From positions 3,596,001 through 3,660,000 of the forward strand of contig NC_090951.1 in the NCBI RefSeq assembly GCF_040807025.1: a DNA stretch of 64,000 nucleotides. Direction: 5' to 3'. A model generated the notes under the pieces. That model worked only from the letters and a program-made list of their open reading frames with translations, had not been told where the DNA came from and did no database searches. Below, piece after piece: positions 1-64,000 of this stretch. Made by a program: the position numbers and the translations under genes. Numbering within the stretch: the stretch's first letter is position 1; each line of letters begins with the position of its first letter. This DNA comes from Struthio camelus. Taxonomy: Eukaryota; Chordata; Aves; Struthioniformes; Struthionidae.

Positions 1-40
1 GCATTTACATGGTTAGTCCAATGCCACGGTCACAATATCA

Positions 41-7126
<7,086 letters not shown>

Positions 7127-7164
7127 CCTGCCGCGGCCCGCAGCCCCGCGGCCGCCGGACACCC

Positions 7165-7202
7165 GCCCCGGCCCCGGCCCCGGCCCCGGCCCCGGCCCCG
7201 GC
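7165..7202 (-). repeat. G4C2 hexanucleotide array in EMC8 5' UTR/promoter
   Basis: Six perfect tandem GCCCCG units on the plus strand read as a GGGGCC-type repeat in the sense direction of EMC8, about 40-75 bases upstream of its ATG. Its four-guanine runs could form a G-quadruplex in DNA, or in RNA if transcription starts upstream of it. Confidence 0.85.
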
Positions 7203-7379
7203 TCGTCCCCTCAGGCCGCCCGCCGGGAAGTGCCGCCAAGCGCCCGCCGGGCCGCCGCCAAGCGCCCGCACCACTGTCGCAAAAGGCAGGAACCAGCCCT
7301 CCAGCATCCCATCAGCCCCGCGGCAGGAGCCTTTCCCCTGCGGCCTCTCGCTGCCCCGCGCATCCCGGCGTGCCCCGCG

Positions 7380-7434
7380 TTTCCGGCCGGCGCCTCCTTC
7401 CGGTGGCGGGCGCGGCGTAGAGGACGGTCGGCAG
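7380..7434 (+). promoter_or_regulatory. COX4I1: Candidate COX4I1 core promoter with paired ETS (NRF-2/GABP) motifs and non-coding exon 1
   Basis: Two TTCCGG motifs (7381-7386 and 7399-7403 with flank) lie about 18 bases apart. Tandem ETS sites bound by NRF-2/GABP over the transcription start are an established feature of mammalian COX4I1 promoters. A possible first-exon donor, GGCAG followed by GTCGTC, lies at 7434/7435. The COX4I1 coding ATG is in the second exon, so a non-coding first exon must exist. Its exact start and end here are inferred. Confidence 0.45.
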
Positions 7435-7435
7435 G

Positions 7436-8227
7436 TCGTCGGGGGAGCCCGGGCGGCGGCGGCCGGGGAGCGGGGAGCGGGGCCGGGCCGGGTCGTCGCC
7501 TCGCGGGGCTGCAGCTCCGCCGGCTGTCAGCGAGACCCCACGTCCCCGGCGCGACGCCGTGCCGGGTGGGGCCGCCGCCGCGGTGACCGGGGGGGAGGGG
7601 GTCAGGCCCGGCGGGGCCCGGGGAGCGGCAGCGCGGGCCGGGGCCCGGTCTGGGGCTGGGCCGAGGGGCCGCACGGGCTGTCCAGGCTGCCCGTCTCAAG
7701 GTCACACCCGCTGGGGGCTCGCGGGCCTCGCGCTGGCAGCGAGGCTTTTCCAAAAAAACGGGTTTCTGTTTTCGCAGACGTCAGGCAGCTGCGGACAATC
7801 CCTGACAGCGAGCAGCGATGCTGCTCCGGGCCCGCGCTGGCGGTGGCACGTCGGAGAAACCGTTAGCTCGGTGTGCCGCTCCTGTGCGCACGTTTGCATT
7901 GCTGAAGGTGCTCTTCAGTGGAAGCCAGATGCCCTCAGGCTTATGTGACGGAGGGTTTCTGGCTTGCAGTGAACAGGTCTGAGCTCAAACACGGGCGTCT
8001 GCTGGGAAAAGGGGGAGAGGAAAAAGGCTCCTCCTGGTAACTGTAGTTGGGGAGCAGCAGTGAAAATCCAGCCATGAAATGTGTGATATGCTGTCCTTCA
8101 GAGAAGGATCAGCAAACCTGTAGATTAGTTTTCGTATCCACACGAGGCAAAAGTGGTTTTACTTCAAATTAATGTGCAATTTTGATGTCTACATGTGGCA
8201 GTGATTTACTTGTGTTCTTCCTGACAG
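7436..8227 (+). other. COX4I1 intron 1
   Basis: The rest of the CpG island tails off by about 7,700. After that comes ordinary non-coding sequence up to the TTCCTGACAG acceptor before the ATG exon. No other feature is seen. Confidence 0.6.
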
Positions 8228-8228
8228 G

Positions 8229-11200
8229 ATGTTGGCTTCAAGGGCATTTAGTCTCATTGGCAAAAGAGCCATTTCCACTTCCATCTGCATGAGAGGACAT
8301 GGACAGGGTAGGTGGCATCTGCTTCCTCTTTAGAAATGACAGTGAGATAAGCACTTTACAGAAGAACATAAAACACTGCTCTTAGGAGCTTTAAACTTGA
8401 TTAGGAGAGCTTTCTTTGCCAAATTCACGGTGATTCCTCATGTTAAATGAAGCAATCTAAGATGCGGTAAAGAGTGTTTAGAAATACAATGTGGGAGGGA
8501 ATTGGAGTGGTTAAGGACATTAGGCCACTAATGTTTTTACACGAGAACTTGATGTGTTGTAACTTCAGGAGACAAATAACATGAATTTTGTCCAAAAGAT
8601 CTGAATAAGACGTAGGGAGGTTCAATAGTTCTGCGTTCATGTTTTTGTTTGCCAAATGCAGCTTTTTAGCAGCATGCACTTGCCCAGGAATCCATTTCTG
8701 AATGTGCTCGCAGTGGTGTTTCCTGACCCAGCAGAGGCTTAGCATCTTTTCTGCAGCTTTTAGCTAGGAAGTGTGTTTGGCTAAAGACAGGAGCAGGGAA
8801 GGCTGGGGGTTATTGAGGCTGGTTTCCTGGCCTGGTGGTGGCATTTGTCTGATCTGATTGGTGTCTTTGCCGGTAGAGGGCATTGCGGACGTACAGGCAG
8901 AGATAGCTGTAGAGGGGGGCATTGTAGGAGCAAAGGTCTTGGCAGGAACTAGAACGGAAAAAGTGTAGGGGGCTTGAGATATTTAGAAAGGAAGATAATC
9001 AGTGCGACACTTGGAAACAGAGGAGTCTTAGAGACTTATACTTTAAAGTAATTTTTGGTATTATATTTTATGTAGATCCCCTAGTATTATTCTTACACTC
9101 TTAAAACAGCACTCATTCTAAGAAGTATCTCTTTTCCCTCTTTCTGTGCCGTAAACGTGGACAAGACTAACTGGCCAGATGGGATCCGAATATATCGTCT
9201 GGAACTGTTTTCCCTTCTGGACTCCTTAACTATCGTTGGTTTCTTGAATTGTACTTTTTTCCCCATAGTAACTGGTAGGAGATGTTTGTGTAGAAGTCAG
9301 AAACTTGAGTCAGCGTCTCTTCTGTTTCTGTACGCAGCTGGTGTTGTGAAAGCAGAGGACTTCAGCCTTCCAGGATACACCGATCGCCGTGATGTTCCCC
9401 TGCCTGAAGTGGCCTTTGTAAGGGATCTCTCTGCTCAGCAGAAGGCTCTGAAAGAAAAGGAAAAGGCATCATGGACTGCTCTGTCTGTTGATGAGAAAGT
9501 TGAATGTAGGTAGTGGGAGCTTTAGATAGACCTTACAGCTAACGATAATGTGCGCTAATCTGTTACATGTGCTTTATTGATGACTCTCTTATTGGAAAGA
9601 CAGCCATGGAAGGCAGCTCTAGGCTGCTCTTAGGCCCTGCTCTTTTAAATGGATCTGTAGGCAGAGACTGGAGCCAAGAAGGAGCCATTAAATATGGTGG
9701 AGCTCCTCAGGTATGCACAAATGGAGATCAGTGTAGTCTTCTGTAGCTGGATTCTTAATGCTATTTCAGCAACTCAGATGCACCTGACATCACGTGGTAG
9801 ATTTGACATAAGGAATCTAGCTAGCAATTGGTAAAAGTTCAGCAGTTTCTTCTTCTTTAAAAAAAACTTTTATATTTCTTTCTTGGTTCCCATCTGTTGC
9901 AGTGAAGAGACTTTCTTCTGGGTTGTTGCTAACAATATGTGATTGTATTAGTTCAGTTGAGTAAAATGAACTATGTATAATTTGAATGTTACTGGTTGCT
10001 GACCTCAGCATTACAGAATTTCAGCTCATTGAAGTGTCAAGCCAGTGTTCTGACTTGCAGATGAAACTGTATCATCTTTTCTGGCTGCTGTCATGCTGTG
10101 CAAGTGATACCGTGTTGTGTGGCATCTCGTGTCTTCCCGTGTCAAAGTGAGAAGGTGTAAAACTGAGTTTCTGGAACTCCTCAGACGTTCATTAGCCCTC
10201 TCCAGATCTAACGCTGTTTTGAACTGCAGAGTATTGAGGTGCGGGTCTTACTGGCAGAGCTGACAGCAGCCTTTTTAGATGAAAGCATTTCTGTTCAAAT
10301 GATTTGTGCAAGTGAGATTTATGGTAAATAGCCATACTCGGAATTGTGGGGAAGGAAGGAAAGCTGTATTTCTCCTTCTGCCAGGCCTAGTATGCGACTT
10401 CAGCGCAACTTCACAATCATACTTGTTTGTATAAAATAGCGACTAACTCTGACTTTACTGATGAGGGGATGGTGAAACACAACTTGTTTACTTTGGCACG
10501 AGCGTCAAGGTATTGGCATATTCAAGAGCTATTTTTACTTCCTTTCCATTTCAGACAGCTTTAGACTTTGGTCATCTCCTGCTGGACCCTGTCTTGTTGC
10601 CTGCATGTTGCAGGAAAAAATGAAATAAATGGTTTGATGTTTTCTTTCCCCCTCCCCCTCCCCCTCCCGCCCCAGTGTATCGTATCAAATTCAATGAGAG
10701 CTATGCAGAAATGAACAGAGGATCAAATGAGTGGAAGACTGTCCTCGGTGGAGTACTGTTCTTTCTTGGCGTAACTGGTCTCTTCCTTGTTTGGCAGAAA
10801 ATGTATAGTAAGTAAATGGCTTATAGTTACAACTCTTTTATTTGAGACAGGTATCAGTTAATATGGAATGCAAAATTTGAAAATCTTCCATAAGCCGCTT
10901 GGGAATTCAAAATGTTGCATGGAGAGCCATACTGGTGACTGCTTGGCAATTGCTGTTTGCTGTCCTTTTAAAACTCAATTCTGGAATTGTGGCTTAATGG
11001 ATGTAAGCAGGTGCGTAGCTTAAATATTCAGAAAGTTGATTGTAGAAATGTGACGTTGGTGGACAGAGTTTTGAGGGGAAGAGAGGAAAGGCAGATGAAA
11101 GAGTAGGGGTGTACTAATGGTCCTAGAGCTTCCCGTCTCTGTGAAACCTGGTATCCCAAAAGCTTATTGCCTTCCTGGTAGTAAAAGTTTGGGGCTTTGC

Positions 11201-11720
11201 CATGTCTGGCTTCCTGCCCACGAAAAGATCCTACCTGGAGCGAGCCCTCCAGTTGCCACGAGGCAGCGTGTGCAGGTAAATGAGCTGTTATCAGTCTTCA
11301 GTCTTTATCTGCTCACAATGAAGGTTAGGAGAGGGAGTCATCTTTGTACCCGTTTTTACTGATTAAGGAAACTGTTAGAGACGCAACAGAGGAGTTTGAC
11401 TGGTCCAAGCTCAACACCTCAAAATCAGATTTAGGAAACCTGAGTTTAAGCAGGTGCTGGCACATATGTGATCAACACTGATTGCTTCAGGGGAAAAAGC
11501 TTTCCATTAGTGAAACTTGTACGTCTGCTCCCAGCTTGTCCTTCTTGTATCACAGTGTAATTCCCCCTGCTTTTGAATTGCAGTGTATGGTCCTATTCCC
11601 CACACCTTCTCTGACGAGTGGTTGGCAACGCAGACGAAGAGAATGTTGGACATGCGGATTAATCCTGTTGAGGGCATCTCTTCCCAGTGGGATTTTGAGA
11701 AGAATGAATGGAAAAAATGA
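8229..11720 (+). CDS. COX4I1: COX4I1, cytochrome c oxidase subunit 4 isoform 1, mitochondrial
   Basis: This is a nuclear-encoded regulatory subunit of respiratory complex IV in the mitochondrial inner membrane. The coding exons are 8229-8307 (exon begins 8228), 9338-9505, 10676-10807 and 11584-11720 (TGA 11718-11720); phases 1, 1 and 1 join cleanly. The product is 171 aa, against 169 in human. The N-terminus [19 protein letters not shown] is a basic, serine-rich mitochondrial presequence. The mature part has family blocks [31 protein letters not shown] and [10 protein letters not shown], then a transmembrane helix about residues 102-121 ending in WQK, then [16 protein letters not shown] and the C-terminal [10 protein letters not shown]. 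The residue at the last junction is Met where human has Val (A plus TG). The acceptor before exon 4 has a C-rich tract of repeated CCCCCT. The head-to-head EMC8 partner supports isoform 1 rather than COX4I2. Confidence 0.97.
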
Positions 11721-11850
11721 AGCAACTCAGTGGAACCTGCTCTGCTTGAATATGAAATGATTCCATCACCTGTGCGTGACCTCGTTGCTTATGTACTGGA
11801 ACAACCTCCACCTAAATAGATGCTAATAAATGTCCGGTTAACTTGAAAGT
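11721..11850 (+). terminator. COX4I1: COX4I1 3' UTR and polyadenylation signal
   Basis: The short 3' UTR holds a canonical AATAAA at 11825-11830, about 105 bases after the stop. Cleavage is expected near 11845-11850. This fits the very short 3' UTR usual for COX4I1. Confidence 0.8.
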
Positions 11851-14680
11851 TTGCTTTTATTGGTCTTCAAATGCTTTTGTTGTGATTGTAATTTGTGATG
11901 CCATTTGCTGAGGAGCAAATTCTTTCCAAATAATCTTACAACAGTTGATACATGAACAGCGTTAAAGAGAATGAAACACTTGTGTTTCTCAGGAGAAAAA
12001 CAAGATTAAAGTTAGTTTGAAAAGTTTCAGTATTTGATCTTGCATTTATTACCCTGGCACTGAAACAGTAACATTTCACTTGGCTCTGCAGTGAGTTTTG
12101 TTGAGTCTTCAGCCTAGATAGCCTGCTGTTCTGGTGCTATGTTCTCAGCAGAAACTCTGTCTGGAAAATAAAAAAAGTATCTAGTGTTTCTGGGGCACAG
12201 CCTGAAGCCTTACACTGTGCAAAGATCTGAACTACATGTAAGGTAAACGGATCCCGACTCCTGGGGAGGCTCAGTGTCCCATAACTTGATTCCAAAAATA
12301 GCATGTCAGCGCTCCAGAAGGCAGTGGTATGAGTCAAACTGCTCAGGTTATTTGATGGAGATAAATGCTGCTCCATTCTTTTTGTAAAGGGAACTTGGCT
12401 CAAAATTCCAGTTCCTCTCAGCTTCTGCTTCCAACTGAACAACATGGGCAGGCTGCAGACCTCACTCCATACTGCAGCATCGCTTGCAGACTGGAGTGAG
12501 GAGGAGAGAATAAATAGATCTAGCTCGGACAAGAATAGGCTTGGATGAAAATCTAGGATACGCTTTGTGCCTTGCCTCTCCTCTAAAGTGACAAAATGGG
12601 CAGAGAGGGTAGCTGCAGTTGGGGGAAGGGAAAGAAACGCCACAGGTAGTGGGAACATCTGGTATCTCCTTTTAGGAAATGTAATGGTGTGAACAAGATC
12701 TGGTTCAGAACTGTTTGACATGGCTTAATGTTTTTCAGGGCCTGAAATAAGAAGGATGGCACCTCTGTATTTGCTGTGCTCTGTTGGTAGCTGCTTAGGG
12801 TTATCTCCCCCAGCATTGATGTGTGTCCTAGGCTTTCTGAAGGCAAACTGCAGGCCTTTGATTTAAAAATGGGCCTCCAAAGATCAAATCTACCTTTGAA
12901 AAAACAGCTTTGAGTTCAGTTTGTTCTTCCTGATTACTGAACAGTCATGGGTTTAAACCTCTTTGTAAGTATTTAGCTGCCATGGCAGAAAGCCTAGGGA
13001 CTCTTCAGTCCTTAGTCGCTTCTGATGCTCTGGTGTGTCAGGAGCTGGTCAGCCTTTCCGCTTCAGTAAAGGAACTTTCAGGGGAAGATGTTTCAAAGGT
13101 GAGATGATTCAGTGGGATTTAAGTGATGAGCTCCCCTTCCTGCTTCTGAAAGATCCTTTACGTAAAATGTTTGTCTCCAGAGTACCGAGAAGGATATTAT
13201 TAAGATGACTGCGGTGGAGTTGGCTTAGTTTCTTATGGTGGTAAAACCAACAGCTGAACTATGTTGTCTTTAACCTGGCAACAGCATGATAACAAATGCA
13301 ATTTGAAGTGCCTTTAAATGTCATCCTAAGGTTGTGCTGTTGTTTTCTGTGTCAGTATTTGTTCAATGACTGCAGAAAACTGCTTGAAGTGTGGGAAATG
13401 ATTTCATTTACTGGATTTGGGAAGTGAAATGATGACAGGGAAATATCTTTTGACTTAGGCTTCCAGTCTGGCTAGGTTCCCTGGAATTCAGGGTAACCTA
13501 GATTTCACCTTGTTGCTGCAACACAGATATATGATGACTGCAGGGTTTTCGCTACTGTAGAGGTTTGCTTTTGCTCATTCTTCATACAGCTCATGCTTCT
13601 GACAGGCTAATAACATTGATGTGGGAGGGGCCTGGCATATCTGTTTTGAAAATTGACATTTTGAAGCGCGTGTGGGAATTACAGTGCTGCTTTAGAGCTG
13701 GTGTTATCTCCCTTCCTGGAGGGAGGGGAGATGGGCTTACCCTAAATGCTCCATTAGCTGCACATCACTCCTGCCGCATTGATTTTTCAAGGTAAATGCC
13801 TTGTTCTGAATTCTGATCTCATTCCCTTGAGCGTCTCCTCTTTAGGAGGAATTAGTGTGGCCGGGAGAGGAATCCTGGTGCCTTCAGAGCTTATATCAGA
13901 CTGTAGCATTGCTGACTGAGAGGCAGCCCCGAAAGGAGCATGGAGAAAGAAAGAAAGGCTGAGCTGTGTGTCTTGTGTCCCTGCTCTCTGCACCGCCTGA
14001 GCAGCGTGGCCCCTCGGAGCAGAGAGTGATGCCCTGAGCACATCCCCAGGAAAGTGGTTCGGGAAGGGGACGGGCTGCTGCAGCGGAGAAGTGACTGCAT
14101 TCGGGAAGGTGCCTGCTCATTGCAGTGGAAATCTGCCCAAGCTGGCCCTGCTGCTCCAGACCTTGCTAGAACCCACAGAGAAAACACCCGCGCGCTCTGC
14201 CCACCAGCGCTGAGCCCGGCAGGGATGCACGCCGCCTGCTGCCAACATCCCTGGGATGAGGCAGTTCTTCATCCCTGGCGTCCCCCTCTTCATCCCTCCC
14301 CAAAAGGCTGAGCGTCAGTGAAAGCCCCAGCGAGCCAGGGAGTCCGGAAGAGAAACCTGAGCCTCACCGCAGCCCCCGATCCTTATTTCGTCCTTTCCTA
14401 CCCTGCAGCAGCCGCGCTCCTCAGTCCTCCTTCACCCAATAGTGCCGCAGCAAAGACCTAGGGAGCAGCTTGCAGCCGGTAAGTGGGCTGAGTTTGCTGG
14501 GGCTCTGCACACTCCCTTGCCGGTGCATGCTCCCCCTTTCCTTGGATCTTGACAGTGGGACACGCTGTTGGGGAGAGGTGGATCTCACTAGTCCTGTCGG
14601 GGATTTTTTGGGTGTTTATTTGCAGGTACCCTTGGATACCGAGAGGCCGCCTGAGTCCTGACTGTGGGGAGAGAAAGACC
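11851..14680. other. Intergenic region between COX4I1 and DUSP22-like gene; probable promoter side of the latter
   Basis: No coding gene is supported. CpG density rises from about 13,950 to 14,450, which is where the promoter and a non-coding first exon of the phosphatase gene might lie. A TTTGCAG acceptor-like site at 14625 could start the exon that carries its ATG. I could not fix a transcription start. The open frames in the interval look like chance frames. Confidence 0.5.
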
Positions 14681-17600
14681 ATGGGGAGTGGAATGAGCAA
14701 GGTACGGGAAGGACGGCAGGACGGGGCCAGCGCGCTCCTCCTTGGCAGCATCTTTTTGCTGCTATCCAGGGGGAGGCTCGTTCCCAGGCTGCGACAGTGC
14801 CCTAGATGCAACCGGTTGCATCTTCCTTTTGTCTTTCCCCTTCAAAACTTTGAGCATTTGAGAAAGGGAATTTTCCACATCCATTTAAAAGCGAACAGCG
14901 ATCCCTGGATTTATATTCAGGGTGATGAGCTAAGTGCTGAAGTGTGTTTAAAAAGTGACAGCTGGCTTTAGGTCCCTTGGGTGGTGAAGCCCTGGCGCTA
15001 GTGTCCTCAGGGCTAACGCGGGCCCCTTGGAGCCTGCTGGACTGCGATCCAAAATTACTGGGGTGCGTGCGGGGAAATTTCCTTCCCTTGTCACCTCTGA
15101 GACACCTCTGTGCCTGGGGACAATGCATGCAAACGGGCCAAGTGGGGTTTTACTGATGGTTGTTGCTCAGCTGAACTTCAGGGCTGGCAGAGGGGATTGA
15201 TTTCTGTTTGTATCCTCAAATAACTGCTCAGTACATGTGTTATCCAACTTAAAATTAGACCCTGGAACAACAGCAGAGACACCAGATCAGGAGGAGCTCT
15301 CTCTGGGCAGCTCTGCTGCGGTTTAACACGGGGGTTTCAACCCCTGTGGCCGCTGGCCACCCCAGGAAGTGGCTCCGGCTGCCTCTGCGCTGGTGCTGCG
15401 GGTCCCAGCGCTGTGCTGGGGCTGACACCTTTGCATTGCACCATCCGGCTTGGCCTTTGCGAGACGCGGGGCTCAGCATCCTCCTTTTAGCTGGTCTCTC
15501 GTATAGAGCCAGGCACGGGGCTGGAAATGGGGAAGGCAGTCGACAGCATTTACCAGGCTTTCAGAGGGTTAAAGGTGTGTTTTACGTACAGAACGCAATT
15601 GCTGCTGTACAGCACTCGCCGGGATAACTCGGAGCCATCTCTGAGCTTTTTATTACTCCTCTGGGTAACAAAAATTAATAAATTCCTCTTCGGCCGTCAG
15701 GCTCAGAGCACAGCTCTTGGTGTGCATGCACCTCGGTACCTGCACCGGGGAGCTCGGTGGTCCTGCAGGGTGCTGCAAAGAGTCCTTTGGGTTCTCACGG
15801 TGCGATTCCTTGTTAGTAGACTGTTCTCCTTTTTTTTCTGCCCTGGGGATATGAAATGCCCCCACGTACTGCTCACCGAGTTTGTTACGCACAGCGCATG
15901 TCCTTTCATATCATTGCACTTACTGCAATGGCTTTCTGCAGTTCAAAATAAAATACATCTAAGGTTTTGCTGTGTTGGGGGCAGAGCCGTTGACCGAATC
16001 CAGGTGTTTGCACCCCAGATATTGTAAATAAAGGAGCACGGCTTCTCCCTCCAGCTCGTGTCTCCCGTTACATGTACGACTTGCCCGCTGGCAGCGTTGG
16101 CGTGAGACCCCAGCCCCCAACGGGCCGGGGAACAAGTGCACAGCTGGTCCAGGGCAAGGATGTTTGCTGCCAGCTTAGCATCCGTGTGTTTGGATGAACG
16201 ACCCGGGGAGTGCAAAGGTCCTTTGCCGAGGTGCGGAGCGAGCGGACTGCAGCCTCGAGAGCAGGTTGGCGGCGTTTTAAGCGTTCGTGGCCTCGGGAGC
16301 TGGTGCAAGGACTTGGCGCTGCTTCGTGGGGCCGGCGGTGCAGGCTGAGGATGTGCGTCTGGCCTCCAGGCCTGAGCTGCCAAGCCCCCCTCTCTGCTAG
16401 GAAAACCTTTCTGCAGCCTCTCGAACAGGGTTTCTTCTGCCGGAAGGGTGCAAACAAATCTTATCGGGAACCAGCTCTTCTTTTCCATGCCTCTAGAAAT
16501 GGCTCTAGCAGGTTATTACACTCCATAAATAGGCCAAATTGTCCCTCTTTCTTTTTTGTAGCCAACAGCAGAGAGTGGGAGACAGAATTTGCACACTCAG
16601 AGGCACTTACCACAGCATCCCGGCCAGAGAAGCATTATAAATAGCCCGTGCTATTTATAATAAATTTATAATGCACATCTATTCCCAGCTGGCAGAGGCA
16701 ACCTTTGAAACTATTTGGAAGAGGCAGTTGCTATAGAAAGGCAAAGCAAAGCTGCGGGCCGGCCTCTGCTTGTCCCTTGGGGTCCAAGTCCCCCGTGGCG
16801 GCCAGGTCGGGCTCCTCGTGCTCCAGGGGCCCCGTGCCGGCAGGTCCCGTGTGCCCTTTGAGCCACACCTCGCCGGCGGAGGCTCCGGGGTGACCTGTCT
16901 GGGGAATCCAGCTCCCAGCAGGACCTTTCCATTAGCAGCATGACCAAGGGACAACATGCAAGCTGGGAAACCCATCCTCAGCATATGTACTGAGTTTTCC
17001 TGAGCTCTGCGCTCCTGGAAGGGTTTGCTCTGCGTCTCGCACCTGCAGGAGTTTTGGCTGGGCTCAAGCTGGCGCCGTCGGTCTGGTAACGAAGACGGTT
17101 TGTTGATTAGGTGCTTAGTCCATAACTGCCTGGGGGAGTTTGCTGCCGGAGGCCTTGATCCTGCGTGTGCGAGTAGCACGTGTGCAGCTTGATGCTTCTG
17201 AACAACTTTCTGCGTGGTGTTAGATTAAGCAAATGTGTTTGCTTGTGGGTTTGGGAAGCAGGAAGGAGAATCTGGTGAAAGGAGGAACGACACTTTGCTT
17301 TCCTCTCTGGTCCCCTGGGCATCTATAACCCCAGTGGCCAACACGGTTGGCTCTTTTAGGCTGCAAGGTTGCTTTTCCCCCCAGGGAGCTGTCTGGGCCT
17401 CTCTGCTCTGGAGGAAGGAGAAATCCTGGGTCAGGTCCTCAGGAGTCCTCCCGTCTCCATCATGCAGGGACGCGTGTTGCACCTGATGCTGTCTGAAATC
17501 TCCTTTTTGTCTCTTCCCAGGTGGTTAAAGGCCTCTATCTCGGGAACATCCGGGGTAAGTGCGTTTCTCTGCTCCACCTCCTTCACGCACGCTGCATTTG

Positions 17601-18395
17601 CTCTGCGCGAGTCACCGGTGCAGCGGGTGCCGGAGGGCCCCTCTCCTCCCCAGGCTGGGATCTCGGTCATTTCAAGATCCTCCGATCCTGGAAATCAATG
17701 TTTTGAAAACTGCAGCTGGCACTATGGAAAAGGGTGTTTCCACGTCCCTTTTTCAGCCCTCCCTTCACGCCTTGCAGAAAATCCTGTTTCTTTGGGAGGC
17801 TCCCTGCGGCTGCTCCCGCTTGGGGACCTCGGGGCCTTCCGGAGAACCAAAACACTGGAACAGCCCCATCCCAACTGCAAGTCCAGGGTGTCCCCATGTA
17901 AACAGGAGCAGTGCTGGCCCTGGGGAGGGGCTGTCCTCGGGGACCGGCAGTCACCGAATGTGCCTGGGCGCTCAGGGCCCGATCTCCCGGCTGCAAACCT
18001 CCCTGTGTTTGCTGAGATAATGTTTACAGCCAGGGCCAAAGCTGGGCTTTCCTGGTCCAGCGTCCAGGCCTCCAGCTCCATGCGGCCGGGTTTCACCTAC
18101 GCAGCAGGACACAACTGCCTTTTCCAAGTTAGCAGGTTCGCTTCTGATTTCAGTGGTGGTTTTAGGAGCTGCCTTGCCTGCCGACCATCCAGTGGTGGTC
18201 GTTGCTTTGAAGGAGGTGCCTTGCAGTGCCTCTGGGCTGACAAATGCTCTACGAACTCTGGGGAGAGAAAATCATCCTGCCCCAGCAGAAGAAATACCTT
18301 TTTATTCTGATGAGCAAATTTCCCTTGCTGGAGCTTGCCTTGTTGCCTGGTGTTTTAGTGTCTCTCTGGAAAGGCCGAGCGGATACTCTGCAAGG

Positions 18396-18433
<38 letters not shown>

Positions 18434-21400
18434 ACAGATTTCTGCCATGCTCCTCCTGCCCTCTGCAGTGAGCCACCCCTCCTTTCCCAGGGCAAGGGGG
18501 CAGGCAGGGACCCTCTCTCCATTCCTTGAGGCAGCGGAGGGGTCTGTGCTGGGTGCGAGGGGAAACGTGCTGGCACAGAGCGGAGGGGCGACGGCTGCTC
18601 GGAAATCTCTCCACCGGAGCCAGCCGCGTCTGTGAAATAACCGGCATGCACGAGGGGGAAGGAGCGGCTGGATTTGTCTGACTTGTTGGATGGCTAGAAG
18701 AGGGACTAGAGCATCCTGGAGCTGGTGAACATTGCTTGGATGATTTCGAGCTGGGGCTGGTCTCCCTTCCTGCCCCTGCGGTTGGGCATCGCCCGAGGGG
18801 GAAGGCAATGGGGAAGCGGGTGCTGGAAGCTCGAAGGGTCACGGCTGTGCCGCCGGGAGCAAAGCCGCACCCTGCCACGGGCAGCGACGCTACATCCGAT
18901 CCAGGTTTCCGGCTGGTGCTTTGTGAAGCGCATCTTGCCGGGGGAGGGAAAGGCAGCGGTGGAGGTGGGGGGGGAGTCACGCGTGTTTTCCCGCTTGCAG
19001 ACTCTGAGGACCGAGACAACCTGCTGAGGAACGGCGTGACCCACATCCTCTCCGTGCACAACAACGCCAAGCCCGTGCTGGAGGTGAGCGCGCCCCACGC
19101 GCGGCGGAGGGGAGGCCAACGGCGCGCGTGGGAAACGGCGGCGGCTGCCGGCGCTGCCGCCCGGGGCCAGCGGGAGGTGCCGGCCGCGGCCGGGGCCACG
19201 AGAGGGCATCGCCGCCCCGCGCAAAGCGGGCGCACGGCGCCGGCGGGGGGGGGGGGGTGCTGCTGCCCGGACCCCCCGGCGGTGCTCGGGCCCCCGGGAC
19301 GGGGCGGGGGGGTTTCCCTAGCGGCAGGGGAGCCGCGACGCCAGCCCCGACGGGGCGGCCGCAGCCGCAGCGGGGACGGGCACAGCCCGCGGACCCCCCC
19401 CCCCGACCCCCTGGGGTCCCTCTGCGGCCGCTGCCTGCCCACGGCGGAGCCGATGGCAGGGAGGAAGAGGAGGCTCCGGGCGACCCTGCGCAACCCCGGC
19501 TGCTCGGGCTGGAGCACGTCCTCCGGCTCGCTCCTTAGAGCAAGGGGAAAAATATCCCTGTGCTCTTTGGGCCCCGTGGCTCGGAGCAGTGTCGTGCCTA
19601 AACCGACCCCAAAGCTCCCGCCGCCGCAGCCCCCGAGCGCGGCAGCTGGGGGAAACTGAGGCACGAGGGAGCTGCTGCCAAAGTTAGCCCAGTCTTTCGA
19701 GCGCGAGTCCTGCGTGCGCGGACGGGCTCTGGAGGTGAGGGAGCGGGTCGGGACCCCGCTGCCAGCCTCCACATCTGGGCTGTAGAGGGCTAAGGGGCCA
19801 GTCGGCAGCGCTCGTCCCGCCAGCAGCGCTCGTGCCGTCTCACTCTCTCTCTTCCAGGAGCCGCAGCTCAAAATAACCGCAGGAGCTTTTCCTTGTGAAG
19901 GGCATTGAGTAACTTGGGAGGGGGCAGGAAGAAAGCAGGAAGGAGGGTGCATAAAATCCGAGGCCGAGAAACGGCTCGCGGATTGAAGCGGGGCAGCAGC
20001 TGGTGCCGCGGCGGAGCGGCCCAGGCCCAGTCGGGCAGCAAACCGCTCGGCGCGCTTACAACACCGCGGGCCTGGCGCGAAAGGGGAACTGGAAAGGCAC
20101 GGTGGGTTGAGCAACGTGTCAATCACAGCGCCAGGCAGGGAACCGCAAACCCGCACTGGGGGCCCGTGCATGCAGCCCCGCTGCCCTCCCCGTGCGGGGG
20201 ACCAGGCACCCCATCGTTCGTGATGGGGAGGAGGAAGCGCCTCGCAGCCTGGCAGTTACTCCAGGGTGCGTGTGCGGGGCGGGCTGGGGCGCTGGGAGGT
20301 TTGCATGGCGCCTTTGCTCGCTGCAGGGGCGTCAGGCCGGTGCCCGGGTGCCAGGTGCGGGGAAGCTACAGCCGGCTCTGTTGGCCCGTTGCAGCCTGTT
20401 CTGCTGCCGTCGCTTGCTTGTGCCGAGCCCGAGGCTGGTTTGCTCCCTCCAGCATCCCGCTCTGAGTTGCGGCCCTGACTCACCGTCCCCTCCTCTCCCA
20501 AACCTGCGTCCCTGGAGTTGCCGGAGCCCCTCAGTGCCAATCTGCAACCCCAGCTGGTCCAGACAGCTCCGTCCCCTTTGGTCCCCTTGCTCCCACTCTC
20601 CTGTCCCAGCCGGAGCTCCAGGACGCCCCGGGCTGCCCCGATGCTGGCAAGCCCGCAGTTCGGCCAGGGTGAGGAGGGAGAAATTGCTCGGCCCCGTTTC
20701 GGTCCCCATCTCCTGCGGCCTCGCTGAGCATCTTCGGATGCGCTGGGCAGGGTGGCGGCTTCGCCCGCACCACGGCGGAGGGCGCAGGACGGGTGTGATG
20801 GTGGGTGGAGGGGGACACACACGGGAAACTCCCTGCACAGCCTCTTTGCGGGCAGCTGGCCCTGGAGCCTGGGTCCTTCCAGAGCAGGAACATCCCAGCG
20901 ACATTCCTGGGTTTGAGCCTCTGGTGGGACATTGCTGAATGCCTGTGACTCTCCAGCCCAGTCCGGTCCCTCCTGCAGCCCTCTGACTCAAAGGGATTTC
21001 CTTTGGCCATGTGGAAAGTGGGACTCATTGCACCTTTCCAGCAAGCGTCGCTCCGGGGTTGCTTGGTTTCACAAATACCATCTTCAAGGGCTGGGCCGAG
21101 ACCCATCAAACTCATTCCACACGTGCTCCCAGCAGCTCCCGTCCACCTGCAGCAGCCGGGGCGGCTCGTGAGTGGAGCAGCGACCGTGCGGGGCTGCCCC
21201 TGGCCGTGCCGGAGCTCGCTCCGGGTGTTTTCCAGCCGCTCGGTGGGCGGATGGGTCCGGAGCCGCCCGGCAGGCGCGGGTGTGCAGCGGCCGTGAGTGC
21301 CGGCCTCGACGCCGCTTGCGCGGACCCTTCCCTTCGCTCCCTCCTTAAGCTTTCTGCTGCTCCCTGTCGCCTGGGGCTGGCGTTTATCATCACCTGGACT

Positions 21401-24400
21401 TGTTAGCAGAGATGCCTGGAAAGGGAGGAATGAAGACGGGGCAATCTTTGGTGCCCGGGTGCTCGGCTATTTCAGCTCTGTCTGGCAGGATTTCCACCCT
21501 GTTTCGCTTTGAGGACCAAAAAAAAAAAAAAGTCAGACGAAAAGGATCTAATTTTAGTTCGGAACAGGGAGGATCAAGGAAGCGATGTTTTAAAGAAAGG
21601 AAAGTGATCTGACCTACGCCAACGTGCGGCAGGATGATTTATTGTGTATTAAAAGGATGGGGAGGAAATAACTCATTGATGAGTGTGACTGGGGGAATTC
21701 GTGTCTGCCCACGTCTTCCCGGCAGGGCTCGCACCTCGCCGCCGCGGGGCACCTGGGGTGCGGGAGCCGCCGGGGTCTCGCGGCAGCTCCCGCGGGAGAC
21801 GCGTCGGGAGCATCCTCCCCGCTCGGGAACCGTCCCGGGCGCTGCTCTGAGCCCTGGGGAAATCCTGCCTCTGCCCACAGCAGAAACTCCCGGGGATCGA
21901 GGAGGGATTTTACTCCGAGTGCATGTTACGTAGAGGCTCCTCTAGGGAGAAGGAACAGAGAGAAATGGGAGATTTTGCATTTCTCCAAGGTATCTTACTG
22001 CTGCAACTCTCTTCTTCTTGCAGGGCATGACTTATCTCTGTATATCGGCCTCGGACTCATCGAGTCAAAACCTGTAAGTGATTCACAATCCTTTTGCCTC
22101 CCTGGGTAGCATTTTGCTAATTCTCTGTCATTTAAAGTTCACATTCTGCCGAATGAAGGTTCAAATTGGTTCATGCCGCAAAAGCTTTGTATCATTGCTG
22201 CGCTTCAAAAAAGCGGTGGTTCACTCTCAGGTGGTTAACAGTATCTGGGGGTTTTAAAATTTCTGTGTTTCTCTGTGTGTACACAGTCAGTAAACCTGGT
22301 AAATCTGGTTTTTCATTGAGTTTCAGAATTATTTCCACCATGAAGGTCTCAAAAATGGTACGTTCTTCATTGGCTTGGGTGGCGGGGGGAAAGAGTTGTA
22401 TAGATATTCCCAACTTTTTCCTTGAAAAGAGAACTAGAATAATTGTTAAAATGATTTTTCATGGAAAACGAGAGGCAAGTGTGCAGGACAGCGCAGGTGA
22501 TTTCTGTAGAAACCAGTCTGGTAGAGGCCATGGTTTTCCACTGCTGCTTTAACGTTCACTAACGTTATCCGCATGGGTTATTGCATGTAAACTGGGGCCT
22601 GTGCAGGCTCCCACTCCCTTGTGGGAGATGCGGTGAGTTGCGACGGACTCAGCCTCCCAGAGAGGGGGTGCCGGGGCCCGTGGCAGCTCTTTCTCTCCTG
22701 GGACCTCACATGTCAGAGTCGGCCCCGTGACCAGACCTAAACCCGTTGCAGAGGTGCTGGCTTTCCAGTGTCTTTTGGAGAAATCGGCCTTGTCTCTGGC
22801 GAGTAATTCTGCTTGCTCATACTCCCACTGCACGGAAAGAGAAGCTTTACAAGAAAGCCTTGCCTCAGCAAGAACAGGGTTTTTTGGATGTTATTTTTTC
22901 TCCCCTCTCGTTTCTTTGTGCTTGTGGCATGTCTACTTAAAAAAAAAAACACCAAGAAAAAGCTTGGTTGCCGGAAGGAAGACTTATTCTATTTTTTGCT
23001 TGTCAGTTTATGCCTGGGATTTCACAATCCCGGTGAACTTGGTGTCCTGGAGATGCTTACGCCTTGGGGCCTCGGCAGCTCATGGCACCGCTGGGCTGAG
23101 CGCTCCGGTCCCACGGGCTGAGGCCGGTAACGCGTGGGGAGACCTTCCCTCTCGCTGGCCCGGCCGTGGGAAACCTGGTGGAGCTGTGGAGAAAAGGAGA
23201 GCCCTCCCTGGGATCTGGAGGACTTGGACCCATGGGGTCCATGTAGGCCATCCGCAGCGGCCCCGGGGGCTGCTGTCTGCCTCTCTGCTCCGTGAAGATG
23301 ATCAGGATAACCCAGGATAACAAGGGTTATCCCCCAGGATAAGCTTTGGTATGAGCCCAGGGGTCAGGAAAAGCCCCTGCACTCGATGCTGAGATGGTTG
23401 GTCCCTTTGCTACTGTGGTGGAAGATGAACCATTTCCGTAGCCCATGAGGAGTCATGAACTGGCACCTCCTTTAATGACCAAGAGACTCAACATTTTGTG
23501 TGTGGCCAAGGCTTCGGCGAATTCCCTGTTTCTCCTCTTCTTGAGCTCTGGGTGGCAGAAACCCCTGCTCTTTTTGAACATTGTCTTTGGTTGGTTTCTT
23601 AGAAGATGCCCAGACTCTGCTCTTCCAAAGAAAGAAGAAGAGTATCCCTCTTGATCAGACAGAGGTGGAAAGTTTTAGCGGGTCCTGCCTTATTCCTGCA
23701 GGAAAGCCAGGTCTGAGCTCTCGCCGGGGGGTATCAGCTAGGGACAAGCCTCTGGTGGGGACGAAGGTGGGCGAGCCGGGCTCTGGGGGAATAACTCTGT
23801 GGCAGCTTGGGTCTTGGCTTCTGAGAAATCAGGAAGGCCGGGCGAGCGCACGCCCACCCTCATCACGCGGAGGCAGAGGAAGTCCGGGAGCCGAGCGCGC
23901 CGGCGAGAGGCACACGCCGGGGTCGGCCGGCTCCTGGGGCCGCCGCACCTCCTGCTCTCGGCTCGGCCCGTCCCGGCTGAGCGAGGTGGGACAGGCAACG
24001 CTGCCCAGACTGTGGTCCACGTTGCCCGGGAGCTGGCGATCTCTGGGGCTCCCGGCAGCCTCCCCCCTTCTGATCGGTCTCTGCTTCCCAGCCGGGTTAG
24101 TGCAAACACTTGCTTAGCAAGAAAATACCTGGCTCTGCAGGGCCTCTCTCGGAGGTGTCGGTCAGTTTGGGTGGGATTTAGCAGCTGCTTCCCACATCGC
24201 TCGCGGTGATGAGCAGCAGCGGTGCCCATCACCGGGGCGCATGCAGCAGCGAACGGCCCTGCTCCTCCGCTCCCGCGCCGGTCGGGGTTAAGGCGATCCC
24301 CTGCCTTGCCGGGAGCCGCCAGTTACTGGCAATGCTTTTTATTTCGGGAACGCACCCAGGTGCCCAAGGGCACGTCGCTGGGCTGTTGCTGGCAGCTCTG

Positions 24401-27400
24401 CCTCCCGGCACGGCCACAGCCCTGCTCGGAGCAGCTCCCCGCGGCCGGGCAGGACTCGGCAGCTCCCTGCGGCTGCTCCAGGGGGGAGCTGGGGGCCCCT
24501 TGGAGATGGAAGGGGAAAGGAATGACCCTGCTCCCCCCCTTCTGTGCCTACTGGAAGGGTGGCTTTGGCCAAAATGGCTTGTGAGCCACCTTGGTTGCAT
24601 CTTCCTTCCAAGGGAAATGGGTGCTCTTGGCATCGAGGGTGAGTTTCCCAGGCCGATCCTTGCAGCTGATGGGAGACCCTGGGGGACATCTGCTGGGCAC
24701 GGGGCGCAGAGGAGCGCTGGCTACCCGCTCCGCTCGGGCACCGAGGCGGGCTCAGGGCGAGCTCGTCACCTCCACCGCCGGGACGTGCCCGTCCCGCGGG
24801 CGTCTTGCCCCGGAGGCTGCCTCACCTCTGGCTCATCCCCGAGCTGGTTCTGCTGGTGGCGTCGCCCTGCTCCAGGCTCCATGCTCTGGGATGCAGGAAA
24901 TCCCGAGAAAGCCCTTCACATCGTTTCCTTCCTCCTAGATGGAGATCAGTCCCTGCGCCCTCCGTCCCCCAGCCTTCTTGTGGGCTGCGGAGGCTGGGAA
25001 ATCCTGGGAAGGATTGCTCTTCTTGGAGATGGCCTCTCGTCCTGGGACTCGCTCAGGGCCTCGCTGCGCGCCCCCCGCCTCACCTTGCTGCTTCTCTCCC
25101 TCCAGGATGCAGCATTTCAAGGAGTGCATCAAGTTCATCCACGAATGCCGGCTCCGCGGGGGAGGCTGCCTCGTTCACTGGTAAGCGCTCGCGTAGCTGG
25201 GAGGCCAGAGGCTCGCTCGGCGGAGGGAGGAAGGGTCCTGGGCGCTGGCAGGAGTGGTGCAAGGTCCCCGCGCCCTTCGTCTGAGGCGTGGGAACGGGAT
25301 CCCCCAGAGAGCACCGCCGGCATCGAGCACCGGCTGGGGAGAGGAAACGACAGGGCAAGGTCTCAGCTGCCGCCGCTCCGGCCCGTGGCAATGGGTGCTC
25401 CATGCCCGGAGACCCCACTATCCAAACAGGGGGGGCAGGGCATGGGGGGGGCACCCGCAGTGGGTGTTCCCGCGGGAGCACCCCCGGCACAGCGGATGCC
25501 CTTGGAAAGATGCATCCCAGCTCGAGGCCCGGAGCTGAGCCCCGGGCTGGTGGCCGAGCTGCCCGGCTCCAGCCTGCCACGCGGTGTCCCAGCAATGGGA
25601 CCTGCTTTGGGTGACAACTTATTTAAAAAAAAAAAAAAGGGGGGGGGGTTAAAGCCACCAGCGGGGCCAGTGCCGTCGGCCTCGCTTGCTGGGGGGCTGC
25701 GCAGCCCGAGCGCCTGGGATGCCCGCGGGGTGACGGCTCCCTCGCGCCAGCCTGGCGGGGGTTTCCCGCAGCACCACCGTCCTGGTGGCTTACCTCATGA
25801 CGGTGACCGACCTCAGCGGGGACGCGTGCCTGGCCGCCACCAGGGCCGTGCGGTCCTACGTCAGCCCCAACTTCGGCTTCCAGCAGCAGCTGCAGGAGTA
25901 CGAGGCGACCTTGCTCAAGGAGGTAGGTCCCGCTCCGCTCGGCGCCTCCCGGCTCGCGCTGACGCTCCGCAGCGCACGTGCGCGGCGCAGCAGGGACGCG
26001 GCGCCGAAGGAGGCAACGGGGCCTCCGGAGCCCTACCTCTGCCTGCGGAGCGTGCAAGCAGGCACGGCTGCTTTGCATGCAGCGAGCTGCAGGGCCCAGA
26101 TGTTTGCCCAAGCTGGCCTCTGTACGTGCTATTTATTACCTGGGGGGTTTTGCTTTTTGCATGCGTGTATGCGTGCATGCCTGCAAAAAAAAAAAAAAAA
26201 AGTGCCTAGATATTATGCGAGTGCACTTAAAAGGGCTGTTTGAAAACCCAGCGCTCTTATTTTCTCGAGAGTCCAATTAGGACACAGCGGGAGGGATGGG
26301 TGAGCGCCAAGCCCCGCTGGGAGTTAGGGGAAGGGAGATGGACCGATTCCAGGGAATGCCCCAAGCTTCCCAGGGCGCCACGAGGTGCAGCTGGAGCGTC
26401 GGCTGGGACGCGAGGGTGGGACAGGAGGGGGAGGCAAGGTCCCCGCAAGCAGGTTTGCGCTCCTGGATAGCGCTTGGATGGGGCAGGACTTCATTTGAAA
26501 GAAAATCCCTCGCTTTTAGAAGCATCTCACAGAGAGAAGCAAGCGTTAATTAAGAAATTCTCCCAAAATGAAGCAACGCATCGGGTTTTAGGCGAGCAGC
26601 AACAGTGACCGAGCGGGTAAGTCCCGTGCAAGGGAAGGACGTCCTCGTAGCTAAGCTGGCCTCAAGCCGTATCCTGGAAGCCGGAGCGATAGCATCGTGT
26701 GTGCTCGGGCGACTGCCAGCCGCTGAGATCAGAGCTGCACTTTTGACCCGGAACGAGGCCCTTTTGAAGCCCCGGCGGAGGAGAGGCGGCGCCGCCAAGC
26801 CCGAGCGCCGAGCCGTGCCCGCGGCAGCCTCCGGCGAAGCGGAGGGCGGGCGCCTCGGCCTCGGCCGCCGGGACACCCCGGCGCACTGGCTCTGAGCAGC
26901 CGGGCAGCTGCCAGCTGGGCTGTGGCTAGCAAGGAGGGGGCCGCCGCTCGGAGCAGCGATCGCTACCCTGAGAGCGGTGGGAAACAGGGGCTGCCTCCTT
27001 CCGGCTTGCTGTATCCAGGGCATCCTCCAGCCCCCGTCACTCCTGAACTGGCTCCTCTCTGCATCCCTGGGGGCAAAGCCCCAACCTCCCCCTGGCCCAG
27101 CAGCCAAAGCATCTTCCTCTGCTGCAGCCAGGAGCTGTCGCGCAAGGGCCCTTCGTTGCACAGCCAACTGCAGCAGGGGCCCGGCGGCCTCTCCGGCCGC
27201 ACCACGCGGTCCGAGGGGATTTCTCGCCTCTTCTCCCAAGCGCCGCCGCATGTGACCCGGCGCCGAACGTCAGCGCCTTCCCACGGAGCAGGTTCCCTCC
27301 CACGGCGGCCGAGGCGGAGGGAGCGGGTGGACACCGACACATGAGGGACGCAGCCCTGCCGGGCTGTCACCCGCTTGCAAAACACCAGGTCCGCCGGAGT

Positions 27401-30400
27401 ACAAAATACCCGCCACGCTGGAGATTCCCTGCGGGGCTTCCCCCGGCGAGGAGAGCACTCCCCGAGCCTTCCCACGCGCCGCCGGGATGCTGCGCGACGG
27501 GTTGTCCTCCGAGGGGAACGGGCTTTGCCATGCCTCCGCAGGCTGCTGCATTGGAGTTACTCCCTCAGTTCCCCCCAAATCAGGGGTGGCCTCTGCAAAC
27601 GCCATTTGTTCTTCCCTTTTCTTTAGCTTACAAGTTTTGTATGTCTTTTGGTTTCTGAAAGTCGCACTGTGGATTTTGCAAAGGTTTCCCTGCCAACGTC
27701 AAAGGCAGAACCCCTACATCGGGCGAACTCCCTTGGATGCATGCCTCTGAGCATTGGGGTTTAAACAAGTTGCACAGATTTTGCAAGCACTGCCTTTTAT
27801 TTGAAATGCATCACGTTCCCTATGATCATCTGCAAATGTCCTCGTGGGTGGACTCCTGCTAGCGCAGTCCTCAGGGCAAAGGCTGGGCGCTTGCGAGGGA
27901 GAATGAAAGCGCTCTCACATTACTCAGGCTCAGCCGCATTTTAATAATGGGAAGTATTAGGATTTATGCGCAAAAAATTTGCTCTGGACAAGCAGCAACT
28001 GATAACTTAGCCTCAGCGGACCAGGCGATGCTGTGCTCGGAGTGAGCCAGCGCGTTTTCCATCTCTGAGCTTGTTTTTGCAGGAGGAAGGACTAAAAGGG
28101 CCTCTGCGGCTTGGGACAGGTTGGGCTGGGTGCCGGGTGGTGGGGCGTGCAGGAGCTGCAGGTGCTCGCTGGTACAGGGAGCTGCCCCACAGCTGGGTGC
28201 CCGTGTGCAGGTGCGACCTGATGCCGCCTCGAGCCCGTGCACATCCCTGCCTGCGTGCAAACAGCTCTGCTCACAGTGTGTAGCGGTAGGCTTGCCTTTG
28301 CTTCTTTTTCTCTGAGAAAAATCAGAGCTCGTCCTCATTTGTGGGTTTAGGGTTGCTTTCCAAGTGTGCGTCGGTAGGAAACGGGACCGTTAGAGGATAT
28401 CGTGCCCTGATCTCTGCGGAACAGCAGCTTGTGCAGATGATAAAGGAAAGGGGAGGTCAGATTTCCTAATTTAGCCCAGCTATCGTCTCAGAAGGCAGAA
28501 ATACGGAAATGCAGTTCTTGAGAACAGATATGGACACGGGGCTGAGCCTGGGAAACGGGTGCCAAAGAATGATTTCTTGTTGGCTAAAACCTCCCAGTTA
28601 CAGACTGCCCAGTTTCAGAGCTGGGGCGGGGGGCTGCAGGCATACTCACTTCCATGCCTCAGTTTCCACCACTCTCCACCTGGACCGGTGATCTCAAACA
28701 AGACCCCAGGAGTTAGAAATGGGGAAGATCCGCTCTGCTAGTGACCGGTCCGGCCCTCGGCTGGGAGGAAACGTGGCTCTAGCATGCCGCTGTGGTTTTG
28801 AGCTGGCAAATGGGGCTTCTCAGGATGGATAAAGAGGGAAGGAAGGGACCAAGAATGGCAGAACGATGACGGGTAAGGCCAGAAAAGGAAGTAACCCCAC
28901 GCGAGAAGCAGCACGGGTGCGAGAGAGGGTGCAGCTGGGCATTGGGGTGCCGGACATGTCCCCTTGCCCAGAGGGGCCACCGCAGCGTGGGTGGGATGGG
29001 TGCTGCCAGCCCACGGAGGGATGAGCGGGGCAGCGGGTTAGTGGTCAGCGTTGGAGGAAACGCGCCGTAACCACTTCTTTCTTGGCTTTAAGTGGAAACG
29101 CATGGCAGCAGCAGCAGGGTGGTTTCCCCCAGCACCCCGCTGGCTCCGTCTGTCCATGCCAGGAGGCAGCTCAGAGGGTGGGTGCCCCGGCGGGCGCCGA
29201 CACGGGTCCCTCGCTCCGCAGAGCTGCATCCCGCTCGGCTCCGGTGGTGCAGAACACCTGAACAGCATCCAGTGACCTCCAGGCACTGGCCCGGAGGAGA
29301 GAAATCCAGTCCAGCCTCCAGGACATCCAACTTGGAAATCACCTTGGGATGTCATTCCCAGCGGCTGTTTTCTAGCAAGGAAATTGGCCTCGGCTCCCCA
29401 GGCTCGGGCCGGCGTCCAGCACGAATGACAGGTCTTCTTGCGTCCGAGCGGCGAGCGTGCAGCGGACGCGGTGAGTCCCCGGCCTGCCGAGCGAGGGGAT
29501 TCGGGAAGCCCAGACATTCCCAGCGGAAATCCCCTCTAACCCAGCTGACTTTCCCTGGCTGCAGGGAAAGGGGGACTATTGCAAGCGTCAATCTCAGACT
29601 TTCTCCCGTTACGCCTCAGTGGTCCCCACGGTCCCGCCGTCCCGGCTCCAGCATCGCTGCCGGTCTGGCACCTCGTGGGGCGCGGGAGCTGCCTGCCCCG
29701 CTCCTCGCAGCCCGGTTCCCCCAGCCATGCCTATCCCGGTGCTATCCCGTACCCAGGCCTGGTGCTGCACGGCAGAGCCCATGGTGCCGTCTGGGAGCAG
29801 CGGGTGCTGCCGGGGGTCCGATGCTCGGTGCCTTTCTGGGTCTGCGCCTTCAAACCATGAACCCCCCTGATTTTTGCATTCCTGATCCATGCCCTCTATC
29901 CTTTCTTATAAAAAGGTGTTTAGTATTGCAGGATATGCCTTAGCCCGGTCTTCCCACTGGTCCCAGTCACTTCCGGCTGCTGGAGCAGCTGGACACCAGC
30001 TCCTGTGGATGGTGGCGAAGCCCTTGCTGCCCCCATGAGCAGAGAGCAGAGCACCCACCAGCCACGCCGACACCGCAGGGGCCCGCGGCAGCTCCCCGGT
30101 TCTGCCTGCACCCGCGGAGGAGCGTCCTGCAGTCCAGGCCTGTTTCTAGCCCTGGCGGGAAGCGTTTCTACGGGCCGTCTTCCACTTTCGAGCAACCTCC
30201 GGCCCCCAGGCTGATGCCAGCTGGCCCCCAGCCACCAGGACGCAAACGCAGTTGCATGGCTGTGCTCCTAAAACCGGGGTGCCCTTTGCCTCCGGCTGCA
30301 GGGACGGAGGCTCTGGGGGTGCTCCCCTGCCTGCCGGATGCGGGCGGGAGGTGGCTCTGCAAACAGATCGCCTAACGGGCAAGAACCGACTTGTCCATGT

Positions 30401-31464
30401 TGTTCGCGGCGGTAATTCCAGCCTGACACCACGCTACCGCAAAGTACGAACAGGGAGCAAGCGTGGGGAAGCTTTCCTTACAGTAATTCAGTTGTAAAAG
30501 GAACAACAGCAGCTTCTTGGCAACAAAAAGTAAATAAAGCTATTGTCCTGCCACAGCCCTGCATGAGAAGCCGAAGCTGCTGCCAAGTCTCCTGCCGGGG
30601 CTGACCCAGGACCCGGCTGTGCTCCTCTTGCCCCGCTCTGGCTGTGCCCTTCCCACCTGCTCTGCCCCGGGCCATCCTGCTCTCCCTTACGCTCGCCCAG
30701 ACAACCAGCAGCGGGAAGCAATTTTTGAGCAGAGACATAAGCATGTCTATGACTTCGTTGCGTTGAGAGCAAGAGCCTTCTCCGCTGGCGATGCATTGTC
30801 CCTTCCCTTCCGGGCTCGGCTCTCCCCATCTGCACGTGCCGCTTTTCTCCCGCTCCGTCTCCCCGCGCTGGCGGCTGCAGCAGCACCCCCTCCGCAGCGC
30901 GGCAGCTCCCCTTTGGCACGTAGCTGGGACGCCGGTGCGGTGTCCTTCATTATTTTCACAGCTGCACAGGTCTGTTGGAGCTGGCAAAGGCTCACTCTTA
31001 CCTAGTGGAGGTACCTGCCCTGCACGGGACACGAGTTTGCAGAGTCTCTGCGCAGTGGGGGGGCCCACATGGCCCTTTTTCTGGGGAAACTTGGTACAAA
31101 ATAGTAGTGTTGGGTGGCATGCCTGCTGCTGCGAAACACCGCCCTGGCTGTTTGCTGACCAAGGCTGGGGCCCCTCCGACCCCACGCCGTGCTGCGGTGG
31201 GGATGTGATGCGAGCCGGGGCCGCCGCAGCCCCCGGTGACCTTCCCAACCTCTTTGGACTTTCTCTCGGCAGTACCGTGCCTGGATCCGGCGTGACTACG
31301 GCAGGAACCCGTTTGGTGACCAGGAGGAGCTGCAGCGCTTGCTCGCCCGGCAAGAGGAGCAGCCCGGGAGCAGGGAGCCCTCCTGGATCGACGCTCCAGC
31401 TCCCGCTTACCCACGGCCCTACAGCGCCTGCGGCACCGGCAGGAGCAGATGGATGAGCAGATAA
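14681..31464 (+). CDS. DUSP22-like dual-specificity protein phosphatase (DUSP22/DUSP15 family), third paralogue next to IRF8
   Basis: This encodes a 208-aa atypical dual-specificity phosphatase, from a family that dephosphorylates phospho-Tyr and phospho-Ser/Thr in kinase signalling (DUSP22 is also called JSP1/JKAP). Exons: 14681-14701, 17521-17554, 19001-19083, 22024-22073, 25106-25180, 25751-25922 and 31273-31464 (TAA); all have GT-AG ends and matching phases. The start ACCATGG is an ideal Kozak context. MGSGMSK matches the N-myristoylation signal of DUSP22/15 (Gly2). Visible blocks are GLYLGN, VTHILSVH, general-acid D57, HFKECIKFIHECRLRGG, and the P-loop HCLAGVSRS with catalytic C88 and R94, the positions used in human DUSP22. 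The Cys codon is split by intron 5 (TG, then C). MTVTD and NFGFQQQLQEYE follow. The tail from Y146 (YRAWIRRDYG...) is family-like at first, then divergent. The protein mixes DUSP22-like and DUSP15-like residues but is nearer DUSP22. No disabling change is seen. The upstream non-coding exon and expression are unknown. Confidence 0.9.
14702..17520 (+). other. DUSP22-like intron 1
   Basis: This is GC-moderate intronic sequence between the myristoylation-signal exon and exon 2. It holds AATAAA hexamers by chance (for example near 16024) and no recognisable gene or transposon. Confidence 0.75.
18399..18430. repeat. (AT)16 microsatellite
   Basis: Sixteen perfect AT dinucleotide units lie in intron 2 of the DUSP22-like gene. 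The repeat is likely to vary in length between individuals. Confidence 0.95.
19000..20330. promoter_or_regulatory. Internal CpG island over exon 3 and intron 3 of the DUSP22-like gene
   Basis: CpG density is very high from exon 3 (19001) through about 20,330, with GC-box-like runs and long C and G tracts (near 19245 and 19393). It is comparable to the EMC8/COX4I1 island and denser than the sequence around the gene's own ATG. An alternative first exon could end at a donor-like GGAG/GTGAGG at about 19734. Alternatively, this may simply be a GC-rich, recombination-driven segment of an avian chromosome. Promoter activity is inferred. Confidence 0.45.
19084..22023 (+). other. DUSP22-like intron 3
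   Basis: The first part is the CpG island described separately. The remainder to exon 4 is GC-rich and includes a 13-base A run near 21519. No coding exon is supported besides the flanking ones. Long open frames on both strands here result from low stop-codon frequency in GC-rich DNA. Confidence 0.7.
22074..25105 (+). other. DUSP22-like intron 4
   Basis: This intron holds no supported gene. It contains a small GGATAA-rich inverted repeat at 23305-23332 and a CpG-richer stretch around 23,830-24,030. A 667-codon open frame that starts at 24206 runs across exons 5 and 6 in the wrong frame and is not a gene. Confidence 0.7.
23305..23332. repeat. Short inverted repeat, GGATAACCC / GGGTTATCC
   Basis: A perfect 9-base stem (23305-23313 and 23324-23332) flanks a 10-base loop that itself contains another GGATAA. 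A further GGATAA follows at 23337. It is local, intronic and of unknown function. Confidence 0.7.
25923..31272 (+). other. DUSP22-like intron 6
   Basis: This 5.3-kb intron separates the phosphatase-core exon from the terminal exon. It contains a CpG-dense block (about 26,640-27,330), scattered GC-rich segments and an AATAAA near 30530. No coding exon beyond the two flanking ones is recognised. An alternative terminal exon cannot be excluded. Confidence 0.7.
26640..27330. promoter_or_regulatory. CpG-dense block in DUSP22-like intron 6
   Basis: Many CpGs occur in a GC-rich run (for example around 26,755-26,890 and 27,180-27,330). It may be a CpG island for an unannotated transcript or an intragenic regulatory element. 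There is no TATA box and no recognisable exon, so the function is unknown. Confidence 0.35.
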
Positions 31465-32830
31465 ACATCCGGCTGCTTGCGGAGAGACGTTGTCCCTGGG
31501 GCTGGCAAAACTCAGTGTGCGCTTTGCTAAGCGCCCGCGGGTGTCTGCATCTTGGGCCGGAGCGGATGCTGCCAGCCCCAGGAACCGTGCCGCTGCCGGC
31601 CGTGGGCTCCAGCTCGGGGCAGCGGCGGCCGGGGCTCACGGACCCTTCCCCTGGCTAGCGGCTCCGTGTGTGTCTCTGAGCAAAGCAGCTGCTTGTCCTG
31701 TGCCTCAGTTTACCCGTCTGGAAAAGCTCTTGTGGCGCGGGGAGGCTCTGCGGGGTTGCGTTTGTAAAGGCGTGTTGGGCTCCTCGGGCGAAAGGCGCTG
31801 TGGAAGTAAACGTCCTGCTGCTCTGAGCGTCCCTTTTACAGCGAATCTCTCGGCACGGCTCTGCTCCCCGAGGGCAGGCTCCTCCGCGCGCGCGCGGCTC
31901 GCTCTGAGCCACGCTTTCCATCCGCCTTTTGCGACTCTGGGGCCGTGCTGGAGCGCGTGGCCCATCACGCCACGGCCCGGTCCTCCTCGGCCCGTCGCAG
32001 GGCTGCGTCCCGGGGCGAGCGTCTGCAGGCAGCCTGGTGCCGCTGCCCTCCGGGCGAGGAGAGGGCCCGGGCAGACCCGCTCCTGCCTCTGCAGGCGGCC
32101 CACCGCCACGTTTGGACTTTCCTGGGCTAGACTGTCCTCGGCAGATGTTTGTCTGGTGTTTTCTCAAAACTCCCGGGGGGGGGAAATCCAGCGGCTCTGG
32201 AGACTGCCTGTTCCCCAGTGCCTTGATCCTTAGGGCTGGATCAGCTTTGGTTTTCCCCTGCTGCCCAATCTGAATGTCCCTGGTTGCAAAAGCAGCCAAT
32301 TGCTCCACCCTACTCAGACGACCTAAAGAACAACTTAACAGCATCCCTCTGCAACAACGGCCTTTTTAACGCTGAAAGACTGTTACTGGATCCCTTCTTT
32401 TTAGGCCAGGCACCACGTCCCATGCACCACGTCCCGTGCACCACACAGCTCCTTCTCAGCCTGGTTTCTTCTGCACAGAAGAGACTGGCCCGGCATTAAG
32501 GCCCTTTCAAGGGTCCTTTTCACCCTAAGAAGACCCAGTCCTTTATTTGCTTTATTTTCTACCCGTCATCCTTCTGTCCAGTGACACAGCCCTTCACCAT
32601 CTTTGCATCTGGAACATCTAAGTCTGTTATGCTAGCTCTGTCTTCTGCTATAAATACTTCGCTTGGCTGCTCAAACGTTTCTGTTCTGCAATCCATTCTG
32701 AGAAAAAAATTGGGCTTAAAATATTTCTAGGAATTCCCTTAATTGAAATTTCTGGGTACTGGATTCTCCAAGTGTGACAACGCCATGGATGACCTGAGAA
32801 ACTTGTAATAAAGGGAAGATTGATTAATAA
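31465..32830 (+). other. Probable 3' UTR of the DUSP22-like gene, with candidate poly(A) signal
   Basis: The first AATAAA that I find after the TAA stop is at 32807-32812, which would give a 3' UTR of about 1.35 kb. A CpG-rich patch lies at about 31,850-32,110 within it. The end is inferred from this hexamer alone; a variant signal could end the message earlier. Confidence 0.35.
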
Positions 32831-35100
32831 CATGAGAACTGCTGCTCTTGATTTGCCGCGTTACTGCTGGGAATGAAAGGACAGATGGACATGCCTCCTC
32901 CACTGCTGTGCCCTGTTTTCTATTTTCTTGATAAGAACTGCCAGCAAAATTAAAAGTCCTCGTGAGAAAAAAAGTCCCAGTCGGAAGACTGCAGTGTTTA
33001 GCCATATCAGAGAGGATTCTGGGAGAAATATTGTGGGGGCTTTTCCCTGTCTCCTTAAATAGAGAAAAAGGTCCCTTTCGTTGTCTGTTAGTCTACAAGA
33101 GGGCCTGAATCAGCCGCAGTTTGTACTGGCAGCACCCTGCGCCCCAAAAAGCGCCCTGAGCACTTCATGTCATAAAGTGCCATAAATGCTGTCGATCCAA
33201 TGGAGTGAAGGGAAGCTGAGCAAACCTTGCAGTTATTGTATTTAATGCCTCGGTTATCATTTTAGGAAGCAGAAAAATGGAACTTGTGCACAGGAAAAAG
33301 AGAAGAAAGTTGGTTTCTGGTATTAATAGGAAGTCATTGGAGATATGTGATAAGCAGAGATTAGGTTTGCAGTAGGTGCGATAACCTCCCCCGGCCGCTC
33401 CCGTACGGCAGCGCCCTTCCTCGCGCCGCGGGCACGCAGCAAGCGGGGCCGCTCGCCTTTCCCGGGGGGTCACTGGCCTCCAGGCATTTCCAAGGAACTA
33501 CTGCAAGGAGGCGACCGCCACCCAGGGGAAAAGCACCTGGATTTTTGGGAATCACAAGGGATACGCTCGGCACTGGCGCCTCCACATGGGGCTGCCCGTG
33601 CCATCGCTCCCTGCGCGGCCTCCTGGGATGAATGGTTGCTCCGGTGGTTTCTCTGGACTGCGTCCGGGGGAGCCGTGGAGGCGGTAGCACCTCTGGACAC
33701 GGAAAGGTAGGGCTTGAAGCAGTTAAAACTGCAGCAATTTCCACTTCTTCTTATTTCCATGTTGCTAAGAGCTCTCCGCTTCAGTGCTCAGCTCTCTTGT
33801 GCTCTGTGAGCTATATCGCCAGCCTGGTGGTGCCTCTGGCACGTGGGAATTGCTCTAGCGAAGTGCAAATGGGCTTACCAGGTTGTTCTCACCCAGGGAA
33901 GTAGTTTGAAAGAAATTCTGTGCTGCACTGCTTGCCCTGGCGGGTCTGTCTCAGCACTTTGCGTTGCCAGTGGCTGTCGGGAAGCCCGTGGCTGCCCCAG
34001 GGCATCTCCCACCCCTTCCAGCGCCACGGTTCCCACGCTGTGGGAGCGGGACCTGCGCTATTGCGCAGAGGCGGATTGCCCAAGCATCTGAAAAAGCTGC
34101 AATTGGGTTTTGGGGAGGCTGTTATTCCTGCCTCTCGGTGATCGCCCTCCTGCCGCCGGGATCCACCTTGCCCGGGGTTCCTCATCGTGTCGGCTGCCGC
34201 GTCAGCGGGGCCGGGCGGGGAGTGGGCTGCACATCTAGGGAAAGCGATCCAGGAGCGCGGCAGCCCCTAAGGCCCCTGCGCACTGCGCCGCAGCTGGAGA
34301 GGGCTGAGCTGAGCGAGGAACGTGAACCGCAGCCCTTGGCATACAGGGCTTTATTAAACCACGCCGACGTGATGAGGGAGTCCAGTCCTTTTGGCATAAT
34401 AATTTGGTCGTGGTATGAAGCAGCGCAGCCACTTCAGCTTTGGCTCTGATTTTCCCTGTGCTTGTTATTTGTGTGGTTCTCTGAATTTCTTTGCAATTAC
34501 TTCCAGGCTATCTACAAAGTCGTGCAACCAAAATGAAGCCAGAGGTGGTGGGACCAACCCTGTTGGCTGCAGGATTGCATTTAGTCCTACTTCTCTGCCT
34601 CCATCTCCTTGGTCTCCAGATGGGACAAAGGGATCGACAGGCTTCGTTATAGGAAACCCCTTTAAAATATCCCAAACATATCACATCTTTTTGAAAAGAA
34701 ACATTTTTAAACTCTGATTTTCAACATCAGATAGAGCTGGGACCAGCTCCTGCCGTTGCCTCCCACGCTGGTTGCTGGCCGCAGGATGTGCAGGGCGTTC
34801 GGGGAGGCAGGACGGCGGGTCCCTGGTTGGGGGAGACCCCAACTGCAACGCTTAACTCAGCTCTCGTTGAAAGCAGAAATAACCGTCTTAACTGGATCTG
34901 ATTGCAGGGGGTGTTTTTGACTCTCCCCACATCTCACAGGGATGTCTGATTAAGATCAGCTGGATGTTTAAAAAGATGGGCTAGTACAGCAGTTTCTTGT
35001 TAAAAATTACAGTAAAGGTCGTGTGCCTTAGATCATTGTTTTCATTATACCAGCTGTACCGCGCCATACATTTCCCATTTCGCTGTATTACCCACGGGGG
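32831..35100. other. Intergenic region upstream of IRF8
   Basis: No gene is supported. The sequence alternates moderate GC with short CpG-rich patches (33,390-33,470 and 34,140-34,330). In mammals IRF8 has upstream enhancers, but I cannot pick them out here by eye. Confidence 0.6.
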
Positions 35101-35116
35101 AGTAATTATGGTTTTC

Positions 35117-35125
35117 TTCCAAGAA
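35117..35125. promoter_or_regulatory. Distal GAS-type STAT motif upstream of IRF8
   Basis: TTCCAAGAA fits the STAT consensus TTCN3GAA. It lies about 310 bases upstream of the proximal GAS site, in an AT-richer, non-repetitive segment just before the CpG island. Function is inferred only. Confidence 0.35.
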
Positions 35126-35339
35126 ATGCGTGTGTCATCTGGTGATCCCAAAAATAAATAATAATTGGGAGGGGGGAGGGGGGAGACAGCAAAGCCCCGA
35201 ACCCAGGCGGCAGATAGCCTGAAAGCTCTGCAAACGGCCCGGGCGGGGGTATAGGCACCGCAGGTAGCACTGCAAAGGGCCGTGGAGGTTTTGGTGCGGG
35301 CGCGCGGATAGGAGGCAGAAGAAATGCCTCCTAGCGGGT

Positions 35340-35634
35340 AAGAGCGGGGGGTGCCCGACGGGGCGGTGAGGGGCGGTGCGGTGCGGGTCCGCGCCGTCGA
35401 GGCCGCCCCCGCGCCGGCGCCCAAGCCTGATTTCTCGGAAAGGCGCGCGCTGCGGAGAAAGCGCCGGGCACCGCGCGCTCGCCATTGGCCGGCCGGCCGG
35501 GAGGGCGGCTCGCCATTGGCCGGACGGGCGGCGAAGGCGGGGCGGCCGCGGGCCCGCCCCCTGCGCCCCTATAATGCGGTGCGGACGCCCCGGCCGCGGG
35601 CGCTGGTGCGGTGCGGAGCGAGCGGAGCCGGCAG
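35340..35634 (+). promoter_or_regulatory. IRF8: IRF8 CpG-island promoter with GAS site, inverted CCAAT boxes, GC boxes and TATA-like box
   Basis: A STAT1-type GAS element TTCTCGGAA at 35432-35440, in the context GATTTCTCGGAAAG, matches the interferon-gamma response element of the human and mouse IRF8 (ICSBP) promoter as I recall it. Two inverted CCAAT boxes (ATTGG at 35484-35488 and 35515-35519) lie in near-identical GCCATTGGCCGG contexts. GC boxes lie at about 35536-35545 and 35553-35560. A TATAAT box at 35570-35575 would set a start near 35600. The order and spacing make an interferon-inducible promoter. Confidence 0.8.
35600..35634 (+). other. IRF8: IRF8 non-coding exon 1 (5' UTR)
   Basis: About 30 bases after the TATA-like box, transcription should start near 35600. 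The first good donor is GGCAG/GTAGCG at 35634/35635. The ATG exon has a splice acceptor one base before its start codon (39546), so a separate 5' UTR exon is required. The short length fits mammalian IRF8. The exact 5' end is inferred. Confidence 0.6.
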
Positions 35635-35744
35635 GTAGCGGCCGGGATCGGGGCCCCCTTCTTTCCCCCTCCCCCCCCCAACTGCCGCGGGTCTGGCAGC
35701 CCTGGGGACTCGTGTGAGGGATGCCGGGGACAGGGGACCCAGAG

Positions 35745-36110
35745 GAGGGGATGCGAGCTTGTAGGGACACAAGGGATGTGGGGTGCTGAGTGCTTGGGGG
35801 TTGTGAGATGTCGGGCGCTCGGGATGCGTGAAGTTGGGATGTGGGGCACTGGAGGTGCATGAAATGGGGTTGTGGGGCATTAGGGGATGCAGCTGGGGAT
35901 GCACAGAATTGGAGTGCAGGGCGCTTGGAATGCATAAAATGAGGATGTGGGACATTAGGGATGTGCAAAATTGGGTTGCATGGCACTGGGGTTGCACAAA
36001 TGAGGTTGTGGGGCATTAGAGTTGCAGCTGGGGATGTGCAAAATTGAGGCACTGGGACTGGGTGAAATGTGGATGCAGGGTGCTGGGGACACGGGGGCTG
36101 CAGGCTGGTT
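35745..36110. repeat. Degenerate minisatellite in IRF8 intron 1
   Basis: Roughly ten imperfect units of about 30 bases follow the pattern GGGGCATTNGGGATGCA then NAAAATNGGGNTGT. Recognisable variants include GGGGCACTGGAGGTGC, GGGGCATTAGGGGATGC, GGGACATTAGGGATGTGC and GGGGCATTAGAGTTGC. Some units carry an added CAGCTGGGGATG segment. It begins about 110 bases after the first exon. The long minus-strand open frame across it, with its repeating Pro/His/Ser pattern, is a by-product. Confidence 0.8.
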
Positions 36111-39053
36111 CCTGCAGTCCTGTGTGGGGAGGGGAGGCCTGTGACTGCTTGGTGCTGAGTGGTGCAGGGATCCTGGGCAAAGCCACCCCAGGGCCAGCTG
36201 GGAAGGACAGGATGCAGCCGGAGCATGGGCTGGGGAGTTAGCTCTGGCGCAAGGTCCAGGGCTATGCTCTGTGGTTGGGGAGGGGGCAGCGAAGCAGCAA
36301 AGGACCCGGGGCTGCAGGGATGGATGCAAACTGCCACCCTAGTCTTGCTGGGCATTGCGTGGAGATGGGGCAACACAGGGTGGCGGAGCCTTCCTCCCCG
36401 GCCCTCCGGCGGGGCCGGGCTCCAGCAACGCCACCGGGGCTCTGCTTTGGGCTGGCGGCAAGCAAGCGGCGTGCCGGCACCAGGTGGGCTCTGGGCGATG
36501 CAGGCACTGCCTGGGGAAGGCAGGTACGATCGCGTCTGGGAAGCCAGCGGTCAGGCCTTGTCACGCACCTTGTGTCGCAGGCGTTGGTGCCAAAGAGCTT
36601 GCCTAGCCTTTTGGCAAGGGGAAATGGAGCCCTGTCCTCTGCCAGTGATGGAAACAAGTCAAAATGAAGGGTTTAGGAAATACCCATTTGAATGGGAGTC
36701 TCTTCTAATTCATCCCGTTTTCTAGAAAGCATAACTCGGAGTGAGTTGTTTGGTGCGAGAAGCCCACTGCGAACGGCCTGTAGCTCTGGGTAGATGCTCC
36801 TGTGGGCGCTTTGGGGCACCGGGTTCCTGAAGGGGCCACTGGGACATGGAGCTGTGCCCCCATGTCGCTTTGGCTGTTGATGTTGGGAGCCTGGAACGTG
36901 GCCGTGTGCTTGCCCCTAAAAGCAGGGGCCAACCAGCCCCTAAAGGGCAGGGGCGGTGCTGGAGCTTCTGGCAGCGAAGCTGGTGGTGCCTGTGATTGCG
37001 CAGGAATAGGGTGGCCAAGATGGAAAAATGGACATCGGTAGGTGCTTTGCTGATGGGAGCCTTGGGCAGGGCAAGGTCCAGGTCCCAGGCTGTGCCGAGA
37101 GCGTCCTGGGAACATCCTGCTCCTCTCCCTGCCCCATGGGGTAGCTATTAAAAAAAAAAAAGGGGGAGGGGGAAGGGGATGAGGGGGATAGAGTCCCCTA
37201 ACACTTAGAGAAGGAGAAAACTAAGCAACTCAAAGCCACAGGCCGGGTGGGTGGGGAGAGCGTGCCTCCGACTTGGAGCATTGTTAACCTACTTTACCGC
37301 TAGTGATGCGTCTCTGGGCCCTCCCAGTGCTGGGAATCTCCTGACTTCTCCCAAAGGCCCGGAGGGTTGGCGGAGGGACGCTCCTCCACGTCCCAGGGCT
37401 GCTCAGCTGGCGATGCTGGCTGGGGTGTGTGCTGCAAATTGCTTTTACATGATTGCTAGGTCCTGGACGTGGTCCGTGCTGTGAAGTCCCTGCAGGTCTT
37501 GCTGTGATGGGGGGGCACCTGGTCAGGCTGGGTTTGATGCTTTGCTTCCAGCTCAGTAACCTGGGTGCGCTTTTCTTGCGGGCTCTCCATAGCTACGTAG
37601 TCACCTTTGCTCCAAACGAGCCCAAGTCTGCAGAAAGGGTGGCTCTGTCTCACGGGTCTGTCTGTCCGTGGGCCTGCCGTGCTCGAGAGGATGTGGTTGT
37701 GTGACCCCAGGCGCCTTGGTGTGTGCTACCCGCCGTGCTGGACCGGCGGCCGCCCTGGAAACGCAGCCCTGAAGCACCTTCCCGGTCAGAGGGGACCTTG
37801 GCCACGAAACTGCTGCTTTGGGCAGGATGTGCGTGTGTAATGGGGAGGAGGATCTCGGGACAAATATGCTCAATTTTTGTTGACTTTGAGCGTGCAGAGC
37901 AGGTAGACTTGGGACCTCCTTGGTGCTTTGCAGCTGGTTTGCACTGCGGGATCAGGGCAGGTTTTAGGTGTTTTGTTTCTCCCTTTTCCTATCTGTCTTG
38001 TGCAAAGTCAGCTCTGAAGAGCTGGTACGTGAGCTCTTTGCGTACTGGCAAAGCCGACCCTCAACACCGGCGTTGGCTGAGGCGCAGCTGGCTCGAAGCT
38101 GGCAGCGCGATCGGGTGGCACCGGGCTGGGGACGCCGGTCGCCTTCAGTACAGCGCTGGGGCTGGAGTCCTGCGAGCAAGAGGAAACTCAGCTGCTAAGT
38201 ATAGCACTGGGCTGCGTGCAGAAAAATGAGCTGACTCTGAAGTCCTCGCTGCTTTTGCTTTGAGTTGTGACTTAATCCTACTTCCCCCCCCCCTCCCCGC
38301 TAAAAGGGAGGGGGTTGCATGGGATGTGGGGGGATCTGATGCAGAAATCCTGCCCTTTGGGCCACTGCAAGAGATGCTAAAGGGCAGAGTGTGCCGATAG
38401 CTTAGAGCACTTGGTTTCTGTCTCTTATGGACCTAAATGGCCATCCACCCCAGGACAGTCTGTGCAGCGTCACTTGTTTAGGTGACAGCACAACCAGGCT
38501 CTTTAATTTCTGGCTCTGTAGCTCATGCACGACATGTCACACAGCCAAAAAAATGAGTAAACAGAGTCATTTTGTTTTCTGCGACCGGAGCACATGGGCT
38601 TTGATCAAAGGAGCTGGGAAAGGAATTTAAAGTAATTCAGATGAAGAAAAAAGAAATCCTCCAAAAATACAGCATGCTATTGTTGCCATGCCTACGCCGT
38701 CTCAAATAGAGGCGCTTTTCAGCAGCGCTTCTGGAGGGTCTGAACGGGCTGCTTGGGGCTTTCATCGTCTTCCTTATCTCTCTTGCAGGCGCTTGTCCAG
38801 CGCGAGGGGAGGAATTATCACATCAAAGATGCCATGCGGAAATGCTGGCGGGCCGCGTGCGTGGCTGCCGGCACGGGGAATTCCAGCTGCTGTTCTTGGT
38901 GTGCCCGAATCCGGGGAAACGGATACCAGCGAGCATGGCTGTCCCGGCCTCGGGCTGTCCGGGAGGGCTTTGGGGCAGATGATGGCCCTGCAGAAAGCTG
39001 TTTTCCAGGAGGGGAGGGTGCTGCTAAGGGGCTATTAGAAGCCGCTTGCAGAG

Positions 39054-39081
39054 ATACTGCCTATATATATATAGGCAGTAT
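39054..39081. repeat. Perfect 28-bp palindrome with TA-alternating centre
   Basis: The 14-base half ATACTGCCTATATA is followed by its exact reverse complement. The centre is alternating TA, which melts easily and favours cruciform or hairpin extrusion. It lies about 470 bases before the IRF8 start-codon exon. Confidence 0.9.
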
Positions 39082-39546
39082 TTTTTTCTCCTTAAAAAGG
39101 AGGGAAGCTGTAAGCAGCCTGAAGCTGTTTGTTGCTGCAGGCGTTGCTATTTCCAGGTGCAACCATGATGGACTAAAGCAGAGTGTGGTCACTTGTACCA
39201 AAATTGCTTTGCTGCTTTTTTTTCCCCCCCTCTCCTGGAAATCGCATTGCCGTCTGCAGGCTCTCTAGCAGGCTGATCCCCTGCTCTGGTGGCAGGGACT
39301 GCTTGTAGTCATGTTGGCTAAAAATACATATCAACATGGTAAAACACATCCGTACCCTAGTTCTTTCTAGAGAAACATGGAAATGTAGTAGCTCTTTTCC
39401 AGTGCTAACGGATAAGTCACTGTGTCTCTGTGCGGTTTTCCGTGCCACGGTAGCACCGTTGGGGCTGGGATAGTAGATATCCCCGCATAACGAGGTGGGA
39501 TTACTCGGGGTGGTTTAACAGATGCCGGCGACGTCTCGCTTCCAGG

Positions 39547-42500
39547 ATGTGCGACAGGAACGGCGGGAGACGGCTCCGGCAGTGGCTGATTGAGCAGATC
39601 GACAGCGAGCTCTACCCTGGGCTGATCTGGGAAAACGAGGAGAAAACCATGTTCCGCATCCCCTGGAAACACGCTGGGAAGCAGGATTACAACCAGGAGG
39701 TGGATGCCTCTATTTTCAAGGTAGGGCAGGATGGCTGATCTTGTTTTCTTGATCCCTGTGTGCCGTGATGCTGTTTTTTGTTGCTGACGGACTTGCCTTT
39801 GGCCGGTGATAAACATCCTCAGTTTCTGCAGATTTTGCAGATTTGCTCCTTCCAGGAGATGCCTCGCCACGTCCCGTTATGTGGGAATGAATCTCCAGAG
39901 GGCTTGTGTGGGGGTTGTTTGGATCTTTTCTGGCAGCTGCCTGATTTGGATTCATTTTCAGCATGTTCTCATTCTGGTCTGCTGTGAGGAGGAGCTGAGT
40001 ATGCTCTTTTTGACCTGGTCTAATCTTCCCACGAGACTTTTTGAGGAAAGAATGGATCGACAAAAAGGCCTTAGGGGAAGGAAGGAAGGGTCAGCTTTCC
40101 TCGGGTGGAGAGACTTTATACTTTGGGGAGGGGGGAAACTGGAAAAGCCTTTCTTGAACCCAAAAGGTCAAAGTCTTTTGCAGGAATCCCCTTGCCTTCT
40201 ACTTGCATCTCTAAATGTCTCCCCTAGCAGGTGGAGCTGTCTTTCAGGGCAGTAACAGCTAATTCAGGGCTAGTTCAGGAATGCCGAGCTATGAAGACAG
40301 CAAGGCTGTGTTGAATTCAGACATCTGAATATATGTGTGTGTATGTAAAAGTCTTCATTATTTGGTGGGAAAATGTATTTTCCCATTTTTTCCCCTCCTC
40401 TCTACCAAAAATTCAAAGAGCATTCGAATCTTAAAATAAACCAGCCTTCACTTACTACTTGGAAGCTGGGAAATAGACGTTTATTCTGATTTTAATTTGG
40501 ATGTTAACAGATCGTGAAAACCATCACTACTTCAGATGGGTTTCCTTGTATCCCAGACAGCTTTCCCTCATCTGTCAGTGCAGGGGTGAAGTCATGTGTT
40601 ACAATCCTGGCTCTAGTTTAAGCTGTGGTATAAAAGGCACTGGGCTAAATCTGGCTCACTTAGGCTGGCATAATTGTTTGGCAGAGATTTGGAGCATACG
40701 ACTTAATGTCTAAGCTCTCTGGGGCTTTTAAATCTGAGTGCAAGAACCTCTGCTTCCAAAGCATAGAGGCACGTCCAAGCCAGTTAGCCCTCGGCGTTCA
40801 AATCTGCTTCTTCAGCTCTGGGCTTTGTGCTTTGCTCCTAGGCCTGGGCCGTCTTCAAAGGCAAGTTCAAAGAAGGTGACAAAGCAGAGCCAGCCACCTG
40901 GAAGACGCGGCTCCGCTGTGCCTTGAACAAGAGTCCTGACTTTGAGGAGGTGACAGACAGGTCCCAGCTGGACATCTCTGAGCCCTACAAGGTCTACCGG
41001 ATCGTCCCAGAGGAAGAGCAGAAGTGTAAGTGTCCAGATGTGGGACTGACCCGAACGTCAGTTTGCAGCTGGGACAGGCCACAGCTCTCCTGCAAGTAAC
41101 CGCAGGCGAAAACAGAAGTGGCCTCTTGCTGCTGACCTACATTTAGGCACTGAGCTGTGCTTCCTGGGCCGGGTCTTGCTCTCGCACCCCTGTGCTTTGG
41201 CCCCGGCACCTGGGGATGTGCCTGGCATCGCCACGTCGGCTGGCAAGGAAGGACGTGCTCTCTTTCCCTAAGAGCTGATCCTACCTGGAGTATCGCGTGA
41301 GCTCCTGTCCTGTAAGGATTCAGATGCTACTTGTCAGCAAAGAGAAAAGGAGAAAAGCCCTTGCTGAGATGTAAAGAGCCTCCCTGTGGGCTGCTGCAGA
41401 GCTCGGGATCCATCTCTCGCTCCATCTCTGCTGTCCCAACCTCATGATCGAACCTCTTCCTAGATAGACTGTCTCGAGCCTTGGAGGGCTCAGACTGTGC
41501 CTCCTCTTCAGTCTCCATCTTCTCAAATGAAAGAAAGATGGGGGAATGCCACCTGTGAGCCACAAACTGGGCAGCCAGGCAAATGCTCCTGCGTGCTACT
41601 CCTTTGGTGGCATTGGCATGTTGTAGGGGCAGAGCTGAAGTCCTTCCTCCAGTGAGGTCTCTGAGCCCCAATGCTTTGTCCTTCCCCTCATGGTGCCTCC
41701 AAACTGCTTTGGGAGGATGCAATCTATGCAATAGAATAAATGCAATTAAATCCCTTCCCCTTTGCCCAGTAGTGACAGCAGTGATTAGAGTAACAGCAGT
41801 TGAGCGGAGAGCAGTTGTTGCTGCGATGTCCGGTGTGGTGCAGGCTGCACTAAGTATATCTTTATTTGTGGTTAGGTGTGTGTGCACTTTTCTCTTTTAA
41901 AGTAAAAACTTCTTTTTAAAAAAAAAAAAAAACCACCATACTCATTGCCAGGAAATCTCCCTTTAGCATTTTGGTCTTTTTTCAGTCGCATTCACATGGG
42001 GGGCTCAGGGCTTTGCGCAGTATGCAAATGGCATGTCAGGTTGCTACCGACAGCACACAGAAAAAGGAGAAGCAGCAGCACCTCCTGTCTCTAGGGTGCA
42101 CAGAAAAAACTCGGTGCCATCACCAGCTCTGTCCCCATTGCTGAATTCGACCGACCTTGCTGCTCGTCACAGGGAGACCTTGCACTGGTGAAACCACTCG
42201 CGGGCTGGTTTCTGGGGGAGTCTGGCCCTGAAAGGCAGCTCCAGCTGGAGCAGGGGCCGGGCAGGAAACTGCCCAGCCCCAGTGAGCTGCACCCAGGCGA
42301 TGTTACGGGGCACTGGGTTGCTGTGGTTCTCGGTTTCATAACTTTCACAGGGTGAGCTTTTTCTAAAACCCAGTGATGACGCGAGCAGCTGGCTCCGCGT
42401 TGGATCGCTGTAAGGGCGGGATGCCGTTGCTGAAGCTCTGTACTTCTTTCCAGGCAAAATAGGCATCATGAACGGGAACAGCTTGACTGAAGTCACGGAC

Positions 42501-45500
42501 ATGGACTGCAGCCCCTCTGCAATAGATGACCTAATTAAAGAGGTAAGTCATCACGGCCCCTGGAGACCTTTTTGACCAGGAAAGGATGGACAGCCAAGTT
42601 TCTCGATGAAATGTTGCCTTTCTAAAGTGAAATCTGTGGAGACTTTTTGGAATTGGAATAGCCCGAAATGCTGTCTTACAGCTACAATGGTGGTATTCAT
42701 TCGTGTAAGTGAACACAAGGCCTCAGGACAGTTACCCATGAATGGACTGTGCTTTCAATTTGCATTTGGGTTGGCAAGACATTCACTGGGGAGACAGAGG
42801 GCGTTTTCATAGCTCTGTTCCCCTTCGTCGTGGCGTAACACTGGGCCAGTTCTGCTCAGTGTTATCTGGGGATACAGCCTGGGGATTCCCAAACTCCTCC
42901 TTTCTAACCAAAAGCATTCATCAGTGCCTTAAACTCTGTCCTCCTTGCTTTGCCTTTTGGACCCCTTTTCAGGGACTGCTGGCCCCCATGAGCGGCTCAG
43001 GGCAGATCAGTGACCAAAAGCCTGCTTTGGCTTGGGCTCTGTCTGGCTGATCTAACGGGCTTCTCTCCCTGCTCCAGCCCCCCTGCGTAGATGAATACTT
43101 GGGTATCATCAAGAGAAGCCCCTCACCTCCTCAGGAGACTTGCAGAAACCCCCCAATACCAGACTGGTGGGTGCAGCAACCCAGCCCTGGTAAGTAGCCG
43201 GTAGCTTGTGCAGTGTTTAATGGGACCGAGCTTCCTGTCCGGGGGAGCCACTGCCAGAGAGAAAACACAGTGCAGTAAGACAGGCTCCCTCTAGACAGCA
43301 GCTATGTTTTATCTTCCTTTCCATCTTTCAGTTTATTAAGAATGCTTACAGTATTAACTGTGAATGTTGCTGTCGGTACAAGAGACCTGGTAGTGCAATA
43401 CTCCTTGCACAGGATTAAATCCACCCTAGCGTGTTCACTGGTATCTCCTGAGCAGGAACAGGGAACCCTGATGAGCACGAGGCTCCCAGGGAGAGAAATG
43501 CTGGTGGGGAGGGGGGGGTCGGTGGTGCCAAGCAGGACTTGGCATTTGGGAAAGGCAGGAAGGTGTGTGTGGGCTCTAGGGAGGAAGCCCCCTCCCTAGA
43601 GCTGGGCACATGGGCACAGTTCTGTTTTTTTTTCTGCCAACAGCTTTGCCCCTGATGAATGGATACTCTGGCTATGAGCAGCATCATTCAGGTAAGACAG
43701 CTCCTGTTGCCCTGCTTTCTCTGCTCGGTTGCACACTGGCCATCAAATACCTTTGGGCAGCTTGGTTCCCCCCTTTGCACACGCAGGTGTGATGGCAGAA
43801 GGTGGCTCTGCTAACTCTGCTCCCTGCCCAGGGGGACTCTGCACTGGCTTTGGGGGTGCTTGAGTATTTGCAGGGTCTGCAGGCTGAGCGGGGACACGTT
43901 CCACTGCTGCTGGGGTGTCCTGCAGCCATGGCACCCATGCACGGGACTGACCCAGGACACTGGGGTCAGTTGTGCCTTTGACTTGGAGATTTGCCCACAG
44001 CAGGGGAAGTGTGGAGTGAAAGCAGCAGGACAAGAGGATTTTGCTGAATGCCACCTGCAGCATGAGGGGTTGCTGTAATCCCTGTTGCTCTAACCACTAC
44101 ACCATCCTTCCTATGGGTCAGATTGGCAAGTCAATGGTGTTCAGCTCTTGCACATAGCGGCTGCACTTATTACATAAAATGATTTAGGCTCCAGTCATCT
44201 ACCCAAGCTGTACATCAATGGAGTAGATGGGAAGAGAGGCAAAACTAGGGGAAGTGAGTATTACCTGGGCAAATATGGTACCATGTCAAAAGCTGACATC
44301 AGCCGGGAGAAAGGGGTTCAGTAACCAGAGCTCTCACTTGCTGATCAGTCCTGCTATAAGGCTGAAAGCAAGAGGAGATGTCCTCTAGCAAGTAAGAGGT
44401 CTCCTCCAGTGAGTAAGACCTGCTCCCAGGAAATGCTGTTCCTCACAGGATTTGGGCCTTGCAGCTGAAGCTCAGGAAGGGTTTGGTTACTCCTCTTCAT
44501 AGGCTGTGCCTATGCACATCTCCTCACAGGTTACTCCCAGATGGTGATCAGCTTCTATTATGGAGGGAGGCTGGTTGGCCACATCACCACCTCTTACCCT
44601 GAAGGCTGCCGGATCTCGCTCAGCCAGCCCTCTAGCCACAGTGAGAAGCTCTATGCCCCAGATACCCTGGAGCATGTGAGGTTCCCGTCGGCTGAAGCGA
44701 TCCAGAACGACCGCCAGAAGCAGATCACAAAGAAGCTCTTTGGGCACCTGGAACGAGGCGTCCTGCTGCACAGCAACAAACAAGGCATTTTCATCAAGAG
44801 GCTGTGCCAAGGCAGGGTCTTCTGGAGCGGGAACACCATGGTGTACAAGGACAGGCCCAACAAACTGGACCGGGATGAAGTAGTGAAGATATTTGACACC
44901 AACCAGTTCTTCCGAGGTTTGTAGAAGCATTTCCCCTCCCTGTTTCTCTTCATCCACTCCAGGGTAGGGGTTTTTGTTGTTTTCCTGCCCTAGTGATCCT
45001 GCTAGTGTTGGCAGGGAGGCAGAGCTCAGCTCAGCTGCGAAGGTGCTGTTGATGGCTCTTCTACTGGCTGAGGGACAACCCTGATGGCTCTAACCGCTGC
45101 ACTGTACTTCCTAATGCTGAAGTCCACGAGCCTGGGCATGTGGGGCCAAAGCATCTGGCCCAAAGTGTCCAATGTTTGCTCTTAAAATCCTTGCTTGGCT
45201 AAATAACCTTAGGGAAGTAAATCCTCTGGCTGCCCCAGGTGAGCCCTTTGCCTTGGAGCACTTGAAGTTATCGGAATCCAACACTGCTGGGTTAACCAGG
45301 GGTGTCTGATACTCTGGACAAGTAGTTATTTCATACCAGAAAGGAACAATCTGGTGTATGAAGTGTCACCAAATTCCTCATGGGTGGAGACTGCACGAAA
45401 ACAAGCTAATTTCTTTTGAGCAAGCTGACAGGTTTCTTCTGTGGCAGGATGCGTTCGGTTCCCTAAGGTGTGCGGTTGGGTAGCAGATGCTCACAGCTGT

Positions 45501-46368
45501 GCTGGGTGACTTCCAGCTGTGCTCTTCTCCTCGCAGAGCTGCAGCAGTATTACAACAACCAAGGCCGCTTCCCAGAGAGCAGAGTCATGCTGTGCTTTGG
45601 AGAGGAGTTCCCAGACGCAGTGCCGCTGCGGTGCAAGCTCATCCTTGTTCAGGTGCGGCAACGCTTTGAGAAGAATGCCCTTGGGAGCTCTGCTCCTGAT
45701 GCCTAGCTATGTTTTCTGCCGTTTTTTGAGCTGTATTGCTCTCTTTGGTGGGGCTGGAGCTGGGGCTGGGCCCGTGGGAGTTACGGGCCATTTGGGTGCC
45801 TAAATTGGTGGAGTAGTGGGTGGAGCATGAATATTATACAAAGCCTCCTGAGAGGTGCTTGGGCTGCTCTTTCTGAGACCCCTTGGACCATCTGGTTAGA
45901 TCACATTGGCGAACAAAGCCCCAAGATGGCTTGCAGTTTAAAAAGCTTTCCTAAACTACTAGGAGATCTATTCAGTCTCCCTTCACCCTGGTCCCGCTCC
46001 TCCCTGCCTGACTCCCACGTACTCATCACTTCTCGCCTTGGTCAGCTCAGCTGCATCTCTCCCACCTCTTACACCCTCCTGACTGGCTCGGTGGAGTGTG
46101 GATGGAGGCAATGGGAGATGCTTCAAGATGCTGCTCTTGGTTCAGTGTCTTCATGCTTGTGTGGTTCCCCCCCCCCCCGCCCCCGCTGCAGGTGGAGCAG
46201 CTGTGTGTCAGGCAGGTGGTGGAGGAGGCTGGCAAGACCTGCAGCAGCAGCCCCATGCTCCCCATCGCAGATGAGGCGCAGCACGACCAAGTGTACAGGA
46301 TCTTCCAGGACATCTGTGGGACGCACCAGCGTCCGCTCTTCCGAGAAAATCAACAGATTGCAGTCTGA
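39547..46368 (+). CDS. IRF8: IRF8 (ICSBP), interferon regulatory factor 8
   Basis: IRF8 is a nuclear transcription factor that directs monocyte, dendritic-cell and B-cell development and binds DNA with PU.1, BATF or other IRFs. Coding exons: 39547-39720, 40842-41025, 42454-42542, 43078-43189, 43644-43691, 44530-44916, 45537-45652 and 46192-46368 (TGA); phases 0, 1, 0, 1, 1, 1 and 0 all agree. The product is 428 aa, against 426 in human. The DNA-binding domain, about residues 1-112, has the five family tryptophans at W13, W28, W40, W60 and W78. Residues corresponding to human T80 and K108, where disease changes occur, are retained. A variable linker (about 120-200) is followed by the IRF-association domain (about 205-390), with SQMVISFYYGG, KKLFGHLERGVLLH, RLCQGRVFW and LCFGEEFPD. 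The end HQRPLFRENQQIAV is almost the human end. The last acceptor has a long C tract. The gene appears intact. Confidence 0.98.
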
Positions 46369-47395
46369 GCCCCCTTCTCAATAGACGTGATACGGCTGTT
46401 CGGGTTAATCTAGGCTCAGTTCCATTAGTGCCTAAACTCCTTTTGGAAAGTGTCCTCTGGTTCTTGTCACTCTTTGCTGTTCCAGTCTAGAGTCTGTATA
46501 AACACAGCAGTAAAAATTGTTATTTGTGAGTTGGATCCCCAATGTCAGGTCTGTTATCAGTAAACTGTCTTTTGCACCAAACGAGATGGTCCTCATGTCA
46601 CTGCCTATAGCTGATGGCAAGGGACGGAGAAGAGCGTCGAGCTGTGTGGGATCTGAGCTAGCAGGGCTTTGCGCTGCCTCTGTTATTTGCAAGTCAGGCA
46701 GAACTGAAAATCAATAGCTGTAACAACCTGCCCTGGTCTGCAACTTGGACCTGGCTGAGAATATAAATTTGGAAGGAGGTGACTCCTGGAAAAGCTTTAA
46801 AATGCTCAAGTTTAGAAAATTCTTCCCAGAAATCAGTTTTTCCCAAAGGGTTTGCAATACTGCTGATAGAATATAAGGTATGCCTTCCAAGGAAAACTTC
46901 CTAAAAGAAATTCCTATTTGTTATTTTTGCTATGAGATTTATATTTTTGTCTGTAATATGGAAGTACTTTGAAATTTGGAAACCAATGCAGAGATTATAT
47001 ATGTAAATGTTGGGTATAAGAACATAGGAGTTTTAATTCCTCTAGCCAGAGGAATTAAGTAAGAGTTTATATAAATATATATATATATATAATATCTTTT
47101 ATGTTAAAGATCTCGGCATAGTGTTAATAGGTTGGCTTCACTCTCCAAAACGCGTGTGTTGGTCTCTCCCAAGCATGAACAGGCAGCAGCGTCCATGTGT
47201 AAATCCTCATTAACATGCTTTCTGTGCGTGTGGCTAGGACGTGGGGCTTGTGCCTTGCAGCTGACGGCAAACCAGGACCGTACATGTGGTGTTGCTAAGG
47301 CTGCCTATTTATTTTATGCCTGAGTTTTGTTAAATGTTTTTGTAATTTTTTTTATCCTGCTGCAATTAAAGTGCTATATTTTGTATTTCTCTTGC
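46369..47395 (+). other. IRF8: IRF8 3' UTR with ATTAAA polyadenylation signal
   Basis: About 1 kb of increasingly AT-rich sequence follows the stop. It includes an impure TA repeat near 47070-47092 and ATTTA pentamers such as one near 47307, which can act in AU-rich mRNA decay. An ATTAAA hexamer at 47365-47370 is followed by a T/G-rich stretch, so cleavage is expected near 47385-47395. The length resembles mammalian IRF8. Confidence 0.7.
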
Positions 47396-50300
47396 AATGT
47401 TTTTTTATTGCAATAAGTGAAGTGCCAAATCTGAGGAGAGCTGGCATGTCTGACTCACTTCTGCCTCAGTTTCCCCTGTGGCTGGGCCTGTGCTAAGCCT
47501 CTGCGGTGAGATGCTCTTGACTCTATCCTACTCTGTAACTGCTCAGCTTCAGCTCAGGGGCAGGAGATGATGCTATAATGCAGCTTGAGGGAGGAAAAAG
47601 GGTATCACTTATGGGGCCCTCATTCAAAGGAGTGTGAAGATAGGGCCATGCCCATCTCCTACATCTCTTGACCCCGTTGTCCTTTGCTCATGGCCATGAT
47701 GGCCCAGGCCATGGTGCTTTGAGGACCTGGGAAGGGGACAGTTACTTACAGTCCTGCTGGAAGACATACAGTCGTTTTTGTCCCTATGTTGCCTGCTGGA
47801 GCTGTAACCCACCGTCCTCACAACCTGCCTTTCTCATAGGCCCCCAAAGACCAAGTCTTGTGCAAGGGGTGGTTGGGGAGGTCTTGTTTGGGTGGAACCA
47901 GGAGTTATTGGCAAAAAGGAGCCTCAACCTTGGAGAGGTGCTAAAGTCTGTAGTGTACTGGGGAGGCTGAGCATCTGCTCATCAGCTGCCTTGATTTGAA
48001 GCCTGCTTTGGGCTGAGGCCCTGGGAAGCTTAGGAAGGCTGGCAGGACCATGCTTGGTGTGTCCCCTGCCCCCTGTGAAGGACAAGCAGCAATACCGGCC
48101 TCCTTCCCCTTTGGCCCAGGGCTGTAGACGGCTGCTGTGTGTGTTCCGCTTTGCCTCAGCCCAGGGGGCAGCCTGTATGATGGGACCCTGGCACCCAAGA
48201 GACAGTGTAAGCCAGTGCTTGTGGTCCACAGAGATCTGAGTGTCCTTAGCAAGTGCTGAGTCACCATCACGCTGAGGAGATGGATGCAAAGCTGTCCTCC
48301 TCTGCTTGGGTACCAAAGCAAACCAGCCCTTTCCTGCTACCTTTAGCCTTTTTTTTTAATTAATGACAGAGATCTTCCCCAAGCAAGAATGTGTGGTCAT
48401 GGGACAACTAAGTTGGGAGGACTCTGGTTGATTTCAGCTCACCTCTGTTCCAGCAGGTTGCCCCGATTCCTGGCTTTCTAGCCTTTTTTGGGATAAGCAA
48501 CTCTCAGCTTTCCCAGTGAAACATCTCTGAAATAAGTGTTCATCTCTCATGAGACTTGAAGCTGACTCCTCCAGGTTAAGCAGTTATAGCTGCTCTCTTT
48601 TCCCCAGTCCCAAAGCATAGTGGACATCACAACTTATCTCCTGGCACTCAAGAAGCACTCTGAGATGGGAAAACCCTCGGCTCAGACTTTCCCGTGCAGG
48701 CCAAGTAAGCGCTGTGCGGGGCTCTCCCTTCCCAGGAACGTCTGTGCGTTAGGGCTGAGGGCAGACTTGCATCCCAAGCTGTCCTGGACCCGATGTCCTG
48801 TGGTGCGGGACCCCTTGAGCAGGGCTGTCCTGCAGAGTCCTGCCAGACCCTGCAAGGCGGGGATTTGTGCTATGGACCTCCTGCTCTGTGGCCAAGTTAT
48901 CCCACCACGTTGGTGGGATGCTCGTGGGTCTGTGCACATCCCTTGCAAGTGCTGCGGAACATGGCCTTGTTGCTTGTGAGAAGAGCTGGCTGCAGACCAT
49001 GATTTCTGTGGCCGCAGCACTATCCCCAGTGCTCTTAAGTCCCCCAGCTCCCGTTACTCGTGGCAGGTCTGGCTTACAGGATGTGTGTGATGGAGGTGGG
49101 CAGTGAGGGAATGCACCTTGCGGGTGCCCGGGGCAGAGCACCTTCGATGTTTGCATTTCAGTCTTTCCCTGTGCCTCCTTAGGCCCGTCGTGATGTCTCC
49201 CTCAGGGTTTAATCCTCTTTCGGTCCCTGGCGCTGCCTCAAAAGTAGCTCGCTGAGAGCTCAGTAGATTTGCATATAACACGTCTTTGCTTCCACCCAGG
49301 TCAAACTAATGCAGGGAGCAAAAACATGAGAAAGAGGGCCAGCCTTTCCCCTTTATTGTAAGCTCTTTGGGCAAACCACCCTGCTCTGTATTGCTCATCC
49401 CTCCCACGGGGTTATTTGTCCCTCGGAGCTGCCTGGTGCGTGAGGAAGCGTCATTCCTGCGCAGGTGGCTCCAGCCCTGAGTCCTCCTCCGCTGTGGGCG
49501 GCGGGCAGAGGTGGTGTGGCGGCGCCGCCGCCAGCGCCTGGCTGCAGTGGAACAAAGCGTGCCCACTTGTGAAACACATGACGGCCTGCAGACTGAAACA
49601 CCAGAAACACCACTTGCGGTTTCCACAGATGGCCTGGAACAAGTCCTTCCTCAGAAACCACCATATTGTGCTTGCCTGGAGCCACCTGCTATGTATTCAG
49701 GGCTCTTTCAATTTCCACCCCAAGACCGCTGAGAAGCAGTTGGGAGCCAAGGCACCTTTTGGCGGTCCAGGCTGAGCTCGTTATTTTTAGCATTCCCATA
49801 GTGCTTCAGAGCCCTGAGCTCGGTCTAGGACCTCTGCTGAGCAGACATGGTGCCCATCCCAAACGTCTTCCAGGCCGGGTCCAAGAGGAGCTAGCTGGTG
49901 GCCCTAGGGCAACCAGGAAGGAGACTGCGGCACAGGAGTAGTCATTCTGATGGATGGTGACTTCAACGCGCTGAGCAGTGCGGGGTTTTCCCTCCTGAGT
50001 TGTAAGTTTGAGGAGAGTTTTAAGGATAACAAGGTAATTTCTATGATTGCAGGCAGGGGCTCAGGTAGCATGTGCGGTAAGGCAGGGTTCGTGCTTAACG
50101 TCTGGTCCAAGCTGGGCTTTGCTGGCTTGGCTCCAGTCCCAAAACCTGATGTGTGAAACGCGTCCAAGGTTTATGCTCACTCACAAACAAAGGACCAGCT
50201 GCTCAGGCAGACGGGAGCAGATTTCAAGGTAACCGTGCCAGACTGCACAAAGCAACGCTCTGGCCCACACTTCCAGTGGCCTTTGTAAATACTGGGGGGA

Positions 50301-53300
50301 ATTTCTGCAGATCTCATACTTTTGCCACAAAGAGGGGCTTAACGAATCCTGGTCCAGGTTGCTGTTAATAGGGGAAGCCCTGAGGCGTAGGAAGGTAAGA
50401 GCTTTATCCAGGTTGTCCCTGCCAATGCCGCTGGTTAGCGCCAAACCCGGGATAGGCTCTGCGCTCCCTGCCTGCCAGGCTGTGCCATCCAGCTGGGCAA
50501 AACCATGTATCTGAAGGGAAGAGACCCATCGCTTCCACCTGGAGCTCCTCCAAACTACTTTGTTTAATCCTCACAGCCTCCTTTTGAGTGCATCCAGCCC
50601 AGACCTCGTTTCAGATGAGAAGGCCCCAGGCCGTACCAGGTGAGCGGGGCACGGGGGCAGGCCCTTGGGGGTGCCTGCTGTCCTCACCACAGGTGCTTGT
50701 CGTCCCCGGGACCACGCAGACCTGAAAGCAGTGTGTGCATCCCAGCCACCCAGTCCTGAACCTCGCCTGGCCCAGAGGCAGCGCTGATGAGATGCTCAGT
50801 GCAGCTGCACTGAACCTTAGTGGTTTTGGGCTACTGGGGGTTCAAATACTTTCGTTGGTTTCTGTTCACTTGGGTTCTCCTTTATGGCTGCAGCAAAGTG
50901 AAACCTCCATGCCTCCTGTCTGCTCTTCTTCATCCGTGGCTCACCATTGGCAAGTCTGGACAGCAGCCCTGTCTTCTCCAGCTGAGATCCCTTCCTCAAG
51001 TCCTGGGGATGTAGATCGCCCTTCAGCTAGCACCCCCAGCACAGGCTGCCTCTGCTCCGCTAGCTGATTCCCCCCCAGTGAAACAGTTTCTGGGGTAGCC
51101 TGGATGCCAGAGGCTCAAAACAGTGTCCCTCCCCAAAACACTTCTTACTGGTCCAAGCATGGTTTCCAGGCGTCCTGAAGCAGGTGTTTGAACTGGAGCA
51201 GTTATGTGATTAAACTCCCTTCTGAAGTGGAAATATTTCCTTGCTTCCCGGCAAGGCCCACCCAGTTCCTACTATGGCTTTGGAGACCCTGCAGCTCTTG
51301 GGGACAAGGGACAGTACTTTCTGGGAGCTTTCCATGCTAAACTCCTGCCTTTTGGAGTAGAAGGGCAGAGTAAAAGAACCACATATGAAGAAAAGAGGAA
51401 CTTGGTTTCTGTGGAGGAAGGCTTGATCTTTTCCTTGCAGAAGATATATGATTCTCCTCATGGGTTTTTGGGAAGGAACAGTGTGCTTATCAAATCCTCA
51501 TATTGGCCAGCGGAGAAGGGTGGACCAGGGTAGAAAAAAGGGGGAAATTATCTATTCTCCCCTTCTTTAAGGTCTTCTAGTTTAAAGACATCTATTCTGT
51601 GGGGTTCACTTGTGTGCTTTGATTTCTGGGTGCTGGAAAGGACTTGTGAAACGTTGCAGTCTCCCACCTGATGTGCTCACTGACTTGGGGAGTTATTTGA
51701 GTTCAAAGCCAACCCCACTCCTGAGATATGTAATGGCTGGGAGGCTGTTGCACCCTGCAGAAGCACTTGCTTCGGGAGAAAAAGAGCCTGGTTATTTGCT
51801 GTGGGGTTATCAGTCTTGTCTCTTAATGTTTTACCTGGTGTTTCAATAGATTCCCATGACCTATCCTTCAACAAAGGCAAAAAAAGAGCACACGTGTGGC
51901 TTCAGGAGCAGAATTCAGTGTCTGCAATCACAACCAGTTTCTACCCATCTGTACTACACACTTGAAGCACTGTATGAGGAGTTATATGGTGACAGATTTC
52001 TGAACAGACTCAGGGGGCTGGGGAGGAAGAAGCTAAGGTTTGGATTGAGAGCTCCAGTCCAGCCAGAGCTCCTGGGAATTAGTCCACCTAGTTCTGGAGA
52101 AACAGGAAAAGCTCCACAGCCATCTCCTTGCAGCTCTGGAGGCCAAGTGCTCTGTGCAAAGACGACCCCAATTCAATTGCAGATCCAAACTCACAGTTGA
52201 ACTGCTCAGGAATACGAAATAAACCCGCTACAGCTGCTTCCTCCAACCTTCTGCTGCTTGGTTTGGGCCCCCACCGGCTCCTATAGGCGTTAGAAAACAA
52301 ACAGTCACTTTTTATTTCTAGACACCAGGGTTTCCAACTGGTTTGATTGCTCAATGCACCATTTCAGCACAGCAGCCTGTCCACGGAGAGCATCTCTGGG
52401 CTCTTCCTGTGCGCGTGTTGTAATATGGGAAGCACCCTCCTTCTCATGGTCAACAACTGCAGAACATCTCCTCCTTGCCCACTGAAGGGCAGGAGAGCTG
52501 GTGGGGGGCTCGTACTCGCTTCTCCATGTTACAGCCCCTTGGCCAGTGTTAATTCCAAGGAAATCTCAGTGGTGTCTTGTGCAGGGAGTTTGAATGGACA
52601 ATCCAGCTGTGTCTAAATGCCTCACTGGCATTGCACGTCCCAGGTGTCCCTGTTCCTTCATCACAAGGGAGTGCTGGATCTAGCAGTCCCATCTGACAGC
52701 ATCGTCTGAAGGGTCCAGGGCCCCTTCAGGGTGGTGAGCAGGGACGGCCTCTGAAACAAGTACAAAGCAAGGCTCAAACTCATGACTCTGCATTGCTGTG
52801 CGACTCCTGCACCGGCCTCTGACTTAACCTTCCCAGGGTCTCCCTGGCTTTGCTGCCCATGCTGCTGAGATGTTTTGAGTGGTTTCTCACCCTTCGTCCG
52901 GCCTCCTCTGGGCAGCGTTGTTTGCTCCATAGGTATGTTTGATCTCTGATGCTGTTGTGAAGGGGGTAAGATTTCCTTGTTGGCCGTTTTGCCTGCTCCT
53001 CCCCTGCCTGCTGGCATGAAGTGGGTGACGATTCAGGCTGTGTGACTCTCCTTCTCGGCTTCAGTGCTGTTCATTGCTCTCCTGGTTTCTGGGGCATGTT
53101 CTGCACCAGAAAAAGCTGAGCTATCCCAGGCCACAGGCCACCACTGAAACAGGCTGGAGCCATCTTCGGCGAGGGCTTGAAGGATTTACAATGTTGCGCA
53201 AAGCAAGACTGCTCAGTACTTGAACTAGAACAAAGTGGCCATTTCAACTCATTCTTCCTTTGCATTTGCACTCACTTCATGGCTGGTGGGACTTGGTTCA

Positions 53301-56300
53301 TGCAGCAGACCACAGCTCTCATAAAATCATACCCATGCAGGCAACGGGAAGAGCGGGGGGTCCGATGGCACCTCCTCAGCTCTGGGCAGCTCTGCCAGGG
53401 CTGGCCAAGAGGAAGGGAGAGGAGGCAGCAGGCAGAGCCGAGGGCGAGAAGCGCAGTCGTGGGAGCGGAGCCGGGGAGGAGTGGAGACTTGACAGCAGAG
53501 AGCTACATCTCACCTGGGGGAAGGGAGAGCCAAAACTCCAGCAAGGATGACAGCCACTTATTTTTCTTAAACCATTCTTGACAAATGACCTCTTCCTCCT
53601 ATAAGTCTTTGCTGTAATACCAGATTCAAGGTCATAAAAACAGGCTCCACCCAAGCTGCAGCTGCAAAAATACACAGGGACGAGAAGATATACAGTGATA
53701 CTTGTTTTGTTTTGTCAGACCTTTGGGTGTATTATGAGACCTAGTCTATGAAACCAAGGTCCAGGCTGAAATCCCCTCCCTTCCCCTCAGTTTGCATGTG
53801 CCAAATGTTGTGTCCCGCTTTGAGTCTATTTCTGGCGCATGCAATTTGCTTGCAATAACACAAACACCCTGATGCAACAAAGTGGCAGGAAGAATAAAAT
53901 ATAGTCAGATCACTTTCCCTGTCAGTCACAAAACAACCTGCTTGGATACCTGATATTCTGGACCTCTATTGTGTTTAGGAAAAGTAACAAGGAAGGGCTT
54001 TGACTCAGTCCTAACACATTCGTGAAAATAGGAAGAAAAAAAAGAACATTTCAGGCTGATGCAGAGCAATATCTTTGCAATGTGGAGATTAAAAAAATAC
54101 CCCAAGATGGAGAGAAGTTCCTTTTCGCTCTTTCTCCCCCCAGTGCGTGAGCATAGCTGAAAATTTAGAGGAGTTTGTTCCAGTTCTTGCTGAGAGTAAA
54201 TTCCCAGGGAATATATAAAGCATCCTTAGTAGTGCCAGTTGTTTTACAGGGAAAGGCTGAGAACTACAAGTTATGATGCGATTTTGAATTTTGGAGCAAG
54301 TAAGTTGTGTATTTCAGTAATACTGATCACCAGTGTCTTTGGTTCTTGATTTTGCTTCTGATGAACTTCAAAGGGAGCTGTGCCCCACTCAGCTCCTAGA
54401 TCTTAGTCCTTTCTCCAGTGCAGTGAGCTAAGGAAAAAAACTGCTGGAGGATTGTGCCTGTGTGTGGGAGCTGCTGCAACGAATCTTGCACTCATTTCAT
54501 GTATCTACTGCTTTCTGCTACAATGCTGACTGTTGCTGAGCCAAAGCGTAAGCTCAGCTGCCTTAAGAAAAACTCTAGCCTGTGTCTTGTGCTTGAGGCT
54601 GAGAGAGAGCAGATGGCAAGGACAGTCTCCGTTGCGCTCGAGAGCGATGCGTATGCACGAGCATGGAGGGGACTTTTGCTCTTTGCACTCGTCTGCAAGC
54701 CGAGCACTGCAAGAGACAGCTGGGCTGTGCCAAACAGATGCTTGCAGGATCATTTTGTTTGGACAGGGAGAGGTGTGTAGAGCTATTTCCATAACCCAGC
54801 TGGAGGGCAGAGGTCAGTATTTTCCTTTAAACAGCAGTCACCAGGCAGCCCTCTGCTGATCTGAATGTTGCACTGGGATCTGGCTGCAACCAGTGGTTGC
54901 ATCTAGCTCTTAGCTTAAATGCTGCCTCCAGCTCAACAAAATGCAGTTGTAATCCAGTAATGATCTATTTGCTTTCCAAAGCCATAAAGAAAACAAACAT
55001 TTCTTTGACACCAGATGCCTCGGTGCCCCCGAGCCAGGTCTCCATCCGGGCCACGCTGCAGGGGCAGACAAGAAAGCAGTGCCTGCAGCTGAAATCGGAG
55101 CAGGCATCACCCTCCTCTCTTCCTTCAAATGGTCACGGAGCCGCAGAGAGCAGATTTCCAGGCAGCTGCTGAGGTGTAGCCTCCTGCCTGACACTGACCC
55201 TGCTGATCAGAGCCTATATATTTCATCAGCTTTGGAGCCGCTTGCTAGTCCCTGTTGCTCCCTAAATGGGGAGGCCTTGCAGATCTGTCGGGCTGCTCCC
55301 AGCCGAAACCAGGCACTCTGCTAGGAGATGCTGATAGGAGGTGGAAAGCTACAGCCCGATAACACTTCCCTCCCTCTGGTAAATCCAGCCTGGGACTCGA
55401 AACCGCTTGAGGCCCCTGAAGAGGTTCCTACCAAAATCAGCGTTTCCCCATTTTTGCATGGTGTTGCTGTTATGGCGGAGCGGATGGCCCTTCAAAGCAG
55501 CGCTGCACCGCTCTGGCACGGGGCTGGGGCAGATATGGGGCGGGGGACGAGGTATGTGGAAGCGGCACGGTGGTTCTGAAACAAATGATTCCCTTGCCTG
55601 GATCTTTCTGTTCTGTATTTCTCTTGAGAAGAAACCACTTCTCCCTGAGATAAATCTGGCTCATGGACACATCCGCAGGTCACAAAAGGCAGTGTCTTTG
55701 CAGGTTGGTCTTCCCAGTGAGCACAGTTAGGAAATATAGAAAGGCATCACATCCAGGGAACGGTACTAAAACTCCACTCTACCAAAGAAAAGATTGAGTC
55801 TATTCCTATTTTTGGAGAGGGTCTCAGCACCTCTTTTGCAAAGATCTTGACTATCTACGATTTGCCAGTTTGCTTTGTTGCTTATACCCAAGTTCCTGCT
55901 CTGGGGTTTTCTCTGGCTGCTCCCAACTGCTCAACAGCACTGCAAGTGCCTATCCATACAGGGCTCCAGCAGCAGACGTGCTCCACCAAGAGATGCACAA
56001 AGCCTTGCAGCTCTATCTCCTGGCCACTTTAATGCAGTACTTTTCAGGTGGAGAAGAGAAAGGAAAGGACAACTTGTTTCCACTTCATGTGCTGAAGGAA
56101 AAAGTGGTGTGAAATGTTCCCTGGTGGTGCCCCCTGAGCAAGGGCAAGGAGAGCCTGGAGGAAGAAGTCTTGTGGTTATGCAGCTGGGAAAGATGGGCTG
56201 CCAAGCAGACGATCGAAAAGATGGCGGGAGTGAGGGATGAGGATGGATGGAGGGAAAGATTCACCACGGAGGCAACAAAGGAGAAGCTGGTGGAAGAAAG

Positions 56301-58649
56301 TCAACAGAGAAGGGTGAACATCTGCTATACCAAGGTCAGACAAATGTCCATCCAGCCGAGGTCCTGTGCCCAACATCAGGCAGTACAGGAGAGAGGAGAG
56401 AGAAAGCCTGGCAACTGCTGAATGAACCTTGCTGTGTCGAGCTTGAAAACCAGTGCTGAGGGACAGCCTGGCCCACAGGCTGTAGCTGGAACATGATGGG
56501 CAAAACCTCCACCGCAGCTTTTCTCAGCGGACTTATTTAATATCTTTCAGCCAGTTCATGGCTGCAGTCACCAACCACCACGAGCTTTCCAGGGCGATGG
56601 CCAAAAGGGGACTGTGTGGAGAAGGGAGGGCAGAAACGAGGCGAGTTATCCGTGTCAGGCAGGATGTGGCACCGGCTGCCCCCAGAAAGGGAGGAATTGC
56701 ACAGATCGCTTCTGGTGTACTGAGAAAGGTTTGGGCGCGCAGCTCTGCCTTGGTTCCTCTTTCCTGGCTGCAGCGAGCGACGGTGTTGAGACTCCTTTTG
56801 AGAAGACGACACGAGGAGGGAGACCAGTGTCAGACCAAGCGGGGGGAAAAAATGAGCCTTTGGTGCCCGGGTGGCTATGGCTCTGCACTCAGGGTGGATG
56901 TGGGAAACTCTCGGTTTACAAGAGACTGGAAATTTTGGTATAATTATAACCTAGCCGTGGGTTGTGAGAAACCAAGGGGCTTTACAGGTTGCCGCGCTGG
57001 GCAGTCAAAGTCACGGTTTGCAACTCCCTCAGGAGAAACATCTCACCACAGCTCAGCCTTGGCGTGGAGTCAGGCAGAACTGATGAGAAAGGAGAGTGGA
57101 GACCACAGCCAGGTTTCAGAGCCCTCCCCATGGTGATGCTGGGAATGGCAACTGAATGCCTCCAGTGAAGTTGTCAGAAAACACCTGGAAACCTCTTTAT
57201 CTGGCTGTGTGGCCTTCCTATTAGGAGGCTGCCTCCTCTAATGAAATTTATACCATGGTGGTGGCTCGGGGGGACCGGTATTCAAGAAGGACAACGGCTT
57301 GGGACATTTAGAAACAGTTCTAGAAGATGCGCTGTAGGGCTGCTTGAATGGAAGAGCCTGTCTCTCCTTGATGGAGACGACTGTCCCAAAAGCCTTGGCG
57401 GGTGAAGTTGAGTGTCATGCAGGAGGGTTTTCAGTAGCAGCCGGGCAGGTGTCCGTCTAGGCGGGTTGCTAGCACCCATCCTGTCCTGGAGCTCGTTATT
57501 CTGTGACTCGGAAACTGCCACGTTTCTGGGCCCTGCTCTCTGCAGGGCACCGAGTTTCAACATAGGGGCCCAATCCTGCAAGTCTGCAGCACTCCTCCCG
57601 AAGCTGGGAAGAGCCCTTGCCGCAGGGAACTTGCAGGTTTTGCCTTGTCTGTATTTGCAGTAAAGTGACAACATCGGTTACAGCTGCTGGAGGAAAGGAG
57701 ATTCCTCTATTTGTGGCTCCATAGACCATCCTGTCTTTTCTGGTCCTCCTTCCTGCCTTAGGCTCTTGGGTAGTTCGAACACTTAAGCACAAAAGCTCAA
57801 AAACTGAGCATTTTACCCTGATTTTTATGAGAGTGATTTAATTTACTGTAGCTTATTTCTGAAATGAGACTGGTGGAGATGATCACTGCAGGCTACGGAG
57901 AGTTATGGAAGCCAGAATCAAACCCCAGTTCGGTAACTATTAAAATCTCGCTCTCAGGTTAAGGCTTACTTGCCGAAGGCTGAATCATCTGGGGCCAGGT
58001 TCCCGCGCGCTCGCACCGGTTATTGTCTTGCACAACCGTGATTTCATTCATCTCAGAACAGCCAAGTGTCACTCGCTGTGAGTCAGGGTGTCACGACCCA
58101 GTCCTTGAGATACCACATGCCTTATCACCTCTGAAGGACTAATAACGAAGGTAAGGATGGAATTATTGCTGGCGACATTAATATTTCACTCTGGTTTTGG
58201 GTGATGGTCACTGGCGGCTGCTGAATTCTTGCCAGGGAGGTGATCTGATGTTCATGGCAGGGCCAGATCTTAAAATGTGAGGAGGGGAGTTAACCGTAAC
58301 ACTTGTTTTCTCTTGCATTGATATGTTGGAAATACTCGCTTCCAGCCTGAGCAATCGGCTGGGCACAAAGCGATAATGCGGGGTTTCCGGGAATGGTGCC
58401 GTGTCAACGGCATGTGGATCCTCCTCATACCCGAAGCTAGTTCAGCCTTGACCCTAGTCGGAGCTGACTTTAGTACACCTCCGCTATTAGCTTCTTCCTG
58501 AGATTAGAAATGATATTTGTGAGGCAATTTTGCTCTCTCCTATTCCTTTCTTTTCTGCAATTTTAGCCCTTTTTCCCCCATTCCACCCAGCACTATTATT
58601 CTGTGGTGGAAGCGGGTGGACTATTATTCAGTGGTGGACTCCAGCGAGT

Positions 58650-58780
58650 TTGGGGGAGCAGAAAATGCTTGAGAGCAGCATTCGCAGCAGCTCTCCCGCG
58701 GTCTGTGCTCGCCGCGGCGGAGTGGCACGGCGGCTTTCGGCCGGCCCCGCCGTCTCGAGCGTTTATCGACTTTGCTCAGG
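58650..58780. promoter_or_regulatory. Small isolated CpG cluster downstream of IRF8
   Basis: A compact run of CpGs (around CCCGCGG, CGCCGCGGCGG, TTCGGCCGG and GTCTCGAGCG) stands out from AT-richer flanks. It is about 12 kb after the IRF8 stop. It could be an enhancer or the start of a non-coding transcript. Function is not evident. Confidence 0.3.
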
Positions 58781-61700
58781 ATGAGTTTGGGACAGACCCG
58801 ATTCTCCCCAAAATCAGCGCCAGCCCTTCCGTCGCACGCAGGGCCTTCCGAACATGCAGCTGTGGCTATTTCAGCCGGCTTCAAAATAGCCCTACTGGCT
58901 GTGAAAAACAAGCGTTTAGGCTTCAAAAATCCACAAAGCTATAAAAATCCCCAGCCCCTTCCCCGCGACAGAGAGCGAGCTGCTCTCGCTTTTATACACT
59001 GGTAAAACTTGGAGTTTCGCTGAAACAAACTGCGTAAACGCGTCATTGTTCTTCTGTAACCTGTGCCATTTTTGCAGCTATTTGCTGTGCACATTTGTTC
59101 TGGTCTCTCGGTGTATCAAATCTGGCATTTGCGGCTTGAGTTTTCCATATTTAGGTAAATATGAGCCGAGTCTTTCTGTAGCGGGACCCCAGTGAAAAAA
59201 GCACACGTGGCGCTCGGCTGACGGCGATGGCTCTGCTAGGGCTTTGGGAGGAAAGCTTTTCGCTCAGTTCCCGCTGAACTCCCCCCTGCCGCCCCGAGAA
59301 GCCACCTCCTCGCAGAAACAGCAAATCCCTGTGGCCTGTTCCATGCTTTTTTTTCCTTTGCTTTTTGGGCTTAAATCTGGATAAATTCTCTCCTGGTCTT
59401 TTGACCGTAACTTTTCGTGCTTTAGGACCCAATCTAATCTCAGTATCTCCTGCAGCTGACTAGCCCCCTTTGGGGTCGCTTGCTCTTTCGGCTGCTGTCT
59501 GCATGTTTTTCTGTTCTCCGGTCAATTCTTGTTTTGCCTGTGGTTTGCTCTGTTTTTTGCTATCAGGAGCCTCTTGGCATTGGAGCGTTTTGGAGACCCG
59601 CAGGCTAACGCTGTTTGCAGGCTCCATGCTGCACGGCACTGGCTTTTACTCTGCAACTCTGCCAGCCGCGCTGGCCTTCCCCTCCTCTGCCAAGACGCGC
59701 GGAGCCACAGCTCCTTTGCGGCCGCAGGAAGAGGCAACATCGCAGGGAAAAAAGCCAAGGGCAACAAAACCTGTCTGCTGAGGGTCAGGTCCATGCGAGG
59801 AGCAGGTTTAGTGAAGATTCACTGGGATTTTGCAATGAAATGGCTTAAGATGCGTGTGCACGCTTTTGCATTTCTCAGCTGCTGAGGTGCTGGCGTTTTC
59901 CCTAGGGCAGGGAATATCGGCCATGGTGTCTTGGGATTCAGTGCAGCAAGTTGTCCTATAGAATTGCACATCTCCACGCTTGGGAAGAGGCAGTATGTGC
60001 GGCCTCGTGCAGCTGAGCTGAACGAGGTATCACGGCTAGAATTTCAAACTGGGAATTTCACAAGCACGCCGTGGACTTAAAGAAAGGTTTCCATTTAAGA
60101 ATAACTTTGGAAAATAAATAAATAAAAAGAAAAAAAAAAAGAGCTCTGTTGCACAAAACCCACACGCACAGAAAAGTAAAATTCACCAAATAAATTTTTA
60201 TTCTATTCAGCTTCTAGTGGAAACTGAGTTCCTGTTCTGCTCTCTGAAGAGGCAGAATTAACTTTTCATGCTGGGACGAGTCCCATCCGTAGAGATATAT
60301 TTCCTCTGATGATAAACCAAACCTTTGGTCTGAGTTTGGACTTCGGACTGTGTCAGGAAGTAATTCATATGCACTGCACTAATCTTACCAAGATTTCAAC
60401 TATTTGGTGTCTTGTTTACTTTGAGGGGCACTGACGGGCAATGGAGAAAAGCAAATGCCATTATGTACTTTAAATGGCTCTATAATGCTGCGCATGAGAC
60501 CACTTAAATTCCCTCCTGAATAAACTCTGAGGTTACTCCAAGCTCTCTGCAGTGCTATTCTGAGGCTGCGGGTGCCCTGCTTTAAAATCAGAATTTCCTT
60601 CCATGGGACCCATGCTTTCCCTGCTTGCGTTATTGTAAATAGCTTGCATCAGAAAAAGTGACTCAATGAAACTTTGCGACTGCTGGTAAAGAGCGATCCC
60701 GTGCTGGCAGAGCCCGAGGCCTCATTTACATTCTCGCAGACCGAGAAGTCAAGTGTGAGCCCTCTTCCTGTCAGGGCTCAGGTCGACCTGAAACTCGTGT
60801 TTGCTTCACGTTTCGCAGGGGCTGGCAGTGCGGATGAGGCTTCAGAGGGCAAAAGCCAGGCGGTCCGGCGAGCGCTGATGCCGCCCAAGTGGGTTCTCCG
60901 GCGTCTAGTAGTAGGGTTGGGCATGTGCTCCAGCCTCTCCTCCAGAGGGGTCACCTCAGCTGATCCCCCTCCGTTGCTTTGCAGCCTATTTTCATGCAGC
61001 TTGTAGGAATTTATGACTTCCGATACCGCTGCCCTGCTGTCAAATTTGGCTGAGGCTGGCCGGCAGCTTCCAACGGCACGGCGGGGAAGAGCTGAGGCAC
61101 TGGGACAGCTGGACGGGTTGGATGCACAGATAGCATGATCGCATGCGTCTCTGCATTTCAGGAAACCGTGCAAAGAAACAGCTCCCCTTTTCTTTCCTGA
61201 CGCTGTCGCTAAGCCCAGCGCCGACGCTTTTGGCACATACCTGCCCTGCTGCTTTTTGGGGCTGCCGGGGCCCTGGCGCTGCGCGGTGACACGGGGCGAG
61301 CTGCGCTCGAAGCCGGGCACCCAGGTGTCACATGGCATGACGGTGAGGGATAGCCGGCTTTTTTTGACATCGGGGTTATAATGCACAGGCTGGCTGTGAA
61401 AACCCTTCGCAAGGGGGTCTGTGGGTTCCAGGGGGACCCATGTTTCAGGAGAGCATTGCAGCTCGCTCCATGCTGTTGCACACAGCGGGGAGCTTAGCAA
61501 AACTTTCATATTTAACCCTGACACAAAGCTACATAAAATTCAGGAGATTAAGGCTAGGTTTTTGCAGCCATCCTGCCCTGAGGGCTGAATTGCTCAGCAG
61601 CAAGGGGCAAAACCGCAGCTAAGGAGGAAATCCAGGATGTACAGCCCCATTGCTCTGCCTGTGCAGAACGCTCCAGTTTTTGGTGAGACGGGAAGCAAAT

Positions 61701-62379
61701 GCCGTCTCAGCAAGGGAAGCCCGCGCGGTGTTGCCTCCAGGACAGGCTGTGCCATCAGACGCCCATGAACGTGGCCCACGGGTCTGGTCGGTCTTGGCAG
61801 TTAGGAAACCCGGACGTTCCCACGCGCTCCTGTGGAGCAGGGAAATTTGCTTTGCGTTCATTGGTGCAAGCTGGACGTTTTCTACCTGCAAAAAACTGAC
61901 CCCTGAGCACACTTTCGCTGCATTTGAAATTCGGAATGACAGTTGCGGATAGCTTTCTGAACCGATTTCTCTCCAATTTAGCAATTTTCAAAACCAGCCC
62001 TCCCCTCCCAAACAAAACTCAAAAACGTGGTTTGCCCCAACTTGACCTGTTCTAGGTTGAATCTTGTCTTTTGGCTTCAAAGAAAGAAAACTCCGTTGGT
62101 CACTGGAGCTGTTTTGTCAGCTGCTCGTGGGTGCGTGGACCTCCTTGGCTAGCGGCTCAAGGCAAGAGGGAGAGCGACAGGGATGGGCAACGAGCAGAGG
62201 GAGAAAACCAGCTTGGAGGCGAATCCAGGCCTGCGGGGTTTGCAAAATCGCTGGAAATCTCACCAGGCCAGGCGGCGGCTCATGAGATTTCTGATACTTC
62301 CTACTTCTGGCTGGGGCCAGAAATACCGCAAGAACAACGCTGCATCATCACTCTCGGCCTTGGCCAGCGCTTCCCACAG

Positions 62380-63500
62380 CCCGGGACCGAGCCGCCTCGC
62401 CGGTGTGCCTCCGGCCACCGATTTTCTCGCGCTGGGTGAAATCTCGCGGCGCTGCGCACCGTCCGGCGCAGGCAGCGTTTGGCTCGACCTGCGAGAGCCG
62501 TGCGCTGAAAGGGGATGTATTTTTGGTCAAGAAATCAAATGACTTATTGGTGGAGCCAAATAACTCTTTGGGGAGCATGTGCGTGGGGCTGCAAGGCGCC
62601 GGTGCAGACTGTGCCCTCTTGCAGCACCTCAGCTGGCGCTCCCAGTCGGCCCCGGTGCGGTGGGTGCAAGGTGAAATCGCGCTCCCAGGCTCCCGGATGC
62701 GCTGGGACGAAGCGCTGCGGGGCCGGTGCCGTTTTGCAATCCCGCTGTGCACATTTGGGCTCGCTCCTTACCCTTTCCGCCCTCCGGCCGGGTTCGCTGT
62801 ACAGAGGAAGCTCCTTTGGAGCCTCGACAAACAGACAGGAAACCGAGTCTCCCCCTGCGCGTACACATTGTCTGCCCTGGGCTAATTTTGAACAGCAAAA
62901 AAACCCCATCTTATTTATTTCTTTTATTTAGAAATCCTGAGCGTTTTGCTTTGCAGGCGTCCGTGCAGCCGGGTCGGGTTGGGAAGTGCCCGGGAGCGGG
63001 CGGGAGGAGGGAGCCGCCGCTGCAGCGGGCAGTGGAGCGGCACGGCCACGGTGGCCGGAGCAGGCTCAGACACCCCATGACAGGTCATGGGATGTCATTG
63101 GGAAAAGCCTGGGTTGCCCGGCACGAAAACAACCTGCGGGCCAGCGCTGGGGCCGGCCGTCATGCCTATAGCAGAGCGGGGCGCGTGCCCACGCTCCGGA
63201 TACGCTTGGGCTAACCAGCAGCAAGGACACACGCAAAGCCGGGTGCAGCGGGGAGGTCCCTGGAGGAACATCCCCTCCCTGGGATGCCGGGGCTCCGGCA
63301 CGGTGGAAATCCCCCGGTCTAGCACGAACGCGGGAAGATGGAGCCGGAAAGTGGTCCCAGGCTGCAGCACAGGCGATGCCAGGTGGAAAACCGTGCTGGC
63401 CGCTCCACGTGCACGGCGGGGCTCGGGCGGCAGGGAAGCGTGCCGCGTTGGGTGCCCGCGGGTGGCCGGCCGCAAGGAGCTACGGCGAGACGTTCTGGGA
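62380..63500. promoter_or_regulatory. CpG-rich distal blocks near window end
   Basis: CpG-dense stretches at about 62,380-62,510, 62,600-62,730 and 62,960-63,480 resemble a weak CpG island, with no recognised gene nearby on either strand. The gene may lie beyond the window, be non-coding, or not exist. Confidence 0.3.
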
Positions 63501-64000
63501 AGTCAGAGACTCCTTGGGAGCTGGGCTTTTTTTGTTTTTTGTTTTTCGGTGCACCGGTGGGTATTTCCAGGGCAAGGTAGTGTGATGCCGGCAGGCAGAG
63601 ATTAGTCATCGCGCCAGAGTGTAAAAAGTGAAAACGCGAAGTCGAAAGCTACAAAACCTGAGGCAACTTCCCAAATCCCATCCGAAAAGCAGCAAAAGTC
63701 ACCTAAAGAGGCACAAAAAAAGTAAAAGTTCCAGTGCTGTGTTTTGTTATTGTTTTTTTTTTTGGTAAGAAACGCCATGCTTTCTTCTGAGAAAGGGGAA
63801 GCGGAGGGGCCATGGCTCCGTCGGGCTTTGTGCTCGCTGCATGCTCCCCGGCGCCGTCCCTGCCATGGGGGACCGGGACCCGGGCGAGCCGGCAATGCTG
63901 CGGTTTCCCGCAGGAGGAGAAACCTTCCCTTTTCCCTAGCGTTTTCCCAGCTCGTGGCCGTGCACGCACAGACGTGGGCATGGGGCTGCTCCGTGGTTCA

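Follow-up and report, generated by a model that had tools for sequence, protein, structure and literature searches.

The closest described counterpart of the gene analyzed here, hereafter the IRF8-side DUSP, is a dusp gene reported at the IRF8-side locus on zebrafish chromosome 18 and Xenopus tropicalis scaffold 188, with a similar arrangement described for Tetraodon and Fugu (Wotton & Shimeld, 2006; PMC1634998). The zebrafish and X. tropicalis genes belong to the same family and occupy the same COX4I1-side position as the IRF8-side DUSP (PMC1634998). Chicken and mammals were reported without a dusp at this locus, and chicken thereby differs from Struthio camelus (PMC1634998). The other close relatives are DUSP22 (JSP1, JKAP), which lies beside IRF4, and DUSP15 (VHY), which lies beside IRF10. 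DUSP22 resembles the IRF8-side DUSP in its first six exons, its MGxGM start, its residues D57, S93, C88, R94 and N128, and a same-strand IRF gene downstream, and DUSP15 resembles it in the first six exons and in its position upstream of an IRF gene.

The IRF8-side DUSP is not a first discovery, the 2006 report on zebrafish and Xenopus preceding it (PMC1634998). New here are an intact IRF8-side DUSP in a bird and a three-way comparison within one genome, that of a single bird. Among the publications surveyed, mostly by title, none combined DUSP22, IRF8 and synteny and none was titled on a bird IRF8-side DUSP; mention within full texts is possible. Searches of GTDB genomes and IMG/VR yielded no relatives, with 23 pattern matches in one search (0/23 confirmed by tblastn) and none in the other.

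Gene structure and neighboring genes

The window analyzed is a stretch of 64,000 nt of S. camelus DNA, in which the IRF8-side DUSP occupies positions 14681-31464 on the + strand, between COX4I1 and IRF8. It has seven coding exons, all on the + strand, forming an intact open reading frame of 208 amino acids, and all six introns are bounded by GT...AG. Coding exon 1 (14681..14701, 21 nt) encodes MGSGMSK, a candidate myristoylation signal, and ends at a GT donor, and exon 2 (17521..17554, 34 nt) is flanked by AG and GT. Exon 3 (19001..19083, 83 nt) is followed by exon 4 (22024..22073, 50 nt), which contains D57, and by exon 5 (25106..25180, 75 nt), at whose 3' end the C88 codon is split. Exon 6 (25751..25922, 172 nt) completes the P-loop HCLAGVSRS and carries S93, R94 and N128. 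Exon 7 (31273..31464) encodes the C-terminal tail and the stop codon, and the first AATAAA 3' of the stop (32807..32812, +) is a candidate poly-A signal. The lengths of the first six coding exons (21/34/83/50/75/172 nt) and their phases are identical in the DUSP22 and DUSP15 genes of the same genome. When the bases of the coding sequence were shuffled within codon positions, 6 of 2000 shuffles were free of stops (mean 4.9 stops); this result and the exon lengths and phases common to the paralogs rule out chance open reading frames as the source of the gene.

The neighbors were identified by tblastn with human query sequences. COX4I1, the upstream neighbor, gave four matches, and its coding exons lie at 8229..11717 (+). 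EMC8 (NOC4), with three matches, lies head to head with COX4I1 at 59..7126 (-) and is cut by the edge of the window. Downstream, IRF8 gave seven matches, with coding exons at 39547..46365 (+) and the Pfam IRF family on two of them. The sequence-only reading had described an intact seven-exon gene with D57, C88 and R94, directly upstream of IRF8 and in the same orientation, and the spliced frame, the GT-AG introns and the tblastn neighbors bear this description out. In human, the order around IRF8 is EMC8-COX4I1-IRF8, with no DUSP known between.

Predicted protein

The Pfam DSPc family matched the protein with 101 bits (cut-off 33.5), the HCxxGxxRS signature is present as HCLAGVSRS, and D57, S93, C88, R94 and N128 are all conserved. 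Among the best 60 of 61 PDB sequence matches, human DUSP22 (1wrm) ranked first with 220 bits (E 1.8e-64), DUSP15 (1yz4) scored 161 bits (E 2.3e-46), and the next family member reached only 91 bits. Judged by these matches, the IRF8-side DUSP is a member of the DUSP22/DUSP15 subfamily of atypical dual-specificity phosphatases. Its N-terminus, MGSGMSK, is one that we take to fit the N-myristoylation signal.

Most likely, the predicted product is a myristoylated, membrane-bound phosphatase of the DUSP22 type. It would be anchored at membranes via N-myristoylation at Gly2, and catalysis would proceed as in DUSP22, with Cys88 attacking phosphotyrosine or phosphoserine/threonine, Arg94 binding the phosphate and Asp57 serving as general acid. 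Such an enzyme would turn off kinase signaling, perhaps in the same cells in which IRF8 is used. A network of D57, S93 and N128 is described as required for DUSP22 activity (PMC7589817). Simulations described in a review (PMC13147768) portray DUSP15 as an adaptor without catalytic function, so the residues alone are no proof that the IRF8-side DUSP is active.

Three DUSP-IRF-FOX blocks in one genome

DUSP22 and DUSP15 are present in the same genome as well, located upstream of IRF4 and of an IRF10-like gene, respectively. Of the 43 DSPc matches found across the genome, three start at profile position 82, and these correspond to exon 6 of the IRF8-side DUSP, DUSP22 and DUSP15. At all three loci an IRF gene follows on the same strand, the distance from the stop codon to the first IRF coding match being 8.1, 26.4 and 4.5 kb for the IRF8-side DUSP, DUSP22 and DUSP15, respectively. 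Beyond the IRF gene, three, three and one same-strand FOX matches were found, in the same order. The paralogous-block arrangement of a 2R ohnolog is seen on C2, C10 and C18, each with DUSP, IRF and FOX in this order on one strand. The locus had been proposed to mirror DUSP22-IRF4, and the comparison supports this and extends it to three sides by adding DUSP15-IRF10, each side with at least one same-strand FOX gene. A fourth DUSP was sought beside IRF9, and none was found at E 1e-3 in 39,700 bases around an IRF9-like gene on C29 or in 9,900 bases of C34, and neither C29 nor C34 carries any of the 43 genome-wide DSPc matches.

Sequence divergence and phylogenetic placement

Over 157 aligned sites, the IRF8-side DUSP is identical to the DUSP22 of the same genome at 89 (57%) and to its DUSP15 at 79 (50%), and to human DUSP22 and DUSP15 at 93 and 77, respectively. 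The reference pairs are closer at the same sites: bird and human DUSP22 are identical at 138 (88%), and bird and human DUSP15 at 123. The tail also differs from that of the bird's DUSP22, as does GC3 (0.84 vs 0.53). Synonymous and nonsynonymous differences were pS 0.83 and pN 0.28 against the bird's DUSP22, and pS 0.70 and pN 0.32 against its DUSP15.

In the best tree of five sequences, the protein fell outside both human/bird pairs, DUSP22 and DUSP15. Nesting inside bird DUSP22 or DUSP15, which the sequence-only reading had named as an outcome that would count against it, was not seen, although placements inside human/bird DUSP22 gave p-AU of 0.163 and 0.100, above 5%. Placements inside DUSP15 gave p-AU of 7e-5 and 9e-6 with the same five sequences, by which an ortholog or recent copy of DUSP15 is rejected.

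Extra trees included four provisional sequences and are treated as leads only. In these, a provisional zebrafish DUSP22-A sequence grouped with the IRF8-side DUSP (113/157 identical sites, support 99.6/100), a lead rather than a test. With this sequence included, the AU test rejected the four placements tested, which set the protein next to or within DUSP22 or within DUSP15 (p <= 0.0006), though placement beside the whole DUSP22 clade passed the SH test (0.132). With the provisional set lacking zebrafish DUSP22-A, placements inside DUSP22 gave p-AU of 0.07, 0.048 and 0.09. The zebrafish IRF8-side dusp is probably the gene called dusp22a. One lead is that fish dusp22a could be this 2R gene rather than a DUSP22 duplicate that arose in teleosts; if true, this would affect the transfer of fish data to human DUSP22.

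Origin of the IRF8-side DUSP

Very probably, the gene is the ohnolog of DUSP22 and DUSP15 on the IRF8 side, derived through the two early vertebrate genome duplications. This origin, proposed in the sequence-only reading, gains support from the DUSP-IRF-FOX blocks at three loci, the common exon structure, the best tree and the published fish and frog gene. A single ancestral DUSP-IRF-FOX block would have been multiplied by the two duplications, giving DUSP22-IRF4-FOXQ1/F2/C1, DUSP15-IRF10-FOXS1, IRF8-side DUSP-IRF8-FOXF1/C2, and an IRF9 block with no DUSP found nearby. The IRF8-side DUSP would fill the third corner of this known paralogon. This bird would have retained it, as would zebrafish and Xenopus according to published synteny; its reported absence from mammals (Wotton & Shimeld, 2006; PMC1634998), together with the human gene order given above, would point to a loss there. 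From their shared position we infer that the bird gene and the fish and frog genes are orthologous. The absence published for chicken is not general among birds.

A later, lineage-specific and fast-evolving copy of DUSP22 (or DUSP15), inserted upstream of IRF8, is very unlikely. It would account for the 27 residues shared with human DUSP22 only, vs 11 shared with human DUSP15 only (157 sites), and its DUSP22 version survives the five-sequence tree test at 5%. The DUSP15 version fails that test, and for either parent the copy would have had to land in the place and strand relative to IRF that both paralogs occupy. The six introns sit at sites common to the paralogs, so the gene is not a retrocopy. 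Absence of a DUSP from the IRF8 locus of non-mammalian vertebrates, which would likewise have counted against the ohnolog reading, is not what was found, zebrafish and Xenopus having a published dusp there (PMC1634998). The case for the ohnolog is carried by the block arrangement; on the protein data alone, a recent copy of DUSP22 appears disfavored.

That the gene is a decaying or unexpressed relic, its frame kept by luck in this bird, is highly improbable. Its reported absence from chicken and mammals (PMC1634998) would fit such decay. Against it, the splice sites, the 208-codon frame and D57, S93, C88, R94 and N128 are intact despite the large synonymous divergence from the paralogs given above.

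Pairing of DUSP and IRF genes

The IRF8-side DUSP raises the testable question of why DUSP and IRF stay paired. One rather doubtful answer is that a DUSP and an IRF of the IRF4 group form a conserved regulatory unit, all three DUSPs of this type staying upstream of a same-strand IRF because their introns and flanks would hold IRF enhancers. Mammals would then have lost the coding exons of the IRF8-side DUSP, leaving the enhancers upstream of IRF8 and removing a signaling brake in IRF8-dependent myeloid cells. Upstream enhancers of mouse Irf8 are placed at -50, -34, -26 and -16 kb (PMC10042546).

A further gene may lie between DUSP and IRF in these intervals. The longest open frames were 471 vs 268 amino acids in the best of ten base shuffles on C10, 221 vs 164 on C2 and 608 vs 344 on C18. 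In the C10 interval, none of three long frames matched a Pfam family. The long frames of the C18 interval extend into the IRF10-like exons.

Structure of the phosphatase gene and its relatives in the genome

The phosphatase gene between COX4I1 and IRF8 occupies window positions 14681-31464, as the sequence-only reading had placed it, with seven coding exons on the plus strand and six GT...AG introns of phases 0, 1, 0, 2, 2, and 0. The joined exons give a coding sequence of 627 bases (208 codons plus stop) with a GC3 of 0.84. COX4I1, the phosphatase gene and IRF8 are all on the plus strand, which bears out the claim of a common orientation with IRF8, and EMC8 is on the minus strand. A TA-rich simple repeat (window ~18410-18460) within intron 2 reads YIYIYI when translated. 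A minus-strand open frame of 471 aa (window 35135-36550), containing Pro/His-rich repeated units, lies upstream of IRF8 where the DNA is GC-rich; it had no Pfam match and is perhaps a tandem repeat rather than a gene.

The closest solved structures to the window protein were DUSP22 (220 bits) and DUSP15 (161 bits), with the next family member at 91 bits. A DSPc profile search of the whole Struthio camelus genome (1.45-Gb assembly, 262 contigs, with the window at G000:C10:3596001-3660000) gave 43 matches, three of which start at profile position 82: the window gene on C10 and genes at C2:104.77 Mb and C18:18.57 Mb. Read exon by exon, the C2 gene is DUSP22 (138/157 sites the same as human DUSP22) and the C18 gene DUSP15 (123/157 the same as human DUSP15). 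All three genes share the lengths and phases of their first six exons. In exon 6, a Gly-Trp present in Struthio DUSP22 and human DUSP15 (FGWED) is, in contrast, absent from Struthio DUSP15 (C18:18572489-18572318; LSCQE) and the window gene (LSGDA). With the window protein as query, the genome yielded 26 matches. All those above 80% identity were on C10, so at the sensitivity of this search there was no sign of another near-identical copy.

DUSP-IRF-FOX blocks and origin of the gene

An IRF profile search of the genome returned 20 exon matches at ten loci. Each of the three DUSP22/15-type genes found has a same-strand IRF gene downstream, with FOX genes beyond. Measured from the stop codon of the DUSP, the first coding match to IRF is 8,082 (C10), 26,403 (C2), and 4,475 (C18) bases away. 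On C2 (plus strand), DUSP22 (104736428-104776965, exon reading) is followed by IRF4 (from 104803369, IRF search) and three FOX matches (105.24-105.38 Mb), scoring best against FOXQ1, FOXF2 and FOXC2 among the query proteins used, a set without FOXC1. On C10, the window gene and IRF8 are followed by three plus-strand FOX matches at 3.90-3.95 Mb, namely FOXF1, FOXC2 and a third lying beyond the end of the stretch compared with these queries. FOXC2 and the further FOX gene are at G000:C10:3937627 and 3947000; no chicken FOXL1 had been identified in the 2006 paper (PMC1634998). On C18 (minus strand), DUSP15 (18578956-18571640, exon reading) is followed by an IRF4-group gene (from 18567163, IRF search) and then by a single FOX match (18.562 Mb) scoring alike against FOXC2 (102 bits) and FOXS1 (100 bits). 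The IRF gene is called IRF10 here because PMC1634998 describes IRF10 next to DUSP15. The names FOXC1, FOXL1 and FOXS1 were assigned from position only.

Wotton & Shimeld (2006) defined four paralogons, with IRF4, IRF10, IRF8 and IRF9, and assigned DUSP22 and DUSP15 to two of these; at the IRF8-side locus they reported a dusp gene in D. rerio and Xenopus and stated that chicken and mammals lack it (PMC1634998). Since that paper described the locus earlier, what the window gene adds is a bird member; the paper's statement on chicken dates from 2006. For avian IRF3 and IRF9, GC-rich context is reported to have prevented earlier characterization (PMC12220609).

The sequence-only reading inferred that the gene is the DUSP ohnolog of the IRF8 side. 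In the best tree of the window protein with Struthio and human DUSP22 and DUSP15 (157 aligned sites), the window protein fell outside both pairs (support 90.2/84 for the DUSP22 pair without it, 100/100 for the DUSP15 pair). Four rival placements were compared by AU test. Those beside Struthio or human DUSP15 were rejected (p-AU 7e-5 and 9e-6), and those beside Struthio or human DUSP22 were not (p-AU 0.163 and 0.100). Synonymous differences were at or near saturation (pS 0.83 against Struthio DUSP22, 0.70 against DUSP15; pN 0.28 and 0.32). Hence, protein data alone do not close the DUSP22 question, and most of the case against a DUSP22 origin is carried by the arrangement of the blocks and by the loci published for fish and frog. 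A provisional tree with four further sequences, to be taken as a lead, resolved the question strongly with zebrafish DUSP22-A and only weakly without it.

Putative function

The protein carries D57, C88 and R94 as the sequence-only reading noted, with Asp57 as general acid and Cys88 and Arg94 in the signature HCLAGVSRS, and likewise Ser93 and Asn128. Human DUSP22 mutated at D57, S93 or N128 is reported to lose catalytic efficiency by a factor of 40 to 500 (PMC7589817). Because this catalytic set is the same as in DUSP22, the likeliest product would be an active membrane-bound phosphatase. Catalytic residues do not suffice for a claim of activity, however, since simulations cited in a review cast DUSP15 as a non-catalytic adaptor; the review also describes dephosphorylation of Lck and UBR2 by DUSP22, which restrains T-cell receptor signalling (PMC13147768). 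In Atlantic salmon macrophage-like cells, dusp22a transcript was reported to be lowered by pIC at 24 h (PMC5591513); should dusp22a be this gene, a role in myeloid cells would be consistent with that response.

Other IRF and FOX loci

An IRF9-like gene was found at G000:C29 ~561426-563073, with DNA-binding exons that share 60% and 67% identity with human IRF9; DUSP, EMC9 and PSME1 gave no match at E 1e-3 in 39.7 kb near it. IRF9 is reported in most birds but not in Galliformes, and IRF3, among birds, only in Palaeognathae (PMC12220609). An IRF3-like gene lies near a contig start (G000:C34:1549-3709), with exons 64% and 60% identical to human IRF3 vs 42% and 36% to IRF9. Finally, contigs C40 and C41 (70 and 90 Mb) share a FOX gene region with 97.8% identity over 1,959 bases; like the IRF3-like exons, this would suggest a palaeognath bird, and these regions are perhaps gametologs of little-differentiated sex chromosomes.
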